Positions 1 to 64,000 of a stretch of 64,000 bases of DNA are shown here, in pieces. Numbering within the stretch: position 1 is the stretch's first letter; each line of letters opens with the position of its first letter. The translations under genes and the position numbers were made by a program. The notes below the pieces were generated by a model. It was given only the letters and a program-made list of their open reading frames with translations. It made no database searches and was not told the DNA's origin. The DNA is taken from positions 62,001 through 126,000 of the forward strand of contig NZ_PJJJ01000031.1 of assembly GCF_002929495.1 (NCBI RefSeq). Direction: 5' to 3'. The stretch is from Cryobacterium sp. Y82. GTDB lineage: Bacteria > Actinomycetota > Actinomycetes > Actinomycetales > Microbacteriaceae.

Positions 1-119
1 GGCGTGGACGTCGGTTTAACTCGCGGCGAGTCCGCAGCCCGTTTCGGGGCAGGAGCGGCCGGGCGAGCCGACTCGGTAGGCGGCTGGCCCGGCCGATCGA
101 AGCTGGCCGGTCGCCTCAC
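1..119 (-). CDS. ftsQ: FtsQ cell-division protein, N-terminal fragment (cut by window edge)
   Basis: An open frame starts with GTG at 119, 8 bases past the murC stop, behind a purine-rich GAGGCGGC that can serve as ribosome-binding site, and runs off the window edge. The visible 39 residues are basic, Pro/Ala-rich and disordered (starting MRRPASFDRPG), as expected of the cytoplasmic tail before the single membrane segment of actinobacterial FtsQ. The order murC-ftsQ-ftsZ is usual for this cluster. The ATG overlapping the murC stop is followed by a stop after four codons, so GTG 119 is the plausible start. The call rests mainly on position. Confidence 0.6.
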   Translation of the reverse strand, partial: MRRPASFDRPGQPPTESARPAAPAPKRAADSPRVKPTST

Positions 120-126
120 CGCCGCC

Positions 127-1548
127 TCATCCGCGTACTTTTTCGAGCGAGGCGAGCAGCTGGGGCACGATACGGTTCACGTCGCCGCAGCCGAGGGTCA
201 CGACGAAGTCACCGTCGCGGGCGATACTGGCGAGGTAGTCGGCGGCATCCTGCCAGTCGGGCACGTAGGCCACGTGGGACGGGTCGCGGAACCGTTCGGA
301 GACAAGCGCGCCGGTGACACCGGGTTCTGGGTCTTCGCGGGCGCCGTAAACGCCGAGCACGATGGTCTGGTCGGCGAAGGTCTCGAGGGTCTCGGCGAAT
401 TCCTGGGCGAACAGGCGGGTGCGGCTGTACAGGTGCGGCTGGTGCACGGCGATGATGCGGCCAGCACCGACGACGGTGCGGGCTGCGGCGAGAGCGGCGG
501 CGACCTCGGTCGGGTGGTGGGCGTAGTCGTCATAGACGCTGACGCCGCCGACCGTACCGTGTAGTTCGAACCGACGCTGGGTGCCACCGAAGCCGGCGAT
601 CGCGTCGAGGCTGGCGGCGGGATCGAAGCCGAGGCCGACCAGCACAGCGAAGGCGCCGGCCGCATTGATCGCGTTGTGTTTGCCGGGGATGCGCAGAGTG
701 GCGCTGTAATCCTGGCCTCGCCAGGCAACGCTGAAGCTGACCGGACCGGTCGTGGTGATGGAGTGCACGCGCACTGTGGAATCGGGGTGCTCGCCAAACG
801 TGACCACGCGGGCAGCGGCATCCGCGTCGCTCAGGCCGGCAATGAGGGCCGCGGTGACCCTCACCGCGCCGACGTCGTCGGAGGAGATGACGACGAGTTC
901 GCTGGCATTCCGACTGAATTCGACGAAAGCGGCCTCAAAGGCTTCGAGCGAGCCGTAGTGGTCGAGATGGTCGGGGTCAACGTTTGTGACCAGGGCAACT
1001 GCCGTGTCGTACAGTAGAAAAGAACCATCGGATTCGTCGGCTTCGACCACGAACAGGTCGTCGGCGCCACTCGCGGAGCTCACCCCGAGCGATTCGATCA
1101 CGCCACCATTGACAAAGCTCGGGTCCTGGCCGAGGCCGAGCAGACCGGTGACGATCATGCCGGTGGAGGTGGTCTTGCCGTGTGCGCCGGCGACCGATAC
1201 CAGGCGGTGCTGGCGGATGAGCCAGGCCAGGGCCTGCGCGCGGTGCAGCACCGGCAGGCCGCGTTCATTCGCGAGCACGTACTCGGGGTTGTCCTGCCAG
1301 AGGGCGCCGGTGACAACGAGCGAGTCGGCGGTGCCGACGTTGGCGGCAGTATGCCCGATGTACACGGTCGCGCCGAGTTCCCGCAGGGCCTTCACGTTCG
1401 GTGAATCCTTCGCATCCGACCCGGTGACCGTGTAGCCCCGGTTCAGGAACAGCCGAGCGATGCCACTCATGCCGGATCCGCCGACGCCCACGAAGTGCAC
1501 ACTTCCGAGCTTGTCGGGAATGATCAGGTTGAGGTCTGGTTTGATCAC
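127..1548 (-). CDS. murC: UDP-N-acetylmuramate--L-alanine ligase MurC
   Basis: Adds L-alanine to UDP-MurNAc using ATP, the first step of the stem peptide, in the cytoplasm. The 473-residue product has the family length. It begins with a Rossmann-like GVGGSGMSG stretch (about 21-29), then the Mur ligase P-loop GAHGKTT (121-127); the central domain carries [11 protein letters not shown] and [11 protein letters not shown], and the C-terminal domain has DDYAHHPTE. The start is GTG, 74 bases after murG. It is followed almost directly by ftsQ. Identification is firm from motifs and from its place in the division/cell-wall cluster. Confidence 0.97.
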
Positions 1549-1622
1549 CGTGGTGCGCTCTTCTCGATTGAAGCTAAAAAAACAGTTCGTGTGGGCACTA
1601 CGTTACGCGTGCCAACCGGCGT

Positions 1623-2696
1623 TCAGGTCGTGAGCGCCTCGTGAATCAGATCGATCATCTGCGCGGTGCCGTCCAACACGCCAACGGATGCCGCAGCTCT
1701 CCCCATTGCCGCCAGCCTTGCTCGGTCACCCAACAGGGTCACCAACTCACCCTGGACGAAGGCCGGCACGAAGTCCTTGTCGTGGACCAGGATGCCCCCA
1801 CCGGCCGCCAGCACCGGCGCAGCGTTGAAACGCTGTTCGCCATTGCCGACCGGGTAGGGCACGTACACGGCCGCAATACCGAGCGCACACAGCTCGCTCA
1901 CCGTCGCCGATCCGGCCCGCGTCACGGCGAAATCAGCCGCCGCGAGGGCGAGATCCATGCGGTCGCAGTACGCGACCAGGTGATAGTTCGGCAGGTGCGG
2001 GTCGGTAACCTCGGCCGTCGACCCGGTAATGTGCAGTACCTGCCAACCCGCCGCGACGAGGTCCCGCGCGGCAGCGACCATGGTGCCGTTGAGCTTGCGT
2101 GCACCAAGTGACCCGCCGGTGACGAGCAGTACGGAACGCTCAGGGGCTAGCGAGAAGAAGGCCAGGGCCTCTGACCGGGTCGCCGCGCGGTCGAGGTGTT
2201 CGATCTCGGGGCGCAGCGGCATGCCCACGAACCGCGCGTGCCGAATCGGGGTGCCGGCGAACGCGACCCCGACGTGCCGAGTCAGGCGTGCGCCCAGCTT
2301 GTTGGCCAGGCCCGGCTTGGCGTTCGCCTCGTGGATAACGATCGGCACACCGACACGGCGGGCGGCGAGGTACGCCGGCGTCGAAACGTAGCCGCCAAAA
2401 CCAACGACGACATCGACCTTTCGAGACCGAATGATTGTGGCCACCCTGCGGACGGCGGCGTTGAACTGCGGCAGAAAATCGAGGGCTGCCCGATTTGGGC
2501 GGCGCGGAAACGGCACCTTGGGCACGACGATAAGTTCGTAACCACGGGCCGGAACCAGGCGTGCCTCGAGACCCTCAGCCGTGCCGAGAACCAGCACCGT
2601 GGCATCCGCTTCGACACTGCGGATGCGGTCGGCGACGGCGAGTAGGGGGTTGACGTGGCCGGCGGTTCCGCCGCCCGCGAGTAAGTACGTGGTCAT
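1623..2696 (-). CDS. murG: UDP-N-acetylglucosamine--lipid I GlcNAc transferase MurG
   Basis: Glycosyltransferase (GT28) that converts lipid I to lipid II at the inner face of the membrane. The 357-residue product starts with the nucleotide-sugar transferase glycine loop GGGTAGHVNP (8-17), has the acceptor-side GFGGYVSTPAYLAA and IHEANAKPGLAN segments, and in the C-terminal half the donor-binding VTGGSLGA and RAGSATVSELCALG stretches. Its ATG overlaps the ftsW stop (ATGA), so the two are probably translationally coupled. Confidence 0.97.
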   Translation of the reverse strand: MTTYLLAGGGTAGHVNPLLAVADRIRSVEADATVLVLGTAEGLEARLVPARGYELIVVPKVPFPRRPNRAALDFLPQFNAAVRRVATIIRSRKVDVVVGFGGYVSTPAYLAARRVGVPIVIHEANAKPGLANKLGARLTRHVGVAFAGTPIRHARFVGMPLRPEIEHLDRAATRSEALAFFSLAPERSVLLVTGGSLGARKLNGTMVAAARDLVAAGWQVLHITGSTAEVTDPHLPNYHLVAYCDRMDLALAAADFAVTRAGSATVSELCALGIAAVYVPYPVGNGEQRFNAAPVLAAGGGILVHDKDFVPAFVQGELVTLLGDRARLAAMGRAAASVGVLDGTAQMIDLIHEALTT

Positions 2697-4015
2697 GCCC
2701 GGTCAGCCTCGTTGTCGTCGAAATCATTCTCTGCTTGGCTTGAGCGGTCGCCGCGCGCAAAAGAGAGCACGATGCCGATCGCCACGAGGGTAGTGAGCAA
2801 AGCGGTGCCACCGGCCGAAATCAGCGGCAGCGGTACGCCCAGCACGGGGAACACTCCGAGCACCACGCCGATGTTGACGAAGGCCTGGCCGATGATCCAG
2901 ACCATGGCGGCGGCCGTGGAGACTTTGGCCTGCACGGTCGTGGCCGTTCGCATGATGCGCAAAAAGGCGAAGGCCAACAGAATGAACATGCCGAGCACGA
3001 CGATGCAGCCGATCAATCCGAGCTCTTCGCCGATGATGGCGAAGATGTAGTCATTGTCGGCGGCCGGCAACCAAGACCATTTGGCCTTCGAATTGCCAAG
3101 GCCCACGCCGAAGACTCCACCGTTAGCCAGCGCCCAGGTGCCATGCAGTGGTTGCCAGCAGCTGGCGGAGATTTCCCCGCTCAGCTCGGTGCAACCCTCC
3201 TTGAGAAAGCTCATGATGCGAGTCAGACGATTGGGGCTCGCGACGGCGAGCACGATAGCGCCAGCGACACCGACCAACAGGGGTACGGCGAGCAGACGCA
3301 GTTTGACTCCGGCGAAGAACAGGGCGCCGAACAAAATGCCGGCCATGATCATGGTGGTTCCGAGGTCGCCGCCGATCATGACGAGCATCGTGGCGCCGCC
3401 GCCCACCCCGAACACCGGGATGAATACGTGCCTCCAGTTGTCGAGTTGATGCTGTTTTTTCGACAGGATCATGCCGAGCCAGATGACCAGTGCCACCTTG
3501 ATGCCCTCAGACGGCTGAAACTGGATGCCAAAGATGTTCAGCCAGTTGGTGTTGCCTCCGGTGCCGCGGCCGAGTCCGGTGGCCACCACCAGAAACTGAA
3601 AGAAACAGGTGAGCAGCAGTGACGGCCAGGCCATGCGCCGCCAAAACGCGAGCGGCAGCCGGCTGGCGACGAGCATGAGGGGAATGCCGATCAGCGCGAA
3701 CATGCCCTGACGGAGCAGCCCGCCAAAGAATCCCATGTCGGCCAGAAAGGAGTCGACCGACGACGACGACAGCACCATGACGAGGCCGAAGATGACCAGA
3801 AAGAGGGTGGTGCCCAGCAGTAGAAAGTAGTTGCCGCCCTCAGCCTTGAACACTCGACCGAGGTGGATTCGAACCTGTGGTCCGCCCGGCGTTTGCGCCT
3901 CGGCCCGCTGGACGGATGCCAGCGTCGGGCGCCCGGAAACAGGCGCGGTGCGGGTGACCGGGCGTGACGTGGTGCGGGAGGAGGGGTTACGCGGCACCTG
4001 TACCATCCGCGTCAC
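2693..4015 (-). CDS. ftsW: SEDS-family septal peptidoglycan polymerase FtsW
   Basis: Integral membrane glycosyltransferase that polymerises lipid II at the septum together with the transpeptidase FtsI. The 440 residues contain a hydrophilic basic N-terminal tail of about 60 residues and then roughly ten membrane segments; the conserved SEDS features PSEGIKVALV, DNDYIFAIIGEELG and the late SAGGTALL are visible. GTG start overlaps the murD stop (GTGA). Membership of the dcw cluster favours FtsW over the elongation paralogue RodA. Confidence 0.95.
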   Translation of the reverse strand: MTRMVQVPRNPSSRTTSRPVTRTAPVSGRPTLASVQRAEAQTPGGPQVRIHLGRVFKAEGGNYFLLLGTTLFLVIFGLVMVLSSSSVDSFLADMGFFGGLLRQGMFALIGIPLMLVASRLPLAFWRRMAWPSLLLTCFFQFLVVATGLGRGTGGNTNWLNIFGIQFQPSEGIKVALVIWLGMILSKKQHQLDNWRHVFIPVFGVGGGATMLVMIGGDLGTTMIMAGILFGALFFAGVKLRLLAVPLLVGVAGAIVLAVASPNRLTRIMSFLKEGCTELSGEISASCWQPLHGTWALANGGVFGVGLGNSKAKWSWLPAADNDYIFAIIGEELGLIGCIVVLGMFILLAFAFLRIMRTATTVQAKVSTAAAMVWIIGQAFVNIGVVLGVFPVLGVPLPLISAGGTALLTTLVAIGIVLSFARGDRSSQAENDFDDNEADRA

Positions 4016-5523
4016 CTGCCTAGTAGATCGTGTACTGCCTGATTGAAAAGCCGGCCCCGTTCGGCATAGCTCTCGAATTGGTCCATGGACGCGGCCGCCG
4101 GTGCGAGCAGCACCGTATCCCCAGCCTTGGCGATTTCGGCAGCAAGCCGGACCGCCACCGTCATCACCTGTTCGGCGCCGTTGGATACAGTGTCGTCCGG
4201 GTCGATCTCGAACACGGTCAGGTCGGGGGCGTGTCGCGCGAATGCCTGGCGTAATGCCAGGCGATCGACGCCGATGATGATCGCGCCGCGCAGGCGGCCC
4301 ACGTGCTTGCGCACGAGTTGATCGATGTCGACCCCCTTGAGCAACCCGCCGACCAGCCAGACGACTGACTCATAGGCGGCCAGGGAGGCATCGGCCGCAT
4401 GCGGATTAGTCGCTTTGGAATCGTCGACCCACTCCACGCCGTCCCCGATAGCGACCGTCTCGATGCGGTGCGCGTCGAGGTGGAAGGTCTCCAGCGCCGT
4501 GTGGATGGTGGCCGGCGCCACGCCGAACGACCGCGCGAGGGCGCTCGCGGCGAGCACATCCATGATCACGTGCGGGGCGCCGAGGCCGGCCGATACGAGG
4601 TGCGGAACGGTGGTCAGTTCGAGGGCGCGTTCGAACCGGTCCGGAAGGAAGGCGCGGTCGCAGACGATGCCGTCGACGATACCCAATTCGCTCGGTCCTG
4701 GCACGCCGAGGGCGAAACCGATCGCCCGCGCACCGTCCTGCACGTCGGCTTCCTGCACCATTTCCCGGGTGGCGGCATCCGCTGTGTTGTAGACGCAGGC
4801 AACGGCGGTGTTCAGATATACCTTGGCTTTGGCAGCGCGGTAGGCGGCGGCCGAACCGTGCCAGTCCAGGTGGTCGTCAGCGACATTGAGGCAGAGGCTC
4901 GCCCAGGGCGCCAGCGCGCCCGGACCGCTCTTTGGCAGGTGGTGCAGTTGGTAGCTGGAGAGTTCGACGACGAGCACGTCCCACCCGGCAGGATCGCGGA
5001 TGGCGTCGAGCACGGGCACGCCGATGTTGCCGCAGGGGGCAACGCGGCTGCCGTGGGCGGCGAGCATGGTGGCGGTGAGTTGCACGGTGGTGGTTTTGCC
5101 GTTGGTGCCGGTGACGAGCATCCACTCGGCAGGAACACCGACCTTGTCGCGCAGCCGCCAGGCAAGTTCGATGTCACCCCAGACTGGAATCTGATTCTCC
5201 GCCGCCCAATTGAGCAGCGGATGGTCGGGATGGAAGCCGGGCGACACGATGATCAATTCCGGGATCTGCGCTGCGAGTTCCGCGGGCACCTCCCGCAGGT
5301 CAGCCTGCACGAACGGCACTCCAAGCACCGTGAGCAGGTCGAAGCGTTCGTCGGGGCCGACAGACGCCAGAACAAGCACGTCGGCGCCGAGTTCGGCGAG
5401 GGTGTCGGCGGCGGCGAAACCGGTCACTCCGAGGCCGAGCACGGCAACGCGCAGGCCCTTCCAGTCCGCGTGCCAGCTGGTGAGGTCATCCAGGCGGTCG
5501 TTCGTAGCGGCGTCATCGCTCAT
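4012..5523 (-). CDS. murD: UDP-N-acetylmuramoyl-L-alanine--D-glutamate ligase MurD
   Basis: Cytoplasmic ATP-dependent ligase adding D-glutamate to UDP-MurNAc-L-Ala. The P-loop GTNGKTT lies near residues 139-145, followed by ELSSYQL, LNVADDHLDWHG and the C-terminal WVDDSKATNPHA. I choose the ATG at 5523 because it overlaps the mraY stop as TAATG, the coupling style used throughout this cluster; an in-frame GTG at 5538 would add five residues and overlap mraY further, and neither has a strong ribosome-binding site. The product is 503 residues, somewhat longer than the E. coli enzyme but normal for actinobacteria. Confidence 0.96.
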   Translation of the reverse strand: MSDDAATNDRLDDLTSWHADWKGLRVAVLGLGVTGFAAADTLAELGADVLVLASVGPDERFDLLTVLGVPFVQADLREVPAELAAQIPELIIVSPGFHPDHPLLNWAAENQIPVWGDIELAWRLRDKVGVPAEWMLVTGTNGKTTTVQLTATMLAAHGSRVAPCGNIGVPVLDAIRDPAGWDVLVVELSSYQLHHLPKSGPGALAPWASLCLNVADDHLDWHGSAAAYRAAKAKVYLNTAVACVYNTADAATREMVQEADVQDGARAIGFALGVPGPSELGIVDGIVCDRAFLPDRFERALELTTVPHLVSAGLGAPHVIMDVLAASALARSFGVAPATIHTALETFHLDAHRIETVAIGDGVEWVDDSKATNPHAADASLAAYESVVWLVGGLLKGVDIDQLVRKHVGRLRGAIIIGVDRLALRQAFARHAPDLTVFEIDPDDTVSNGAEQVMTVAVRLAAEIAKAGDTVLLAPAAASMDQFESYAERGRLFNQAVHDLLGR

Positions 5524-6614
5524 TAGCGGCTCAGCCACTCGAGGTAGAACGAGCCGACACCGGCCGCGACGAGCAGTCCGCCGATGATCCAGAACCGCAC
5601 GACGACCGTGACTTCGGCCCAGCCCTTGAGCTCAAAGTGGTGGTGGATCGGACTCATTAGGAAGATGCGTTTACCGTGGGTGATTTTGAAGTAGGCACGC
5701 TGCACGATCACCGATCCGGCTTCCATGACGAACAGTCCGCCGATGAGCACCAGGAGCAGTTCGGTGCGGCTGAGAATGGCGAGGGCAGCCAGCGCCCCAC
5801 CGAGGGCGAGCGAACCGGTATCACCGAGGAAGATCTTGGCCGGCGAGGTATTCCACCAGAGAAAGCCGATCAGGCCACCGACGATGGTCGCCGCGACGAT
5901 GGCGAGGTCGAAGGAGTCGGGGCCGAGGTAGCACTTGTACTGGTCGGCGGCATCCGATCCGCCGAAGCAGCTCTGGTTGGACTGCCAGAAGCCGATCACC
6001 ACGAAAGACCCGATGGCAAAAATGGATGCCCCGGTGGCGAGGCCATCGAGGCCATCCGCGACGTTAACGCCGTTCGACGTCGCGGCCACAATCAGGCAGA
6101 TCCAGAGCAGAAACACGGCGATGCCGATGAACGTGCCCAATTTGAGAAAGTCGAGGGGTAGATCGCGAATGAACGAGATGCTGGTCGAGGCGGGGGTCTG
6201 GCCGTTGCGGTCGACGAATTGCAACGACAGGACACCGAAAGCGCCAGCGACGATGACCTGCCCGAGAACCTTGGACCAGCCACCAAGCCCGAGACTGCGC
6301 TGGTGGCGCGTCTTCAGGAAGTCGTCGAGAAAACCAACAAGCCCGAGGCCCACCATCATGAACAAGACAAGCAACGGTGACGGAGTGAACGGCCGTTGCT
6401 CGATCAACATGGCCGTGAAATAGCTGATCAGCACACCCAGAATGATGATGATTCCACCCATGGTGGCGGTACCGCGCTTGGCATGGTGACTCTTGGGGCC
6501 GTCGTCACGAATGAACTGGCCCCAGCCGAGCTTTTTGAACAATCGAATAAACAGCGGCGTCAGAAACAGGGTGAACGCGAGCGAAAACGCTCCGGACAGC
6601 AGCAGGACTCTCAC
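5523..6614 (-). CDS. mraY: Phospho-MurNAc-pentapeptide transferase MraY
   Basis: Integral membrane enzyme that transfers phospho-MurNAc-pentapeptide to undecaprenyl phosphate, giving lipid I. The 363-residue product has about ten membrane segments, the aspartate pair [14 protein letters not shown] (Asp97-Asp98), [30 protein letters not shown], and the C-terminal [12 protein letters not shown] histidine motif typical of the family. The GTG start overlaps the murF stop (GTGA) and its own stop overlaps the murD start. Confidence 0.97.
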
Positions 6615-8020
6615 GAGAACAAGTCTCCCAGTCGATCGCCGAGGAATCGCAGACCCGCGGAGTTGGATGACTTCACGAGCACGGTGTCCCCCGGATTCAC
6701 GCTGTTGCGCACCAGTTCGAAGGCTTCGTCCGGCGTGTCGACATAGGCCGACTCACCGTCCCAGGATCCCTCATTGATGGTGCTGATGTGCATGCGGCGA
6801 GCCCGCTGGCCCACCACGATCATCTGGGAGATGTTCAGCCGCACAGCGAGTAGCCCGATGCGATCGTGCTCTTCACCGGCTAGTTCGCCGAGTTCGGCCA
6901 TCTCCCCGAGAACCGCGATGGTTCTCCGGCCGGGAATGCCGATCTGGGCGAGCGTCTTGAGGGCTGCGCTCATCGAGTCGGGGCTCGCGTTGTAGGCGTC
7001 ATTGATGATCGTGACGTCGTCCTTTCCGCCGAGCACCTCCATGCGCCAGCGTTCGGCCCTGGTAGTAGCTTGTAGCGCGGCGACGATATCGCGAAGCGAC
7101 ACCCCGAGGACTTCCGCGGCGGCCGCGGCGGCGAGGGCGTTCATGACGTGGTGCTCACCGAGCACCGGGAACACAACCGGGGCGCTCTGCCCGTCGGCGA
7201 GGTGCAGGGTGAACGTCGTTCCGGTGCGCCCGGAATGCACATCGCTGGCGCGCACGTCGACCTGCCCATACTGGCCGAACCGCACGACGCGTGCGGGGGT
7301 GATCGCGGCCATCTGCGCGACGCGCGGGTCGTCGGCATTCAGCACCGCGACATCCGTGGGAAGCAGGTCGGTGACCATTTCGGACTTAGCCCGCACGGTG
7401 CCATCAAGATCGCCGAACTCACCGGCGTGGGCAAGGCCGATGGTGAGCACGATGCCAACGTCGGGTCGGGCCAGGCGCACGAGGTTAGCGATGGCGCCCT
7501 CGCTGCTGGCGCCCATCTCGATCACCAGGAAACGGGTGTCGTCGGTGACCTCGAGCATCGTCATCGGCGCCCCGACCTGGTTGTTGAAGGATCCTCGAGG
7601 GGCGACGGTGGGGCCAACCCGTTCGAGCATGCTGCGCAGCAGGTTCTTGGTGGTGGTTTTGCCATTGGACCCGGTGACGGCCACAATCTTGAGCGTCCCG
7701 GCGGCGCGCACCCTGGCGACAACGGTGGATGCCAGGGCGCCGAGCGCTGCAACGGCGTCGGCGACGACGATTTGGGTGACCGGCAGGTCAAGCAGTCGTT
7801 CGACGATGAGCAGCGCGGCGCCCTGGGCTGCAGCGACCGGCGCGAACAGGTGCCCGTCGGTGACCGCGCCGGGCTTGGCGACGAAGATCGAGCCGGGTTC
7901 GATCAGGCGCGAATCGGTCTGCACTGATCCGTTGACGAGATCCGATGGCGCGCACGCGCCGGCGAGGTGCAGGGCACCATCGACGACCTGGCTGATTTCG
8001 GCCAGGGAGAGTGCGATCAT
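6611..8020 (-). CDS. murF: UDP-MurNAc-tripeptide--D-alanyl-D-alanine ligase MurF
   Basis: Cytoplasmic ligase that adds D-Ala-D-Ala to the UDP-MurNAc tripeptide. The P-loop GSNGKTT is at 117-123, with [12 protein letters not shown] (MurF-type carbamylation region), NADDPRV and [10 protein letters not shown] in the C-terminal half. The 469-residue length is normal. The ATG directly abuts the murE stop (TAAATG), fitting one polycistronic message. MEMG-type and NDAYNA-type signatures separate it from MurC, MurD and MurE in the same cluster. Confidence 0.96.
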
Positions 8021-9565
8021 TTACAGCCACCCCGCTTCGCGCAGCGCCTGGCGGGAGTCGTCCCTGGCCGAATACGGCAGTTTCACGCCCTGTACCTCGT
8101 GGTAGTCCTCGTGACCGGGGCCCGCGTACAAAATGGTGTCTCCTTCGTGTGCGAGTGACAACGCCGTGCGGAATGCCGCACGCGGGTTGGCCACCTCGTA
8201 GAACTCGCCGTCCGGCACGGCTTCGCGCGCTGCTTTCAGTAGAACGGCACGGATGCTCGCGGCGTCTTCAAACCGCGGGTGAAAGTCGGTCACGACCACG
8301 ATATCGCTGCCTTGGGCGGCGATCCGACCCATATCGGCGCGTTTCGTGGTGTCGCGGTCGCCGTCGGCGCCGAAGAGCATGATCAATTTACCCGGGGTAA
8401 ATTTGCGCAGTGCCGCGAGCGTATTGAGGAAGGCATCCGGGCTGTGCCCGTAATCGATGTAGACGAGCGGCCCTCGATCACCGGAGATGCGCTCCGCGCG
8501 GCCCGGGATGAACGCGACAATGCCGCCGTCGCGGGTCAGCGTGTGCTGAATGGCACCGAGGTCGAATCCGCTTTCCACAAGCATGACGATGGCCAGAGCG
8601 GCGTTGGCGGCCATGTACCAGCCGAGCAGCGGCACCCGGGTGTGCAGGCGACGGCCATCGGGGCCGTCGAGCACGAAGTCGGTGTGCGTGGCGGACTCCC
8701 CCACAACGGTCATGTGCCAGTCGGCATCGACGTCTGCCCGATTGCTGATGGTCGTCACCGGGATGCGGCATTCGTCGGCGAGTCGGCGCCCCCAGTCGGT
8801 GTCAACGGTGACGACGCCACGGTGCGAGCGGTCGGGTTGGAACAGTTCGAGCTTGGCCTGAAAGTAGTCGTCCATCGCCGGGTAGTCGTCGAGGTGGTCG
8901 TGGCTGAGGTTGGTAAACGCAGCGATATCGAAGACGAGGCCGTCGACCCGGTAGCGGCTGAGGGCTTGCGCCGATACCTCGATGCCGACGGCGCGCACCT
9001 CGGCCTCGTTCATACGGGCCAACAGGGCGTGCAGTTCGCTGGCCTCGGGCGTGGTGAGCGAACTCGTGACGGCGAGATCACCGATGCGGCGTTCGGCGGT
9101 CGAGGTGAGCCCCGAGACGACGCCGAGTTGGTTCAGGATGCCGAATAAAAGGTAAACGACGCTGGTTTTGCCGTTGGTGCCGGTGACGGCGAACAGGGTC
9201 GCCGGGTTGTCGTCGGTGCGATAAATCCAGGCGGAGACGGCGCCGAGCGCGGCGCGGGCATCCGGTGTGACCAAAACCGGCAGACCGCTGGCCGCAGCGA
9301 GCAATGCTCCGGCCTCGTCGGTCAAAATGGCCACCGCCCCGGCCTCGGAGGCCGCGGCGGCGAAGGTCGCGCCGTGCAGGTGCGCACCGGGAACGCCGAC
9401 ATAGAGGTCGCCGGGTTGCACCGTGCGCGAGCTCAGGCTCACTCCGGTGACTTCGAGACCGTCGATGTCTCCACGAAGTTCTAGATCAAATTCGGCAACC
9501 AATCCCGACAACGACCGCGGAACGGGATGCTCGGGACGGAGAGCCGACGGCGCCAATTCAGACAC
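8021..9565 (-). CDS. murE: UDP-N-acetylmuramyl-tripeptide synthetase MurE
   Basis: Adds the third stem-peptide amino acid to UDP-MurNAc-L-Ala-D-Glu. The 514-residue product has the P-loop GTNGKTS (129-135), TSSLTTPEASELH, the carbamylated-lysine region AKLELFQP and the nucleotide-binding GADGDRDTTKR. The position that in meso-diaminopimelate-adding enzymes reads DNPR here reads DFHPR (427-431), so the amino acid added may not be diaminopimelate; B-type peptidoglycan is known in Microbacteriaceae. Start is GTG; 15 bases separate it from the ftsI stop. Enzyme identity is firm, amino-acid specificity is not. Confidence 0.93.
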   Translation of the reverse strand: MSELAPSALRPEHPVPRSLSGLVAEFDLELRGDIDGLEVTGVSLSSRTVQPGDLYVGVPGAHLHGATFAAAASEAGAVAILTDEAGALLAAASGLPVLVTPDARAALGAVSAWIYRTDDNPATLFAVTGTNGKTSVVYLLFGILNQLGVVSGLTSTAERRIGDLAVTSSLTTPEASELHALLARMNEAEVRAVGIEVSAQALSRYRVDGLVFDIAAFTNLSHDHLDDYPAMDDYFQAKLELFQPDRSHRGVVTVDTDWGRRLADECRIPVTTISNRADVDADWHMTVVGESATHTDFVLDGPDGRRLHTRVPLLGWYMAANAALAIVMLVESGFDLGAIQHTLTRDGGIVAFIPGRAERISGDRGPLVYIDYGHSPDAFLNTLAALRKFTPGKLIMLFGADGDRDTTKRADMGRIAAQGSDIVVVTDFHPRFEDAASIRAVLLKAAREAVPDGEFYEVANPRAAFRTALSLAHEGDTILYAGPGHEDYHEVQGVKLPYSARDDSRQALREAGWL

Positions 9566-9580
9566 GCAGGGCTCGCTTTC

Positions 9581-11404
9581 TTACCAGGTGGAAGGGAGGT
9601 CAGGCGCAGTCGCGCCTGAGGGAACCGCCCGGTACTTTTTCAACACCTGGCTCATGATCTCCTGGAAGACCGGAGCCGGTGCGGCAGATGTGTTCAGTTT
9701 AACAGGGTCGGCGATGCTGACCGAAACGACGTACTGCGGATCGTCGGCCGGAGCGTAGCCCGACACCGACACCAGATACCCGTCGGAGTACCCACCCTGA
9801 CCGTCGGGCATCTGCGCTGTTCCGGTCTTGGCGGCGACCCGATAACCGGGGATGTTCCACTTGCTATGCACCCAACTTTTTTGATAAACCATTTCGAGTA
9901 CATCGCTGGTCTCGTTTGCTGCCTTCTCTGACAGCACCCGCGTGCCGACCTGGTCCGGCACGTTCGTCATGGTGCCGTCGGCCTGCCTGCAGCCCGCGAC
10001 CAACTGCACCGGCATGCGCACGCCATCATTGGCGATGGTCTGGTAGATGCTCGCAACCTGCAGCGCGGTCGTGGTCAGACCCTGCCCGAACATGGTCGCG
10101 TAGTTGGTCTGGTTGTCCCACTCGTCGAACGGATGCAGAATGCCGCCGTCTTCACGGGGAAAGCCCGTCTCGGTAGGTGTGCCAACACCGAACGCTTTCA
10201 TGTAGTCGTAGCGCTGCTGGTCGGTGAGCATCTCTCCAAACTTGGACATGCCGGTGTTGCTGGAGTCGATCAGCACACCGGTCATGGTCATGTTTTGGTC
10301 GGGGTGGGAGTGACTGTCGTTGATATTGGCGCCGTTGGCCGGCAGGTATCGGTAGGGCGCGACAATCCCGGTTTCCAGGGTGGCCGCTCCGGCATCGAGA
10401 ACGGATGCCGCGGTGAGCGCCTTGAAGGTCGAGCCGGGTTCGAAGGACTGGGTGAAGGCGCGGGAGCCGCGATCATCCGGGTTCTCGGTACCACCGACGT
10501 TGTTCGGGTCTACCGAGGGGTAGTCGGCCACGGCGAGGAGCTTGCCGGTCTTGGCGTCCTGCACCACCGCGGTCGCCCAAGCGGCACCCGTTTCCTGCGC
10601 CCGGGCCGCGAGAGTCTGTTGCACGAACCAATTCAGGTCGGAGTCGATGGTGGTGACGACGTCTCCGCCATCGGTGGCGGCGGTGCTCGTGACGCTGCTG
10701 CCGGGAATACGTACGCCGTCGGCGCCCTTTTCATAGGTTTCCGAGCCGTCGGTGGACGCGAGGCAGGCGTCCTGCCCGGATTCGAGCCCAGCCTGCGGAA
10801 CACCCTCCCCCGACAGGTATCCGAGCATGTTGCCAGCTACGGCGCCGTTCGGGTACACCCGGCTCGGGCTGTTCTCGGAGTAGGTCCAGGGAATGTGCAG
10901 GTCTTGCACGGCACGCAGCACATCGACGTCGACCTTCTGGGCGATATAGGCGAAGTTCGCCTCAGCATTGGCCGTCAGTGCAGCCCCAATTGTCTGCAGG
11001 ATGGCATCACCGGTTTGACCGGTTACTGCGCCGATCTCGGCAGCGGCGTCAGCCACCGAAATCTCAATCGTTTTGCCGTCGACGGTGCGCTTGAAAGGCG
11101 TCGCATTCACCGGGGACATGGTGATGTTATAGCGCATAACCGTTGCAGCGAGCACGACGCCGTCGGCGTCGATGATCTCGCCGCGCGAGCCGTAGACCAC
11201 CTGGCCGACCGAGCGGTTTCCCACGGAGTCTTTGGTGAGCGAATCGGCCTGTACGACCTGGATATCCACCAAGCGCACGAGGAATACTGCGATCACAGCG
11301 AACAGCACAAGGATGGTGAAAACAGTACGCTGGCGGCTGGACCGAGAGTTGGTCGGATTGCTTCGGGCACTGCTGGTTCGGGCACTACTGTTGCGCACGC
11401 TCAT
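9581..11404 (-). CDS. ftsI: Septal class B penicillin-binding protein FtsI (PBP2b/PBP3 type)
   Basis: Division-specific D,D-transpeptidase that cross-links septal peptidoglycan made by FtsW. The 607 residues show a basic cytoplasmic tail (1-27), one membrane anchor (about 28-46), a class B pedestal domain, and a transpeptidase domain with the nucleophile motif STFK (325-328), SSN (381-383) and KTG (526-528). The start is an ATG 27 bases after the ftsL-like gene. It has the same place in the cluster as ftsI/pbpB in other actinobacteria. Confidence 0.96.
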   Translation of the reverse strand: MSVRNSSARTSSARSNPTNSRSSRQRTVFTILVLFAVIAVFLVRLVDIQVVQADSLTKDSVGNRSVGQVVYGSRGEIIDADGVVLAATVMRYNITMSPVNATPFKRTVDGKTIEISVADAAAEIGAVTGQTGDAILQTIGAALTANAEANFAYIAQKVDVDVLRAVQDLHIPWTYSENSPSRVYPNGAVAGNMLGYLSGEGVPQAGLESGQDACLASTDGSETYEKGADGVRIPGSSVTSTAATDGGDVVTTIDSDLNWFVQQTLAARAQETGAAWATAVVQDAKTGKLLAVADYPSVDPNNVGGTENPDDRGSRAFTQSFEPGSTFKALTAASVLDAGAATLETGIVAPYRYLPANGANINDSHSHPDQNMTMTGVLIDSSNTGMSKFGEMLTDQQRYDYMKAFGVGTPTETGFPREDGGILHPFDEWDNQTNYATMFGQGLTTTALQVASIYQTIANDGVRMPVQLVAGCRQADGTMTNVPDQVGTRVLSEKAANETSDVLEMVYQKSWVHSKWNIPGYRVAAKTGTAQMPDGQGGYSDGYLVSVSGYAPADDPQYVVSVSIADPVKLNTSAAPAPVFQEIMSQVLKKYRAVPSGATAPDLPSTW

Positions 11405-11431
11405 CTGCCCATCATTGTCGACTCGAGGTAA

Positions 11432-11995
11432 CTATCGGGTAGTGGGCGCCGCGAGTCCCGCCGGAACTATCGGTGCGCTCGTAATCGCCACGGTTCCGCC
11501 GGTCCTCGCCGCATCATCCGGAAGCGCCGAGAGCGGGGTGCTACCGGCCAGCAAGGCGTTGGGAACAAGACTGGCCGCTCCGGCCTGCGAGCCAGACGCT
11601 GAGGCCGGAGCGCCCAAAACAGCGCCGTCGGACAGGCGGAGGAAGACGGGGTTGGCATTGCTGACCATGCCCAGGCCCTCGGCATTGGAGGCGAGGCTCT
11701 GCGGGGAGGATAGCCGCACGAGGTCTTCACTGACGCTGGCGGCCGTGCGGCCAAGCTCAGACCGGCTGGACTGCAGGCTGGAGATTTCATAGGCACCCTG
11801 GGAGATGCCGACGCTGAGCAACAGCTGGGCCAGGATGATGGCTGCCATGCCGGCCACCGCGGTGAGGGCGTAGAAGATGCGCGGGCGCGCCCGGCGGTTC
11901 GGAGCTGCTGAGACAAGGCGAAATCCACGCCGCGCCGGCGCCTCGACAGGTTCACGTTCGATGGAAAATGATACGCGTGCCAGGTTGTCGCTCAT
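11432..11995 (-). CDS. ftsL: FtsL-like septum-formation membrane protein
   Basis: A 187-residue bitopic protein: basic cytoplasmic tail to about residue 39, one membrane segment (roughly 40-64, rich in Ala/Ile/Leu), then a short heptad-like helical stretch ([24 protein letters not shown]) and the [17 protein letters not shown] segment seen in actinobacterial FtsL/septum initiators. The tail is Ala/Gly/Pro-rich. FtsL pairs with FtsB and links FtsQ to the FtsWI synthase. The ATG overlaps the rsmH stop. Primary-sequence conservation in FtsL is low, so the call depends on topology and position between rsmH and ftsI. Confidence 0.8.
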
Positions 11996-12948
11996 GCGGC
12001 GGCCCTTCTCAGTCGAACAGCAGCGCGCAGCCGAACCGGCGTCGCGCGGGGGTTGAGTGCTTTTTCTTCGTCCGAGGCCAATTCGGCGCCACGCAGCAGA
12101 AGGGTGAAGAGCGGTTTATGTTCGGGCAGTTCCACTGGAAGACCGGCGGGGGCTGTTGAGCCGGATGCCGCGGCGAAGGCCCGCTTGACGATGCGGTCCT
12201 CGAGAGACTGGTACGCCATGACGACGATGCGGCCGCCGACTTGCACGCGCTCGAGCGCGGCCGGAATAGCCCGTTCCAGTACGGCCAGTTCCTGGTTGAC
12301 CTCGATGCGCAGGGCCTGGAACACGCGCTTGGCCGGGTGACCGAGGCGCTGGACGGCGACCGGGGTGGCCTTGGTGATGACGTCGACCAGTTGCGCTGAC
12401 CGAACGAAGGGAGTCGCTTCGCGGGCTTCGACGATGGCCTTGGCGTAGCGGGCGGAAAGTTTCTCTTCGCCGTAGTCCTGAAAGATGCGTTTGAGGTCGC
12501 GTTCGCTGTAATCGGCGAGAATGCTCTCAGCGGTCAGGCCAGCGGTGCCGTCCATGCGCATGTCGAGCGGCGCATCTTTTGAATAGGAGAAGCCCCGCTC
12601 GACGCGGTCGATCTGCAGGCTGGAGACGCCGAGGTCGAAGAGTACGCCGGCAACCTCGCTGATGCCGAGGTCGTCGAGGGCTTCGCCGATGCCGTCATAG
12701 ACGGTGTGCACCAGGTGCACCCGGTCTGCGAAGCTCTTGAGGCGATCCTCGGCGATGGCGAGAGCCTCGGTGTCGCGGTCCAGGCCAACCAGGATGAGTT
12801 CGGGAAAACGCTTCAGGATAGCTTCAGCGTGGCCACCCATGCCGAGTGTCGCGTCGACGAGAACGGCACCGGGCTTAGTGAGGGCCGGAGCGAGCAGCTC
12901 AACGCAGCGTTCCAGCAGTACCGGGGTGTGAATTTCGTTGCTGACCAT
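11992..12948 (-). CDS. rsmH: 16S rRNA (cytosine(1402)-N(4))-methyltransferase RsmH
   Basis: S-adenosylmethionine-dependent methyltransferase (formerly MraW) acting on C1402 in the decoding centre of 16S rRNA. The 318-residue product has [13 protein letters not shown] near the N-terminus, the SAM loop [33 protein letters not shown] and the late [15 protein letters not shown], all characteristic of the family. The ATG follows mraZ by 99 bases. It is the second gene of the cluster, as in most bacteria. Confidence 0.96.
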
Positions 12949-13047
12949 AATACCGGGCTAGGCCCTGAGGCCTGATTCCCCTCCATTTTGACCTGGCACG
13001 GGGGAAGTGTGTCAGGGCAAAAACGGCTGGGAGTCAGGCACCAGGGG

Positions 13048-13485
13048 CTAGAAGAGTCCCGGAATCACCTCCTCCGTCGTGTTGGCGTACGAGGTTTCCT
13101 GCTCGGCGAGGTACGTGGCCCACGCTTCGCTGTCCCAAATCTCGACTCGGCTGCCAGCACCGATGACGGTCAATTCCCGGTCAAGCCCCGCATAACTGCG
13201 GAGGTTGCCGGGGATGGTGACGCGGTTTTGTTTGTCCGGTGTTTCTGAACTCGCGCCCGACAAAAACACTCGGAGGTAGTCCCGAGCTTGCTTGCTCGTG
13301 ACGGGTGCCTGGCGGATTTTGTCGTGCAGGGTTTCAAATTCGCGGGTACTGAACACGTAGATGCAGTGTTCCTGCCCCCGCGTCATCACCACACCAGTGG
13401 AGAGCTCATCCCGAAACTTCGCGGGAAGAATAATGCGACCTTTTTCGTCGAGCCGGGGGGCGTAGGTGCCAAGGAACACGCTCAC
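13048..13485 (-). CDS. mraZ: Transcriptional regulator MraZ
   Basis: DNA-binding regulator of the division/cell-wall cluster; in studied bacteria it forms rings of SpoVT/AbrB-like domains and binds repeats in its own promoter. The 145-residue product has two tandem half-domains, each with the DxKGRxxxP-type signature ([15 protein letters not shown] near 13-27 and [17 protein letters not shown] near 81-97). Start is GTG with GGAAG-like purines upstream. Three evenly spaced GTGG boxes lie 32-55 bases ahead of the start and fit autoregulation. Confidence 0.95.
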
Positions 13486-13516
13486 CCCTTTCTTCCGGCC
13501 AGATTCAGGTGTAGCT

Positions 13517-13540
13517 CCACTTTACTCCACCTTCAACCAC
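13517..13540 (-). promoter_or_regulatory. Three 10-bp-spaced GTGG boxes, candidate MraZ operator
   Basis: Read on the minus strand, GTGG occurs at 13540-13537, 13530-13527 and 13520-13517, exactly one repeat per 10 bases, with TTGAAG and AGTAAA between them. MraZ is known in other bacteria to bind short direct repeats at this spacing class upstream of its own gene. A TTGAAG followed 17 bases later by TACACC could be the -35/-10 pair, which would put the boxes inside the promoter. Function is inferred. Confidence 0.6.
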
Positions 13541-13668
13541 CAACCTAAGTTTTTTCGGCGAATGTTCCAAATTAGGCGCCAAGAACCCATCACGCTATTG
13601 AAGAATCAGGGTGGAGGAAAATGGAGCAATATTTCTAAGAATGCAGGTTGCCGGTGCGTTTTTGGGTA

Positions 13669-13699
13669 CAAAAAAAGGGCCGATCAAATGATCGGCCCT
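13669..13699 (-). terminator. Rho-independent terminator after the DUF3040 gene
   Basis: On the minus strand an 11-bp perfect stem AGGGCCGATCA / TGATCGGCCCT (13699-13676, two-base central spacer) is followed by a run of seven T. It lies 59 bases past the stop of the DUF3040 gene and upstream of the mraZ promoter, insulating the division cluster from it. Confidence 0.9.
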
Positions 13700-13757
13700 G
13701 CGGAACTGCGAATTCTTGAGTTATAACCGCCCGGTAAAGGGCTCGAAATCGGTCGAG

Positions 13758-14135
13758 CTACTGCCCGTCTTGCCGGCGGTCCCAACGATCATTCAATCGG
13801 TCCATGAAGCCCTGGTTGGACTTAGCTTGGGCCGGGCGACGACCGGGCGACGACGGCCCGGGAACCGAACGAATGGCCCTGCCGGGCGTCACGGCGATGA
13901 GTACGCCGCCAAACATGACGACGAAGCCGAGAATGCCGAGCCACAATTGCGCAATCGCTACACCGGCGATGAGTGCAACAATGCCAGCGACGGCGAGCAA
14001 CACACCAATCGCTATGGAACGATAATTCGGGCGAAGCCTCGACGCTCCAACGCTGGCCACAAAATCGGCATCGTTGTGATAGAGGCTGCGCTCCATCTCT
14101 TCAAGGAGTCGCTGCTCTTGTTCCGAAAGCGGCAT
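13758..14135 (-). CDS. DUF3040 small membrane protein
   Basis: A 125-residue actinobacterial protein of unknown function. The N-terminus MPLSEQEQRLLEEMERSLYHND is the DUF3040 signature; two adjacent membrane segments follow (about residues 42-62 and 64-84), then a Pro/Gly/Arg-rich tail. The ATG at 14135 is chosen over an upstream in-frame start because GGAGGG lies 6 bases before it. It is transcribed on its own, divergently from the polyprenyl synthase, and ends at a strong terminator. Genes of this family commonly sit next to mraZ in actinobacteria. Confidence 0.85.
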   Translation of the reverse strand: MPLSEQEQRLLEEMERSLYHNDADFVASVGASRLRPNYRSIAIGVLLAVAGIVALIAGVAIAQLWLGILGFVVMFGGVLIAVTPGRAIRSVPGPSSPGRRPAQAKSNQGFMDRLNDRWDRRQDGQ

Positions 14136-14228
14136 CTCATTCCCTCCAGTTTCGGGATCGAGCGGGTGGTTTGACAAAGTCGGACCGGGCAAGCTCGTCT
14201 AGCCTCAGTCTAGCCCCGCCGGGATGGC

Positions 14229-14234
14229 TAGGCT
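14229..14234 (+). promoter_or_regulatory. Candidate -10 box giving a leaderless polyprenyl synthase mRNA
   Basis: TAGGCT fits the actinobacterial -10 pattern TANNNT and ends 6 bases before the GTG at 14241, so transcription would start at or next to the start codon. No ribosome-binding site lies in between. No clear -35 box was found. Confidence 0.45.
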
Positions 14235-14240
14235 ATACGC

Positions 14241-15371
14241 GTGCCTGAAAGCAAACGCCTGGTCGACTTGGTTCAATCTCGCATCGACGCGTACCTCATG
14301 TCCCGCGAACCAATTGTGACTCTGATCAGCTCCGATTTGACTGCTCTCATCGACTACTCACGGCAGTTTCTCAGCGGTGGAAAACGGTTCCGCGCCCAGT
14401 TTTGTTACTGGGGGGCGCAGAGTGTTTTACCGCCTGATTCCGGCCTGGAATCGGTTATGCAAACGACGGGCTTGCCAGCCCCAGCAGGGTTGGCCGCGGT
14501 CGTATCAGCCGCCAGCGCTCTCGAAATTTTTCACGCGGCGGCACTCGTACACGACGACATCATCGACAATTCCGATACCCGTCGAGGTGCGCCGAGCGCC
14601 CACAAGCTGTTCGAACGCTTACACGAGCGTGAAGGCTGGGCTGGTGACCCCGTCTCGTACGGCCGCGCGTCGGCCATTCTGCTCGGCGATCTGCTGCTGG
14701 GCTGGAGCGATGAGCTGCTCGATGAGGGGCTCGATGAACTCACCGATCGATCCTCGGCCCGGCGTGCCAGGCTCGAATTCAACTTCATGCGCACCGAGGT
14801 CACCGCTGGCCAATACCTCGACATTCTCGAGGAACGAGCCTGGCTGGCCCAGCCGGAGGCGGAACTACTCGATCGGGCCCTGCGCGTGATCGTCTACAAG
14901 TCGGCGAAGTACAGCGTTCAGGCTCCGCTCGTGATTGGGGCGGCGCTGGCAGGCGCCTCGACCGCTCAGCTGGATTCGCTGCGGGCATTCGGCCTGCCGC
15001 TCGGTATGGCGTATCAGCTGCGCGACGACCTGCTTGGAGTGTTCGGCGACGCCGCCGTGACCGGCAAGCCGAGCGGCGACGACCTGACGGAGGGCAAGCG
15101 AACGGTGTTGATCGCACTAGCGCGGGAACGCCTGAGCACCACCGACCGAGCATCGCTCGATGCGCAGCTCGGTGACGCAACGCTCGATGCCGCACAGATT
15201 CGTGCCCTCCAGCAGCTCCTCACAGCCAGTGGCGCCGTCGACCGGGTTGAGGCGCTCATCGCATCCCAGGTTGCCGAGGCACTGACGGCTCTGCACAGCG
15301 CGCCGATCAGCGTCGTTGCCCGGCAAAAGTTGCTGGACCTGACCGATCGGGTGACACGTCGAGCGTTTTGA
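14241..15371 (+). CDS. Polyprenyl diphosphate synthase (trans-isoprenyl family, IdsA-like)
   Basis: Condenses isopentenyl diphosphate with allylic diphosphates. The 376-residue product has GGKRFRAQ (47-54), the first aspartate-rich motif in HDDIIDNSDTRRGAP (Asp105, Asp106, Asp109) and the second in QLRDDLLGVFGD near 255-266, plus GKRTVLIALA. Product chain length cannot be read from the sequence; the dedicated geranylgeranyl synthase is probably the crtE gene at 36389, so this one may serve quinone or polyprenyl-phosphate synthesis. Mycobacteria carry idsA2 at the equivalent place beside Rv2175c and pknL. Start GTG appears leaderless. Confidence 0.88.
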   Translation: MPESKRLVDLVQSRIDAYLMSREPIVTLISSDLTALIDYSRQFLSGGKRFRAQFCYWGAQSVLPPDSGLESVMQTTGLPAPAGLAAVVSAASALEIFHAAALVHDDIIDNSDTRRGAPSAHKLFERLHEREGWAGDPVSYGRASAILLGDLLLGWSDELLDEGLDELTDRSSARRARLEFNFMRTEVTAGQYLDILEERAWLAQPEAELLDRALRVIVYKSAKYSVQAPLVIGAALAGASTAQLDSLRAFGLPLGMAYQLRDDLLGVFGDAAVTGKPSGDDLTEGKRTVLIALARERLSTTDRASLDAQLGDATLDAAQIRALQQLLTASGAVDRVEALIASQVAEALTALHSAPISVVARQKLLDLTDRVTRRAF

Positions 15372-15375
15372 TCGA

Positions 15376-15403
15376 CGGCCATGCGGCCGATTTAGGCGAT
15401 CGC
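15376..15403. repeat. Two short inverted repeats between convergent genes
   Basis: CGGCC-ATGC-GGCCG (15376-15389) and the self-complementary GGCGATCGCC (15394-15403) fill the 52-base gap between the convergent polyprenyl synthase and the Rv2175c-like gene. They may form weak terminator hairpins in either direction, but there is no T run. Confidence 0.35.
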
Positions 15404-15423
15404 CTGCTTCGGCGAACGCCTGT

Positions 15424-15756
15424 TCAGGCTAGGGCTTGTGCGACCCGTCGTACTTCGGCCTTGCGACCGGCCCGAAGGGCTTCGATCGGGGGTACTCCCA
15501 GGCTGTCATCGACTTCGAGCAGCCAGGTCATGGCCTGCATGTCCGTGAAGCCGTCGTCGGCCAGCACGAACAGCGTGCCGCGAAGTTCGGGGACGGGAGC
15601 GCCGTCACGCAGAAACAGGGACGGAACCGACACGACATTGTCGCGCCGGATAGCCAGGAGGTATTTGTCGTCGATCAGGTGTCGAACGCGGCTCTGGCTC
15701 ATTCCGAGCAGGTTGACTAGGGCAGGGATAGTAAGCCACTCGGGCTCTGAAGACAC
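15424..15756 (-). CDS. Rv2175c-family DNA-binding protein
   Basis: A 110-residue protein with a winged helix-turn-helix N-terminus (LTIPALVNLLGMSQSRVRHLIDDKYLLAIRR) and the Rv2175c C-terminal domain (LRGTLFVLADDGFTDMQAMTWLLEVDDSLG). In M. tuberculosis Rv2175c binds DNA and is a substrate of the kinase PknL; a PASTA kinase is encoded 1.6 kb away here. Start GTG 15756 is chosen for AGGAG at 8-base spacing; an in-frame GTG at 15765 is possible. The mycobacterial phosphorylated N-terminal threonine is not obvious in this short N-terminus. Confidence 0.8.
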   Translation of the reverse strand: MSSEPEWLTIPALVNLLGMSQSRVRHLIDDKYLLAIRRDNVVSVPSLFLRDGAPVPELRGTLFVLADDGFTDMQAMTWLLEVDDSLGVPPIEALRAGRKAEVRRVAQALA

Positions 15757-15965
15757 ATCGCTCACTCCTGTAGCCTCCCATGATTTGGTGCCGCGACAAA
15801 ACTTCCCGGCACTTTGCACACGTGATCGGACCAACTCAGCGCGCCTGATCAATTGACTCCGTCTCCTAATTGTGAAAACCTCGCAGTGGGGATTGCTGCA
15901 TTCGACCCGATACTGTACGACCTTGCTGGCTGGATCGCGCGTGTGCGCACAATGAACGGAGCACC

Positions 15966-17294
15966 ATGTCGACCAGGGTGAAAACGAATACGGCGGATGC
16001 TGCGGCGTCCGCCGCTCGAAATACGACCGTTGACGAGGCGGTCAGCGTCGCTTTTTCTGGTGCTGGTTTCTCCGGTATTAGCACCGCGGCGAAGCGGCGT
16101 GCGAAGAAGCCCAGTGATCTGCGTTCCCTGCCGGCATCGCTGACCGTGCCAATCGTGCTGGTCAGCACCCTCGCGATCAGCCTCAATCTGGCTGCTCCGG
16201 CCCAGGCTCAAGTTCTGGCGAAGAAGCCGCTCAAGTCGAAGCTCGCCGAGGCCGCTCCCGTCGTGACGGTGGCCGCAGCGGCCGTCCAAGTTGCGCCAGC
16301 CCAGTACCCGGTCGTGGACGGTGACACCGTCAGCGGCATCGCTGCCCGGTTCGGCTTGTCGACGGCGGCCGTGCTGGCATTGAACGGTCTCGATTCCCGG
16401 GCTCTGATCTTTCCTGGACAGACTCTAACCCTGACCCCGGCAGCGGCGCCAGCCACCGTCGTGGCCGCGCCGGCGGCATCCGCTTCGTATTCGGTGCAGA
16501 GCGGCGACACCATCAGTGGCATCGCTGCTGCTCACTCACTGAAGACCGTCGACGTTCTCACTGCCAACGGACTTACCGGGGACAGTGTTATCCACCCCGG
16601 ACAGGTCATCCTCTTGTCGGCGTCCCCAGCACTGGAGTCGGCGGCATATGTCGTGCCGGTCGCCGAGATCGCCGCTGCAGCCACCCACACCATCGCCAGC
16701 GGCGAGACCATCACCGCCGTGGCCAACGCGGCCGGGGTGAGCGTGCAGGCAGTGCTCGACGCCAATGGCCTTGGCTGGTCGAGCATCATCTACCCCGGAC
16801 AGGTCTTGACCCTGCCGACCACGCCGGCACCGGCCTCCGTTTCTGTAGCCGCAATTATTCCAGTGGCGACGGCGGGTGTGGTAACTCCGATGTCGGAGGA
16901 AATGCGACAGAACGCCCAGAAGATCGTGGCCGTCGGCCGGGGCGCCGGTGTGAGCAATGCCGGTCTCGTCATCGCGCTAGCCGCGGCCGCCCAGGAATCC
17001 GGGCTGCGCAATGTGAACTACGGCGATCGGGATTCCCTCGGCCTATTCCAGCAGCGCCCGAGTGCCGGCTGGGGAACGCCGGAGCAGGTGATGGATCCCG
17101 TGCGGGCCAGTCTTGCCTTCTTCGGCGGCGCGAGCAACCCGAACCCCAACGTGACCCGCGGTCTGCTCGATATCGCGGGCTGGGAGTCGATGACTGTGAC
17201 CCAGGCTGCCCAGGCCGTGCAAATCTCGGCCTACCCCGACTATTACGCAAAGTGGGAAACGTCAGCGCAATCTTGGCTGAGCGAAATCGGCTAG
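15966..17294 (+). CDS. Secreted LysM protein with C-terminal lysozyme-like domain
   Basis: A 442-residue cell-wall protein. A long polar N-terminal region (1-58) precedes a hydrophobic segment (about 59-78) ending AQA, a plausible signal-peptide cleavage site. Three LysM repeats follow (about 114-157, 175-217, 240-283; each begins with a GDTxSGIA-like motif and ends xxPGQxLxL), separated by Ala/Pro linkers. Residues about 310-442 form a lysozyme/transglycosylase-like domain with AAQESGLRNVNYGDRDSLGLFQQRPS, where Glu344 is the likely catalytic acid. It probably binds and cuts peptidoglycan outside the cell. Start ATG has GGAG five bases upstream. The LysM array next to the PASTA kinase suggests a shared cell-wall role. 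Confidence 0.85.
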   Translation: MSTRVKTNTADAAASAARNTTVDEAVSVAFSGAGFSGISTAAKRRAKKPSDLRSLPASLTVPIVLVSTLAISLNLAAPAQAQVLAKKPLKSKLAEAAPVVTVAAAAVQVAPAQYPVVDGDTVSGIAARFGLSTAAVLALNGLDSRALIFPGQTLTLTPAAAPATVVAAPAASASYSVQSGDTISGIAAAHSLKTVDVLTANGLTGDSVIHPGQVILLSASPALESAAYVVPVAEIAAAATHTIASGETITAVANAAGVSVQAVLDANGLGWSSIIYPGQVLTLPTTPAPASVSVAAIIPVATAGVVTPMSEEMRQNAQKIVAVGRGAGVSNAGLVIALAAAAQESGLRNVNYGDRDSLGLFQQRPSAGWGTPEQVMDPVRASLAFFGGASNPNPNVTRGLLDIAGWESMTVTQAAQAVQISAYPDYYAKWETSAQSWLSEIG

Positions 17295-17385
17295 CCCGGC
17301 AGTTGAGTCCCTGGGTCCCGACCTGGATGGCCCCCGTCTGCGCGCCGCGCGCCGGTGCCGCCGCCGAATTCCGTAGAATCTAGGA

Positions 17386-19362
17386 GTGACCGTTCCTTCG
17401 ACCGACCCGACGATAGGCCGTCTTATCGACGGCCGGTATCAAGTGCGCTCGCGCATTGCGCGCGGCGGCATGGCCACGGTCTATCTGGCCACTGACCTGC
17501 GCCTCGAACGCCGGGTCGCCATCAAGATCATGCACGGCCACCTCGCCGACGACAGCGCGTTCAAGGTCCGTTTCATTCAGGAGGCCAGGTCGGCTGCCCG
17601 ACTCGCCCACCCGAACGTCGTGAACGTCTTCGACCAGGGCCAGGACGCGGACATGGCTTACCTCGTGATGGAATATCTTCCCGGGATCACCCTTCGTGAC
17701 TTGCTCAAGGACTACGGTCGCCTCACCCCCGAGCAGACACTCGATATTCTCGAGGCCGTGCTCAGCGGGCTGGCGGCCGCCCACAAGGCGGGCATCGTGC
17801 ACCGCGATGTCAAGCCGGAGAACGTGCTGCTCGCCGATGACGGCCGCATCAAGATCAGCGACTTCGGCCTGGCGCGCGCGGTCAACAACAACACAGCGAC
17901 CGGCCAGGCCCTGCTGGGAACCATCGCGTACCTTTCCCCCGAGCTCGTCACCCGCGGTATCGCCGATGCACGCAGCGATATCTATGCCCTCGGCATCATG
18001 ACCTTCGAAATGCTTACCGGTGAGCAACCCTATGTGGGCGAGGCGCCGATGCAAATTGCTTACCAGCACGCCAACGACACTGTACCGATGCCGAGCAGCA
18101 AGGTCGCCTCCGTTCCCCACGAACTCGACGAACTCGTGCTCTGGGCCACTGCGCGCGACCCGGAAGACCGCCCCCGTGACGCCAGAGTCATGCTCGATCA
18201 ACTGCATGACGTAAGCGCGCTGGTGCGCGGCGGTACTCAGGAATTGGCTCTGCAGTCGACCATGGTGCTACCTGTCAGCCTGCGCACCGGCGCGAACCCG
18301 GTCGCGGATGCCGAAACGCAGGTTCTCGGTGCCAAGCTCGCTCCCACAAAACCTCCCGCTGCAACCCTGCTCGGAATTCACCCGATCGGCACCGGTCCGG
18401 TCGGTCCGGCCGACAACGGTGATCTACTGAGCAAAAAAGTGGACAAGCGCAAGGGCCGCGGATTCTGGCTTTTCGCCCTCGTTCTTCTCATCGCGGCTGC
18501 CCTCGGCGGTACCGGTTGGTATTTCGGCTCGGGCCCCGGGTCAGACGTGTCCGTGCCCGACGTCGCGTCGGCCTCCCCCGAGGCCGCGTCGACACAACTG
18601 ACCAAGCTCGGCCTCACGCCCGAGCTTGGTGGTGCCTTCAGCGCGACAATCGCCGAAGGGCTCGTCATCGGCACCGATCCGGATGCCGGCAGCCGGGTTC
18701 CACAAGACAGCGCGGTCACGATCATCGTCTCCCAAGGCCTGCAGCCCATCACGCTGCCGGCCCTGGCCGGTTTGGCGCAGGAGGCGGCATCCGCTGCCAT
18801 CACCGATCTGAAAGCCGTCTTGGGCAGCGTCGACCCAATCTTCAACGGTGACGTGGCCGCAGGCTCCGTCATCTCTGCCAGCAAGGAATCCGACGGCGCC
18901 GACGTCTCGGCTGGCGGCGAGTACTTCGAAGGCCTCACCGTGAATCTCGTCGTGTCGCTCGGCTCCATTCCAAACGTCGACGGCAAAACCGTGGCCGAGG
19001 CCACCGACATCCTGGTCGGCAAGACCCTGATCGTGGTCTCGGGCGAGCAGACGTACAGCGACACGGTCGCAGAGGGCGACGTCATCACTGCGCAGGTGCC
19101 TGATGGCACAATTCGCGAGGGTGCCACCCTCACCCTGGTCATCTCCCGCGGGCCCGAGCCGGTCACAGTGCCCAATGTCGTTGGCATGTCCTGGAACGAG
19201 GGCAAAGACACCCTGACCGCGCTCGGTTTCGTTTTGAGCTACAACCTTGGCGCTGACGCGATCGCCGCGCTCCTCGACGTTGCATCCACGAACCCTGTCG
19301 CTGGTACGGCAGCAGCCAAGGGCAGCACGATCACGCTCAAGCCGACGAACCCGTTCGGCTGA
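17386..19362 (+). CDS. PASTA-domain serine/threonine protein kinase (PknL/PknB-like)
   Basis: Membrane-bound receptor kinase of 658 residues. The Hanks-type kinase domain has the glycine loop IARGGMATVYLA (about 24-35), VAIK lysine 47, the catalytic HRDVKPEN (Asp141), DFG (159-161) and SPE in the activation segment. One membrane segment (about 359-381) leads to four extracellular PASTA repeats, recognisable by VPDVAS, LPALAGL, IPNVDGK and VPNVVGM starts. PASTA domains bind peptidoglycan fragments or lipid II. Start GTG is preceded by AGGA. The neighbouring Rv2175c-like gene and downstream class II DAHP synthase match the mycobacterial pknL locus, though four PASTA repeats resemble PknB more than mycobacterial PknL. 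Confidence 0.93.
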   Translation: MTVPSTDPTIGRLIDGRYQVRSRIARGGMATVYLATDLRLERRVAIKIMHGHLADDSAFKVRFIQEARSAARLAHPNVVNVFDQGQDADMAYLVMEYLPGITLRDLLKDYGRLTPEQTLDILEAVLSGLAAAHKAGIVHRDVKPENVLLADDGRIKISDFGLARAVNNNTATGQALLGTIAYLSPELVTRGIADARSDIYALGIMTFEMLTGEQPYVGEAPMQIAYQHANDTVPMPSSKVASVPHELDELVLWATARDPEDRPRDARVMLDQLHDVSALVRGGTQELALQSTMVLPVSLRTGANPVADAETQVLGAKLAPTKPPAATLLGIHPIGTGPVGPADNGDLLSKKVDKRKGRGFWLFALVLLIAAALGGTGWYFGSGPGSDVSVPDVASASPEAASTQLTKLGLTPELGGAFSATIAEGLVIGTDPDAGSRVPQDSAVTIIVSQGLQPITLPALAGLAQEAASAAITDLKAVLGSVDPIFNGDVAAGSVISASKESDGADVSAGGEYFEGLTVNLVVSLGSIPNVDGKTVAEATDILVGKTLIVVSGEQTYSDTVAEGDVITAQVPDGTIREGATLTLVISRGPEPVTVPNVVGMSWNEGKDTLTALGFVLSYNLGADAIAALLDVASTNPVAGTAAAKGSTITLKPTNPFG

Positions 19363-19383
19363 TCTCGGGCCCACCTTACGACT

Positions 19384-19440
19384 CTGGGCCCAGTTTATAA
19401 ACTGGGCCCAGGGACCGGGCCCGGGCCCCTCCAAGAGGGG
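19384..19440. terminator. 28-bp perfect palindrome plus second hairpin between convergent genes
   Basis: Positions 19384-19411 form a perfect palindrome with 14-base arms (left arm CTGGGCCCAGTTTA). A second hairpin CCCCTC-CAA-GAGGGG lies at 19426-19440, almost touching the aroG stop. The pair occupies the gap between the convergent kinase and DAHP synthase genes and could stop transcription from both sides. There is no T run, so the palindrome could instead be a protein-binding site. Confidence 0.6.
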
Positions 19441-19441
19441 G

Positions 19442-20812
19442 CTAGCGGGCGGCTAGCTCCTCGGCGACCAGGAACGCTAGCTCGAGGGACTGCATGTGGT
19501 TCAGGCGCGGGTCGCAGAGGGACTCGTACCGGGTCGCGAGGGCGGCCTCGTCGATGTGCTCAGAGCCGCCGAGGCACTCGGTGACATCGTCGCCGGTGAG
19601 CTCGACGTGGATTCCACCGGGGTGCGTTCCCACGGCACGGTGTGCCTCGAAGAAGCCCTTGACCTCGTCGACGACGTCGTCGAAACGACGCGTCTTGTAG
19701 CCAGTCGGCGTCGTGACACCGTTGCCGTGCATTGGGTCGCTGACCCACAGCGGCGTGGCTTCGCTGGCCTTGATGGCCTCGAGCAGCGGGGGCAGGGCGT
19801 CGCGCACCTTGCCGGCGCCCATGCGGGTGATGAAAGTGAGGCGGCCGGGTTCGCGGTTCGGGTCGAGCTTGTCAACGAGTCGCAGCATGTCGTCCGTCGA
19901 GGTGGTCGGGCCGAGCTTGACACCGATCGGGTTGCGTACCCGGGACAAGAAGTCCACGTGAGCGCCGTCGAGGTCGCGGGTGCGCTCTCCGATCCAGATG
20001 AAGTGGGCTGAGGTGTTGTACGGCGTTCCGGTGCGGGAGTCGATGCGGGTCATCGGGCGCTCGTAGTCCATCAGCAGGCCCTCGTGGCTGGTGTAGAACT
20101 CGGTGCGCCGCATCGCTTCGAAGTCAGCGCCGCAGGCGATCATGAACTTGATCGCGCGGTCGATCTCCTTGGCCACCTTCTCGTACTGCTGGTTGGCCGG
20201 GTTGGCGGCGAAGCCCTGGTTCCAGCTGTGTACCTGGCGCAGGTCGGCGAAGCCACCCTGCGTAAACGCACGAATGAGATTGAGGGTTGAGGCAGAGGTG
20301 TGGTAGGCCTTGACGAGCCGGTCAGGGTCGGCCTCGCGCGACTCGGGCGTGAACGGGTAACCGTTGACGATATCGCCGCGGTACGCCGGAAGCGTTACAC
20401 CGTCGCGGGTCTCGAAGTCGCTCGAGCGGGGCTTGGCGAACTGGCCGGCCATGCGCCCCATCTTGATTACCGGCATCGACGCACCGTAGGTGAGCACAAC
20501 GGCCATCTGCAGCACGGTCTTGACCCGGTTGCGAATCTGATCGGCCGTAGCGCCGCTGAACGTCTCGGCGCAGTCGCCGCCCTGCAACAGAAAACCCTGC
20601 CCACCGGCGGCCTGAGCCAGCCGGTCGCGCAGAATATCGACCTCACCGGCGAAGACCAGCGGCGGCTGGGTCGCCAGCTCAGCGGATGCCGCCGCCACCT
20701 TGGCGGCGTCGGGCCAGGTCGGCTGCTGCTTGATCGGCAGCGTGCGCCAGTGGTCGAGACCCGTGATGACAGAGGCTTCTGCGGCAACAATGGGCTCGGT
20801 GGGGTCTACCAC
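19442..20812 (-). CDS. aroG: Class II 3-deoxy-7-phosphoheptulonate (DAHP) synthase
   Basis: First enzyme of the shikimate pathway, joining phosphoenolpyruvate and erythrose 4-phosphate. The 456-residue product is of the plant/mycobacterial (AroH/type II) class: WRTLPIKQQPTWPD near the N-terminus, QGGDCAETF with the metal-binding cysteine, KMGRMAGQFAKPRS, EGLLMDYE, WIGERTRDLDGAHVDF, GVKLGPTT, SDPMHGN and GGIHVELTGDDVTECLGG. I use GTG 20812 (MVDPTEP) because it gives the family length and has AGGA upstream; the open frame extends further but that extension looks non-coding. In mycobacteria the enzyme is feedback-regulated and works with chorismate mutase. Confidence 0.95.
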   Translation of the reverse strand: MVDPTEPIVAAEASVITGLDHWRTLPIKQQPTWPDAAKVAAASAELATQPPLVFAGEVDILRDRLAQAAGGQGFLLQGGDCAETFSGATADQIRNRVKTVLQMAVVLTYGASMPVIKMGRMAGQFAKPRSSDFETRDGVTLPAYRGDIVNGYPFTPESREADPDRLVKAYHTSASTLNLIRAFTQGGFADLRQVHSWNQGFAANPANQQYEKVAKEIDRAIKFMIACGADFEAMRRTEFYTSHEGLLMDYERPMTRIDSRTGTPYNTSAHFIWIGERTRDLDGAHVDFLSRVRNPIGVKLGPTTSTDDMLRLVDKLDPNREPGRLTFITRMGAGKVRDALPPLLEAIKASEATPLWVSDPMHGNGVTTPTGYKTRRFDDVVDEVKGFFEAHRAVGTHPGGIHVELTGDDVTECLGGSEHIDEAALATRYESLCDPRLNHMQSLELAFLVAEELAAR

Positions 20813-20912
20813 GGGATGGTTCCTGTTTTCTCTGCTGGGCCGTACGAGGCGTATCGACCCGAAATGGATGAGGTGCTGCACCGTCACACGCGCAGACAGC
20901 ACTTCAAGCAGC

Positions 20913-21602
20913 TTATCGCGAAAGGCTGGCCCGCTTCTCCTTGACCGAGGAAGCGTAGACGTCGACGTACTCCTGCGTGCTGAGTCGCTGCAACTCGTAC
21001 ATGAGTTCGTCGGTGACACTGCGCAGTACGAACCGGTCCCCCTCCATGCCCGTGAACCGGGTGAAGTCAAGCGGTGTGCCGATCACAATGCCGATCCGAC
21101 GCACCTGCGGAATCCTGGTGCCGGTGGGCATGGCCTTCTCGGTGTCGATCATGGCGACGGGAATGACCGTCACTCCCGATTCCAGCACCATACGGGCCAC
21201 ACCGGTACGTCCGCGATACAGGCGGGCGTCGGGGCTGCGGGTGCCCTCGGGATAGATGCCGAGGATGCGGCCCTCGCCGAGCACTCGAAGGCCGGTGTTC
21301 AGCGAATCCTCCGAGGCCTTGCCGCCGGAACGATCGATGGGGAGCTGTCCCGCCGCGGTGAGAAACTGCCGTGTGGCCCAGCCTTTGAGGCCCTTGCCGG
21401 TGAAATAGTCACTCTTGGCGAGAAACGCCACGCGGCGCGGCACGACAAGCGGCAGAAAAACCGAATCGATGAACGAGAGGTGGTTGCTGGCGAGAATGAC
21501 CGGGCCGGTCTTCGGAATGTTCTCCAGGCCGATGATCCACGGTCGAAACAGCGTGAGCAACAGCGGGCCGATGACGATGTTCTTCATGAACCAATAGAAC
21601 AT
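20913..21602 (-). CDS. 1-acyl-sn-glycerol-3-phosphate acyltransferase (PlsC family)
   Basis: Membrane-associated acyltransferase of phospholipid synthesis. The 229-residue product has the catalytic HX4D motif NHLSFID (His41 to Asp46), a YPEGTRSPD acceptor-binding block in the middle, and PVAMIDTEKAMPTG. ATG 21602 is preferred because GGGAG lies 6 bases upstream; GTG 21608 is an alternative two codons longer. It lies between aroG and a ROK kinase, and mycobacteria have a PlsC-like gene (Rv2182c) near aroG too. The exact lipid substrate cannot be read. Confidence 0.88.
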   Translation of the reverse strand: MFYWFMKNIVIGPLLLTLFRPWIIGLENIPKTGPVILASNHLSFIDSVFLPLVVPRRVAFLAKSDYFTGKGLKGWATRQFLTAAGQLPIDRSGGKASEDSLNTGLRVLGEGRILGIYPEGTRSPDARLYRGRTGVARMVLESGVTVIPVAMIDTEKAMPTGTRIPQVRRIGIVIGTPLDFTRFTGMEGDRFVLRSVTDELMYELQRLSTQEYVDVYASSVKEKRASLSR

Positions 21603-21689
21603 TCGCACTCCCTTATCCGACTACGAAAGCTTAGTCCGCCTGCCACAGCAAAGCGGATGCCGCGCGCGGCCGGCGCCCACGGCATCCCC

Positions 21690-22634
21690 TCAGCGCACCG
21701 CGTGTATTCGGGCCAGGTCGGCCGCTCCCACGACACCGGCATCGTTGACGAGCTGGGCAATGGCAAACTCCGCTTCCGGGTGGTAGCCGCGGGCCGGCAA
21801 ATATTCGAGGTAGGCGGCACGAATCGGTTCGAGCAGCAGGTCTCCGGCTGCCGCCACTCCCCCGCCGAACACGAACACCTGCGGGTCGAGCACGGCACCG
21901 AGGCTCGCGCAGGCCTGCCCGAGGGAGCTGCCTAGCTGGCGCAGCGCCGCGCGAGCGCCGCCGTCACCGTCCTGAATCAGCCGCCCCACTTCCTTACCGG
22001 TGAGTTTGCCGCGCCGCTCACGGACGGCGGCCAGGCCCAGGCCGATGCCGCCGGCATCCGCGAATTCGTTGGCGATACGCAGCAGGGCCCGACCGGAGCC
22101 GTACTGTTCCAAGCAGCCATGGGCTCCGCAGCCACAGGGAAGCCCGTCGGGAACGACCCGGAGATGACCCAGTTCAGCGCCGGCGCCAAAGCCACCGCGA
22201 AACAGGGCATTGCCCGACACGATCGCGCCGCCCACGCCGGTGCCGACGGTCAGGGTGACCATGTCGGTGTACGGGCGACCAGCACCGAAGCGAAACTCCG
22301 CCCAGCCGGCCGCGTTGGCATCGTTTTCGATAATGATGGGCAGGTCGAGTCGAGCCTCGAGCTTGTCGCGGAACGGCTCATTGCGCCAGCTGATATTCGG
22401 TGCGTAGTACACGGTCGACTGGGCGGAGTCGATGAAACCAGCCGCCGCGACCCCGGCAGCGACAACCTCTTCGCCCTCGGGGAGGCCGCGAATCATCGCA
22501 ACGACGGCATCCTCGATCGCGTCCGGGTTGCCCGGCGTCGTTGGCTGTCGATCAGAGCGGATGATGGTGCCCGCCTCGTCGACCAGCGCTCCGGCAATCT
22601 TGGTGCCCCCGATATCGATACCTATGGCGTGCAC
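21690..22634 (-). CDS. ROK-family glucokinase
   Basis: Phosphorylates glucose (likely with ATP) for glycolysis. The 314-residue product begins with the phosphate loop IDIGGTKIAG (Asp7-Lys12), contains IIENDANAAGWAEFRFGAG with the catalytic aspartate, the ROK zinc site CGCGAHGCLEQYGSG, and FGGGVAAAGD near the end. The zinc motif assigns it to the ROK group. GTG start behind AAAGG. Because it is a kinase and lacks an N-terminal helix-turn-helix it is not a ROK repressor. Divergent from the acyl-CoA synthetase gene. Confidence 0.9.
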   Translation of the reverse strand: MHAIGIDIGGTKIAGALVDEAGTIIRSDRQPTTPGNPDAIEDAVVAMIRGLPEGEEVVAAGVAAAGFIDSAQSTVYYAPNISWRNEPFRDKLEARLDLPIIIENDANAAGWAEFRFGAGRPYTDMVTLTVGTGVGGAIVSGNALFRGGFGAGAELGHLRVVPDGLPCGCGAHGCLEQYGSGRALLRIANEFADAGGIGLGLAAVRERRGKLTGKEVGRLIQDGDGGARAALRQLGSSLGQACASLGAVLDPQVFVFGGGVAAAGDLLLEPIRAAYLEYLPARGYHPEAEFAIAQLVNDAGVVGAADLARIHAVR

Positions 22635-22808
22635 GGGCCACCTTTCTTTCTCGGCCTGGGAAAAGTCGCGTCCGTCACCCGGACGGCCACGCAGGACACC
22701 CTCTAGAGTGTAGTAAACCAGTTTGCCGCTGGACGAAACACCCGCTCACCGCTGAATTTTCTTGCGATTGCGCAGTTGGCACGTTCAGCCGGTACCGAAG
22801 GAGTTGCC

Positions 22809-24641
22809 GTGAAACAGTTTGATATGCCCGCCGTCGTTCCCGCCGATCCTGGCGCCAATATCACCGACCTGCTGATGGACCGCCTGACCGCGACTCCTGA
22901 TCTTGTACTTTTTTCCCTGCCGCGTGGCGGCCAATGGCTTCCCGTCACCACTCGGGAGTTCCACGCGCAGGTCGTAGCGCTGGCCAAGGGTTTCGTTGCC
23001 GCTGGCATTGAGCCCGGCGACAAGATCGGGCTCATCTGCAAAACCCGCTACGAGTGGACCCTGATCGACTTCGCCGTATGGTTCGCCGGAGCAGTCCTGG
23101 TGCCCGTTTACGAGACCAGCTCGCCCAAGCAGGTGCAGTGGAACCTCAGCGACTCCGGCGCCATGGCGGTCATCGTCGAAACCGCCGATCATTTCGCCCG
23201 CTTCGATGAAGTGCATCCGGAGCTGGCCGAAATCCGTTCGGTCTGGCAGATTGATCTGGGCGACCTCGACAAGCTCGTGGCCGGGGGCGTCGTCGTGACA
23301 GACGCTGAGATCGAACGTCGCCGTAATCTCGCCGTGGGCAATGACATGGCTACCCTCATCTACACTTCCGGTTCGACGGGCAAGCCCAAGGGCTGTGTGC
23401 TCACCCACGCGAACTTTCTCGAGACCAGTCGAAATGCCGCGGTCGCGCTCAAGGAAGTCCTGGTGCACCCCGAAGGCGCCTCGACCCTGTTATTCATCAC
23501 CACCGCCCATGTCTTCGCTCGTTTCATCTCGGTTTTATGCGTGCATGCTGGCGTGCGCGTCGGTCATCAGGCCGACACCAAGACCCTCCTGGCCGCGCTG
23601 GGCAGCTTTCAACCGACTTTTCTGCTCGCGGTACCGCGGGTCTTCGAAAAGGTCTACAACTCGGCGCAGCAGAAGGCGGTCGCCGGGGGCAAAGGCAAAA
23701 TCTTCGATGCCGCCACACATGTGGCGGTTGAGCATTCCAAGCTGGTGCAGGCGGGAACATCGATTCCGTTCGGGATGAAGATCAAATTCGCTCTGTTCGA
23801 CAAGCTGGTTTACAGCAAACTGCGTGCCGCCATGGGCGGCAAGGTCGTCTGGGCGGTCTCCGGTTCCGCTCCGCTCGGCGCCCACCTCGGTCACTTCTTC
23901 AAAAGCCTCGGCATCGTCATTTTGGAAGGCTATGGCCTTACCGAAACGACTGCCCCCGCCAATGTGGGCCTGGCCACGCGGGCCAAGATCGGCACCGTCG
24001 GCCCTCCCCTGCCCGGCGTTTCGGTGCGCGTGATGGACGATGGTGAGATTGAGGTCAGGGGTGTCAACATTTTCAAGGAGTACTGGAACAACCCACAGGC
24101 CACCGCAGACACCTTTGACGACGGCTGGTTAAAGACCGGCGATATCGGGGACTTTGATTCCGACGGTTATCTCACCATCACCGGGCGTAAAAAGGAGATC
24201 ATCGTCACGGCCGGCGGCAAGAACGTGGCACCGGCCGCCCTCGAAGACCCCATCCGCGCGAATCCGCTCATCAGCCAGGTCGTCGTTGTGGGCGACCAAA
24301 AGCCGTTCATCGGCGCGCTCATCACCCTCGACCCCGACATGCTGCCGGTCTGGCTCAACAACAACCACGAGGACGCCGGGATGTCGCTCGCGCAGGCATC
24401 CGTCAATAAAGCCGTGCTCGCCGAAGTCCAGCGCGCGGTCGACCATGCCAATGAGGGTGTGTCGCGGGCGGAGTCGATTCGCAAATTCTCGGTGCTCGCT
24501 ATTGAGTTCACCGAAGACAGCGGGCATCTGACGCCGAAAATGAGCATCAAGCGCAACATTATTATGCGGGACTTCGCTGGCGAGATCGAGGACATGTATT
24601 CGGGGGCGCCGGTCACCGAGGGGATTTCGCTGCGCGAGTAG
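22809..24641 (+). CDS. Long-chain acyl-CoA synthetase (AMP-binding enzyme)
   Basis: Activates fatty acids to acyl-CoA through an acyl-adenylate. The 610-residue product has the AMP-binding motif LIYTSGSTGKPKGCVLTH, the VSGSAPLGAHLGHFF and EGYGLTETTAP motifs, DGWLKTGDIGDFDSDGYLTITGRKKEIIVTAGGKNVAP and a C-terminal KMSIKRN, all typical of the FAA1-like group. GTG 22809 has a strong GAAGGAG five bases upstream, so I reject the upstream in-frame start at 22776. It is alone on this strand; the 174-base gap to the divergent glucokinase holds both promoters, which I could not resolve. Confidence 0.93.
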   Translation: MKQFDMPAVVPADPGANITDLLMDRLTATPDLVLFSLPRGGQWLPVTTREFHAQVVALAKGFVAAGIEPGDKIGLICKTRYEWTLIDFAVWFAGAVLVPVYETSSPKQVQWNLSDSGAMAVIVETADHFARFDEVHPELAEIRSVWQIDLGDLDKLVAGGVVVTDAEIERRRNLAVGNDMATLIYTSGSTGKPKGCVLTHANFLETSRNAAVALKEVLVHPEGASTLLFITTAHVFARFISVLCVHAGVRVGHQADTKTLLAALGSFQPTFLLAVPRVFEKVYNSAQQKAVAGGKGKIFDAATHVAVEHSKLVQAGTSIPFGMKIKFALFDKLVYSKLRAAMGGKVVWAVSGSAPLGAHLGHFFKSLGIVILEGYGLTETTAPANVGLATRAKIGTVGPPLPGVSVRVMDDGEIEVRGVNIFKEYWNNPQATADTFDDGWLKTGDIGDFDSDGYLTITGRKKEIIVTAGGKNVAPAALEDPIRANPLISQVVVVGDQKPFIGALITLDPDMLPVWLNNNHEDAGMSLAQASVNKAVLAEVQRAVDHANEGVSRAESIRKFSVLAIEFTEDSGHLTPKMSIKRNIIMRDFAGEIEDMYSGAPVTEGISLRE

Positions 24642-24816
24642 TTTGTTCGGTGGACTGCTGCCCGGCCAGCTACTTTGGCGGGTCGGTCGTGGGAAAAGCA
24701 TTCCGCTCCCCGCTCAGACATCGAGGTCTTCCGGGAAACACTTTCCCCGTGCCCCCACGTGATGGGAACACTCGAGGCTTTGCCCGTACCACGACGGAGG
24801 TGAGTGGTTCTGGGAG

Positions 24817-25308
24817 CTAGAACCAGGTGGACTCGCGGATTTCCTTCATCGCGGCCTTGCGGTTGATGGTGTCGAGGCGGTCGATGTAAAGAAAGCCGTC
24901 GAGGTGGTCAGTTTCGTGTTGGAGGGCCTGCGCCATGATGCCGGTGCCGAAGAGTTCGACCGGATTATTGTCGAGGTCGATGCCGGTGACCCGAGCGAAA
25001 GGGTAGCGCTTCGTGGGGTACCAGAGGCCGGGAACGGAGAGGCAGCCCTCGTCGACGAGGTCGGGCTCGCCGGAGAGTTCAACGACCGTTGGGTTCAAAA
25101 TGTAGCCGATGACACCGTCAACGTTGTAGCTGAAGGCGCGCAGGTTGACGCCGATCTGCGAGGCGGCAACGCCGGCCCGACCGGGCAGTCGCACGCTGTC
25201 GACCAGGTCCTGTACGAGACCACGCACCCGGTCGTCGATCCCGTCGATGGGATCGGAGACGGTTTTCAGCACCGGATCTCCGAAGAGACGGATCTGGCGT
25301 TCGGGCAC
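24817..25308 (-). CDS. def: Peptide deformylase
   Basis: Metalloenzyme that removes the N-formyl group from new proteins. In the 163-residue product motif II EGCLS (87-91, metal-binding Cys) and motif III HETDH (131-135, two metal-binding His and the catalytic Glu) are intact. Motif I reads GRAGVAASQIG (43-53), differing from the canonical GxGxAAxQ at the first glycine. GTG start with GGAGC-like purines upstream. The window gives no neighbouring fmt gene, so this may not be the only deformylase in the genome. Confidence 0.92.
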   Translation of the reverse strand: MPERQIRLFGDPVLKTVSDPIDGIDDRVRGLVQDLVDSVRLPGRAGVAASQIGVNLRAFSYNVDGVIGYILNPTVVELSGEPDLVDEGCLSVPGLWYPTKRYPFARVTGIDLDNNPVELFGTGIMAQALQHETDHLDGFLYIDRLDTINRKAAMKEIRESTWF

Positions 25309-25373
25309 GGGGAAGCTCCTCGGTAGGGCGGATGGTGACAGGCGAATGAGTCGGCGACTCGGGGTTCGCCTGG

Positions 25374-26735
25374 CTACAGGTTGCGGTCGGCGGGGAGGCC
25401 CTCGACGACCAGCTCGGCGAGGGTGCGTGCGGCCAGCCGGGTGATCGGCTTCAGATCCTTGTACGACACGACGCTGCCGGCAGCGAGTTGCGGGTCGTAG
25501 GGAATCCGCACGATTTCGCGCACACGGGAGCGGAAGTGCGACTCAATCTCTTCAAGCCGAACCAGATTGGTGCCCTGAGTAGCGGTGTTAAGCGCGACGA
25601 TCGCGTTGCGCACCAGCTCACCGTAGCCGTTCGCTTCGAGCCAGGTCAGCGTTTCCGACGCCAATCGGGCCTCATCGACGCTGCCGCCGGAGACGATCAC
25701 GATGGAATCGGCACGCTGCAGCGTCGCTCGCATAACCGAGTGCACGATGCCGGTGCCGCAGTCGGTCAACGCGATCGAGTAGTACCGCGCGGCGAGGTCG
25801 GCGACGACGTTGTAGTCGTTCTCATCGAATGCTTCGGAGAGAAGTGGGTCGGTGTCGGAGGCGAGGATGTCGAGGCGGGTCTCATCGCGGGAGACCAACG
25901 CGGAGAAGTCGGTGAAGTTGCCGATCGATGCGGCCTTAGAGACGACGTCGCGCACGGTCGAGCGTGTCTGCTTGCTGACGCGCTCAGACAGGGTGCCGCG
26001 GTCGGGGTTGGCGTCGATGGCAATAATACGGTCATCGCGGGCATCGGCCAGGGCCATGCCGAGCAGGGTCGTGACAGTGGTCTTGCCCACGCCGCCCTTG
26101 CGGGTGAGGATCGGCACGAACCGGGTGCCGCCTTCAAACTGGCGACGAATGCGTTCGTCCATTTCTTTATACGCGCGCACCTTGGCCGAGTCGCCGAGGT
26201 TGACCAGGTGCAGGGTCAGCGCGTAGACGAATTCAGGCCAGACTCCCCGCGGCGCCTTGCGGGTCTTGCGGTTGACCGCGAGCAGGCGATCAGACGTGAG
26301 CATGGCTGCAGACTCGGGGGCCGTGCTGTTTTCGGTGCGGATGCGGTCGCGCCGGACGGAGGAGGCGGCATCCGCTCTTGAAAGTGATTCGATGGCGGAA
26401 CTGGAGCCTGCTGCCCTGGCCGGTGCTGGCGTTGAGATTTCGACGGTGTGGGTGGCCGGGGTCGACATGATCCGCGTTGTCTCGATCCCGTTGCTCGGGA
26501 GGGATGCGGGCCGAACAGCGGCGGCCACCGAGCGGCGGGGCCCGACCGTCACCTCGATCGGAACGCTCAGGCTTTCGGGCAACGACGCGGCGAGGTTGTC
26601 GATCGTGTGCGGTGGCAGCTCACTGTGGTAATCGTCACCGCGCGTGTCCAAACTGTCGCGCTCGTCGCGGGTTCGCTTTGCGGCAGACACCGGGCGGGCG
26701 GGCGCGCTCTGATCGTCAATACGTTTGTCTGGCAC
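25374..26735 (-). CDS. MinD/ParA-type P-loop ATPase with long disordered N-terminus (EspI-like layout)
   Basis: The 453-residue product has an N-terminal half (about 1-170) rich in Ala, Ser, Pro, Arg and charged residues with no clear fold, then a deviant Walker A ATPase domain: ILTRKGGVGKTTVTTLLGMAL, IAIDANPDRGTL (switch I) and ALTDCGTGIV (Walker B-like). This architecture is that of actinobacterial EspI-type ATPases, but no type VII secretion gene is nearby. It lies between deformylase and pyruvate carboxylase on the same strand. The cellular role is unknown; it might position a surface or secretion complex. GTG start. Confidence 0.75.
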   Translation of the reverse strand: MPDKRIDDQSAPARPVSAAKRTRDERDSLDTRGDDYHSELPPHTIDNLAASLPESLSVPIEVTVGPRRSVAAAVRPASLPSNGIETTRIMSTPATHTVEISTPAPARAAGSSSAIESLSRADAASSVRRDRIRTENSTAPESAAMLTSDRLLAVNRKTRKAPRGVWPEFVYALTLHLVNLGDSAKVRAYKEMDERIRRQFEGGTRFVPILTRKGGVGKTTVTTLLGMALADARDDRIIAIDANPDRGTLSERVSKQTRSTVRDVVSKAASIGNFTDFSALVSRDETRLDILASDTDPLLSEAFDENDYNVVADLAARYYSIALTDCGTGIVHSVMRATLQRADSIVIVSGGSVDEARLASETLTWLEANGYGELVRNAIVALNTATQGTNLVRLEEIESHFRSRVREIVRIPYDPQLAAGSVVSYKDLKPITRLAARTLAELVVEGLPADRNL

Positions 26736-26770
26736 GGTACATCCTCAACTGGTCGATAACGGCCCTAATC

Positions 26771-29700
26771 TTAGCGTGGACGCACCGAGACGAGCAGATC
26801 GCCCGCATCGACCTGCTGGGTGAGCGGGATGGCGACGCGTTCGATGGTCCCGGCGATCGGCGAGGTGATCGCCGCTTCCATCTTCATGGCTTCGATCGAC
26901 GCGACGCTCTGGCCGGCTTCGACGTGCGTACCCTCTTCGACCTGCAGGGTGACCACGCCGGAGAACGGGGCGGCGATCTGGCCGGGCTGGTTGGCATCCG
27001 CTTTCTCGGCGACCTTGGTTTGCACGGTGATGCTCGTGTCACGCACGAACACCGGGCGAAGCTGGCCGTTGAGAATGGTCATGACGGTGCGCATGCCCTT
27101 GTCGTCGGCCTCACCGATCGCTTCAAGGCCCACGTAGAGCCGCACACCCTTGGCAATTTCAACGGCATGCTCCTGGCCCTGCTGAAGGCCGTAGAGGTAG
27201 TCGACGGTGTCGACAACCGAGAGGTCGCCGTAGCTTTCCCTGACCTGTTCGAATTGGCGGGTCGGCGCGGGGAACAAGAGCTGATTGAGCATGGCACGAC
27301 GTTCCACACTCGAGGCGCCGAGCGCGGCGCGCTCCCCCGCGGTGATCTCGGTGACGCCGACGCGCACGTCACGTCCCGCGAGCACCTTGGTGCGAAACGG
27401 CTCGGGCCAGCCGCCGGGCAGGTCTCCGAGCTCGCCCGCCATGAAGCCGATGACCGAGTCGGGGACATCGTAGTTGCCCGGGTTTTGCTCGAAGTCGGCC
27501 GGATCGGCCTTCACCGCGGCGAGGTAGAGGGCGAGGTCGCCGACCACCTTGGACGAGGGAGTGACCTTGGGAACTCGTCCAAGAATCGTGTTCGCGGCGG
27601 TGTACATGTCTTCGATCAGTTCGAAGTGGTCGGCCAGGCCGAGCGCGACGGCCTGGGTGCGCAGGTTCGACAGCTGCCCGCCGGGGATCTCGTGCGAATA
27701 CACCCGGCCGGTCGGTGCGGACAGGCCCGATTCGAACGGGGAGTACAGGGTGCGCACGGCCTCCCAGTACGGCTCGAGGTCGGTCGTTGCCTTGAGCGAA
27801 ATGCCGGTGTCGCGTTCGGTGTGGGCGAGGGCGGCCACGAGAGAGGATGCCGACGGCTGGCTGGTTGTGCCGGCCATCGGAGCGGATGCGACGTCGACGG
27901 CGTCGGCGCCGGCGCGAGCTGCGGCCAGCAGCGTGGCGAGCTGGCCGCCCGGGGTGTCGTGGGTGTGCACGTGGACGGGCAGGTCGAAGCGTTCCCGGAA
28001 CGCGGCCACGAGCTTCTCGGCGGCGCTCGGCCGGAGCAACCCGGCCATGTCCTTGATGCCGATCACGTGCGCGCCGCTTTCAACGATCTGATCGGCCAGG
28101 CGCAGGTAGTAGTCGAGGGTGTAGAGATTCTCGGCCGGGTCGAGCAAATCTCCGGTGTAGCAGACAGCGACCTCGGCCAGGGCAGTGCCGGTATTCAGCA
28201 CCGCGTCGATAGCCGGCCGCATCTGCGACACGTCGTTCAGTGCGTCGAAGATGCGAAAGATGTCCACGCCGGTGTCGGTCGCCTCGCGCACGAACGCGTC
28301 GGTCACCTCGGTCGGGTAGGGGGTGTAGCCCACTGTGTTGCGGCCGCGCAGCAGCATCTGCAGGTTGATGTTCGGCAGGGCCTCGCGCAGGCTCGCGAGG
28401 CGCTCCCACGGGTCTTCGCCGAGAAAACGCAGCGCCACGTCGTAGGTGGCGCCGCCCCAGGCCTCGACCGAAAGCAGCTGCGGCGTAAGCCGCGCGACAT
28501 AGGGTGCAACGGCGACGAGGTCCTTGGTGCGCACCCGGGTCGCCAGCAGCGACTGGTGTGCATCCCGGAACGTCGTGTCGGTCACGGCCAGCGCGGTCTG
28601 GGCACGTAAGGAGGCGGCGAACTTGGTGGGGCCGAGCAGCTGCAGCTTCTGCCGCGAGCCGTCGGGGGCGGGCTGGGTGATGTCGAGCTGTGGCAGCTTG
28701 TCACGCGGGTGCACCGTGGTCGGCGGAGCGCCGTTGGGCTGGTTGACGGTGACCTCGGCGAGCCAGTTGAGAATCTTGGTGCCGCGGTCCTTGGATTCGC
28801 GGCCGCGCAGCAGCTCCGGGCGCTCGTCGATGAACGAGGTGCTGAGGTCGCCGGCAGCGAAGTCGGCGTCGTCGAGCACGGCCTGCAAAAAGGAGATGTT
28901 GGTGGACACGCCGCGAATGCGGAATTCGGCCAGCGCTCGCTTGGAGCGCACAACGGCGGCGGCGTAGTCCCGGCCGCGACAGGTTAGCTTGGCGAGCATC
29001 GAGTCGAAGTGTGGGCTGATCTGCGCGCCCGTGTTGATGGTTCCACCGTCCAGGCGGATGCCGGCGCCACCGGGTGAGCGATAGGTGGTGATCTTGCCGG
29101 TGTCGGGGCGGAACCCCGCCGCGGGGTCTTCGGTCGTGATGCGGCACTGCAGGGCTGCGCCGCGCAGGCGGATCTCGCCCTGGGTCAGGCCGATCTCTTC
29201 GAGGGTCTCCCCCGCAGCGATGCGAATCTGCGCCTGCACGAGGTCGACATCGGTGACCTCTTCGGTCACGGTGTGCTCCACCTGGATGCGGGGGTTCATC
29301 TCGATGAACACGTGCTGCCCGGCGCGTTCACCGACGGTGTCGAGCAAAAATTCGACGGTGCCCGCGTTGACATAGCCGATCGACCGCGCGAATTTGATCG
29401 CGTCGGCGTAGAGCTGCACCCGGATCTCATCGCTGAGGTTCGGCGCGGGGGCAATCTCAATCACCTTCTGGTGCCGACGCTGCACCGAGCAGTCGCGCTC
29501 GAACAGGTGCACGGTTTCGCCAGAAGCATCCGCCAGAATCTGCACCTCGATGTGTCGGGGGCGCAGCACCGCAGCCTCCAGGAACATCGTCGGGTCGCCG
29601 AAGGCACTGGTGGCCTCACGCATGGCCTCTTCAAGAGCCCCGCGCAGCTCGCTCTTCTTCGCCACCCGGCGCATGCCGCGTCCGCCACCGCCAGCGACGG

Positions 29701-30175
29701 CCTTGGCGAAGATGGGGAAGCCGATCTCATCGGCCTGGCTGATCAACAGTTCGACATCGGTCGACGGTTGTGTCGACTTGAGCACGGGTACGCCCGCAGC
29801 GATAGCGTGTTCCTTCGCGGTGACCTTGTTGCCGGCCATTTCGAGTACGTCGGCGCCCGGACCGATAAATGTGATGCCGGCAGCAACGGCCGCATCGGCC
29901 AGTTCGGGGTTCTCCGACAGAAAACCGTAGCCGGGATAAATGGCGTCGGCGCCACATTCCCTGGCCACGCGGATGATTTCGCTCACGTCGAGGTAAGCGC
30001 GAACCGGGTGCCCGACCTCACCAATCTGGTACGCCTCATCCGCTTTCAGACGGTGCAAAGAGTTGCGGTCCTCGAATGGAAACACCGCCACGGTCTTGGC
30101 TCCGAGCTCGTAAGCCGCGCGCATGGCACGAATCGCGATCTCTCCGCGGTTGGCAACAAGGATTTTCTCAAACAT
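26771..30175 (-). CDS. pyc: Pyruvate carboxylase
   Basis: Biotin-dependent anaplerotic enzyme making oxaloacetate from pyruvate and bicarbonate. The single 1134-residue chain has biotin carboxylase (about 1-450; ANRGEIAIRAMRAAYELG, GGGGRGMRRV, FIEMNPRIQVEHTVTEEVT), carboxyltransferase (about 515-800; DTTFRDAHQSLLATRVRT, VHVHTHDTPG), a PYC/OADA linker domain and a C-terminal biotinyl domain with AMKMEA (biotin on Lys1098). ATG 30175 follows AAAGG by five bases; the open frame starts ten codons earlier without support. An operator-like repeat (30208-30228) sits just upstream. Confidence 0.97.
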   Translation of the reverse strand: MFEKILVANRGEIAIRAMRAAYELGAKTVAVFPFEDRNSLHRLKADEAYQIGEVGHPVRAYLDVSEIIRVARECGADAIYPGYGFLSENPELADAAVAAGITFIGPGADVLEMAGNKVTAKEHAIAAGVPVLKSTQPSTDVELLISQADEIGFPIFAKAVAGGGGRGMRRVAKKSELRGALEEAMREATSAFGDPTMFLEAAVLRPRHIEVQILADASGETVHLFERDCSVQRRHQKVIEIAPAPNLSDEIRVQLYADAIKFARSIGYVNAGTVEFLLDTVGERAGQHVFIEMNPRIQVEHTVTEEVTDVDLVQAQIRIAAGETLEEIGLTQGEIRLRGAALQCRITTEDPAAGFRPDTGKITTYRSPGGAGIRLDGGTINTGAQISPHFDSMLAKLTCRGRDYAAAVVRSKRALAEFRIRGVSTNISFLQAVLDDADFAAGDLSTSFIDERPELLRGRESKDRGTKILNWLAEVTVNQPNGAPPTTVHPRDKLPQLDITQPAPDGSRQKLQLLGPTKFAASLRAQTALAVTDTTFRDAHQSLLATRVRTKDLVAVAPYVARLTPQLLSVEAWGGATYDVALRFLGEDPWERLASLREALPNINLQMLLRGRNTVGYTPYPTEVTDAFVREATDTGVDIFRIFDALNDVSQMRPAIDAVLNTGTALAEVAVCYTGDLLDPAENLYTLDYYLRLADQIVESGAHVIGIKDMAGLLRPSAAEKLVAAFRERFDLPVHVHTHDTPGGQLATLLAAARAGADAVDVASAPMAGTTSQPSASSLVAALAHTERDTGISLKATTDLEPYWEAVRTLYSPFESGLSAPTGRVYSHEIPGGQLSNLRTQAVALGLADHFELIEDMYTAANTILGRVPKVTPSSKVVGDLALYLAAVKADPADFEQNPGNYDVPDSVIGFMAGELGDLPGGWPEPFRTKVLAGRDVRVGVTEITAGERAALGASSVERRAMLNQLLFPAPTRQFEQVRESYGDLSVVDTVDYLYGLQQGQEHAVEIAKGVRLYVGLEAIGEADDKGMRTVMTILNGQLRPVFVRDTSITVQTKVAEKADANQPGQIAAPFSGVVTLQVEEGTHVEAGQSVASIEAMKMEAAITSPIAGTIERVAIPLTQQVDAGDLLVSVRPR

Positions 30176-30207
30176 GCAAGCCTTTCGAGGGCGTACGTGG
30201 CACACAG

Positions 30208-30228
30208 CTAACGGTTAGGTTCTCTAAC
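30208..30228. promoter_or_regulatory. CTAAC/GTTAG inverted repeat between pyc and parA
   Basis: CTAAC (30208-30212), GTTAG (30214-30218) and CTAAC (30224-30228) lie between the divergent pyruvate carboxylase and parA genes. The GTTAG-N5-CTAAC core has the same layout as the GTTAG-N5-CTAAT in the crtR-idi intergenic region. It overlaps TAGGTT (30216-30221), a possible -10 box for parA. Binding protein unknown. Confidence 0.45.
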
Positions 30229-30253
30229 ACTAGTGAAGGTAACGTTGCTACTC

Positions 30254-31066
30254 ATGCACGTACTCAGCGTAAGTTCCCTCAAGGGTGGTGTCGGCAAGAC
30301 CACTGTGACCCTTGGTCTGGCTTCTGCTGCCTTCGCCCGTGGCGTGCGAACACTCGTCGTGGATCTCGATCCGCAGTCCGATGTGTCAACCGGCATGGAT
30401 ATCCAGGTTGCCGGTCACCTCAATGTTGCCGATGTCCTTGGTTCGCCCAAAGAAAAGACGGTTCGCGCGGCGATCGCCCCGAGCGGATGGACCCGCAATC
30501 GCCCAGGCACCATCGACGTCATGATCGGGAGCCCTTCGGCGATCAATTTTGACGGGCCGCACCCGAGCATCCGCGATATCTGGAAACTCGAGGAGGCTCT
30601 CTCGACGATCGAGAAAGACTATGAGCTCGTGCTCATCGACTGTGCCCCCTCCCTCAACGCCCTTACGCGTACCGGCTGGGCTGCCAGCGACCGAGTTGCG
30701 GTCGTCACCGAGCCGGGGCTGTTCTCGGTCGCTGCTGCCGATCGTGCGCTACGTGCGATCGAAGAAATCCGTCGTGGCCTGAGCCCGCGACTGCAGCCGC
30801 TCGGCATCATCGTGAACCGGGCCCGTACAGCTTCGCTCGAGCACCAGTTCCGGATCAAAGAGTTGCGCGACATGTTCGGGCCGCTCGTGCTGAGCCCGCA
30901 GCTGCCGGAGCGCACATCGCTACAGCAGGCGCAGGGCGCCGCGAAGCCGCTGCACATCTGGCCGGGTGACAGTGCCCTCGAAATGGCCGGCTATTTTGAC
31001 CAACTGCTCGACCGGGTGCTGCGTACAGCGCGCATCGGTGAGTACGCCGAGGCTCCCGTGGGTTAA
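30254..31066 (+). CDS. Orphan ParA-family ATPase
   Basis: A 270-residue P-loop ATPase of the ParA/Soj family: deviant Walker A LKGGVGKTTVTLGLA (near 9-23), VVDLDPQSDVSTG (switch I), LVLIDCAPSLNALT (Walker B), and late VNRARTASLEHQFRIKEL. It starts directly with the ATPase fold, without the helix-turn-helix of plasmid ParA. No parB or parS is visible nearby, and chromosomal parAB normally lies near the origin, so this may position another cargo. Start ATG 30254 is preferred as it begins the fold; GTG 30233 is an alternative seven codons upstream. Confidence 0.82.
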   Translation: MHVLSVSSLKGGVGKTTVTLGLASAAFARGVRTLVVDLDPQSDVSTGMDIQVAGHLNVADVLGSPKEKTVRAAIAPSGWTRNRPGTIDVMIGSPSAINFDGPHPSIRDIWKLEEALSTIEKDYELVLIDCAPSLNALTRTGWAASDRVAVVTEPGLFSVAAADRALRAIEEIRRGLSPRLQPLGIIVNRARTASLEHQFRIKELRDMFGPLVLSPQLPERTSLQQAQGAAKPLHIWPGDSALEMAGYFDQLLDRVLRTARIGEYAEAPVG

Positions 31067-31221
31067 GAGCTGTCTTCGGGTGCTGCGGCGTTCGAACCTG
31101 CTCGTCTGCGTCGTCGCCGAAACGGACCTGCACCAGGTGCGGTAGGTTGTTCGCCTCCCTCCAAACGGCGCAACTGCCGCGTACCGCGCTTTGGCGGCTA
31201 TCGCGGCGGGGACAGCGAGAG

Positions 31222-31773
31222 CTAGGAGATTTTGCGGGTGGTACGGCGGGCAGCTAGCTCGTCGGTGGGGTCGACGGGCTGCATGTCGAGTTCGACCAGA
31301 CTGGTCTCGACTTCGCGGAGCACCTTGCCGACGGCAATGCCGAAGACGCCCTGGCCACGGCTGACCAGGTCAATGACCTCGTCGTTGGAGGTGCACAGGT
31401 AGACGCTGGCGCCGTCACTCATGAGCGTGGTCTGCGCGAGGTCGCTGATACCCGACTCGCGCAGCTGGTTGACGGCGGTGCGAATTTGCTGCAGGGAGAT
31501 GCCAGTGTCGAGCAGACGCTTGACGAGCTTGAGCACGAGAATGTCGCGAAAGCCGTAGAGGCGCTGGGAGCCGGAACCGGCCGCGCCGCGCACCGTGGGT
31601 TCAACCAGGCCAGTGCGGGCCCAGTAGTCGAGTTGACGATAGCTGATGCCGGCGGCGCGCGCGGCGACTGCACCGCGGTAGCCGGAGTTCTCATCAAGCT
31701 CGGGCATGCCATCGGTGAACAGCAGTCCTAACGAGTAACGCGAAGCGTCAGCATCAGGCTTGAGCTCACTCAT
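31222..31773 (-). CDS. MerR-family transcriptional regulator (Rv1830-like)
   Basis: A 183-residue regulator. After about 30 polar residues comes a MerR-type winged helix-turn-helix (YRGAVAARAAGISYRQLDYWARTGLVEPTVR, then SQRLYGFRDILVLKLVKRLLDTGISLQQI), followed by a C-terminal domain (VYLCTSNDEVIDLVSRGQGVFGIAVGKVLREVE) shared with mycobacterial Rv1830. ATG 31773 has GAGAGG 8 bases upstream. Mycobacteria place Rv1830 close to a second MerR and garA, as here; the bifunctional nuclease gene usually between them is absent from this window. Target genes are not apparent. Confidence 0.82.
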   Translation of the reverse strand: MSELKPDADASRYSLGLLFTDGMPELDENSGYRGAVAARAAGISYRQLDYWARTGLVEPTVRGAAGSGSQRLYGFRDILVLKLVKRLLDTGISLQQIRTAVNQLRESGISDLAQTTLMSDGASVYLCTSNDEVIDLVSRGQGVFGIAVGKVLREVETSLVELDMQPVDPTDELAARRTTRKIS

Positions 31774-32052
31774 AGGGTTGCCTCTCGGGGGTTCCATCGT
31801 GCGGTGACTGAACGCTGCAATCAAGCGAGACTCGGTCACGGTGGTGCGGAATCAAACTGGTGCGGACGTGCGGTAGTGCTGGTTTACGAAAACGTTGTGC
31901 TTGACGGCACTCCCTACGGTACCGAGGTGCAGGGCTTGTGGGCCTGACATCCGCTTGACCGGTTTGGCGTGTCGGTCGACTACAGTAAGCGGCAGCCGAC
32001 GCGATTGGAACAAAGGCCGCTGGCGCCGCCTGTGCCTGCGCCAGTCTACGAC
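31774..32052. other. 279-base intergenic region without a recognisable gene
   Basis: Lies between the two MerR genes, where mycobacteria have the Rv1829 bifunctional-nuclease gene. I found no coding remnant of it, no terminator and no convincing promoter; it should hold the promoter of the Rv1830-like gene on the minus strand. Confidence 0.5.
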
Positions 32053-32787
32053 CTACTTGGTCAGTCGGCCCAGTGCTGACCGAATCAGGCTGCCTCGAAT
32101 AATCTCAAGCTGCCCGGCAATTTCCACGGCCATTTCAGCCGCCTTGGCCCGACTGGAGGCGTCTTTGCGACGGGAAAGCGGTACGAGAGCGCTTTCGATG
32201 AGGCCGAGTTCACGTTCAGCAGCCCCGCGAAAGCCCCGGAGGTGCCGTGGCTCGATCCCGCTGCGCTGCAGTTCGACGAGGGCACGCAGCACGCGCAGCA
32301 CGCCGTCGCCGTAGTGTTCGGCGGGCAGAATAATCGACGCGGATACGGCGTCATGGAGGAGAGAGGCGGAGGCTCCGGCCTCGCGCAGCAGATCGTCGCG
32401 GGTCAAACGTCGCAACGTTCCTAGCATTGACGGTCCGGGGGTGGTTCCGCCCGGCAGCACCGGCGACAGCCCGGCATCCAGGTCGGCAAGATAGGAGCGG
32501 ATGACTTTCAACGGCAGGTATTGATCGCGCTGCATCGACAGGATCAGTCTCAAACGATCGACATCGCTGGCGCAGAACTTACGATAACCGGATTCCGTGC
32601 GGGCCGGTGCAACGAGGCCCTGTTCCTCAAGGAAGCGCAGTTTCGATGGGGTCAGATCGGTAAATTCCGGCGTGAGTCGCGCCAGCACCTGGCCGATACT
32701 CAGCAGCGGCACTGATCCCGAAGCGTGCCCGTGAGCTGCCGATGAAGACACAGGCACGGAACGAGCCTGGGCGGAGTTTGCCGCCAC
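32053..32787 (-). CDS. ftsR: MerR-family regulator FtsR
   Basis: A 244-residue MerR-type regulator resembling Rv1828 and corynebacterial FtsR, which activates ftsZ transcription in C. glutamicum. The helix-turn-helix region reads LSIGQVLARLTPEFTDLTPSKLRFLEEQGLVAPARTESGYRKFCASDVDRLRLIL (about 32-86), followed by a helical C-terminal domain with two blocks. About 30 Ala/Ser-rich residues precede the fold. The GTG start overlaps the garA stop as TAGTG, so both are translated from one message. Placement next to garA is conserved in actinobacteria. Confidence 0.85.
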   Translation of the reverse strand: MAANSAQARSVPVSSSAAHGHASGSVPLLSIGQVLARLTPEFTDLTPSKLRFLEEQGLVAPARTESGYRKFCASDVDRLRLILSMQRDQYLPLKVIRSYLADLDAGLSPVLPGGTTPGPSMLGTLRRLTRDDLLREAGASASLLHDAVSASIILPAEHYGDGVLRVLRALVELQRSGIEPRHLRGFRGAAERELGLIESALVPLSRRKDASSRAKAAEMAVEIAGQLEIIRGSLIRSALGRLTK

Positions 32788-33401
32788 TACTCGCTCGTCG
32801 CGCGGGCGAGGTCGAGGCGCGAAGCGTAGAAGGTGAGGCGAAACTTGCCAACCTGCACTTCGGCGCCGTCGGTCAGAGCAGCCGTTTCGATTCGTTCACC
32901 ATCGAAGTAGGTGCCGTTGAGCGAACCGAGGTCTTTCACCGTAAATGATGTGCCGTTGCGCAGAAACTCGGCGTGCCGACGCGACACCGTGACATCGTCG
33001 AGAAAAATGTCAGCGTTGGGATGGCGACCGACGCTCGTGAGGTCAGCGTCGAGGAGAAAGCGGGCACCGGCATTGGGCCCGCGACGCACGACCATAAGTG
33101 CCGAACCCGAGGGCAAAGCCGCGATGGACTCCTGCTCCTCCACGGTCACGTTGGAATCGATGAACGCGATCTGGGCGGCGAACTCCTGGCTGAAGTTCAT
33201 GGTTGTGTCGGTGCTGAGCATGTCGTGCACCGTCGTCGATTCGCCGGGCGTCTCGTCACCGGGCGAGCCAGGGTTGGAGGATGCTGGGGTTGACTGCGCC
33301 TTGCTGGGCATTGCTTCGCCTGTCGTCGGGTTTTCGCTCTGATCTGCGGGCACGGGCTCGTTCTGCTCCTTGAAATTGTTCTTTCCGGATTGATCGACCA
33401 T
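32787..33401 (-). CDS. garA: FHA-domain metabolic regulator GarA/OdhI
   Basis: A 204-residue FHA protein. In other actinobacteria GarA/OdhI is phosphorylated by PASTA kinases and controls 2-oxoglutarate dehydrogenase and glutamate metabolism. The C-terminal FHA domain shows GRHPNADIFLDDVTVSRRHAEF and LGSLNGTYFDGERIE (phosphothreonine-binding Arg, Ser and Asn). Residues 65-70 read DTTMNF, in the place of the ETTSVF phosphorylation motif; the two threonines are kept. The N-terminal 60 residues are unusually long and polar. ATG 33401 is chosen for AGGAGG at 6-base spacing; ATG 33404 is one codon longer. Confidence 0.9.
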   Translation of the reverse strand: MVDQSGKNNFKEQNEPVPADQSENPTTGEAMPSKAQSTPASSNPGSPGDETPGESTTVHDMLSTDTTMNFSQEFAAQIAFIDSNVTVEEQESIAALPSGSALMVVRRGPNAGARFLLDADLTSVGRHPNADIFLDDVTVSRRHAEFLRNGTSFTVKDLGSLNGTYFDGERIETAALTDGAEVQVGKFRLTFYASRLDLARATSE

Positions 33402-33414
33402 CATGCACCTCCTA

Positions 33415-34029
33415 TCATTCCAGCGTATCGGAAGATCCACCCGGGCCGACCCTCGGCAGTCGAATCACTCGCATCGCTTCAATGGCGTAGACGATGCCGG
33501 CCCACCAATACAGGAATGCGCCCCACAGGGCAAATGCCCACCCCACCGGTTGCGACCACCATTCCAGTTGCGGAAAGGCCTGCCCGAGCATGATCATCGG
33601 CAGTGCGTAGAACAGGCAGAAGGTAGCAACCTTGCCCAGGTCGTGCACCGGCAGCGGGCCAAACCCAAAGTTGGCGAGGATAACCCCGAGGATCAGCAGA
33701 AAAATGTCGCGTCCAACCACGATCAGCACAATCCACCACGGGACCAGATCACGCCAGGCGAGTCCGATCAGAGCGGCAAAGATATAGAGCCGATCGGCGG
33801 CCGGATCCAGCAACTGCCCGAGACGAGTGATCTGGTTCCAGCGCCGCGCGAGAAAGCCGTCGAGCCAGTCGCTGAAACTGGAGATGCTGAGCACGACCAA
33901 GGCCCAGGCATCCTCTCCCTGGGCGAGGAGCACGAGAAAAACCGGCACCAGCAGCAACCGCAGAAAGCTCAGCATGTTGGGTAGGTTGAACACCCGATCG
34001 CTCACCACGCCGTTCGTTGCCCCTGTCAC
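33415..34029 (-). CDS. pgsA: CDP-alcohol phosphatidyltransferase, probably phosphatidylglycerophosphate synthase
   Basis: A 204-residue integral membrane enzyme of phospholipid synthesis. It has five to six membrane segments and the CDP-alcohol transferase signature in SDWLDGFLARRWNQITRLG followed by QLLDPAADR, i.e. DGxxAR-x8-GxxxDxxxD with all aspartates present. The neighbourhood (garA, MerR) matches mycobacterial pgsA2. The start is GTG. Substrate is probably glycerol 3-phosphate but cardiolipin or another head group cannot be excluded. Confidence 0.82.
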   Translation of the reverse strand: MTGATNGVVSDRVFNLPNMLSFLRLLLVPVFLVLLAQGEDAWALVVLSISSFSDWLDGFLARRWNQITRLGQLLDPAADRLYIFAALIGLAWRDLVPWWIVLIVVGRDIFLLILGVILANFGFGPLPVHDLGKVATFCLFYALPMIMLGQAFPQLEWWSQPVGWAFALWGAFLYWWAGIVYAIEAMRVIRLPRVGPGGSSDTLE

Positions 34030-34057
34030 AGTGCGAGTCTATCGAGTAGGGCCAGAT

Positions 34058-34573
34058 TCAGCCCAGCTGCCCGCGCAGTGTGGGCCAGCTGGCGGCAAAA
34101 CCAGGATGGAGGGCGAGGAGGTCAACGGTATCGGTCGATACCCAACGCAGGGCGATGCTTTCCTGGTCGCTGATGACGGGTGTAAATTCCTGCGTCGCCT
34201 CCACGACGACGGTGGTGTATGACCAGAATCCGAGGTCGAGTACAGAGATGAATTTAACCTGCACCAGGTCGGCTGGCACGCCGGCTTCCTCCCTGGCTTC
34301 GCGCAGAGCAGCGTCGATCGCGCTTTCATTTTCGTGGCGAGCACCACCGGGCAGCCCCCAGGTGTCGCCGAAATGGCTCCACAGCGCGCGGTGCTGCAGC
34401 AACACTCCCCGGCGGGGGTGGTGCACGAGAAGTCCGGCGGCACCGAATCGGCCCCAAAATTTGCGGCCGTCGGGAGCGTGCACCCACGCATCGCCGCTGT
34501 CCAGATTGGGGCTTGCCGGGGGGATTGCAGCCCCGTGCGCCCGGTTTGCATCGACACCCGAACTGTCAGTCAT
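34058..34573 (-). CDS. Nudix hydrolase
   Basis: A 171-residue cytoplasmic Nudix protein. The Nudix box reads GGARHENESAIDAALREAREEAGV (GX5EX7REUXEEXGU intact), which binds the divalent metal for cleavage of a nucleoside diphosphate-linked compound. Preceding it is WGRFGAAGLLVHHPRRGVLLQHRALWSHFGDTWGLP. Substrate is not predictable. It precedes pgsA by 28 bases on the same strand. Confidence 0.85.
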   Translation of the reverse strand: MTDSSGVDANRAHGAAIPPASPNLDSGDAWVHAPDGRKFWGRFGAAGLLVHHPRRGVLLQHRALWSHFGDTWGLPGGARHENESAIDAALREAREEAGVPADLVQVKFISVLDLGFWSYTTVVVEATQEFTPVISDQESIALRWVSTDTVDLLALHPGFAASWPTLRGQLG

Positions 34574-34629
34574 GTTTCAAGCATGCCCCACACACGCGCC
34601 AGGTTCGTGCGCAACATCGTCCGATCCAC

Positions 34630-35184
34630 CTAGATCGACATGATCGCGTGCACCGGCGCAGTGCCGAGCCGTTCACGGCCGTGCAGGTCGATGAGCTCGA
34701 GCACGACGCCGACACCGGTGAGGGTATAGCCAGCCCGCTCGATGAGGCGGCTCGTGGCCGCAATCGTGCCGCCGGTGGCGAGTACATCGTCGAGGATGAG
34801 CACGCGAGTACCGGCCGGAAGCTGCCCGACTTCGAGTTCGAGACGGGCCGAGCCGTACTCCAGGTCGTATTCTTCGATCAAGACGGTGCCGGGCAGCTTG
34901 CCGCCCTTACGCACGGCCAGCACGGCGGCATTGGCCGCATAGCCGACGGCGGCGGCCAGCAGAAAGCCGCGTGCTTCGATGCCCGCTACGGCGTCGAACT
35001 GTCCGCGGTGCTGATCGGCGAGGTCATCGACGATCGCGCGAAAAGCGACGGCATCGGCAAAGACCGGGTTGAGGTCGCGAAACAGGATATTTGGCTGAGG
35101 AAAGTCAGGGTAGGAGGCCAGCAGAGCCTCGACGTGGGCGGCGGCCGATGACGGCGAAGCGTTAGGTGCAAAGAGATGAGTCAC
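34630..35184 (-). CDS. apt: Adenine phosphoribosyltransferase
   Basis: Purine salvage enzyme that makes AMP from adenine and PRPP. The 184-residue product has FPQPNILFRDLNPVFAD near the N-terminus, GIEARGFLLAAAVGYA, and the PRPP-binding VLILDDVLATGGTIAAT motif. Length and motifs are standard for Apt. GTG start. It is the first of a run of minus-strand genes ending at the MerR gene, but the 56-base gap to the Nudix gene leaves the operon uncertain. Confidence 0.93.
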   Translation of the reverse strand: MTHLFAPNASPSSAAAHVEALLASYPDFPQPNILFRDLNPVFADAVAFRAIVDDLADQHRGQFDAVAGIEARGFLLAAAVGYAANAAVLAVRKGGKLPGTVLIEEYDLEYGSARLELEVGQLPAGTRVLILDDVLATGGTIAATSRLIERAGYTLTGVGVVLELIDLHGRERLGTAPVHAIMSI

Positions 35185-35226
35185 TGCTTCATCTTAAGCG
35201 GCACGGGTATCACCGACAGAACGGTG

Positions 35227-35769
35227 TCAAGACTCAACTGACTGCTCGACAGTGGTCGCTTCGGCACGTGGCATGACGGCGATGGCGCTCATGGCGTCGA
35301 GAAAGTGCACCACGGCCGCCTGCTGGTCGGCCGTAAGGTCGAGGGCGACCTTCATCAGCTGCTCGTGGGTACCCGACAGCGCCCGTCGCATCTGGATGTG
35401 CGATGTCTCTGTGGCGAACAGCCTTTGGGCACGGCCGTCGTCGGGATCCACCTCACGGCGAATGTGACCGGAGGCCGTGAGCCTGGAGAGGAGTTTTGCC
35501 GTGGCGGCAGACGAGATATTTAGGAATTCGCTCAGGTATTTGGGGCTGGCAACCTGGTTCTCGCGTTCGCAGGCGATGAGGTGACGAAGGGCCACTAGGT
35601 CGGTTTCGTTGATGCACATGTCGGCCTGGGCGCGACGACGCATCATGGCATCAGCAACTCGAAACCGACGTACGGCGCGCAAAACCACTGTCGCCGAAGA
35701 AACTCCAGCATTCTTCGGGTCGTACCAGTACGTCCCTGCTGCTTGCGGGATACTCTCATCGTGGGACAT
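35227..35769 (-). CDS. MarR-family regulator, probable CrtR-type repressor of the carotenoid operon
   Basis: A 180-residue MarR-type winged helix-turn-helix protein: MCINETDLVALRHLIACERENQVASPKYLSEFLNISSAATAKLLSRLTASGHIRREVDPDDGRAQRLFATE contains the recognition helix and wing. It is divergent from idi-crtE-crtB-crtI. In Corynebacterium glutamicum the MarR protein CrtR, encoded at the same place, represses the crt operon and responds to geranylgeranyl diphosphate. I use ATG 35769; the open frame continues far upstream through the idi promoter and is not credible there. No strong ribosome-binding site is seen. The ligand is inferred from context only. Confidence 0.82.
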   Translation of the reverse strand: MSHDESIPQAAGTYWYDPKNAGVSSATVVLRAVRRFRVADAMMRRRAQADMCINETDLVALRHLIACERENQVASPKYLSEFLNISSAATAKLLSRLTASGHIRREVDPDDGRAQRLFATETSHIQMRRALSGTHEQLMKVALDLTADQQAAVVHFLDAMSAIAVMPRAEATTVEQSVES

Positions 35770-35794
35770 ATGCCCATGGTAACGTGAGCACTCG

Positions 35795-35820
35795 CTAACT
35801 TGGTTAGTTATTCTAATCAA
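35795..35820. promoter_or_regulatory. Overlapping inverted repeats, candidate MarR/CrtR operator
   Basis: CTAAC-TTG-GTTAG (35795-35807) overlaps TTGGTTAG-TTATT-CTAATCAA (35800-35820; 8-base arms with one mismatch) in the gap between the MarR gene and idi. TATTCT (35809-35814) inside it fits a -10 box for idi, so a bound repressor would block the crt promoter. Operator assignment is inferred. Confidence 0.55.
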
Positions 35821-35850
35821 GATCAGGCTAAAACCGACAAGGGGGCCCGC

Positions 35851-36396
35851 GTGGAGACCACAAACGCTCTTGATGAACATGTAATTCTTCTCGATGAGGA
35901 GGGCCGTCACATTGGCACGGCGCCGAAGTACAGCGTGCACGGAGCGGACACTGTGCTGCACCTGGCATTTTCCTGCTACGTCTTCAACCCGCTTGGCGAG
36001 GTGCTCGTCACCCGCCGCGCGCTGACTAAGAAGGCGTGGCCGGGAGTATGGACCAACTCCTTTTGTGGGCATCCGCTGCCCGCTGAACCACTGACGCAGG
36101 CTGTCACCCGCCGGGCCACCTTTGAACTCGGACTTGAGCTCGAGCTCGACACTCTCGACCTGGCGCTGCCTCTGTTCCGTTACCGTGCCACTGACAGCAG
36201 CGGAGTCGTCGAAAACGAAATCTGCCCGGTCTACCTCGCCACAACCGTGCAGGAGCCGACTCCGAACCCTGACGAGGTCGCCGAGTTCACCTGGACGCGA
36301 CCGGCAGACCTGTCCCGTGCGGTGGCGGATGCCCCGTGGGCCTTTAGTCCGTGGATGGCGTTGCAGGTGCAACAGCTGGAGAGTTTTCGTGCTTGA
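35851..36396 (+). CDS. idi: Isopentenyl-diphosphate delta-isomerase, type I
   Basis: Interconverts isopentenyl and dimethylallyl diphosphate, supplying the C5 starter for carotenoids. The 181-residue Nudix-fold product has the catalytic cysteine motif TNSFCGHPLP and the glutamate-bearing ENEICPVYLA, both typical of type I enzymes. GTG 35851 has GGGGG five bases upstream and gives the usual length; the in-frame start at 35800 lies within the operator. It is the first gene of the crt operon and overlaps crtE by 8 bases. Confidence 0.95.
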   Translation: METTNALDEHVILLDEEGRHIGTAPKYSVHGADTVLHLAFSCYVFNPLGEVLVTRRALTKKAWPGVWTNSFCGHPLPAEPLTQAVTRRATFELGLELELDTLDLALPLFRYRATDSSGVVENEICPVYLATTVQEPTPNPDEVAEFTWTRPADLSRAVADAPWAFSPWMALQVQQLESFRA

Positions 36397-37435
36397 CACG
36401 GTTGCGAAAGGCGTCGAGACCGAGCTCACCCGTTTTTTTGCCACGGCACGACTGCGGGCGACTGACTATGGCGAACACTATGTTGCCCTCTGGGATTCTC
36501 TGGAGCAGGCCAGCAGCGGCGGTAAACGGGTACGGCCCGCCCTCGTACTGGCGGCTTATGCCGGTTTCGGTGGGCGCGATCAGGCCCTAGTGTCACCGGT
36601 CGCGGTGAGCTTCGAACTGTTACACACGGCGTTCCTGATTCACGACGATGTGATTGACCGCGACCTGGCCCGGCGCGGAGTGGCCAACATCGCCGGCCGA
36701 TTCAACGACCGCGCTCTCGCGCACGGAGCCGCCACTGATCAGGCCGGTGTTTGGGGCACCGCTGCGGCCATTCTCGCGGGCGACCTCGCGCTGAGTGAAG
36801 CGCATCGCGCGCTCGCGAAACTGCCGGTCGACGTGCCCACTCGGCTGCGGCTGCTCGACTTGCTCGACCGAGCAGTCTTCGTCTCGGCCGCCGGGGAGTT
36901 GGCCGACGTGACCAACAGCTCGGCGGAACATCCGCTCACCGTGGCCGAGGTCATCGCCACGCTGGAGAATAAGACCGCCGTCTACTCGTTCGAAGCGCCA
37001 TTACAGGCCGGGGCCGTGCTGGCCGGCGCGTCGGCCGAGGCAATTCGCCTGCTCGGGCACTACGGACGCCTCGTCGGGGTGGCTTTTCAGCTCACCGACG
37101 ATTTGCTCGGTGTATTTGGCGACCCCGTCAAGACCGGCAAGAGTGTCACCGCCGACTTGCGGGAGGGCAAACAGACCGCGCTGATCGCCCACGCCGGCGG
37201 CACCCAGAGTTGGTCGCTGATTGCGCCCTACCTCGGCAAGATCGATCTCAGCGACGAGGAGGCCGAGCGGGCGCGGGAGCACCTGCGGGCGTGCGGTGCG
37301 AAAGCGGCCGCTGAGGGGCTTGCCTACGACCATTCCCGTCTGGCGGTCGAAACACTCAACCCGGCAATCATCCCCAGAGACCTGCGGGCGAGCCTGATCG
37401 AGCTGGCCGAGACCGCCGTGAATCGGGCCCGCTAG
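36389..37435 (+). CDS. crtE: Geranylgeranyl diphosphate synthase CrtE
   Basis: Makes the C20 precursor for phytoene. The 348-residue trans-isoprenyl synthase has GGKRVRPALVLAAYAG, the first aspartate motif in LIHDDVIDRDLARRG (Asp86, Asp87, Asp90) and the second in FQLTDDLLGVFGD, with GKQTALIA after it. GTG 36389 overlaps the idi stop; a longer open frame upstream in the idi gene is out of register with idi and has no support. The stop overlaps the crtB start (TAGTG). C20 specificity follows from operon context. Confidence 0.92.
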   Translation: MLDTVAKGVETELTRFFATARLRATDYGEHYVALWDSLEQASSGGKRVRPALVLAAYAGFGGRDQALVSPVAVSFELLHTAFLIHDDVIDRDLARRGVANIAGRFNDRALAHGAATDQAGVWGTAAAILAGDLALSEAHRALAKLPVDVPTRLRLLDLLDRAVFVSAAGELADVTNSSAEHPLTVAEVIATLENKTAVYSFEAPLQAGAVLAGASAEAIRLLGHYGRLVGVAFQLTDDLLGVFGDPVKTGKSVTADLREGKQTALIAHAGGTQSWSLIAPYLGKIDLSDEEAERAREHLRACGAKAAAEGLAYDHSRLAVETLNPAIIPRDLRASLIELAETAVNRAR

Positions 37436-38355
37436 TGAGCCAACGCATGAGCCACCTGCCAGCCGTGCCAGTGCGAATGCGCTCTGATACGAATTTATAC
37501 AAGTACGCGCAGACGGCGCAGGCCAGTTCGACAACGGTGATCGGACATTATTCCACCTCGTTTGGACTCGCCGCTCGGCTGCTGAGCGCCCAGGTGCGCA
37601 CGCCCGTACGCACGATCTATGCCCTGGTCCGTATTGCCGACGAGATCGTCGACGGAGCTGCGGCGGAGGCCGGCGTCTCGGTTGCCGAACAGCGGCAGCT
37701 GCTCGACGAGCTCGAAATCGAGACCGAACGCGCGATCGTGCGCGGCTACAGCACCAATCTCGTGGTGCACGCTTTCGCCTCGACGGCCAGGCAGTGCGGC
37801 ATCGACTCCAGCCTGATCGCACCCTTTTTCGCGTCGATGCGCCGCGATCTCGATCCGACCCCATTTAGCGCCGAAGGCGTCGCCGAGTACATTTACGGCT
37901 CTGCGGAAGTGATCGGGCTCATGTGCCTGCGCTGTTTCGTGCACGGAACCCCGCGCAGCGCCACCGAACTGGGCTTGCTTGAAGATGGCGCACGCCACCT
38001 CGGTGCTGCGTTTCAGAAGATCAACTTTCTGCGCGACCTGTCATGTGATCGCGAGATACTCGGCCGCAACTACTTTCCGGGGGTCGATCCCCTCAACCTC
38101 AGCGACGAACAGAAGAACGTCATTCTGGATGACATCGACGCCGATTTGTCCATTGCCAGCGCTGTTTTGCCGTTGTTGCCGCCCGGTTGCCGGCGGGCCG
38201 TGGCCGCGGCCCAAGGGCTGTTCACTCGGTTGTCCAAGCGGTTGCGGTCGACCCCGGCCGATCAGTTATTACGCTCCCGCGTGCGGGTGCCAGATGGAGA
38301 GAAACTCATGATCGCACTGACCTCGAGCATCGGCCCCGGCGCGTGGAAGCGATGA
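37435..38355 (+). CDS. crtB: Phytoene synthase CrtB
   Basis: Condenses two geranylgeranyl diphosphates to phytoene, the first committed carotenoid step. The 306-residue product has YSTSFGLAARLLS, the first aspartate motif YALVRIADEIVDG, the EYIYGSAEVIGLMC block and the second motif FQKINFLRDLSCDREILGRNYFP. GTG start overlaps the crtE stop. An in-frame ATG three codons in (37444 region) could also serve. Confidence 0.94.
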   Translation: MSQRMSHLPAVPVRMRSDTNLYKYAQTAQASSTTVIGHYSTSFGLAARLLSAQVRTPVRTIYALVRIADEIVDGAAAEAGVSVAEQRQLLDELEIETERAIVRGYSTNLVVHAFASTARQCGIDSSLIAPFFASMRRDLDPTPFSAEGVAEYIYGSAEVIGLMCLRCFVHGTPRSATELGLLEDGARHLGAAFQKINFLRDLSCDREILGRNYFPGVDPLNLSDEQKNVILDDIDADLSIASAVLPLLPPGCRRAVAAAQGLFTRLSKRLRSTPADQLLRSRVRVPDGEKLMIALTSSIGPGAWKR

Positions 38356-39959
38356 CACGCACCATCGTGATCGGTGGCGGTATCGCCGGTCTGGCCAGCG
38401 CCGCCCTGCTGGCCCGCGAAGGCCACGACGTCACGCTGCTGGAATCCCAGGCGGAACTCGGCGGGCGTGCCGGACTGTGGGAGGCCGAAGGATTCCGCTT
38501 CGATACCGGCCCGTCGTGGTACCTGATGCCCGAGGTTTTCGAGCACTTCTACCGTTTGTTCGGCACGAGCGCGGCGGAGCAGCTCGACCTCGTGAAACTG
38601 GATCCCGGCTACCGGGTGCTCTTTGAGGGCGATACCCAGCCGGTTGATATTCGCAGCGACCGCGCCGCAAACATCCGCTTGTTCGAGTCGGTGCAACCGG
38701 GCGCCGGCCGAGCGCTCGACCGCTACCTCGACTCGGCCATCGAAACCTACGACATGGCCGTGAAACGGTTTTTGTACTCGAGCTTTGAGTCGTTCCGACC
38801 GTTTCTGGTACCCGACGTGCTGCGGCGCCTGGCGCGGTTGGCTCGACTGCTGATGCAGCCACTCGACAAGTTCATCGCCGGGTATGTGCGGGACCCGCGA
38901 CTGCGTCAGATTCTCGGGTATCCGGCCGTTTTTCTGGGGTCCGCGCCGAACCTGACACCGTCGATGTACCACTTGATGAGCCATCTCGACCTCGCCGACG
39001 GGGTGCTCTACCCGCAGGGCGGCTTCAGCACGCTGATCGAGAGCATCGCCTCAATCGCCCGCGCCGAAGGTGTTCAAATTATCGCCGAAGCGCGAGTGAG
39101 CGCCATTCGAGCCCGCGCCGACAAGACGGTGCACGGGGTCAGTTACATCGACAGCTCCGGACAACAGCAAGACCTCGACGCCGACATCGTGGTGTCGTCC
39201 GCCGACCTGCACCATACCGAGACCGAACTGGTTCCCGCCGAGTTGCAGACGTATCCGGAGCGTTGGTGGGACAAGCGTATGTCGGGTCCCGGTGCCGTGC
39301 TGGTCATGCTCGGCGTGAGCGGCCCACTGCCCCAGCTGCAGCACCACTCCTTGTTTTTCACGACCGACTGGGGCACGAACTTCAAACAGATCTTCGGCAA
39401 GAAGACCTCCGTACCGTCCCCGGCCTCGCTGTACGTGTGTATGCCGAGCGCGACCGACCCCTCGGTCGCGCCTGCCGGCGACAGCAACCTGTTCATGCTG
39501 GTGCCCGTACCGGCCGATGTCGCTCTCGGTGCTGGGGGCATCAACGGCACCGGTTCGGCCACGATCGAGCTCATAGCGGATGCCGCCATCGCGCAGGTCG
39601 CCCAGTGGGCCGGCATACCCGACCTCGGCGAACGCGTCACGGTGCGACGCACGGTCGGCCCGGCCGACTTCGCCGACGACCTGAACAGCTGGAAGGGCGG
39701 CGCCCTTGGCCCAGCGCACACCCTGCGGCAAAGTGCTTTCCTGCGCGGAACGAACATGTCCAAGAAGATTGCGGGTCTTTACTATGCCGGCGGTACCACC
39801 ATCCCCGGTATCGGCCTGCCGATGTGCCTGATCAGCGCTGAAATCCTGCTCAAAAGGATTCGGCATGACACCACGACGGAACCGCTCGCCGAGCCGCTGC
39901 CGGCACGCTACGCGGGCCCGGACGCGGCCTCAGCGGAGTCTGCGCACAGGCGGTCGTGA
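38352..39959 (+). CDS. crtI: Phytoene desaturase CrtI
   Basis: FAD-dependent desaturase turning phytoene into lycopene. The 535-residue product begins with the dinucleotide-binding fold TIVIGGGIAGLASAALLAREGHDVTLLES (glycines 8-13), has GGRAGLWEAEGFRFDTGPSWYLMP and the C-terminal carotenoid desaturase signature LYYAGGTTIPGIGLPMCLISAE. The ATG overlaps the crtB stop (ATGA); a longer open frame into crtB is not supported. With elongase and cyclase genes downstream, lycopene is an intermediate. Confidence 0.95.
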   Translation: MTRTIVIGGGIAGLASAALLAREGHDVTLLESQAELGGRAGLWEAEGFRFDTGPSWYLMPEVFEHFYRLFGTSAAEQLDLVKLDPGYRVLFEGDTQPVDIRSDRAANIRLFESVQPGAGRALDRYLDSAIETYDMAVKRFLYSSFESFRPFLVPDVLRRLARLARLLMQPLDKFIAGYVRDPRLRQILGYPAVFLGSAPNLTPSMYHLMSHLDLADGVLYPQGGFSTLIESIASIARAEGVQIIAEARVSAIRARADKTVHGVSYIDSSGQQQDLDADIVVSSADLHHTETELVPAELQTYPERWWDKRMSGPGAVLVMLGVSGPLPQLQHHSLFFTTDWGTNFKQIFGKKTSVPSPASLYVCMPSATDPSVAPAGDSNLFMLVPVPADVALGAGGINGTGSATIELIADAAIAQVAQWAGIPDLGERVTVRRTVGPADFADDLNSWKGGALGPAHTLRQSAFLRGTNMSKKIAGLYYAGGTTIPGIGLPMCLISAEILLKRIRHDTTTEPLAEPLPARYAGPDAASAESAHRRS

Positions 39960-40279
39960 GCGTTCTGTACCTGCTGGCGTTGCTCGTGGCGCTAGGAGGT
40001 ATGACCGTTCTGGATTGGCGCTTCCACCTCTTCTTCTGGTGCTCGCCCCTCCGGGCCACCCTGGTGCTCGGCATCGGGGTGTTGTTCTTTCTCGTCTGGG
40101 ACCTCGCCGGTATCGGCCTCGGCATTTTCTACCGGGGTGAGACCACGCTGATGACCGGCGTGCAGCTGGCGCCGGAACTGCCGCTCGAGGAACTCTTCTT
40201 CCTCATTTTTCTCTGCTATCTGACGATGAATCTCGTGCAGGCTACCCGACTCGTACTGGCGCGGCGGGCAGCGCGATGA
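39956..40279 (+). CDS. crtYe: Lycopene cyclase subunit A (CrtYe type)
   Basis: Small membrane protein of 107 residues with three membrane segments and the conserved PELPLEELFFL near its end, the signature of the heterodimeric cyclases of actinobacteria (CrtYc/CrtYe/CrtYg). With the next gene it forms an active cyclase acting on lycopene or on its elongated C50 derivative. Whether the rings are epsilon, beta or gamma cannot be read from the sequence, so the Ye name is by analogy with decaprenoxanthin producers. GTG overlaps the crtI stop (GTGA). Confidence 0.85.
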   Translation: MSVLYLLALLVALGGMTVLDWRFHLFFWCSPLRATLVLGIGVLFFLVWDLAGIGLGIFYRGETTLMTGVQLAPELPLEELFFLIFLCYLTMNLVQATRLVLARRAAR

Positions 40280-40596
40280 CGTATTTGTTGTTGAATGCGG
40301 TCTTCCTCGTCGTTGCCGCGCTGGTGGCCGTCGTGGCGGCGAAGCGCCGGCTCATCCCGGTTCGTCTCGTCTCAGCCGTGGCTGGTGCGCTCACGCTCAC
40401 GCTGCTGCTCACTGCCGTGTTCGATAACCTGATGATCGGGGCTGGACTGTTCAGCTACGACCCAGAGCACATTTCGGGTGTGTTGATCGGCCTCGCCCCG
40501 ATCGAAGATTTTGCGTACCCACTGGCCGCGGCGATTCTGCTTCCGGCGCTGTGGGTGATTTCGGGCGGTACCAGGTTAGGACGAACGGATGACTGA
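40276..40596 (+). CDS. crtYf: Lycopene cyclase subunit B (CrtYf type)
   Basis: Second small cyclase subunit, 106 residues with three membrane segments and the LIGLAPIEDFAYPLAA motif equivalent to PELPLEE in the partner. Short overlapping genes of equal length are typical of this heterodimeric cyclase. ATG overlaps the previous stop (ATGA), and its own end overlaps crtEb by 8 bases, ensuring balanced synthesis. Ring type is uncertain as for subunit A. Confidence 0.85.
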   Translation: MTYLLLNAVFLVVAALVAVVAAKRRLIPVRLVSAVAGALTLTLLLTAVFDNLMIGAGLFSYDPEHISGVLIGLAPIEDFAYPLAAAILLPALWVISGGTRLGRTDD

Positions 40597-41488
40597 GCAG
40601 ATCGGTACCACAGGATGGAAAACCCGGCAGGTCGTGTTGTCGTCGCGGCCGCTCAACTGGGTCAACACGGCTTTTCCCTTTGCCGCCGCGTATGTGGTGA
40701 CCAGCGGGCGCATCGACGCGATGTTGATCGTGGGCACGCTGTTCTTCCTCATTCCCTACAACCTGCTCATGTACGGCATCAACGACGTCTTCGACTACGA
40801 GTCGGATTTGCGCAATCCACGAAAAGGCGGCGTTGAGGGCGCACTCCTGCACCCTGCACTGCACCAAACGGTCATCGCTGCGGGGGTCGTTTCGGCGGTA
40901 ATTGTGGGCGGGGCGATGGTCGTGTTGGCGGGAGCGGGGCATCCGCTCTCCTGGGTGGTGATTGCCGTAAGCCTGTTCGCGGTCGTGGCCTACTCGGTGC
41001 GCGGGCTGCGGTTCAAGGAACGGCCCCTCCTGGACTCGATCACCTCGAGTACCCACTTTCTCAGCCCCGCCGTGTACGGGCTCGTGGTGGCCGGCGCCAC
41101 AGTCGACTTCGGGCTGCTCGCCCTACTCGCGGCGTTCTTTCTATGGGGAATGGCCAGCCACGCCTTCGGCGCGGTGCAGGACATCGAGCCCGACCGCCAG
41201 GCCGGGATTGCGTCGATCGCAACCGCGCTCGGTGCCTCGCAAACCGTGCGGCTCGCAATCACTTTCTGGACCGTGGCCGGCCTGCTCATGCTCGCCACCC
41301 CTTGGCCGGGGCCGCTCGCGGCGGCGCTGGCCGTTCCCTACATTCTGGCGGTGCTGCCGTTTTGGTCGGTTCGGGACGAGCAGTCGGAGCTCGCGAACCG
41401 TGGCTGGAAACGTTTTCTGTGGCTCAATTTCTTCACCGGTTTTCTCTCGACGCTGCTGCTGATCGTGTGGACGCGGCAGGGCGCCTGA
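40589..41488 (+). CDS. crtEb: Lycopene elongase (UbiA-family prenyltransferase) CrtEb
   Basis: Membrane prenyltransferase adding two C5 units to lycopene to give flavuxanthin-type C50 carotenoids. The 299-residue product has about eight membrane segments, the first aspartate motif YGINDVFDYESD and the second AVQDIEPDRQAGIASIAT, as in UbiA proteins. Position after the cyclase genes as last gene of the crt operon supports the lycopene substrate over quinone synthesis. Confidence 0.9.
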   Translation: MTEQIGTTGWKTRQVVLSSRPLNWVNTAFPFAAAYVVTSGRIDAMLIVGTLFFLIPYNLLMYGINDVFDYESDLRNPRKGGVEGALLHPALHQTVIAAGVVSAVIVGGAMVVLAGAGHPLSWVVIAVSLFAVVAYSVRGLRFKERPLLDSITSSTHFLSPAVYGLVVAGATVDFGLLALLAAFFLWGMASHAFGAVQDIEPDRQAGIASIATALGASQTVRLAITFWTVAGLLMLATPWPGPLAAALAVPYILAVLPFWSVRDEQSELANRGWKRFLWLNFFTGFLSTLLLIVWTRQGA

Positions 41489-41524
41489 GCGTTCGATTCG
41501 AGTACTTTCTATTACAGTGAACAG

Positions 41525-41902
41525 ATGGAGCTAACATCTGCCCGCGTCGACAGTTGGAGCTGGGGTGTGCGCCTGTTCAAGACCCGCTCGATGGCCACGA
41601 CCGCCTGCCGCGCCGGACATGTGCGGGTGAACGGCGACAAGGCCAAGGCCGCGCAGGCCCTGCGTATCGGCGATGAGGTGCGTGTGCGCTCTGATGGCTT
41701 CGACCGGGTGCTGATCGTGTCACGCCTCGTGGTGAAACGGGTTGGAGCCGGTGTGGCTGCCGAATGCTATGTCGATAAGACTCCCCCGCCGCCGCCACGC
41801 GAGGAGGTAGCTCTGGTGCCTATGCGTGACCGCGGCGCCGGGCGGCCGACCAAACGTGAACGCCGGGAGATTGATGAGCTGCGCGGGCACGTCAACGAGT
41901 GA
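41525..41902 (+). CDS. S4-domain RNA-binding protein (Hsp15/HslR-like)
   Basis: A 125-residue cytoplasmic protein with an N-terminal S4 RNA-binding domain (RVDSWSWGVRLFKTRSMATTACRAGHVRVNGDKAKAAQALRIGDEVRVR) and a basic Pro-rich and Arg/Glu-rich C-terminal tail. E. coli Hsp15 binds stalled 50S subunits carrying nascent chains. It is convergent with csrA, and its stop codon lies in the shared hairpin at 41899. A role in carotenoid or flagellar work is not indicated. Confidence 0.85.
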   Translation: MELTSARVDSWSWGVRLFKTRSMATTACRAGHVRVNGDKAKAAQALRIGDEVRVRSDGFDRVLIVSRLVVKRVGAGVAAECYVDKTPPPPPREEVALVPMRDRGAGRPTKRERREIDELRGHVNE

Positions 41903-41924
41903 CGGATGCTGTAGCAGCCGTCAC
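41899..41924. terminator. Bidirectional hairpin between the S4 gene and csrA
   Basis: GTGACGG (41899-41905) pairs with CCGTCAC (41918-41924); inside, CTG and CAG can add three more pairs around a TAG loop. It spans the S4-gene stop and lies 10 bases beyond the csrA stop. No T run follows, so termination is probable but not certain. It would mark the end of the long flagellar transcript. Confidence 0.5.
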
Positions 41925-41934
41925 TGGATCGGTT

Positions 41935-42246
41935 TCAGGCCTCTGCAGTCGGGTTCGGCAGCCGAGGTGTCGCGGTTTGCGGCTGGGGCTGACTCGACTG
42001 GGCTGATTGCAACGCGGCGAGAACTTCCAGCGACCTCTTGATTCGATCTTCGGCTGCAGTGTCGATCTGGCTTGCTGCGAGGTTGGCCTCACTGACCGCG
42101 CGCACGACCTCGTCGCGTTGAATCTTCACGCCCCGTGGTGCGTCGATTCCGATGCGCACGCTGTCGCCGCGGGCGTCAAGCACGGTGATGACGATATCGT
42201 CACCGATGAGGATCTTTTCCCCCGGTTTGCGTGTCAGAACGAGCAT
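41935..42246 (-). CDS. csrA: Carbon storage regulator CsrA with C-terminal extension
   Basis: RNA-binding translational regulator that recognises GGA motifs in hairpin loops. The first 55 residues match CsrA closely (MLVLTRKPGEKILIGDDI and VRIGIDAPRGVKIQRDEV); the RNA-contacting Leu4 and Arg44 are present. The product is 103 residues against about 60-75 in most CsrA, with a Gln/Pro/Ala-rich tail from about residue 75. It is the last gene of the flagellar cluster; in Bacillus CsrA represses flagellin translation and is sequestered by FliW. No fliW lies in the window. Candidate target hairpins precede flgB. Confidence 0.95.
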   Translation of the reverse strand: MLVLTRKPGEKILIGDDIVITVLDARGDSVRIGIDAPRGVKIQRDEVVRAVSEANLAASQIDTAAEDRIKRSLEVLAALQSAQSSQPQPQTATPRLPNPTAEA

Positions 42247-42255
42247 CTTTCCAGC

Positions 42256-43272
42256 CTACCGTTCGCGCTCGCCTGGTCGGGAATGCGGCGCGGCCGCGCG
42301 ACGGCCAGTCGGCGCCGCGGCCGCCCGCCCGTCCATCCACTCCACCGGCAGGCCCAGGTCGTCGACAGTGGCCGGTGAGGTCGTGAACTGCCGGCCGAGC
42401 GCAGCGACCGCGTGCACCTGAACGCTGGTGAGCACCATGTTGACCCAGCGGATGGTGTCCTCTGCTTTTCGACTCGCGTCAACGACCACCCAGACCTGGT
42501 CCGCACCGATCTCGGTGAGCGCTGCCGCACGCGCAAGCGCGTCAGAGGCGGGTTCGAGCCCGTAGGCGATGAACGTGCTGTGGCCGATCTCCACGCCCTG
42601 GGCCCTGGCCAGCATGGCACCGCGCCGGTCATAGACCCGCTCTGTGCCGTCCTGCGGCAGCGTGCCGGAGGTGCGAAGGTCGCCCGCACCGGCCACGCGC
42701 AGCATCAGGCGCGCGATCGTGAGGGGGTCGTCCTCCAGTCCAATGATCAAGACCAGGTCCCCCGGCCTCGTAAGCGGGGTCGGTACCGGCGGGCGCGTAA
42801 GTGTCGGCGCTGGTGCAACGGGTGTAGGGGCAGGTGCCGAAGCGGATGCCGCAGTCGGAGCTCCTCGTGCTCCCCTGACCGGCTCAGGTTCCACAGCCGC
42901 AACAGCACCGCGGCCGGTGGCAAAGGTGAGTTCGTCCATGAGCCTGGCGAACGTGTCGGACGCGGTCGACAGCTGCGGCGACACCTGAGTGGGGTGCATC
43001 CTTAATTCGGTCTCGTCGGCGTCGTCGAGCAGCGCCGCTATGCCCAGCCGGGCCGAAATATCAAGGCCGGTGTGCGCCGATTTCTTGCGCTGTTCCGGTT
43101 CCTTGACCTCGACCGTGATCTCATAGTACTGGCGCGCGAAGAAGCCGCGGATGCCGCCGACGGTGACCCGCTCCGCGGCGATGATGGTGGCATTGGCGCC
43201 GTGCTCGGCGACGGCGCGTTCCTTCAACTCCCGCAGTGTTGGACCCTCAAGCAGAAATCGTTTCGGCTCCAC
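42256..43272 (-). CDS. FlhF-like protein with degenerate P-loop
   Basis: A 338-residue protein directly after flhA, where FlhF is usual. Residues 1-55 (KRFLLEGPTLRELKERAVAEHG, then GGIRGFFARQYYEITVEV) resemble the FlhF N-terminal region. A Pro/Ala-rich linker (about 125-170) leads to an SRP-GTPase-like domain, but where FlhF has GPTGVGKT this protein reads GLEDDPLT (178-185), so the Walker A lysine is missing. Later VWVVVDASRKAEDTIRW is consistent with the same fold. It is therefore probably a non-hydrolysing relative that might position the flagellum or scaffold FlhA. GTG 43272 overlaps flhA by 26 bases; a start at 43293 is possible. Confidence 0.65.
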   Translation of the reverse strand: MEPKRFLLEGPTLRELKERAVAEHGANATIIAAERVTVGGIRGFFARQYYEITVEVKEPEQRKKSAHTGLDISARLGIAALLDDADETELRMHPTQVSPQLSTASDTFARLMDELTFATGRGAVAAVEPEPVRGARGAPTAASASAPAPTPVAPAPTLTRPPVPTPLTRPGDLVLIIGLEDDPLTIARLMLRVAGAGDLRTSGTLPQDGTERVYDRRGAMLARAQGVEIGHSTFIAYGLEPASDALARAAALTEIGADQVWVVVDASRKAEDTIRWVNMVLTSVQVHAVAALGRQFTTSPATVDDLGLPVEWMDGRAAAAPTGRRAAAPHSRPGERER

Positions 43273-45298
43273 GCACCACACCCACAGTCTCAATGGTCAC
43301 GTTCGCCGATGTTACTTCCTGGTACGACAATACCGGCAGGCCACCGGTCTGCGTCGAAATAAGGCGACGGATAGCCGGTCGAAGCGCCGGTGCACACACC
43401 AGTACCGCGGTCTGACCGCTCGCCTCGACCTTGGCCACCGAGGTGCGTACCGAGGCGAGTACGTTCTCCAGGCGCGTCGGATCCATCAGAATCTGCGTTC
43501 CCTGATCTGAGGGGCGCAGGCCCTCGAGCATGGATTGTTCGAGGGTGGGGTCGATCATGATCACGCGCAGCAGCGTGCCGTCGAGATACTGCGCTGTCAG
43601 TGCCGGACCGAGAGCCAGGCGAGCGGCTTCGACGAGGCCCTCGGCATCGTTGGAAGCCTTAGCGCGCAGGGAAAGTGCCTCGTAGATGCGCGGCAGGTCA
43701 TTGATCGGAATTTGCTCGACCAGCAGCCCCTGCAGCACCCGCTGAACCTCGGCGAGGGAGAGCAAGCCCGGAATGAGGTCGTCGACGGCCGATGGATTGA
43801 CCTGTTTGACGCCATCCGTCAGCACCCGCACGTCTTCCCGGGTGAGCAGCCGGGCGGCGTTGGTGGTGATGATCGAGGAGAGGTGGGTGACCACGACCGA
43901 GACCCGATCGATCACGGTGGCTCCGGTCATCTCGGCGCTGTGCCGCATCTCGCTCGGCACCCATTTTCCGGCCAGGCCGAACACCGGTTCGATCGTGACC
44001 TGTCCTGGCAGGGTGTCGAGGGTGTCGCCGAGGGCCAGCACCTTGCCGGCTGGGGCCAGGCCACGCCCGTACTCGACGCCGGCAATGCGAATGACGTAGG
44101 TCGCTGGTGGCAGATCGACGCTGTCCCGGGTGCGCACCGGCGGCACGACCACACCGAGATCCATCGCGATTTTACGACGGAGACCGCGTACCCGGGCCAA
44201 CAGATCGTCAGAGGCACCGGAGACGAGGTCGACGAGGTCGGGCGAGAGCATGATCTCCAGCGCATGCACGCGCATCTGCTCGATCAGGTCTTCGGTCGTG
44301 TCGGTTTTGGGAACGCTTTTCTCCGAGGCGGTGGTGGCCGCGATACTCGCCTGTTTGGTGACCTCGCCGGCCTTGATGCGTTGGGCGATCAGCATCAGCG
44401 CCATGCCGACGATGAGGAACGGCAGCACCGGCATGCCCGGAATGAGCGCCATCAGCACAGCGGCCGCCCCGGCAATGGTCAGCGCATTGCGCGACTGCAT
44501 CAGCTGAGCGGATGCAGTCGAACCGATGTCGGTCTCCGCATTCGAGCGGGTCACGATCATACCGGTGGAGACGGCCATGAGTAGGGCCGGAACCTGGGTG
44601 ACGAGGCCGTCGCCGATGGTTAGCAGCGCGTAGGTATTGACCGCCTCGCCGAGCTCCAGTCCGCGCTGCAGCATGCCCATGGCGATGCCGCCGATCAGGT
44701 TGATGATGATAATTATCAGTCCGGCGATCGCGTCGCCCTTGACGAACTTGGACGCACCGTCCATGGCGCCATAGAAATCGGCTTCGGCCGATACCTCGGC
44801 ACGACGGTCCTTGGCCTCGGTGTCGGTGATCAGGCCAGCGTTGAGGTCGGCGTCGATGGCCATCTGCTTGCCGGGCATGGCGTCGAGGGTAAATCGGGCC
44901 CCGACCTCGGCTACACGCTCGGCGCCCTTGGTGACGACGACGAACTGGATGACGACGAGAATCATGAAGATGACCGCGCCGATGATGATCGAGCCGCCAA
45001 CGGCGACGTGCCCGAAAGCCTCGATGACCTGGCCAGCATAACCTTCGCCGAGTACCAGGCGAGTGGAGGCCACATTGAGGCCGAGGCGAAACAAGGTCGC
45101 GACCAGAAGAAGCGATGGAAAAACCGAGAAGTCGAGCGGTTTCTTCACGAACATCGTGGTGAGCAGGGTGACCAGACCCAGCATGATGTTCAGAATGATC
45201 AGGACGTCGAGCAGGCCGGCTGGAATGGGCACGACCAACAGCAGGATGATGCCGACCACACCAACCGGAACAGCGAGCTTGATGAGATTGCGATTCAC
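43247..45298 (-). CDS. flhA: Flagellar export gate protein FlhA
   Basis: Largest membrane subunit of the flagellar type III export gate; its ring takes up substrates and proton flow drives export. The 683-residue product has about eight N-terminal membrane segments (to roughly residue 310), the conserved cytoplasmic loop with MPGKQMAIDADLNAGLI and RRAEVSAEADFYGAMDGASKFVKGDAIAG, and a C-terminal cytosolic domain including VNPSAVDDLIPGLLSLAEVQRVLQ. GTG start overlaps the flhB stop (GTGA). Confidence 0.97.
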   Translation of the reverse strand: MNRNLIKLAVPVGVVGIILLLVVPIPAGLLDVLIILNIMLGLVTLLTTMFVKKPLDFSVFPSLLLVATLFRLGLNVASTRLVLGEGYAGQVIEAFGHVAVGGSIIIGAVIFMILVVIQFVVVTKGAERVAEVGARFTLDAMPGKQMAIDADLNAGLITDTEAKDRRAEVSAEADFYGAMDGASKFVKGDAIAGLIIIIINLIGGIAMGMLQRGLELGEAVNTYALLTIGDGLVTQVPALLMAVSTGMIVTRSNAETDIGSTASAQLMQSRNALTIAGAAAVLMALIPGMPVLPFLIVGMALMLIAQRIKAGEVTKQASIAATTASEKSVPKTDTTEDLIEQMRVHALEIMLSPDLVDLVSGASDDLLARVRGLRRKIAMDLGVVVPPVRTRDSVDLPPATYVIRIAGVEYGRGLAPAGKVLALGDTLDTLPGQVTIEPVFGLAGKWVPSEMRHSAEMTGATVIDRVSVVVTHLSSIITTNAARLLTREDVRVLTDGVKQVNPSAVDDLIPGLLSLAEVQRVLQGLLVEQIPINDLPRIYEALSLRAKASNDAEGLVEAARLALGPALTAQYLDGTLLRVIMIDPTLEQSMLEGLRPSDQGTQILMDPTRLENVLASVRTSVAKVEASGQTAVLVCAPALRPAIRRLISTQTGGLPVLSYQEVTSANVTIETVGVVRGAETISA

Positions 45299-46434
45299 GA
45301 ACGGCCTCCGGCAGTCTGCAGTGTTGATGTGGGTGTTGATGATGGCGCGGTCGCCAGCGCGCTCATGGTGTGGGTTCCCGCCGTGCTTCCCCGTTTCTGC
45401 AGGGCCATTACGAAGGCGAGCACCCTGGCAACGGCGCTATACAGTTCCGTGGGAATCTCTTCGCCGATTTCGCACGCCGCGTGCAGCGCCCGGGCGAGTG
45501 GGACATCCTGCACGATCGGCACCTGGTCGGTCTCGGCCTGCACGCGGATGCGGGCGGCCACGTGACCGATACCCTTGGCCACCACGCGCGGCGCGGATTT
45601 GCCCGGCTCGTATTTGAGGGCCACGGCCACGTGCGTGGGGTTGACCAGCACGACGTTGGCATCGGCGACCGAGGCGATCATGCGATTGCGACTCATCAGC
45701 AGCTGGCGGGAGCGGCGCTGCGATTTGATCATCGGGTCACCCTCTGCGGCCTTGTTCTCGTCGGTGACCTCCTTCTTCGTCATCATGGTTTTCTTGCGGT
45801 TGCGTTTCATGATGACGAAGATGTCGGCGACGGCAAGCACGAGGCCGGCCGCAACGGCTGCCTGCAGCAGTCCGGCCGTACCGCTGCTGGCGGCACTGAG
45901 TAATTCCGATACCGGCAGCCCCCCCGCAGTCAGCAACACCGGCATCAGTCCCTGAATCACCCACCAGAGTACGATTCCGACGGCGGCCGTCTTGGCGAGC
46001 ACCTTGACGCCCTCCCATAGCGCCTGGGTGCCGAATACGCGTTTCATACCGGTGACGAGGTTGAACTGCTCGTATTTTCCGGTGAATTTCTTGAAGTGGA
46101 TACCGCCCTGCAACGCAGCACCGCCCAGCACGACCACGAGCACCACGACAAAAAACGGAGTCAGGATATCGGTGAGCGACGCCAACCCGTTGCCGAGGGC
46201 TTCGACCGCCACGCTCGGGTCCGGAGCGCTGGCCAGGGTACCGATCAGATACATCTGGTCGGTACCCGCCGCACTGGCCGCTGCGATAGTGGCTGGCAGC
46301 ATGAGGCCGGCGGCGCCAACGCCGACCCAGGCCGTGACATCCTGCGATTTAGACAGTTCACCCTTTTCGCGCACCCGCTTCATGCGTTTTTGGGTGGCCG
46401 GTTCGGTCTTTTCACCGGAATCAGTTTCGGACAA
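45295..46434 (-). CDS. flhB: Flagellar export switch protein FlhB
   Basis: Export-gate protein that switches substrate class after hook completion. The 379-residue product has KTEPATQKRMKRVREKGELSKSQD at the N-terminus, four membrane segments and the self-cleaving NPTH motif (Asn265-His268) within VLVNPTHVAVALKYEPG. The start is the rare codon TTG directly abutting the fliR stop (TAATTG). A tail rich in Thr and Ser follows the cleavage domain. Confidence 0.96.
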   Translation of the reverse strand: MSETDSGEKTEPATQKRMKRVREKGELSKSQDVTAWVGVGAAGLMLPATIAAASAAGTDQMYLIGTLASAPDPSVAVEALGNGLASLTDILTPFFVVVLVVVLGGAALQGGIHFKKFTGKYEQFNLVTGMKRVFGTQALWEGVKVLAKTAAVGIVLWWVIQGLMPVLLTAGGLPVSELLSAASSGTAGLLQAAVAAGLVLAVADIFVIMKRNRKKTMMTKKEVTDENKAAEGDPMIKSQRRSRQLLMSRNRMIASVADANVVLVNPTHVAVALKYEPGKSAPRVVAKGIGHVAARIRVQAETDQVPIVQDVPLARALHAACEIGEEIPTELYSAVARVLAFVMALQKRGSTAGTHTMSALATAPSSTPTSTLQTAGGRS

Positions 46435-47193
46435 TTACCTCACCCCCATGAGGGCATCGAGGGCTTGCCCGGTGAGTGAGGACACGATGCGCGGCAGGGC
46501 CATGAAGACCGTCCCAGCGAGCATCAGCGTGATGAGAATCTTCAGCGGAAAACCGAGGGCGAACGCGTTGAGCGCGGGGGCGACCCGGGTGAGGAGGCCG
46601 AGGCCGGCATCCGCTAAAAACAGCACGACAAGCAGGGGGCCGGCGATCTGCACGGCGGCGAGGAACATCTGGGTCGTGCCCGCGATTATGGCCTGCGCCG
46701 GAGCCGCCAGGTCCAGGCCAGAGCCGAGCGGGATGGCGGTGTAGCTGCGAAACAGGCCGCCGAGCACGAGTTGGTAGGCGCCAGAGGCGAACATCAGCGC
46801 GAGGGCGGTCATGTGAAACAGGCGGGTGAACTGGGCACCGTTGATCATGGACTGGGGGTCGAAGCCCTGCGCCATCTGGAACCCGCTGAACATGTCGATA
46901 AGACCACCGGCCGATTGCACGGCAGCGAAGACCAGGAAGACCAGAAAGCCCAGGGTGGCACCGACCAGAATTTCCAGAATCAGGGCGCCGACGAAGCCGG
47001 CGGTGTCTTGGGACACGTAGTCGGCGGTGACCCGCGGCGACACGGCCAGGGCCAGTCCGATGGCAAGCATGGCTTTGATCCGTGCGGGGATTGCGCGATA
47101 CGAGAACGGCGGCGCGATGACCAGAAAGGCGACCATGCGCACACTGGCGAGCATGACCGCTTCGATCCAGGCGAAATTGAGGGTGAACTCCAC
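46435..47193 (-). CDS. fliR: Flagellar export gate protein FliR
   Basis: Integral membrane subunit of the export gate that forms a channel with FliP and FliQ. The 252-residue product has about six membrane segments, with RMVAFLVIAPPFSYRAIPARIKAMLAIGLAL near the N-terminus and LLFLADAGLGLLTRVAPALNAFALGFPLKI late, as in the family. GTG start one base after the fliQ stop. Confidence 0.95.
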   Translation of the reverse strand: MEFTLNFAWIEAVMLASVRMVAFLVIAPPFSYRAIPARIKAMLAIGLALAVSPRVTADYVSQDTAGFVGALILEILVGATLGFLVFLVFAAVQSAGGLIDMFSGFQMAQGFDPQSMINGAQFTRLFHMTALALMFASGAYQLVLGGLFRSYTAIPLGSGLDLAAPAQAIIAGTTQMFLAAVQIAGPLLVVLFLADAGLGLLTRVAPALNAFALGFPLKILITLMLAGTVFMALPRIVSSLTGQALDALMGVR

Positions 47194-47194
47194 G

Positions 47195-47470
47195 TCAGCC
47201 TCCGCCGAGCAGCGAGGGGATCTTTTCGAACATCTGGTTGGTGAATGCGATCGATTCGGCGATCATCCAGTGGCCGCAAATCAGCAGGGCCAAGGCAACG
47301 GCCACGGCCTTGGGTACAAACGACAGCGTGACTTCCTGAATCTGGGTGATCGATTGCAGCAGCGAGATGGAGAAGCCCACCACGAGAGCGGTGATGAGCA
47401 CGGGGGCCGACAGTTTGGCCGCGAGAATGAGCGCCTGCAGGCCAATGTCGAGTACCGCATTGGTGTTCAT
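47195..47470 (-). CDS. fliQ: Flagellar export gate protein FliQ
   Basis: Small 91-residue gate subunit with two membrane segments; LILAAKLSAPVLITALVVGFSISLLQSITQIQEVTLSFVPK matches FliQ. ATG overlaps the fliP stop. The length equals that of other FliQ proteins. Confidence 0.95.
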   Translation of the reverse strand: MNTNAVLDIGLQALILAAKLSAPVLITALVVGFSISLLQSITQIQEVTLSFVPKAVAVALALLICGHWMIAESIAFTNQMFEKIPSLLGGG

Positions 47471-48318
47471 GTGGCCATCTGATAACTGCCGATGAGGCTC
47501 GTGATGATGAGTCCCCAGCCGTCGACGAGCACGAACAGAAGAATCTTGAACGGCAGCGAGATCATGACCGGCGGCAACATCATCATGCCCATCGACATCA
47601 ACGCCGCGGAGACGACGATATCGATCACTAGGAATGGGATGAAGATGACAAACCCGATGATGAAGGCGGCGCGCAGTTCCGAGATCATGAACGCGGGAAT
47701 GAGTGTCAGCAGGGTGACGTCATCGGGATTGTCTGGGTTGGGTTGATCGGCAGCCCGGGTCATCAGGGCCAGGTCCTCGCCGCGCGTGTTGGCGAGCATG
47801 AATTGGCGCAGCGGCTCCGAACCCAGATTTAGCGCGTCGGTGAAGTTCAGTGAACCGTCGAGGTACGGCTGCAACGCGATGTTGTTAATGTCGGTGAGCA
47901 CGGGCGCCATGATGAAGAGGGACAGAAAAAGGGCCAGTCCGGCGAGCACCTGGTTGGGCGGGATCGACGGGAGCGCGAGGGCGTTGCGGGTCATGGCGAG
48001 CACCACGAAGATCTTGGTAAAGCTCGTCATCATCAGCAGCAGCGCCGGTGCGACCGACAGTAGGGTAATGCCCAGCAGGGTGACGATCGCCGATGAGGGC
48101 GCACCGTTAGGACCATTGATGTCCACAGTGAGGCCGCCACCACCGGGGTCAGTCGGATCGGTCGGATCGGTCGGAGGCGTCGGGTCGATCGGCATGGCGT
48201 GGCCGGCCGTAGCTCCCAGCCAGAGCAGCACCGTCGTGGTCAACACGATCAGAACGATGAACAGGCCGATGCGCGCGGAAAAGGCCCGGGAAGTGAACCG
48301 ATACGGCGGGGTATTCAC
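47467..48318 (-). CDS. fliP: Flagellar export gate protein FliP
   Basis: Core channel subunit of the export gate. The 283-residue product has an N-terminal signal-like segment ending GHA, a Pro/Thr/Asp repeat (PTPPTDPTDPTDPGGGG) and then the FliP core: LLMMTSFTKIFVVLAMTRNAL, PPNQVLAGLALFLSLFIMAPV, PAFMISELRAAFIIGFVIFIPFLVIDIVVSAALMSMGMMMLPPVMISLPFKILLFVLVDGW. The GTG at 48318 is chosen because it overlaps the fliO stop as GTGA; an upstream GTG at 48354 would overlap fliO by 40 bases. The coding repeat of TCGGATCGG units is a local sequence oddity. Confidence 0.95.
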   Translation of the reverse strand: MNTPPYRFTSRAFSARIGLFIVLIVLTTTVLLWLGATAGHAMPIDPTPPTDPTDPTDPGGGGLTVDINGPNGAPSSAIVTLLGITLLSVAPALLLMMTSFTKIFVVLAMTRNALALPSIPPNQVLAGLALFLSLFIMAPVLTDINNIALQPYLDGSLNFTDALNLGSEPLRQFMLANTRGEDLALMTRAADQPNPDNPDDVTLLTLIPAFMISELRAAFIIGFVIFIPFLVIDIVVSAALMSMGMMMLPPVMISLPFKILLFVLVDGWGLIITSLIGSYQMAT

Positions 48319-48776
48319 CGGCCCTGCCGAAGGAGTGCGGCGGTCTGGCGCCACGTCGACGGCGACAGGATCGACCCGACTAGCGGAGCAGAGGGGACGG
48401 GCGGCGCTACGCGAGCCGCGTCATCCGCTTCAGCTGCGGCCAGGGATCGGGCGAACGCCGTCGCTGGTGCCGATTGCGACCCGCCCAGCACCGAAATGGC
48501 GGCGTCGAGGGTCGACGTTGTCGTGGGCACAAGGGATTTCTCGTGCAGCACGGTCACGGCCTGCTCGGTGACGCCGAGAACGAGGCGCGTTCCGTCGACC
48601 TCGACGACGACAACGGATGCCTTCTGCCCGATGGGCTGACGGCCGACGACGGTCACCGGGTTGGCGATACCCAATGCGCGCGCCCCGCGCGACAGGCGTC
48701 GCTGCAGGTACCAGAGCAGTGCGAGAACCACGCCCAGTGACAGGGCGACTCGCACCGCAACAATGAGGGTGTCCAC
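48315..48776 (-). CDS. fliO: Flagellar biosynthesis protein FliO
   Basis: A 153-residue bitopic protein that helps assemble FliP in the export gate. One membrane segment (about 5-24: LIVAVRVALSLGVVLALLWYL) is followed by the cytoplasmic FliO domain IANPVTVVGRQPIGQKASVVVVEVDGTRLVLGVTEQAVTVLHE. GTG directly follows the fliN stop. Sequence conservation of FliO is low, but the domain and position agree. Confidence 0.88.
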   Translation of the reverse strand: MDTLIVAVRVALSLGVVLALLWYLQRRLSRGARALGIANPVTVVGRQPIGQKASVVVVEVDGTRLVLGVTEQAVTVLHEKSLVPTTTSTLDAAISVLGGSQSAPATAFARSLAAAEADDAARVAPPVPSAPLVGSILSPSTWRQTAALLRQGR

Positions 48777-49484
48777 TTACGACAGGCCATCCGCTACATC
48801 GAGAATTTGGGTAATGCGCACGGCGTAGTCCTGGTCGACGACGACGATTTCGCCGTGGGCAATCAGTCGACCGTTCAGGAGAATATCGGCCGGGGCTCCC
48901 GCCGAGCGATCCAGCTCGATGACAGCACCCGGTTTGAGCGACAAGACGTCACGCACGGACATACGGGTGCGCCCGATTTCAACCGTCAACGACATTTCGA
49001 CGTTGCTGATGCGCCCGAGGTTGCCCAGAGCTGTGCGCTCTGGCATCGATCCCGGCCCGCCGACAACTCCGTTCTGACGCAGCCGAATGCCAAACCAACC
49101 GGTCACGACCCCGCCCGCGCTCAGTTCAAAAACCTCAGTCTCTTCCGCGGCGAACAATGCGGAGGCGTCTTCGACCCGGGAATCGCCGAGCACGCCGATT
49201 CCGAGCACTCCGGAGGCGCTCTCCAGGGCGGGACGCAGAACGTCCTGGCTGGAGACGAGCTGCGAGTTCGCCCCTGCAGCGGCGTCGAGTGACGCAGAGT
49301 CGGTGAGCACAACGGCCAGGTCCGCGGAAGTCGTACCCACAAACGAGGCCACCACGGCCGAACCAATGCGCGATGTTAATTCGGCGCTGCCGAGGTGTGG
49401 CAGTGCTTGTAACGGTACCGTCGTAGGCAACACGCGAATGAGCGCGTCGACGGCAACTTCAGGAATAGATCGGGTAGAAATCAT
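48777..49484 (-). CDS. fliN: Flagellar motor switch protein FliN with FliY-like N-terminal extension
   Basis: Rotor (C-ring) component. The C-terminal 80 residues form the SpoA/surface-presentation domain (VEMSLTVEIGRTRMSVRDVLSLKPGAVIELDRSAGAPADILLNGRLIAHGEIVVVDQDYAVRITQIL). The first 140 residues are extra compared with enterobacterial FliN and resemble the longer FliY group, though I see no clear phosphatase motif. ATG overlaps the fliM stop. In Bacillus the FliY extension binds CheY-P; whether this one does is unknown. Confidence 0.88.
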   Translation of the reverse strand: MISTRSIPEVAVDALIRVLPTTVPLQALPHLGSAELTSRIGSAVVASFVGTTSADLAVVLTDSASLDAAAGANSQLVSSQDVLRPALESASGVLGIGVLGDSRVEDASALFAAEETEVFELSAGGVVTGWFGIRLRQNGVVGGPGSMPERTALGNLGRISNVEMSLTVEIGRTRMSVRDVLSLKPGAVIELDRSAGAPADILLNGRLIAHGEIVVVDQDYAVRITQILDVADGLS

Positions 49485-50392
49485 TGGGCTGTTTCCTCGG
49501 TATCAGTGACGATGCAGGCCAGCCGGGAACCGTTGACTCCGACGGCCGCGCGGGCCAGCGACTGGCCGTCAACGGTCAGATTGAGCGGACGATGCTGGGG
49601 ATGCGGAACGTGCAGAACATCGCCGACCGCCAGCGACAGAATGCGACTGGGCAGTACGTGGGCGGTCTCGAGTCGAAGCGATACGTCAACCGGTACGGCC
49701 GCGATCTGGGCCTGCAGAAGTTCCGCAGCGTTCGACATGGTGCTCGTGGGGTTCGCTTCGCCGAGTTGCGGCATCAGGGCCGCAGCGGGAATCGCCACCG
49801 TTGCCGTGGCGGTGACCTTTTCCACTCGAATCGCGAAGGTCGCGACCACCATCAGGTCGCCGGTTGCCGCCGCCTGCGCGAACTGCGAGTTGTACTGAAT
49901 GGCTTCGACGCCCATTTCATCAACGATCAACGGCCCGAAGGAATAGCGCAGGTCTTCGAGGCTTTCCGAAATGAGCTTGCGAATCAGGGCCAGCTCGATC
50001 TGGGTGAAGTTGCGTTCAGCCAGCACCGGGATGCTGCTGTTGCCGCCGAGCATATGGTTCACCCAGGTGAGGGCCGACGTGGTCGGAAACTGAATAACTG
50101 CTCGGGCTTCCAGGCCGGCGACCGTGCACAGCACCATGGCGGTTTTCGGCGGCAGCGATCCCGCGTACTCGTCGTAGGTGGCCATGAGCACCTGCTCGCA
50201 GGTCACCGTGCAGAGCACGCGTACGCGTGCGGTCAGCTGGGTGCCCCACTGCCGCGCAAAAGTCTCAAAGGCCAGTTCCAAAACGCGGGCGTGTTCACGC
50301 GCCAGGGTGGTGGGCCGCCGAAAGTCGTACAGCTCAATGCTTCTTACCGCTTTAGCGAGCGCACTGTTGCCGACCTGATCCTGGACTGTCAC
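49481..50392 (-). CDS. fliM: Flagellar motor switch protein FliM
   Basis: Rotor switch subunit joining FliG and FliN. The 303-residue product has the FliM middle domain (YDFRRPTTLAREHARVLELAFETFARQWGTQL and later FTQIELALIRKLISESLEDLRYSF) and a C-terminal SpoA-like domain. The usual N-terminal CheY-binding peptide (LSQxEIDALL) is missing: no other start codon lies in frame before the preceding stop, so this is not an annotation artefact. GTG start has no clear ribosome-binding site; 72 bases separate it from motB. Confidence 0.92.
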   Translation of the reverse strand: MTVQDQVGNSALAKAVRSIELYDFRRPTTLAREHARVLELAFETFARQWGTQLTARVRVLCTVTCEQVLMATYDEYAGSLPPKTAMVLCTVAGLEARAVIQFPTTSALTWVNHMLGGNSSIPVLAERNFTQIELALIRKLISESLEDLRYSFGPLIVDEMGVEAIQYNSQFAQAAATGDLMVVATFAIRVEKVTATATVAIPAAALMPQLGEANPTSTMSNAAELLQAQIAAVPVDVSLRLETAHVLPSRILSLAVGDVLHVPHPQHRPLNLTVDGQSLARAAVGVNGSRLACIVTDTEETAQ

Positions 50393-50464
50393 GTTGGGAC
50401 TATCGACCGGCCCGGCCGAAAAGTAAGAGATCTCTGCTAGCGGATGCCCCGCGTCGGTTTACGG

Positions 50465-51322
50465 TCAGTTCTCGGCGGCCAAGCCGGGAATGAGTGCCCG
50501 CACGCTGTCCGGCTGGTTTGACAGCAGCACGATATCGACTCGGCGGTTCTGTGCCATGTCCGCGAGTGTGGATCCGGTGTTCGCCGGCTGGGCCGATCCA
50601 AAAGCGACGGCGGATATCAGGTCTCCGGCGACGCCACCCTGCTCCACGATGCGACGCAACACCTGGGTAGCTCGGCTCGCCGACAATTCCCAGTCGGTAG
50701 GGAAAGTGGCGGATTGACCGTGTTTGTCGGCGTGCCCTTCAACCGAAATTTTCTGCGCGGTGGCCACGAGGGCCGGCGCTGCGGCATCGAGCACCGTGAT
50801 CGCAGCCGCAGTGAGCTGGGCGCTGTCCGGTGCGAAGAATGTTTCACTCCCGACCAGCCCCAGGGTCAAGCCACGGTCGGTGATGTGAAATTCCACGAGG
50901 TCGGCGACCCCGGCTTCAGTCAGGCTAGCGGTGACGGCAGTCTCGAGCTGATTCAGCTTCACGACCTCCTGCGTGGCTGCTTCGGCGTTTGCCAGTGCCT
51001 GGGCGGTCGCGTCGGCCGGGTCGAGAGCATCGGCTGAGTGGGTGACTTCCGTGGGTGATTCGCCCTTGTTGTCGACGAGGTCAGCCGGAACGACGACTCC
51101 CTCAGCGGTGTCGACCTTGCCCGCATCCACCGCTCCAAAACCGGTGGCCAGGGAGTTGGCCAGCTGCTCGTACTTGTCCTGGTCGACGGTCGACATGGCG
51201 AACAGCACGATGAACATACACATCAGCACGGTGACCATGTCCATGTACGAGGCCATCCACCGTTCATCGGGGTGAACGTCCTCGTCGTCAACCATTTTGC
51301 GGCGCCTGGCCCGCACGCTCAT
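50465..51322 (-). CDS. motB: Flagellar motor stator protein MotB
   Basis: Stator subunit that anchors to peptidoglycan. The 285-residue product has a short cytoplasmic tail, one membrane segment containing the proton-path aspartate (Asp28 in SYMDMVTVLMCMFIVLFAMS), a long linker, and an OmpA-like peptidoglycan-binding domain (ISVEGHADKHGQSATFPTDWELSASRATQVLRRIV, QPANTGSTLADMAQNRRVDIVL). ATG overlaps the motA stop (ATGA). Hydrophobic sequence does not clearly say proton or sodium, though the Asp-Met-Val-Thr pattern fits the proton type. Confidence 0.95.
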   Translation of the reverse strand: MSVRARRRKMVDDEDVHPDERWMASYMDMVTVLMCMFIVLFAMSTVDQDKYEQLANSLATGFGAVDAGKVDTAEGVVVPADLVDNKGESPTEVTHSADALDPADATAQALANAEAATQEVVKLNQLETAVTASLTEAGVADLVEFHITDRGLTLGLVGSETFFAPDSAQLTAAAITVLDAAAPALVATAQKISVEGHADKHGQSATFPTDWELSASRATQVLRRIVEQGGVAGDLISAVAFGSAQPANTGSTLADMAQNRRVDIVLLSNQPDSVRALIPGLAAEN

Positions 51323-52191
51323 GCCGCTTCGGGAAGGTCTTTGTCCTTCCCCTTACCCTTGCCGCTGGTCTTGGTCTTGGACTTGGCGGCTGCACCGGCG
51401 GTATCCGCAGCGCCGTCCTTGCCCTTGGCACCGACTTTCGGCAGCAGCTCAGCGGGAACCATGGCGCGCAGGCGTTCCCCGAGGAGGCGTGGCTGACTGC
51501 CGGCCTGCACGGCCAGGGCGCCTTCCATAACGAGAGTCATGCGGTCGGCCTCGAGGTCGGCCAGGCGGCGCAGGCGCGAGCCGAGCGGTAGCCAGATGAA
51601 GTTGGCCGAGAGCAGGCCCCAGAGTGTCGCGACGAAGGCGGCCGCGATCATCGGTCCCAGTGTCGCGGGCGTGTCCAGGTTCTCAAGAACGTGGGTCAAC
51701 GATACGACCGTGCCGATGATGCCAACCGTCGGGGCATACCCACCGAGGCCGGTGAAGAATTTGGCGGCATTCCGATTCGACCGAGCCTCTGTCGCGATCT
51801 CGTCCTCGAGGAGCATCCTCAGTTCATCTCCGTCGGTCCCGTCGGCGATGTTCTGCAGGGCGCCGCGCAGAAACGGATCCTTGACGTTGTCGGCCTCCTG
51901 GTCGAGCGCGAGCAGGCCGGAACTGCGGGCGGTTTCGGCCAGTCCAACGACCTGGTCGATAACGGACTGCGGCGGCGTGGTCTTGCCGAGGAACGCTCCG
52001 GGGAGTGCCTTGAAGGCAGACGTGAAGTCTTTGATCGTGCCGCCCGCGAGGCCGACCGCAATGGTCGCACCGAAGACCAAAATCATGGGCGCCGGCAGAA
52101 GGATGGACATGACAGAGGAATGTTCGAGGGTGATCATGGCAACGAGGGCACCGAAGGCGAGTACGAGGCCGATCAGAGTTGCGGGATCCAC
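51319..52191 (-). CDS. motA: Flagellar motor stator protein MotA
   Basis: Stator ion-channel subunit. The 290-residue product shows four membrane segments; GGYAPTVGIIGTVVSLTHVLENL and MIAAAFVATLWGLLSANFIWLPLGSRL are the conserved third and fourth segments. A C-terminal Lys/Gly/Ala-rich tail (from about residue 258) is unusual and probably cytoplasmic. GTG start overlaps the flbD stop as TAGTG. Confidence 0.94.
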   Translation of the reverse strand: MDPATLIGLVLAFGALVAMITLEHSSVMSILLPAPMILVFGATIAVGLAGGTIKDFTSAFKALPGAFLGKTTPPQSVIDQVVGLAETARSSGLLALDQEADNVKDPFLRGALQNIADGTDGDELRMLLEDEIATEARSNRNAAKFFTGLGGYAPTVGIIGTVVSLTHVLENLDTPATLGPMIAAAFVATLWGLLSANFIWLPLGSRLRRLADLEADRMTLVMEGALAVQAGSQPRLLGERLRAMVPAELLPKVGAKGKDGAADTAGAAAKSKTKTSGKGKGKDKDLPEAA

Positions 52192-52424
52192 TAGAGCTTC
52201 CTGGGGCCTCGTGGCAGGTCCCCGGCGCTCGGGTCGTATGCTAGTGCGATGACGTGGGCACGGTAGCTGGCGATTTTCTCGATTACGTCTTCCATAGATT
52301 CGGTGACGATGAAGTTGGCGCCGTCGACCATGACCAGGGTTGTATCGGGGTTCGCGTGGATGCGCTCGATCAGGTCCGGGTTAATCGCAAAGTGACTGTC
52401 ATTCAGCCGCGTAAGTACGATCAT
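52191..52424 (-). CDS. flbD: Flagellar FlbD-family small protein (SwrD-like)
   Basis: A 77-residue protein of the FlbD family (MIVLTRLNDSHFAINPDLIERIHANPDTTLVMVDGANFIVTESMEDVIEKI). In Bacillus the homologue SwrD raises motor torque, and the gene here directly precedes motA, in line with that. ATG 52424 is taken because it begins the family and has AGGA 8 bases upstream; a hairpin CTCGA-ACGAC-TCGAG (52438-52452) lies just ahead of the ribosome-binding site and could modulate it. The longer open frame starts 13 codons earlier. Confidence 0.88.
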   Translation of the reverse strand: MIVLTRLNDSHFAINPDLIERIHANPDTTLVMVDGANFIVTESMEDVIEKIASYRAHVIALAYDPSAGDLPRGPRKL

Positions 52425-52542
52425 GTGCTCATCCTGTCTCGAACGACTCGAGGGAGGCGTCATGGTGTACTGTCGGCCGCCGCGCCGCTCATGTTAGCTG
52501 GCGCGGCTAGCCAGTTCGTCGGCCGCTTGCGTACAAAGACGC

Positions 52543-52571
52543 CTCTGGCCCCGACAGGTGCGGGGCCAGAG
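52543..52571 (-). terminator. Strong hairpin after flgE
   Basis: CTCTGGCCCCG (52543-52553) pairs perfectly with CGGGGCCAGAG (52561-52571) over a 7-base loop, 18 bases past the flgE stop. On the minus strand it is followed by GCGTCTTTGT, so there is only a weak T run. It probably separates or attenuates the flgB-flgE message from flbD-motAB. Confidence 0.7.
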
Positions 52572-52589
52572 AACTTCAGGATCGAGCGA

Positions 52590-53786
52590 TTACCGCTTCA
52601 GGTTGGTCAGCTCCTGCAGAACCTCGTCTGAGGTGGTGATGATTCGAGCGTTGGCCTGGAAGCCGCGCTGGGCGACGATCAGGTTGGTGAATTCCTGCGA
52701 CAAATCGACGTTGGACATTTCGAGCGCTCCGCTGGTCAGCGAGCCGAGGCTGCCGGTGCCGGCGGTTCCGAGTTCGGCGCCGCCGGAGTTGAAGGTGGCG
52801 CGGTACGCGGAGGAACCGGCCTTTTCGAGCCCGCCCGGGTTGACGAAGGTGGCGAGGGCGATGCGACCGATGGCCTGTTGCTGGCCATTGCTGAACAGGC
52901 CAACGAGGGTTCCGTCAGCGCCGAGCGTGTAGGAGTTGAGGGTGCCGGCCTCGCTGCCATCGTCGGTGTCGCCGGCAACGGTGTCGAGTTCGGCGAAGCC
53001 CCTGACATCGTCAAAGTTCATGAGAATACCGTCGAACGTGAAGTTGGCGCCGGCGACGGTTGTGAACTTGCCCGTTGGTCCATTGGCGTCGGTCTCGGCG
53101 GTGAGTTGAAGCGGTGTCGTCGAGGGATTCTTCGGATCGGATACGGTCCAGCCGGTGGCGGTACGAGTGAAAGTCAGTGACACCGTGCGGGCTACTCCCA
53201 GCTCGTCGTATACATCGATGGTGCGCGGCGCGAGTGTGGTGTTTTCTGCCGTATCCGACGGCAGGTTGCCGCTGAAGGTCGCGGCGGTCGAAGCGGAAGC
53301 CGGCACGATCGCGCCAACCGGCAGGGTCATGTTTCCGGTGGCTCCGCCAGCGTTGACGACTCCGTTGGTTGCGCCCCAGCCCTGCACGATCGCGCCGTCG
53401 GGCGAGACTAGTCGCCCAGCCGAATCGAAGTTGAAAGAACCGGCCCGGGTGTAGAGGGTTTCTCCGCCGAGCGACGTGACGAAGAAGCCGTCGCCGTTGA
53501 TCATGAAGTCGGTGGTCTTGCCGGTCGCCTGCGAGGACCCCTGGGCGAAGTTCGTGGAGATTCCCGCTACCTGCACACCGAGGCCGACCTGGGCCGGGTT
53601 GGTACCACCGGTAGTGGCCGTGGCGCCGCCAGCGGCCTCGGTCAGCTGCGACAAGGTGTCTTGAAACTGAGCGGCGGACGCCTTGAATGCCGTCGTATTC
53701 ACGTTGGCGATGTTGTTACCGGTCACGTCGAGCATGGTCTGGTGCGAACGAAGGCCAGAGATACCGGAGTAGAGAGAACGAAGCAT
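52590..53786 (-). CDS. flgE: Flagellar hook protein FlgE
   Basis: Exported structural subunit of the hook. The 398-residue product has the rod/hook N-terminus MLRSLYSGISGLRSHQTMLDVTGNNIANVNTTAFKASAAQFQDTLSQ, the loop GDGFFVTSLGGETLYTRAGSFNFDSAGRLVSPDGAIVQGW, and the C-terminal SNVDLSQEFTNLIVAQRGFQANARIITTSDEVLQELTNLKR. ATG preceded by GAAAGG. Length is normal. Confidence 0.95.
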   Translation of the reverse strand: MLRSLYSGISGLRSHQTMLDVTGNNIANVNTTAFKASAAQFQDTLSQLTEAAGGATATTGGTNPAQVGLGVQVAGISTNFAQGSSQATGKTTDFMINGDGFFVTSLGGETLYTRAGSFNFDSAGRLVSPDGAIVQGWGATNGVVNAGGATGNMTLPVGAIVPASASTAATFSGNLPSDTAENTTLAPRTIDVYDELGVARTVSLTFTRTATGWTVSDPKNPSTTPLQLTAETDANGPTGKFTTVAGANFTFDGILMNFDDVRGFAELDTVAGDTDDGSEAGTLNSYTLGADGTLVGLFSNGQQQAIGRIALATFVNPGGLEKAGSSAYRATFNSGGAELGTAGTGSLGSLTSGALEMSNVDLSQEFTNLIVAQRGFQANARIITTSDEVLQELTNLKR

Positions 53787-53849
53787 GGGATGCTGCCTTT
53801 CAGAAAAGAATTATGCGGTGCTGTTGATGGGTCGAGGACAAGCCGCGGA

Positions 53850-54320
53850 TCAGGCCGCAGTCGTCGCCTCCGCGGCGTCTTCGGTGTCTTCGGCACGGGC
53901 GCTGGTCACGCCGGAAATAACATCAAGGGCCACCGGTTCACCGTTGACGGTAACCGTAGGCACGGGGCCGGCGAACGAAACCGACGAAACGAGCCCCGTG
54001 ACTTCGGCGCCGTCGGGGTCGGTATAGGTGACCGTCTCCCCTACCAGGGCTGCCGCCGAGGTGCGCATCTGCAGGGAGAAGCCCTCCCCACTGGCCGTGG
54101 CCATTTCGGTGAGCTTTTCCATCATGGCGAGCTGGGTGGTCTGGGCGATCATCTCGTTGGTATCCATCGGGGCGCTGGGATCCTGGTTTTGCAACTGCGT
54201 CACCAGCAACGACATGAACACCTCCGAGTCCATGGACTGGTTGGGGGTGCGCGTCGTGGTCGTGGACGAGTACATTCCGGTCGGAGCGGCGGCAGTGGCC
54301 GCCACGGCGTCGATTGTCAC
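53850..54320 (-). CDS. flgD: Flagellar hook-capping protein FlgD
   Basis: Scaffold for hook assembly. The 156-residue product has the conserved MDSEVFMSLLVTQLQNQDPSAPMDTNEMIAQTTQLAMMEKLTEM and a short C-terminal half; it is shorter than enterobacterial FlgD (about 230), lacking much of the tail. GTG 54320 has AGAAGGAG seven bases upstream, between it and the fliK stop. Followed by flgE. Confidence 0.92.
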   Translation of the reverse strand: MTIDAVAATAAAPTGMYSSTTTTRTPNQSMDSEVFMSLLVTQLQNQDPSAPMDTNEMIAQTTQLAMMEKLTEMATASGEGFSLQMRTSAAALVGETVTYTDPDGAEVTGLVSSVSFAGPVPTVTVNGEPVALDVISGVTSARAEDTEDAAEATTAA

Positions 54321-54333
54321 GATTTTTCTCCTT

Positions 54334-55803
54334 CTAAGCCAGTACGTCGATGGTGTGGGTGGATCCGAATTGGGGTGGTCGCTGCTCCTGGGGAGTGTCC
54401 GGTGCTCGATTGTCCGGTCTACGAGCGTCGGGATTGCGTCCGTCAACCTCGGAGCGGGGCTGGCGGGTAGCACTGGGATTGCCGGCCTGGCTATCGGATG
54501 ACAGGTCGAGCTGGGCGCTCAGCCCGGAACCGGCGAGGTCACGCCGCAGGTCGGGCAAAATCACACGCAGGGCCTCTCGGGCCAGGTCGGTAGGAGCGAA
54601 CAGCTCCACCCGAATGCCCTCCCCCGTCACGTGCGCCCGCACGGTGACCGGTCCCAGATTGTCGGGCGACACGCTGATGGTCAATACATGCTCGCCGGGA
54701 GCCGCGGTGGCGAGCGAGAACAGCGGCTTCATGATCTGCGCGGCGAGCGGCAGGGCAGTAGCCGAAGCGGGTGCAGCCACCACGGTGGCCGTTGGGGTCG
54801 ACACCGCGAGGGGAACCGAAGTGGGTGCGGCGGGTGACGAGGGGGTGACGGCTTCGGTGCCGGCGCCTCGCCCGGTCAGCCGCACGGAGTCCGGCAGCGC
54901 GGAGCCAGCCGCTCCCGTGCGCTCTAACGCGGCGTTCTGTGCCGCACCGGTCTGTGCCGCACCGGCCTGTGCTGCACCGGCCTGAGCTGCACCAGCCTGT
55001 GCTGCACCGGGAAGGCCAGGGGCACCGACCGATGTCGCAGCTCCGGCGGATGCTGACGCGGCCGGGACCGGCAACACGGTGGCAGCCCCTGCGGCATCAG
55101 AAGTGGCTGCTGCCGAGGCGGTGGCGCCGACCGCTGTCGCCGCCGCTTTACCGGAAGCGCTCGGAGCGGCTGCCGTGACGACGGAGGCGAACGCCGTGGC
55201 GGTCGGCCCTGCGGCGTCGGCACTGCCTCTGGGTAATGCAGCAGCGGTGGTGCTCACTGCGGCGCCGGGAGTCGATGGTGCGGGGATCGTTGACACGGCG
55301 GCTGGGATATTCGACGCCGCCGAACCGGCCGCCGCTCCCAGGGTGCCGGCACTTGCAGCCAGGCCCGCAGCGGCCGATGTGAGAGGTGCCGCCGTATCGA
55401 TTATGCTCCAGCCAGTCCCCGAAGCCGAGGTGCCCGAATGAGGCATACCGTCGACCGCGACTGTTGCCGTGGACATCACGCTTGGGGCCGCCCCGCCGCC
55501 GTTGGCCAGCGTCAGAGTCGCCGAGAACAGCATGGGGACCACCGGAATGGCGGCATCCGCTGTGACGGAATCAAGGCGTGTTGGGGACACCGACAACGTC
55601 GCCCCAGCTGCAAAATCCCCCTCCTGGTCCCCCTTCGGCTCCGTCGACACCGGAGCCGAAGAAGCGTCAAGGTCCGCCGCAAGGGTGTCATCCATGATGG
55701 CCCCGAAGGTGTCGGCACCCGGCGAAATCGACTTTGTCTCGCGGGGAGCAGAGGGCGCGGGCGGCGCTGCAGCTGTCCGAAATTGACCGAGGGTGAGACT
55801 CAT
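54334..55803 (-). CDS. fliK: Flagellar hook-length control protein FliK
   Basis: Exported molecular ruler that triggers the FlhB switch. The 489-residue product is very Ala/Ser/Thr/Pro-rich for most of its length, as ruler regions are, and ends in the hook-length domain (EHVLTISVSPDNLGPVTVRAHVTGEGIRVELFAPTDLAREALRVILPDLRRDL). A GAAQA-type five-residue repeat encoded by tandem 15-bp units lies about residues 265-289. ATG overlaps the stop of the NlpC/P60 gene. The open frame upstream of 55803 is not credible. Confidence 0.88.
   Translation of the reverse strand: MSLTLGQFRTAAAPPAPSAPRETKSISPGADTFGAIMDDTLAADLDASSAPVSTEPKGDQEGDFAAGATLSVSPTRLDSVTADAAIPVVPMLFSATLTLANGGGAAPSVMSTATVAVDGMPHSGTSASGTGWSIIDTAAPLTSAAAGLAASAGTLGAAAGSAASNIPAAVSTIPAPSTPGAAVSTTAAALPRGSADAAGPTATAFASVVTAAAPSASGKAAATAVGATASAAATSDAAGAATVLPVPAASASAGAATSVGAPGLPGAAQAGAAQAGAAQAGAAQTGAAQNAALERTGAAGSALPDSVRLTGRGAGTEAVTPSSPAAPTSVPLAVSTPTATVVAAPASATALPLAAQIMKPLFSLATAAPGEHVLTISVSPDNLGPVTVRAHVTGEGIRVELFAPTDLAREALRVILPDLRRDLAGSGLSAQLDLSSDSQAGNPSATRQPRSEVDGRNPDARRPDNRAPDTPQEQRPPQFGSTHTIDVLA
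54937..55011 (-). repeat. fliK: Five tandem 15-bp units inside fliK
   Basis: Five copies of a CTGTGCYGCACCGGC-like unit run from 54937 to 55011 with one to three differences each, coding for repeated Gly-Ala-Ala-Gln-Ala in the ruler region. In-frame loss or gain of units would change the length of FliK. Confidence 0.85.
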
Positions 55804-56468
55804 AGTGCGCTTCCCGTAACTATTGAGTTCTGCTGGGCGAAAGCGGCAAAAGCGGCGTTGAGCCTGTCGGCAGAGCCGGCGCCCGTGACAGCGGTGTCGG
55901 TCGGAATGATCCGGCGGATGGTGGTGATGTCGGCATCCGTCATATATGCCTCTCGCAGGCAAACGGTACGGCCCGGATACGGCGCATGAATGACCTTGTT
56001 ATCGCCGGCGTAGATAAGAATGTGGTCGCCACCGCCGGTGACGATGAGGTCGCCAGGCTGGGCTTCGGCGAGGGAAGCGACCTCGGTTCCCATCTTCATC
56101 TGCCCCGACACGAGTCGCGGCAGTTCTATTCCGATATCGGCGTAGACGGTCTGCACGAGTCCGGAGCAGTCCATTCCGCTGGAATCTTCACCACCGAACA
56201 CGTAGGGCACCCCAAGGTATTTCTCCGCGGAGGCGACCACGTCGGTGCCGGTCGCGCCCGCGCCCGACCCGGTCGCGCTGGGTGCGGTCGTGCCGGCGGT
56301 GCCGAGCGCCGCTGCCAGGGTCGCTGCGAAGCTCCCAGCCGAGACGGACGCCGCAGCGGTCGTCGCCGCTGCGGCCGTTGTCGTTACCCGGTCTGCAGAC
56401 ACGCCGGAGAGCTGCTGCAGAGTGGCCTGGATCTGGCTGATTCGCCCCATGGCCGCGATCATCGTCAT
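55800..56468 (-). CDS. NlpC/P60 peptidoglycan peptidase in the flagellar operon
   Basis: A 222-residue protein with an Ala/Thr-rich first 75 residues and a C-terminal NlpC/P60 domain: YLGVPYVFGGEDSSGMDCSGLVQTVY (catalytic Cys101), GDHILIYAG (His149) and VIHAPYPG (His161) give the usual triad. There is no clear signal peptide, so it may be exported through the flagellar gate. The gene lies between fliJ and fliK and overlaps both (ATGA), so it is co-translated; by position it may open the wall for rod passage, as FlgJ does elsewhere. Function is inferred. Confidence 0.85.
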   Translation of the reverse strand: MTMIAAMGRISQIQATLQQLSGVSADRVTTTAAAATTAAASVSAGSFAATLAAALGTAGTTAPSATGSGAGATGTDVVASAEKYLGVPYVFGGEDSSGMDCSGLVQTVYADIGIELPRLVSGQMKMGTEVASLAEAQPGDLIVTGGGDHILIYAGDNKVIHAPYPGRTVCLREAYMTDADITTIRRIIPTDTAVTGAGSADRLNAAFAAFAQQNSIVTGSAL

Positions 56469-56929
56469 GGTGTCTCCTGCTCGGTCATCGTGGCGGTGTC
56501 GCTCGTGGCGGTATGTGAGCGATGCCAGCGTGCCCCGGCAATTTCGTCGAGCACGGTCTGTTCCGCGTGCTGGTCTGCCGCCAGCAGGGCGGCAGCGTGC
56601 CGTTCGTGCAGTTTTTCAAGCGCGACCGACTCGGCCCTGGCCGCGTTGTACGTAATCTGGGCGGAGTCCAGGCTCTCCTGGTAGTTGCGGCCAACGGCTT
56701 CGAGCTCGGCCAGCATGCTGCGCGACGACGATCGCGCCGCTGCCATGGCGTTGAGAGCGGCGATGGTTTGCGGGGAATTGCCCAGGGCACCGAGCGCGGT
56801 GCGGGCGCGCCCATGGCGGGCCTCGCTCGCCGCCACCCGGGCGTTCGCTTCGGCGAGGTCGAGGGCAGCCTGGTCCTGCTGCAGCCTGCGCAATCGCAGC
56901 AATCCGGCGAGGGGAAAGAGGCGGCTCAT
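56465..56929 (-). CDS. fliJ: Flagellar export chaperone FliJ
   Basis: A 154-residue, almost entirely alpha-helical coiled-coil protein, rich in Ala, Glu, Arg and Leu (MSRLFPLAGLLRLRRLQQDQAALDLAEANARVA). FliJ acts as the central stalk of the FliI ATPase ring. Position between fliI and the NlpC/P60 gene, with stop-start overlaps on both sides, supports the call; sequence alone would be only suggestive. Confidence 0.82.
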   Translation of the reverse strand: MSRLFPLAGLLRLRRLQQDQAALDLAEANARVAASEARHGRARTALGALGNSPQTIAALNAMAAARSSSRSMLAELEAVGRNYQESLDSAQITYNAARAESVALEKLHERHAAALLAADQHAEQTVLDEIAGARWHRSHTATSDTATMTEQETP

Positions 56930-58263
56930 GCCATGGCCCCGAACGCACGAGTCAGTCGGGTGAGCTGGGCCCAGGCCTGCTCGCTGGGAGTCTGGTCGTT
57001 CATCCGCTGCTGGAGAAAGGCTTTGATGGCCAAGTCATTCTCAACTGCCGCATCGACCAGCGGGTTGGTGCCGACCCGGTAGGCTCCGACGTCGAGCAGG
57101 TCCTGCGCGCCCTGACGGGCCGCCATCACCGTGCGCAGCGTCGTCGCGATCGCGTTTCGTTCCGCACTGTTCACCCGCGCGGCAACGCGAGAAATGGAGG
57201 CGAGTACATCGACCGACGGAAAATGGCCGGTGATTGCGAGCTTACGGTCGAGCACGACGTGACCATCAAGTATGGACCGCGCCGCATCTGCGATCGGTTC
57301 GTTGTGGTCATCACCGTCGACGAGCACGGTGTAAATTCCGGTGATCGAGGCGGTTTCACCGGTTCCGGCGCGTTCGAGCAGTCGAGCAAGCACCGAGAAC
57401 GTCGAGGGCGGGTAGCCACGGGTAGCCGGCGGTTCACCGACCGAGAGGCCGATTTCGCGCTGGGCCATAGCGACCCGGGTGAGCGAGTCCATCATGAGCA
57501 TGACGTCGGAGCCCTGATCGCGAAACGATTCCGCGATGCGGGTCGCGGTGAACGCAGCGCGCAAGCGCATCATCGCGGGTTCGTCGGAGGTCGACACGAC
57601 GACTATGGAGCGGGCCAGGCCTTCCGGGCCGAGGTCGTCCTCAAGAAACTCGCGAACCTCACGCCCACGCTCCCCCACCAGTGCGATGACCGAGACCTGG
57701 GCATCCGTTCCGCGGGCGATCATAGACAGCAGGGACGACTTTCCAACGCCGGAGCCGGCAAACAGGCCCATTCGCTGGCCGCGGCCAACCGTCGTGAGCG
57801 TGTCGAGCACCCGCACGCCGAGGTGCAGCGGGGTCGTGATGCGCGCACGGTGCATGGCCGAGGGGCTGTCATGTTCCAGGGAGACGAAGCCGTCGGAATC
57901 GAGCGGGCCCTTGCCGTCAATTGGGCGTCCCAAGCCGTCGATGACGCGTCCGAACAGGCCGCGACCGGTGGGCACGAGGAGCGGCGAGCCGGCCGATCGC
58001 ACGCGCGCACCGGCCTGCAACCCGGTAATGCGGCCGAGCGGCATGCATCGGATTCCCGTCTGAGTGGTGGCGACGACTTCAGCCTCGATGCCTGCCTGGC
58101 CCGGTCGGGCGCCGAGCGTGACAATGTCACCGATTGCCGAGCGCAAGCCGCGCACCTCCACGCCCAGACCAACAATGGAGGACACGATACCGACCCGCTC
58201 CGGGCGACCGGCTTCGAGTGCCTGCACGAGCTGCGCGGGGCGCGGGCGCCAGGCGGTGATCAT
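56926..58263 (-). CDS. fliI: Flagellum-specific ATPase FliI
   Basis: Hexameric ATPase of flagellar export, related to F1-beta. The 445-residue product has Walker A AGSGVGKS (169-176), VSVIALVGERGREVREFLEDDLG, the Walker B stretch SDVMLMMDSLTRVAMAQREIGLSVGEPPATRGYPPSTFSVLARLLERAG and SITGIYTVLVDGDDHNEPIADAARSILDGHVVL. ATG overlaps the fliH stop. Confidence 0.97.
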   Translation of the reverse strand: MITAWRPRPAQLVQALEAGRPERVGIVSSIVGLGVEVRGLRSAIGDIVTLGARPGQAGIEAEVVATTQTGIRCMPLGRITGLQAGARVRSAGSPLLVPTGRGLFGRVIDGLGRPIDGKGPLDSDGFVSLEHDSPSAMHRARITTPLHLGVRVLDTLTTVGRGQRMGLFAGSGVGKSSLLSMIARGTDAQVSVIALVGERGREVREFLEDDLGPEGLARSIVVVSTSDEPAMMRLRAAFTATRIAESFRDQGSDVMLMMDSLTRVAMAQREIGLSVGEPPATRGYPPSTFSVLARLLERAGTGETASITGIYTVLVDGDDHNEPIADAARSILDGHVVLDRKLAITGHFPSVDVLASISRVAARVNSAERNAIATTLRTVMAARQGAQDLLDVGAYRVGTNPLVDAAVENDLAIKAFLQQRMNDQTPSEQAWAQLTRLTRAFGAMA

Positions 58264-58877
58264 GCTTCGACCTCGGCGAGGGCTGCTTTTGCGCGCGCGA
58301 ACGCCGTGCTAATACGCGCGTCGAGAAAGCCGTCGCTGAACTCGGCGATGGCGTCACCCCGCTTGAGCCGGGAATCCCCAACAAAACGGATGCTCTCCAG
58401 CGCTCGCGTCTGCGCCCCCAGCACCACGAGGTCCTCCGGATGCAGGCGGATGCTGTGCACCTCGCTGCGATCGAGCTGGTCTGGCTGGTGCAGGGCGCGT
58501 TCGAGAGCGCGGCGGGCCGACGGTTCGGTATGGCTAAGTTCACAGCCGAGAATGGCTTCGGCCAGTTGCAGAGACGTGTTGACAAGCGTGGCTTCCGCCT
58601 GCTGGATGAGCGGAATGCTTCGTTCATTGAGGGCACGGGCGGCGGCAGCGAGCAAACGCACCGCGTGGTCGACCCGCGCTTCACCGAAGCGTTCGTTCTC
58701 GGCGTGCTCGGCGTTGATCTCGTCGGCGCGCCTGGCGACGTCCGCGGCCGCCAGCCGTAGCCCCTCGGTGTAGCCGGCGGCGTGGCCCTCGGCGCGCGAC
58801 TGCTCGTCGACGCGGTCTTGTTCCTCGTCGCGCAGCCGCGGAAAAGCCATCAGGCCGAACCCGGTGTCAGTTGACAT
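58260..58877 (-). CDS. fliH: Flagellar assembly protein FliH
   Basis: A 205-residue regulator of the FliI ATPase. The N-terminal part has a helical, charged segment with GHAAGYTEGLRLAAADVARRADE (GxxxG-like spacing typical of FliH), the C-terminal part the domain LQLAEAILGCELSH and GDAIAEFSDGFLDARI. ATG 58877 overlaps the fliG end by 11 bases; the longer open frame inside fliG is not used. Confidence 0.88.
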   Translation of the reverse strand: MSTDTGFGLMAFPRLRDEEQDRVDEQSRAEGHAAGYTEGLRLAAADVARRADEINAEHAENERFGEARVDHAVRLLAAAARALNERSIPLIQQAEATLVNTSLQLAEAILGCELSHTEPSARRALERALHQPDQLDRSEVHSIRLHPEDLVVLGAQTRALESIRFVGDSRLKRGDAIAEFSDGFLDARISTAFARAKAALAEVEA

Positions 58878-59883
58878 ATTCGTCCTCGGCACCGCGCTGC
58901 ACCGTGATGCTGCCCTGCGCTTCCATATCGCGAATAGCGCGCACGATTTCGGCACGGGCGTCTTCAACCTGACGCATCCGCACCGGTCCGAGGCTCTTGG
59001 TTTCGTCGTCGAGTACGTCGCGGTTGCGCTCAGAGAGGTTGGCGCGAATGACCTCGGCGACGGCATCGGACGTGCCCTTCATGGCCATAGCGAGCACGGT
59101 CGTGTCGATGCCGCGCAGAACCTGCTGCACGTCCCTGCTCTCCAGCTTGACGATGTCGGCAAAGGTGAGCATGCGAGAACGAATCTCTTCGGCCAAGGCC
59201 GGGTCGCGTTCCTCGAGCCCTTCCAGAAGTGCACGCTCCGTGGCGGCATCCGCTCGGTTGATGATGTCGACGAGCGGCTGCACGCCCCCGACCACCTCGA
59301 TCCTCTCGCGCGCGACGATCTTGCCGGTGCGCAACTTGAGCGTGTCGGTGACGACACGAATGGCTTCGGGCGTCGCGCTCGACATGGTCGCGATGCACTG
59401 GGCCACGTCGGTGCGCAGGCCAGGGTCCATTCCGGCCAAAATAGCGGATGCCTGGTCGCGCCGCAGGTGCGCCAACACCAGCGCGATGGTCTGGGGCATT
59501 TCACCGTCGAGCAGGTTGAGCACATCGCCGGGCTCGGAGGGATCTAGAAACTCAAAGGCCTTGCCGGCCATCGAGGTGGCGACCCGGTTCATGACACCGG
59601 CTGCGCGCTCGGCGCCAAAGGACGCTTCGAGCAGGCCGACGGCGAATTCGTGCCCCCCACGGGAGAGCCGGCGACCCTTCAGGGTGATCTCGTGGAATTC
59701 GTTGAGCGTGGACTCGGCGACGGCCGGGTCGACGTTGCGCAGCTGCACGATTTCGCCGGCGATGACTTCAGCTTCGATATCGCTGAACTGCTTCATGACC
59801 TCGGTTGCGCGCTGGCGATCCATGTTCATGAGTACGACGGCAACTTTTTGGGTGCCGGTCAGCGCTGCGCCTGGCTCGTTCAT
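58867..59883 (-). CDS. fliG: Flagellar motor switch protein FliG
   Basis: Rotor protein that transmits torque from the stator. The 338-residue product has LTGTQKVAVVLMNMDRQRATEVMKQFSDIEAEVI, the middle domain LNLLDGEMPQTIALVLAHLRRDQASAIL (here MPQ in place of the common EHPQ) and the C-terminal domain TFADIVKLESRDVQQVLRGIDTTVLAMAMKG. ATG overlaps the fliF stop. Usual length. Confidence 0.96.
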   Translation of the reverse strand: MNEPGAALTGTQKVAVVLMNMDRQRATEVMKQFSDIEAEVIAGEIVQLRNVDPAVAESTLNEFHEITLKGRRLSRGGHEFAVGLLEASFGAERAAGVMNRVATSMAGKAFEFLDPSEPGDVLNLLDGEMPQTIALVLAHLRRDQASAILAGMDPGLRTDVAQCIATMSSATPEAIRVVTDTLKLRTGKIVARERIEVVGGVQPLVDIINRADAATERALLEGLEERDPALAEEIRSRMLTFADIVKLESRDVQQVLRGIDTTVLAMAMKGTSDAVAEVIRANLSERNRDVLDDETKSLGPVRMRQVEDARAEIVRAIRDMEAQGSITVQRGAEDEYVN

Positions 59884-61496
59884 GCGCGTTGCCGGTCATC
59901 CATGAGGCCACGCAGGAACTCGGCCGTGCTGCGCGGGTCGGACTGCGCCAGGGAATCGATCTCGGCACGGCGAAGGTCGGTGTCGGTCGGCACGAACTTG
60001 ACGGTCGGAATTATCTTGGTGGGGCTGTCGGTCGGATTGTCGAGGAACAGGGAGCCGGCCGACGACGTCACGGAGAGCGGGACAGTGGCCTCTCCGAGCG
60101 CATTCTGCATTGCGGTGAGATCGCCGATCTCGACCGATTCCCGGCTCTGGCGACGTGACCGGCGTGCGTAGAGAATAAGGCTGACCACGAGGGTGACGAC
60201 GATTCCCACGGTGATCACCGACACCCGCAGAATCTCGGTGAGCTGTGCAGCGGCCGCGGCATCCGCTGCTGCCTTGAGCGCTGCGGCGGCAGCGGCGGCC
60301 CCCGTGGTGTCGAAGGCCACGACCTCGACGGTCACGGCATCGCCGCGCACGGCGTCGATTCCGGCAGCCGAGGTGACGAGCGAGGTGATGTCGGCCACGT
60401 TGAGGTTGGCTGCGGCATCGGCATCGACGGCCACGGAGACCGTCTGACGGGTGATGGCTCCGGCCGGAATGGTGCGGCTCTCGGTGACCTTGTTCACGGC
60501 GTTGTTGCGGGTGGTCGACTCGCTCGAGAACGTGCCGTCGGTGGCACCATCGGCCACGGCCGCCGTGTCGGAGCCGAGCACGCCGGCGGCACTGCCTCCG
60601 GTACCCGAGTAGGTCTCGGTGTCGACGGATTCGTTGAGGGCGGGGGTCTCGATCGGAGCGGTGAAGGACTCTTCGACCCGTTCGGCCGATTCGTAGCTCA
60701 TATCAGCGGCGACGACGACGGTGGCGTTACCGGCACCGACGACCTTGTCGAGCATGGCCTGCACGGCGCTGCGCACGCGAGTCTCATAGTCGGAGGCCTG
60801 CTGGTCGGCTCCTCCTGTGGCCCCGACGCCGACGGCAGAGAGCACCGCACCGCTCGAGTCGACCACGGCCACGTCGGCGGCCGTCATACCGTCGATCGAA
60901 GCGCTGGTCAGGTGCACGATCGCTTGAACCTGGTCGTTGGAGAGCGAAACACCGTTTTGGGTTTCCACGAAAACGGATGCCGTGGGGTCGTTCTTCTGCG
61001 ACACGAACACGCTGTCTTCGGGGATAGCGAGCTGCACGGAGGCCATTTTGACTCCGTCGAGGGCACCAATAGTCTTGGCCAGTTCGCCCTCGAGCGCTCG
61101 CTTATAGGTGACCGACTGCTGAAACTCGCTCGAGGTCACGCCCATGGTGTCGAGCAGGGAATACCCGCCGGTGCTGGAAGTAGGCAGGCCAGCCGAGGCC
61201 GACTTGATGCGCTCGTCGTAGACGCTCGCTTCCGGCACCAGAATCGTGGCGCCGCCGTCGGCGAGCTCGTATTCGACTCCGTCGGTGCGCAATTGTTCGA
61301 CGATGCTGTTGGCGTCTTCGCCGCTGAGGCCGGAGAACAGGGGCGTGAAAGCCGGCTTGGTGATCCACATGCTGAGTGCGGCGATGCCGAGTATAAGCAC
61401 GGCGACGCCGATGATGGCGACCGTACGCTGGGCAATGGTGAACTCGCGAATCGCGTTTCCGAAGCGCTTGAAGGCGCTGGTGACTTGCCGGGGCAT
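59880..61496 (-). CDS. fliF: Flagellar MS-ring protein FliF
   Basis: Forms the membrane MS-ring on which the flagellum is built. The 538-residue product has a first membrane segment (about 24-45), extracellular ring-building domains including GLSGEDANSIVEQLRTDGVEYEL and the YKRALEGELAKTIGALDGVKMASVQLAIPE block, a second membrane segment near residue 435-455, and a short FliG-binding C-terminus. Start ATG overlaps the fliE stop (TGATG). Confidence 0.95.
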   Translation of the reverse strand: MPRQVTSAFKRFGNAIREFTIAQRTVAIIGVAVLILGIAALSMWITKPAFTPLFSGLSGEDANSIVEQLRTDGVEYELADGGATILVPEASVYDERIKSASAGLPTSSTGGYSLLDTMGVTSSEFQQSVTYKRALEGELAKTIGALDGVKMASVQLAIPEDSVFVSQKNDPTASVFVETQNGVSLSNDQVQAIVHLTSASIDGMTAADVAVVDSSGAVLSAVGVGATGGADQQASDYETRVRSAVQAMLDKVVGAGNATVVVAADMSYESAERVEESFTAPIETPALNESVDTETYSGTGGSAAGVLGSDTAAVADGATDGTFSSESTTRNNAVNKVTESRTIPAGAITRQTVSVAVDADAAANLNVADITSLVTSAAGIDAVRGDAVTVEVVAFDTTGAAAAAAALKAAADAAAAAQLTEILRVSVITVGIVVTLVVSLILYARRSRRQSRESVEIGDLTAMQNALGEATVPLSVTSSAGSLFLDNPTDSPTKIIPTVKFVPTDTDLRRAEIDSLAQSDPRSTAEFLRGLMDDRQRA

Positions 61497-61801
61497 CAGG
61501 CTTGCATCCTCATGATCTCGTTGAACGCGTCGACACCTTTATTACGCACGGCGGCGACGAGTTCCATGGTCACCTGGGCGCGGGTGGACGCGATGGTGGC
61601 GGTGTGAATGTCACCCAGGTCACCGGTGACGGCCTGAATGGCGAGAGTGTTGGAGGTGCCCTGCAACTGTTGCAGGTTGTCAACGGCACCCGAGAGAGCG
61701 GCGCCGAAGCCCGAGCCGTCGGTGCGCTGCGTGGCGGTCGTTGCCGAGGTTCCCATGACCCCGGAGAGGGCGGTGGTCGCGTTGATAGCGCCAAGTGGCA
61801 T
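61496..61801 (-). CDS. fliE: Flagellar hook-basal body protein FliE
   Basis: Small 101-residue exported protein joining the MS-ring and rod. The second half, GTSNTLAIQAVTGDLGDIHTATIASTRAQVTMELVAAVRNKGVDAFNEIMRMQA, is characteristic. ATG overlaps the flgC stop (TGATG). Confidence 0.93.
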   Translation of the reverse strand: MPLGAINATTALSGVMGTSATTATQRTDGSGFGAALSGAVDNLQQLQGTSNTLAIQAVTGDLGDIHTATIASTRAQVTMELVAAVRNKGVDAFNEIMRMQA

Positions 61802-62187
61802 CAGCCACGTCCGATCTGTAGTGCTGCTTCATAGGCAGTTTTGGCCCGGTCGACGACGGCGGCATTGGCCTGGTAGCCACGCTGGGCCATGATGAGGTGG
61901 CCCATCTGCTCGGCCATGTCGATGTCGGGGTAGCGCACGTAACCATCGGCATCGGCCAGCGGATGCTCCGGCTCGTAGACCAGGGTTCCCTCGGCGCCAC
62001 CGAATGCCGCGGTAGCGCTGGCGCCGACGTTACCGGGGCCTTCCTGCGCGAGAATGTAGCGTTCCTGAAAGGCGGCATCCGTTGTGGCGGTCACGGTGTT
62101 GGCATTGGCGAGGTTGTCGGCGATGGCGTCGAGCCACTTGCGGTGCAGCGTCATGCCGCTGCCGGCGATGCCGATGGCGTCGACCAT
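61801..62187 (-). CDS. flgC: Flagellar basal-body rod protein FlgC
   Basis: Proximal rod protein of 128 residues. The N-terminus MVDAIGIAGSGMTLHRKWLDAIADNLANANT and the C-terminus DIDMAEQMGHLIMAQRGYQANAAVVDRAKTAYEAALQIGRG form the paired helices of axial proteins. ATG overlaps the flgB stop. Confidence 0.94.
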   Translation of the reverse strand: MVDAIGIAGSGMTLHRKWLDAIADNLANANTVTATTDAAFQERYILAQEGPGNVGASATAAFGGAEGTLVYEPEHPLADADGYVRYPDIDMAEQMGHLIMAQRGYQANAAVVDRAKTAYEAALQIGRG

Positions 62188-62528
62188 CAGGCGGTCTTCA
62201 TCGCGGCGCGAATCGACGAGACCGGGCCTTCGACCGCCTTGGCGGCGAACTGGTAACGCAGCAGCGCGTCGATGTTGGCGAGGGTCTCGGTGTCGAGGTT
62301 CACGTTGTTGCCGTTGAGCAGCGTCGGGTCGAGCGAACGCTCCGTCGTCGCGGCCGAAACGCCGTTGCCGTCAGCGACCGATTTGGCCAGTGCGTTCTCG
62401 AACGAGACGACCTTGGCGTGGTAATCGGGGGTGTTGATATTGGCGATGTTGTTCGCGATGGTGCGCTGGCGTAGCGCGAGGCCGTCCAGGGCGCTCGTGA
62501 GGGCCAGGGAGGTCACGGAATCAAGCAT
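62187..62528 (-). CDS. flgB: Flagellar basal-body rod protein FlgB
   Basis: Proximal rod protein of 113 residues: MLDSVTSLALTSALDGLALRQRTIANNIANINTPDYHAKVVSFENALAKSV is the family signature and VNLDTETLANIDALLRYQFAAKAVEGPVSSIRAAMK the C-terminal helix. ATG 62528 fits the family start; a TTG seven codons upstream is possible. No good Shine-Dalgarno is seen. It is the first gene of a tightly coupled set down to flgE and is preceded by two GGA-bearing hairpins. Confidence 0.93.
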   Translation of the reverse strand: MLDSVTSLALTSALDGLALRQRTIANNIANINTPDYHAKVVSFENALAKSVADGNGVSAATTERSLDPTLLNGNNVNLDTETLANIDALLRYQFAAKAVEGPVSSIRAAMKTA

Positions 62529-62559
62529 GATTACCCGCTTCGTCGACAAAAGACAAGAC

Positions 62560-62598
62560 GGCCAATCCGTGGCCCGGTGGTGAGCAATCCGTGCTCAC
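62560..62598 (-). promoter_or_regulatory. Two tandem hairpins with CGGAT loops in the flgB leader, candidate CsrA sites
   Basis: Read on the minus strand, GTGAGCA-CGGAT-TGCTCAC (62598-62580) and GGCCA-CGGAT-TGGCC (62574-62560) are perfect hairpins with different stems but the same five-base loop, five bases apart, 32-70 bases before the flgB ATG. Both give A-C-GGA, the core recognised by CsrA, and a csrA gene ends the same cluster. An AAGGAG just upstream offers another GGA. Binding is inferred. Confidence 0.6.
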
Positions 62599-62706
62599 TC
62601 CTTGCTATCGGTCACCCCGACAGTTGCGTAAGCAGTTCGTATCAACATTCCGAAATTTTGTTGCGCTACGGCGTGTTGCCAGTGTTTTACTACCCTCGAA
62701 CGGGGG

Positions 62707-63033
62707 TCAACCGTTCACATCCAGATAAACGGATGCCCGCGCGTCACGCTCTGGAGGCACCGACCGAACCGCCGTGAGGTGTTTGAGGGTGAGGTTGCGC
62801 GCGTGCTCCAGTTCCCCGATGAGCTTCTGCTGGTTGCGCAGCAGGTCCTGCACTCGTGCGGCCAGTTCCGGCGGAATATTTCCGAGCCCCGTCGGCACCG
62901 TCCACTCCCCTACGGCCGCGACACCATCGCTGGTCGAGCCTCCCATCGACCGCGCCGCAGCATCCAGCCGATTCTCGAGGTCGTCGAGCGCGGCCTCCCA
63001 GACGGCCAGACTAGCCAATGCCGAGCTCACCAC
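62707..63033 (-). CDS. Small helical protein between fliS and flgB, FliT/FlgN-like by position
   Basis: A 108-residue protein I do not recognise from sequence. It is predicted mostly helical with Ala/Leu heptads (SALASLAVWEAALDDLENRLDAAARS and LAARVQDLLRNQQKLIGELEHARNLTLKHL) broken by a Gly/Ser/Pro loop. It has no signal peptide or membrane segment. GTG 63033 overlaps fliS by 23 bases. Enterobacteria have fliD-fliS-fliT in this order, so it might be an export chaperone, but this is positional inference. Confidence 0.6.
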   Translation of the reverse strand: MVSSALASLAVWEAALDDLENRLDAAARSMGGSTSDGVAAVGEWTVPTGLGNIPPELAARVQDLLRNQQKLIGELEHARNLTLKHLTAVRSVPPERDARASVYLDVNG

Positions 63034-63448
63034 TCAGGCGCACGATCGGCACCGGCGCGGCCGGCAGCAACTCGGCCGCCTCATGCCAGGTGAGCCGCAG
63101 CGGTTCGAGCAGCGAGATGCACTCGTGGGTGCGGGCCGGGTCGCGGTGGGTGTTGGCGCTGACCATGGCGGTCGAGACATAGGTATAGAGCGAGAACAGC
63201 CCCTCGCCGCCGTCCCAGGCGTCGACGTTGAGCGAGGTACTCAGCTCCGACACGATGGCCTGGGCGTGAATCAGGTTGTCTGACGCGATCTGCCAGTCCT
63301 GGCGTTGCTGGGCCGCTTCGGCCCGGTTCAGGTCGAGCAGCAGGCGGTCGTAGAGCATGGTGAGCAGACGAACCGGGGTTGCCGAGAGAACCGCGTCGCG
63401 GTTGTAACGCGAACGCTGGGCGTTGGTTCCCATTGTCATAGTCATCAT
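63011..63448 (-). CDS. fliS: Flagellin export chaperone FliS
   Basis: Cytoplasmic chaperone that keeps flagellin unfolded for export. The 145-residue product contains SRYNRDAVLSATPVRLLTMLYDRLLLDLNRAEAA, the FliS signature (LLxMLYDxLLxxLxxA), and LIHAQAIVSELSTSLNVDAWDGGEGLFSLYTYVSTAMVSAN. ATG overlaps the fliD stop. Confidence 0.94.
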   Translation of the reverse strand: MMTMTMGTNAQRSRYNRDAVLSATPVRLLTMLYDRLLLDLNRAEAAQQRQDWQIASDNLIHAQAIVSELSTSLNVDAWDGGEGLFSLYTYVSTAMVSANTHRDPARTHECISLLEPLRLTWHEAAELLPAAPVPIVRLSGELGIG

Positions 63449-64000
63449 TTTCCGTTCGCGCTGTTGAGACCGTCAACCTGGGCGGTGAGCCAGGCGGATT
63501 GGGCGTTCATGTTGCTGAGCTGAACCTCGAGAGAGGCATAGGTGCGTTCCAGGGTCGACCGGCGCGAAATGAGGCGCAGATCCCAGTTATCGATCTGGGT
63601 GCCGAGGCTCTTGACCAGACTCTCCTGGCCGGTGATTTTGCCGGTGATCATGCCGTCGTACTTGTCGGACGCGCTCGTGGCCGCGGCGGCGACACGGGAA
63701 GAGATCTCGGCCAGCACCTTTTCGACGTGATCCGGGTCGGCCTTCATGGCGGCCGCAAACTTGCCGGCGTCGAATTCCATGGTGCCGTTTTTGGTGATGC
63801 TGATGCCGATCTCGCTCGGCGAGCGGCCGTCGACCGGGTATGACGCAGCGTCGAGAATCAACTGCTTCACGTCGCGCACGGTGCTGTTGCCGCTGAACAC
63901 CCCGGCCGAGACCACGGCGTTGCCGCTCGTGTCGGTGCTGTTGACCACGGCCGACTTGGTCGAGATCAGTGCGAACACAGTGTTCAGCGAGCCGACGAGA
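63445..64000 (-). CDS. fliD: Flagellar filament cap protein FliD, C-terminal fragment
   Basis: Open to the window edge: 184 residues are visible, ending before fliS. The segment VRDVKQLILDAASYPVDGRSPSEIGISITKNGTMEFDAGKFAAAMKADPDHVEKVLAEI is the FliD C-terminal domain, and the final helix LEVQLSNMNAQSAWLTAQVDGLN is the coiled-coil end. The reading frame continues past the GTG at 63978 to base 64000. FliD caps the growing filament and folds flagellin. Confidence 0.92.
   Translation of the reverse strand, partial: LVGSLNTVFALISTKSAVVNSTDTSGNAVVSAGVFSGNSTVRDVKQLILDAASYPVDGRSPSEIGISITKNGTMEFDAGKFAAAMKADPDHVEKVLAEISSRVAAAATSASDKYDGMITGKITGQESLVKSLGTQIDNWDLRLISRRSTLERTYASLEVQLSNMNAQSAWLTAQVDGLNSANGK

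Follow-up and report, generated by a model that had tools for sequence, protein, structure and literature searches.

The leader of flgB, the gene at the head of a long flagellar gene run in Cryobacterium sp. Y82, carries two adjacent hairpins whose loops share the core A-N-GGA. It is likely, judging from comparison of related genomes, that this pair works as a CsrA operator on the flgB mRNA, irrespective of the sign of the control, and very probable that CsrA is the ligand of the twin hairpins. A CsrA-type RNA site before flgB had been suggested in an earlier note; the suggestion is supported on comparative evidence, that is, by hairpins located through their stems alone (the loops are ANGGA), by covariation in the second hairpin (HP2) and by the occurrence of csrA in 91/91 family genomes that have flgB. 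Here 'the window' is the whole stretch of 64,000 nucleotides that was analysed; the elements of the leader are as follows.

62605..62631, minus strand: FliA/WhiG-type promoter-like sequence, TTAC-N15-ACCGATAG
62598..62601, minus strand: probable transcription start, at the 5' base of HP1, placed from the promoter-like sequence
62598-62580, minus strand: HP1, GTGAGC-ACGGATT-GCTCAC, with loop A at 62592
62574-62560, minus strand: HP2, GGCC-ACGGATT-GGCC, with loop A at 62570
62187..62528, minus strand: flgB, flagellar rod protein, the first gene past the leader (TIGR01396, 69.7 bits, cut-off 59.05)

The leader is read on the minus strand, which is the sense strand for flgB, and runs from TTAC-N15-ACCGATAG (62631-62605) through HP1, 5 bases, HP2 and 31 bases to the flgB ATG at 62528-62526; the twin hairpins 5 bases apart that the earlier note described are both present. 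It had also given them a shared CGGAT loop on stems of 7 and 5 bp. The hairpins are real, but the A-U pair that closes the 5-base loop is not conserved; across relatives the hairpin unit is instead a 4-bp stem with a loop A-N-G-G-A-Y-N, and the core stems in the window are GAGC-ACGGATT-GCTC and GGCC-ACGGATT-GGCC. A background scan of 83 kb (the window plus 19 kb past its end, both strands) finds 34 ANGGA hairpins, HP1 and HP2 included, and the sole tandem pair is the one in the flgB leader; the twin hairpins exceed chance expectation. A covariance model of 78 relatives' leaders (from the best 80 of 317 flgB loci) matches the site in the window's genome at E 9.6e-12, as expected because a near-identical leader is included in the model; the next match, with 150 of 4228 first-look candidates scored, has E 0.08. 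The flgB protein of the window is a 100% match to that of Cryobacterium flavum. No family in Rfam 15 matches 62480-62720 up to E 10; the sole Rfam match at the gathering threshold in the window is the mraW RNA at 12953-13052 (minus). Upstream of the leader, the 108-aa gene at 62707-63033 (minus) follows fliS, where fliT might be expected, and has no NCBIfam or Pfam match.

The promoter-like sequence recurs in many relatives as TAAC-N15-GCCGATAG. Among the best 80 of 317 flgB loci, CGATA lies exactly 18 nt before the HP1 loop A in 59 and 19-21 nt before it in 11, and the exact pentamer is missing in 10. If the FliA consensus and the usual promoter-start distance apply to 62605..62631, as we assume, the RNA probably starts at HP1, because the FliA-like promoter sequence is directly upstream; with the start at or just before HP1, the two hairpins would therefore be the first structures made. 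The genome encodes a FliA-family sigma factor at L032:6044-6877 (TIGR02479, 126.8 bits, under the cut-off of 189.6). A second FliA-like promoter sequence, TTAC-N15-GTCGATAG, is located at 50400-50426 (minus), just before the ORF 49481-50392, which is fliM by gene position; because this sequence falls inside the run, the operon may have internal starts.

Conservation was assessed in a named set of the best 80 of 317 flgB loci, that is, the closest relatives: mostly Microbacteriaceae and Arthrobacter relatives, together with Cellulomonas, Georgenia, Intrasporangium, Actinotalea, Occultella, and Sinomonas. Both hairpins are present in 79 of these 80 loci, with one exception that has a mismatch in the HP2 stem (L084); the loss of loops or stems in close relatives, which the earlier note had thought would count against its claim, is not seen. 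Other tandem ANGGA hairpin pairs occur in the same loci at 3 per 992 kb (both strands), and the pair is also present in 29 of 30 anonymous family loci, a set that overlaps the named one. HP2 was considered as an intrinsic terminator and rejected: the T-rich stretch that follows it in Cryobacterium is not kept in relatives (best 80 of 317).

When the hairpins of the best 80 of 317 loci are located by the A-N-GGA motif itself, A, G, G, and A are present in 160/160 loops, a count that is partly by construction because of this way of locating them. The motif-anchored count being partly circular, the loops were recounted by stems alone, searching for GAGC-N7-GCTC (HP1) and GGCC-N7-GGCY (HP2) with the loop left free; this search matches HP1 in 78/80 and HP2 in 76/80 of the same loci, and the loops are ANGGA, which is the CsrA motif, in 78/78 and 76/76. 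In this set loop position 2 is C, G, T, or A in 64, 9, 6, and 1 loci for HP1 and in 60, 10, 9, and 1 for HP2; position 6 is mostly T, and position 7 is variable. The distance from loop A to loop A is 21-28 nt in the best 80 of 317 (21 nt in 2 loci, 22 in 40, 23 in 22, 24 in 13, 25 in 1, and 28 in 2; 22-24 nt in 75/80), which falls inside the CsrA bridging range of 10 to 63 nt, with an optimum above 18 (PMC7652899).

The two stems behave differently. In a wider set of 99 rows, HP1 has GAGC/GCTC in 97 and HP2 has GGCC/GGCC in 74, the other HP2 stems being CGCC/GGCG, GCCG/CGGC, GCCC/GGGC, GCCA/TGGC, and AGCC/GGCT. The HP2 stem co-varies across families: 105 of 108 cells in distinct rows pair, and 15 changes affect both sides, compared with a shuffle mean of 3.1. 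Neither value was reached in any of 1000 shuffles (0/1000), which ignore kinship, and the test leans toward pairing because the script chose the loop length with the longest stem; L184, for which the wrong pair was picked, is not counted. For HP1 covariation is almost nil because the stem hardly varies. An alignment of 78 of the 80 named loci (A1; best 80 of 317, near copies L045 and L057 left out) likewise shows little covariation, because it contains only close relatives with near-invariant stems. The idea in the earlier note of a fixed loop on a changing stem therefore holds between HP1 and HP2 but not between species for HP1 (97/99 near invariant), and the covarying stems with a fixed loop that it expected in aligned leaders are found for HP2 (15 compared with 3.1), HP1 being almost invariant.

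The stems also bear on whether the element acts as DNA, that is, as a transcription-factor operator immediately past the promoter, with the stems as palindromic half-sites. The near invariance of the HP1 arms GAGC/GCTC and the placement of the hairpin centres about two helical turns apart would suit such an operator, and flgB is known to be controlled at the DNA level in this phylum, with PhoP binding upstream of the gene in Actinosynnema pretiosum (PMC9019756). However, the shared centre is asymmetric and has the same orientation in both hairpins, and the HP2 arms change compensatorily (GGCC/GGCC, CGCC/GGCG, GCCG/CGGC, GCCC/GGGC), as RNA pairing would lead one to expect and a fixed DNA operator would not. 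In addition, the Actinosynnema PhoP site, GTTCACCC, sits 134-141 bp upstream of the transcription start (PMC9019756), and a search of the window's positions 61577-64000 for a PHO-box-like pattern gave no match. We regard a DNA operator as extremely improbable.

Beyond the close relatives, the class sample comprises 296 genomes, 33 with flgB over the cut-off; among the 27 class flgB loci read, a strict pair is found in 19, one strict hairpin in 6, and none in 2. When AGGA loops are allowed beside ANGGA, 38 of 47 loci from the class and the f8 family have the pair, a count that includes a doubtful case (L195, in which the picked pair is probably not the homologous one) and a set that does not contain L187 (one hairpin) and L203 (no hairpin). 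Pairs with quite different stems are present in G383, from the same order, and outside the class in G516, G632, G460, and G409. The flgB leaders read in groups f25, f22, and f13 show no pair, though most of these genomes have csrA, and G360, from the same order, has csrA and flgB and no such hairpins. These wider surveys do not include the phylum loci L125, L131, L140, and L146 (too short) and L014 (short contig); the class genomes G698, G717, G727, and G766 and several phylum flgB places also lie outside them.

The csrA gene tracks flgB. In a family sample of 299 genomes, flgB is found in 91 and csrA in 92; all 91 flgB genomes have csrA, and the extra csrA genome without a flgB match (G177) is listed as 88% complete. 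In 78 of the 91, csrA is downstream on the same strand at 11.5-51.3 kb; in the remainder the two genes are on different contigs (11) or opposite strands (2). Of the 61 flgB genomes in the phylum sample, 57 give a match to csrA; the match is absent in G381, G467, G495, and G623, and comparing hairpins with csrA absence is uninformative here, since csrA-bearing sisters in f25 and f21 are also without the pair.

The main rival for the identity of the ligand is an ANTAR-domain protein. The anatomy fits: an ANTAR target RNA is a pair of stem-loops whose hexaloops have A1 and G4 and which are joined by a linker of 2-25 nt (PMC8164766), and the flgB leader has two stem-loops, A1 and G4, and a linker in this range; ANTAR proteins are also encoded by 99/100 family genomes, the window's genome included. 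They are, however, encoded with or without flagella (flagellin is matched in 33/100 of these genomes), whereas csrA tracks flgB, and the details of the loops point away from ANTAR: G3 and A5 vary no more than A1 and G4, though ANTAR does not require them, the fitted loops are of 7 bases rather than 6 in 99/99 (HP1) and 88/99 (HP2) rows, and one AGGA-type loop, in which GGA is kept but the G4 register is broken, occurs in nine loci (L193, L195, L200, L201, L202, L252, L256, L259, and L264). Furthermore, a search of 118 twin leaders turned up no terminator-like hairpin, and neither 'flagell' nor 'motility' occurs in the main text of the ANTAR paper (PMC8164766). An ANTAR ligand is thus very unlikely, and CsrA is the ligand that we prefer.

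As a separate observation on genomes beyond the class, 8 of 29 leaders (L151, L153, L155, L156, L158, L161, L163, and L137) have a terminator-like hairpin and then a T-rich tract before flgB, compared with 1 of 28 farther-upstream control windows. Seven of the eight have GGA in the 5' arm (e.g., GGAGGAGGC..GCCTCCTCC-TTTT); these hairpins could be an attenuator opened by CsrA.

In the window, flgB and csrA are the two ends of one same-strand series of genes.

42256..62187, minus strand: same-strand run after flgB, from the ORF list and models
41935..42246, minus strand: csrA, the distal gene of the run (PF02599, 85.8 bits)

By model, the run contains flgC, fliE, fliF, fliI, nlpC/P60, fliK, flgD, flbD, motB, and fliO; the gene at 42256-43293 has no Pfam match. 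All of the scanned genes from flgB to csrA are on the minus strand and, save NlpC/P60 and 42256-43293, are flagellar; flgB to csrA is presumably one continuous operon. The earlier note had placed csrA at the other end of the cluster, and it is indeed the distal gene of the same-strand run that begins with flgB. The NlpC/P60 peptidase gene (55800-56468, minus) lies among flagellar genes and encodes a candidate wall hydrolase for rod passage. The csrA gene at 41935..42246 is the sole CsrA match in the genome, and its product retains L4, T5, R6, R44, V51, and N55 (positions counted on the alignment). L4, T5, and R6 are residues of known role in CsrA. The roles of R44, V51, and N55 are given in PMC7829508. 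The best solved-structure match of the window CsrA is 5DMB, which is the CsrA of G. thermodenitrificans, a protein with a C-terminal extension (PMC7829508). In Actinosynnema pretiosum, csrA is listed as adjoining fliW (PMC9019756).

The flagellin genes of the same genome have sites of their own. Three flagellin paralogs (L032:937-5506) are located just outside the window, and in each leader the promoter-like element GTCGATAG and a hairpin of the form GGCC(C)-ATGGAT are followed by CACGGAGGA or CATGGAGGA directly ahead of the start; a fourth, short flagellin-like start (L032, about 5800-6030) has an ATGGAT hairpin and CACGGAAGA. Among the best 30 matches to flagellin loci in the family, ANGGA is located <=25 nt from the start in 30/30, and a strict hairpin is present in 24/30 leaders. 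The flagellin leaders thus appear to carry a hag-like CsrA-type operator, with one site over the Shine-Dalgarno sequence. With a FliW gene also present in the window's genome, the parts of a FliW-CsrA-flagellin checkpoint are found, that is, the FliW gene, a CsrA with V51 and N55, and a flagellin leader site over the Shine-Dalgarno sequence. The earlier note had set flagellin as the target in Bacillus against the basal body here; the contrast is incomplete, as the flagellin leaders here carry sites too. We also observe that TCCGTGAC in flgB (62512-62519) is the 8-nt complement of the ribosome site GTCACGGA of the first flagellin paralog; trans pairing between the flgB and flagellin mRNAs is possible.

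A further element is located in the flgB coding sequence.

62514..62520, minus strand: anti-loop TTCCGTG in flgB codons 3-5, complementary to the CACGGA loops, with a putative function

Codons 3-5 of flgB are under nucleotide-level (synonymous) constraint. In 103 loci, D is encoded by GAT in 92%, E by GAA in 93%, S by TCC in 76%, and V by GTG in 80% of cases; from flgB codon 13 on, the corresponding values are 13%, 18%, 27%, and 39%. In flgC codons 2-8, GAT encodes D in 7% (n 89), with S and V too few to count. In flgB codons 6-12, TCC encodes S in 24% and GTG encodes V in 27%, and D/E codons end in T or A in 6/6; because of these shared A/T endings the D/E signal may be a general start effect, but S and V differ.

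The constrained sequence W-TCC-GTG is the complement of the loop CACGGAW. Among 103 loci, 72 have a Watson-Crick run of at least 6 between a loop and codons 2-9; the four control windows give 0, 0, 2, and 0 such loci. TCCGT occurs close to the start in 55/62 loci with C in both loops, in 9/16 with C only in HP1, in 12/15 with C only in HP2, and in 3/10 with C in neither, one of these three having it at codons 7-8. For HP2, the association of C at position 2 with TCCGT has a raw p of 6.7e-5 with kinship ignored; it is not significant in the tree-controlled test, where independent pairs are too few (2.1 same, 0.2 opposite, and 7.6 no difference of 10), and neither is that for HP1 (1.4 same, 1.4 opposite, and 6.2 no difference of 9). 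The association is mixed in 38 other loci (TCCTT 6/12 vs 1/26, TCCAT 4/8 vs 3/30, TCCGT 8/27 vs 1/11, and TCCCT 0/7 vs 2/31) and not significant on the tree.

For some relatives, folding predicts base pairs between the HP2 loop and codons 3-5; in the minimum-energy fold of the window's own sequence the partners are different. Exchanging tails between loci leaves the pairing about as strong as with a locus's own tail (loop 2, P 0.63 and 0.63). With the loops occupied, the start region is predicted to be more open in 87/103 loci, but also in 267/307 swapped constructs, and the predicted gain is small (mean unpaired 0.35 to 0.43). Pairing between loop and codons is our best guess for the cause of the codon constraint, and the complementarity is suggestive of a switch. 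The start codon itself varies: it is GTG in 63/80 relatives (L034-L113; best 80 of 317), and in f76 and some f8 loci it lies inside TCC-GTG or TCC-ATG.

From these elements, we tentatively propose a double-acting FliW-CsrA checkpoint in flagellated Actinomycetes, in which flagellin is repressed and the flgB-to-csrA operon is activated through the twin hairpins; the complete scheme is plausible, with the balance somewhat against it. The flgB leader would act as a CsrA operator with two sites, at the 5' end of a flagellar mRNA whose transcription depends on FliA, and one CsrA dimer would bind both ANGGA loops, bridging 22-24 nt. Bound CsrA would shield the mRNA 5' end, as on E. coli flhDC, and would keep HP2 folded; its loop could then not pair with the anti-loop in codons 3-5, and the start region would be open (cf. 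ymdA). The same CsrA would repress the flagellins through their hairpin and Shine-Dalgarno sites, with FliW as its antagonist. Backed-up flagellin would free CsrA, which would shut flagellin synthesis and promote basal-body synthesis, and csrA at the end of the run would close a feedback loop. If this is true, one RNA-binding protein would balance filament subunits against basal bodies in number and would feed back on the gene that encodes it.

Given a working operator, we put the chances of a positive sign at about even, with activation somewhat preferred to repression. CsrA might instead bind the twin hairpins and repress, by blocking ribosome entry or standby, so that free CsrA would stop the basal body and the filament together. 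Repression is the commonest outcome of CsrA binding (PMC7492729), the flagellin leaders of the same genome look like repressor operators, and some relatives (best 80 of 317) have GGA in the flgB ribosome site too. However, in the window 31 nt separate the end of HP2 from the start, and in relatives (best 80 of 317) the HP2 loop A lies 32-67 nt before the start; the window's presumed ribosome site, GAAGCGGG, is without GGA; and, if the anti-loop pairing is real, the start region would be closed without CsrA and not with it. We take repression seriously, although on this evidence we find it doubtful.

It is unlikely that the leader serves chiefly to titrate CsrA, a role that the flaA leader of C. 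jejuni can play, instead of controlling flgB. The twin loops do resemble the flaA leader, which has two hairpins spaced 21 nt apart and is the principal CsrA target in that species (PMC4894983), and FliA-driven transcripts could be abundant; however, flagellin transcripts have sites too and are probably more abundant, and the codon constraint points to a role in cis and therefore argues against titration. Against any CsrA operator on flgB, flgB was not enriched (1.6x) in CsrA co-precipitation from C. jejuni (PMC4894983). We continue to favour a CsrA operator that acts on flgB itself.

In the literature found, actinobacterial CsrA has so far been a gene beside flagellar genes, with flagellin as its only proposed target. 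No CsrA site on flgB in actinobacteria was found in open-licence papers, and an earlier description elsewhere is possible; the nearest prior statement in the available texts is the Kineococcus genome paper, which proposes CsrA control of flagellin (PMC2587704). A class-wide operator on the basal-body operon would give CsrA a definite second job, the balancing of filament subunits and basal bodies, and would be an RNA motif without an Rfam match whose codon-constrained anti-loop offers a clue to its mechanism. The flagellar genes of Actinoplanes missouriensis are reportedly all transcribed at once, with no transcriptional checkpoint (PMC8306008); a post-transcriptional checkpoint is therefore of interest in this phylum.

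Several known systems resemble the flgB leader in part. Kineococcus radiotolerans has csrA beside flagellar genes and a hag-like site proposed on flagellin (PMC2587704), and FliW control of CsrA has been proposed for the Actinobacteria in a list of phyla (PMC4682653); the available text of these two proposals makes no mention of a CsrA site on flgB. The ANTAR target RNAs of actinobacteria are also dual stem-loops with A1 and G4 (PMC8164766), but the flgB element has a GGA core, mostly 7-nt loops and linkage to csrA. The Bacillus subtilis hag leader is controlled by CsrA and FliW, and its two-site plan is common to the flagellin leaders of this genome (PMC2587704, PMC8306008); however, the operator there is on flagellin, whereas the flgB element consists of two hairpin sites, none over the ribosome site. 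Campylobacter jejuni flaA, in a genome with csrA and fliW, has two adjacent ANGGA loops 21 nt apart, but flaA is a flagellin gene and its second motif is over the ribosome site (PMC4894983). In the Escherichia coli flhDC leader, two CsrA sites lie close to the 5' end, and CsrA protects this flagellar mRNA; flhDC encodes a master regulator (PMC7652899), whereas the operon here is structural. Finally, at Escherichia coli ymdA, CsrA acts at two leader sites to undo a ribosome-blocking structure, which results in activation (PMC7492729); in flgB, by contrast, the blocking partner would be the coding sequence itself, in codons 3-5.
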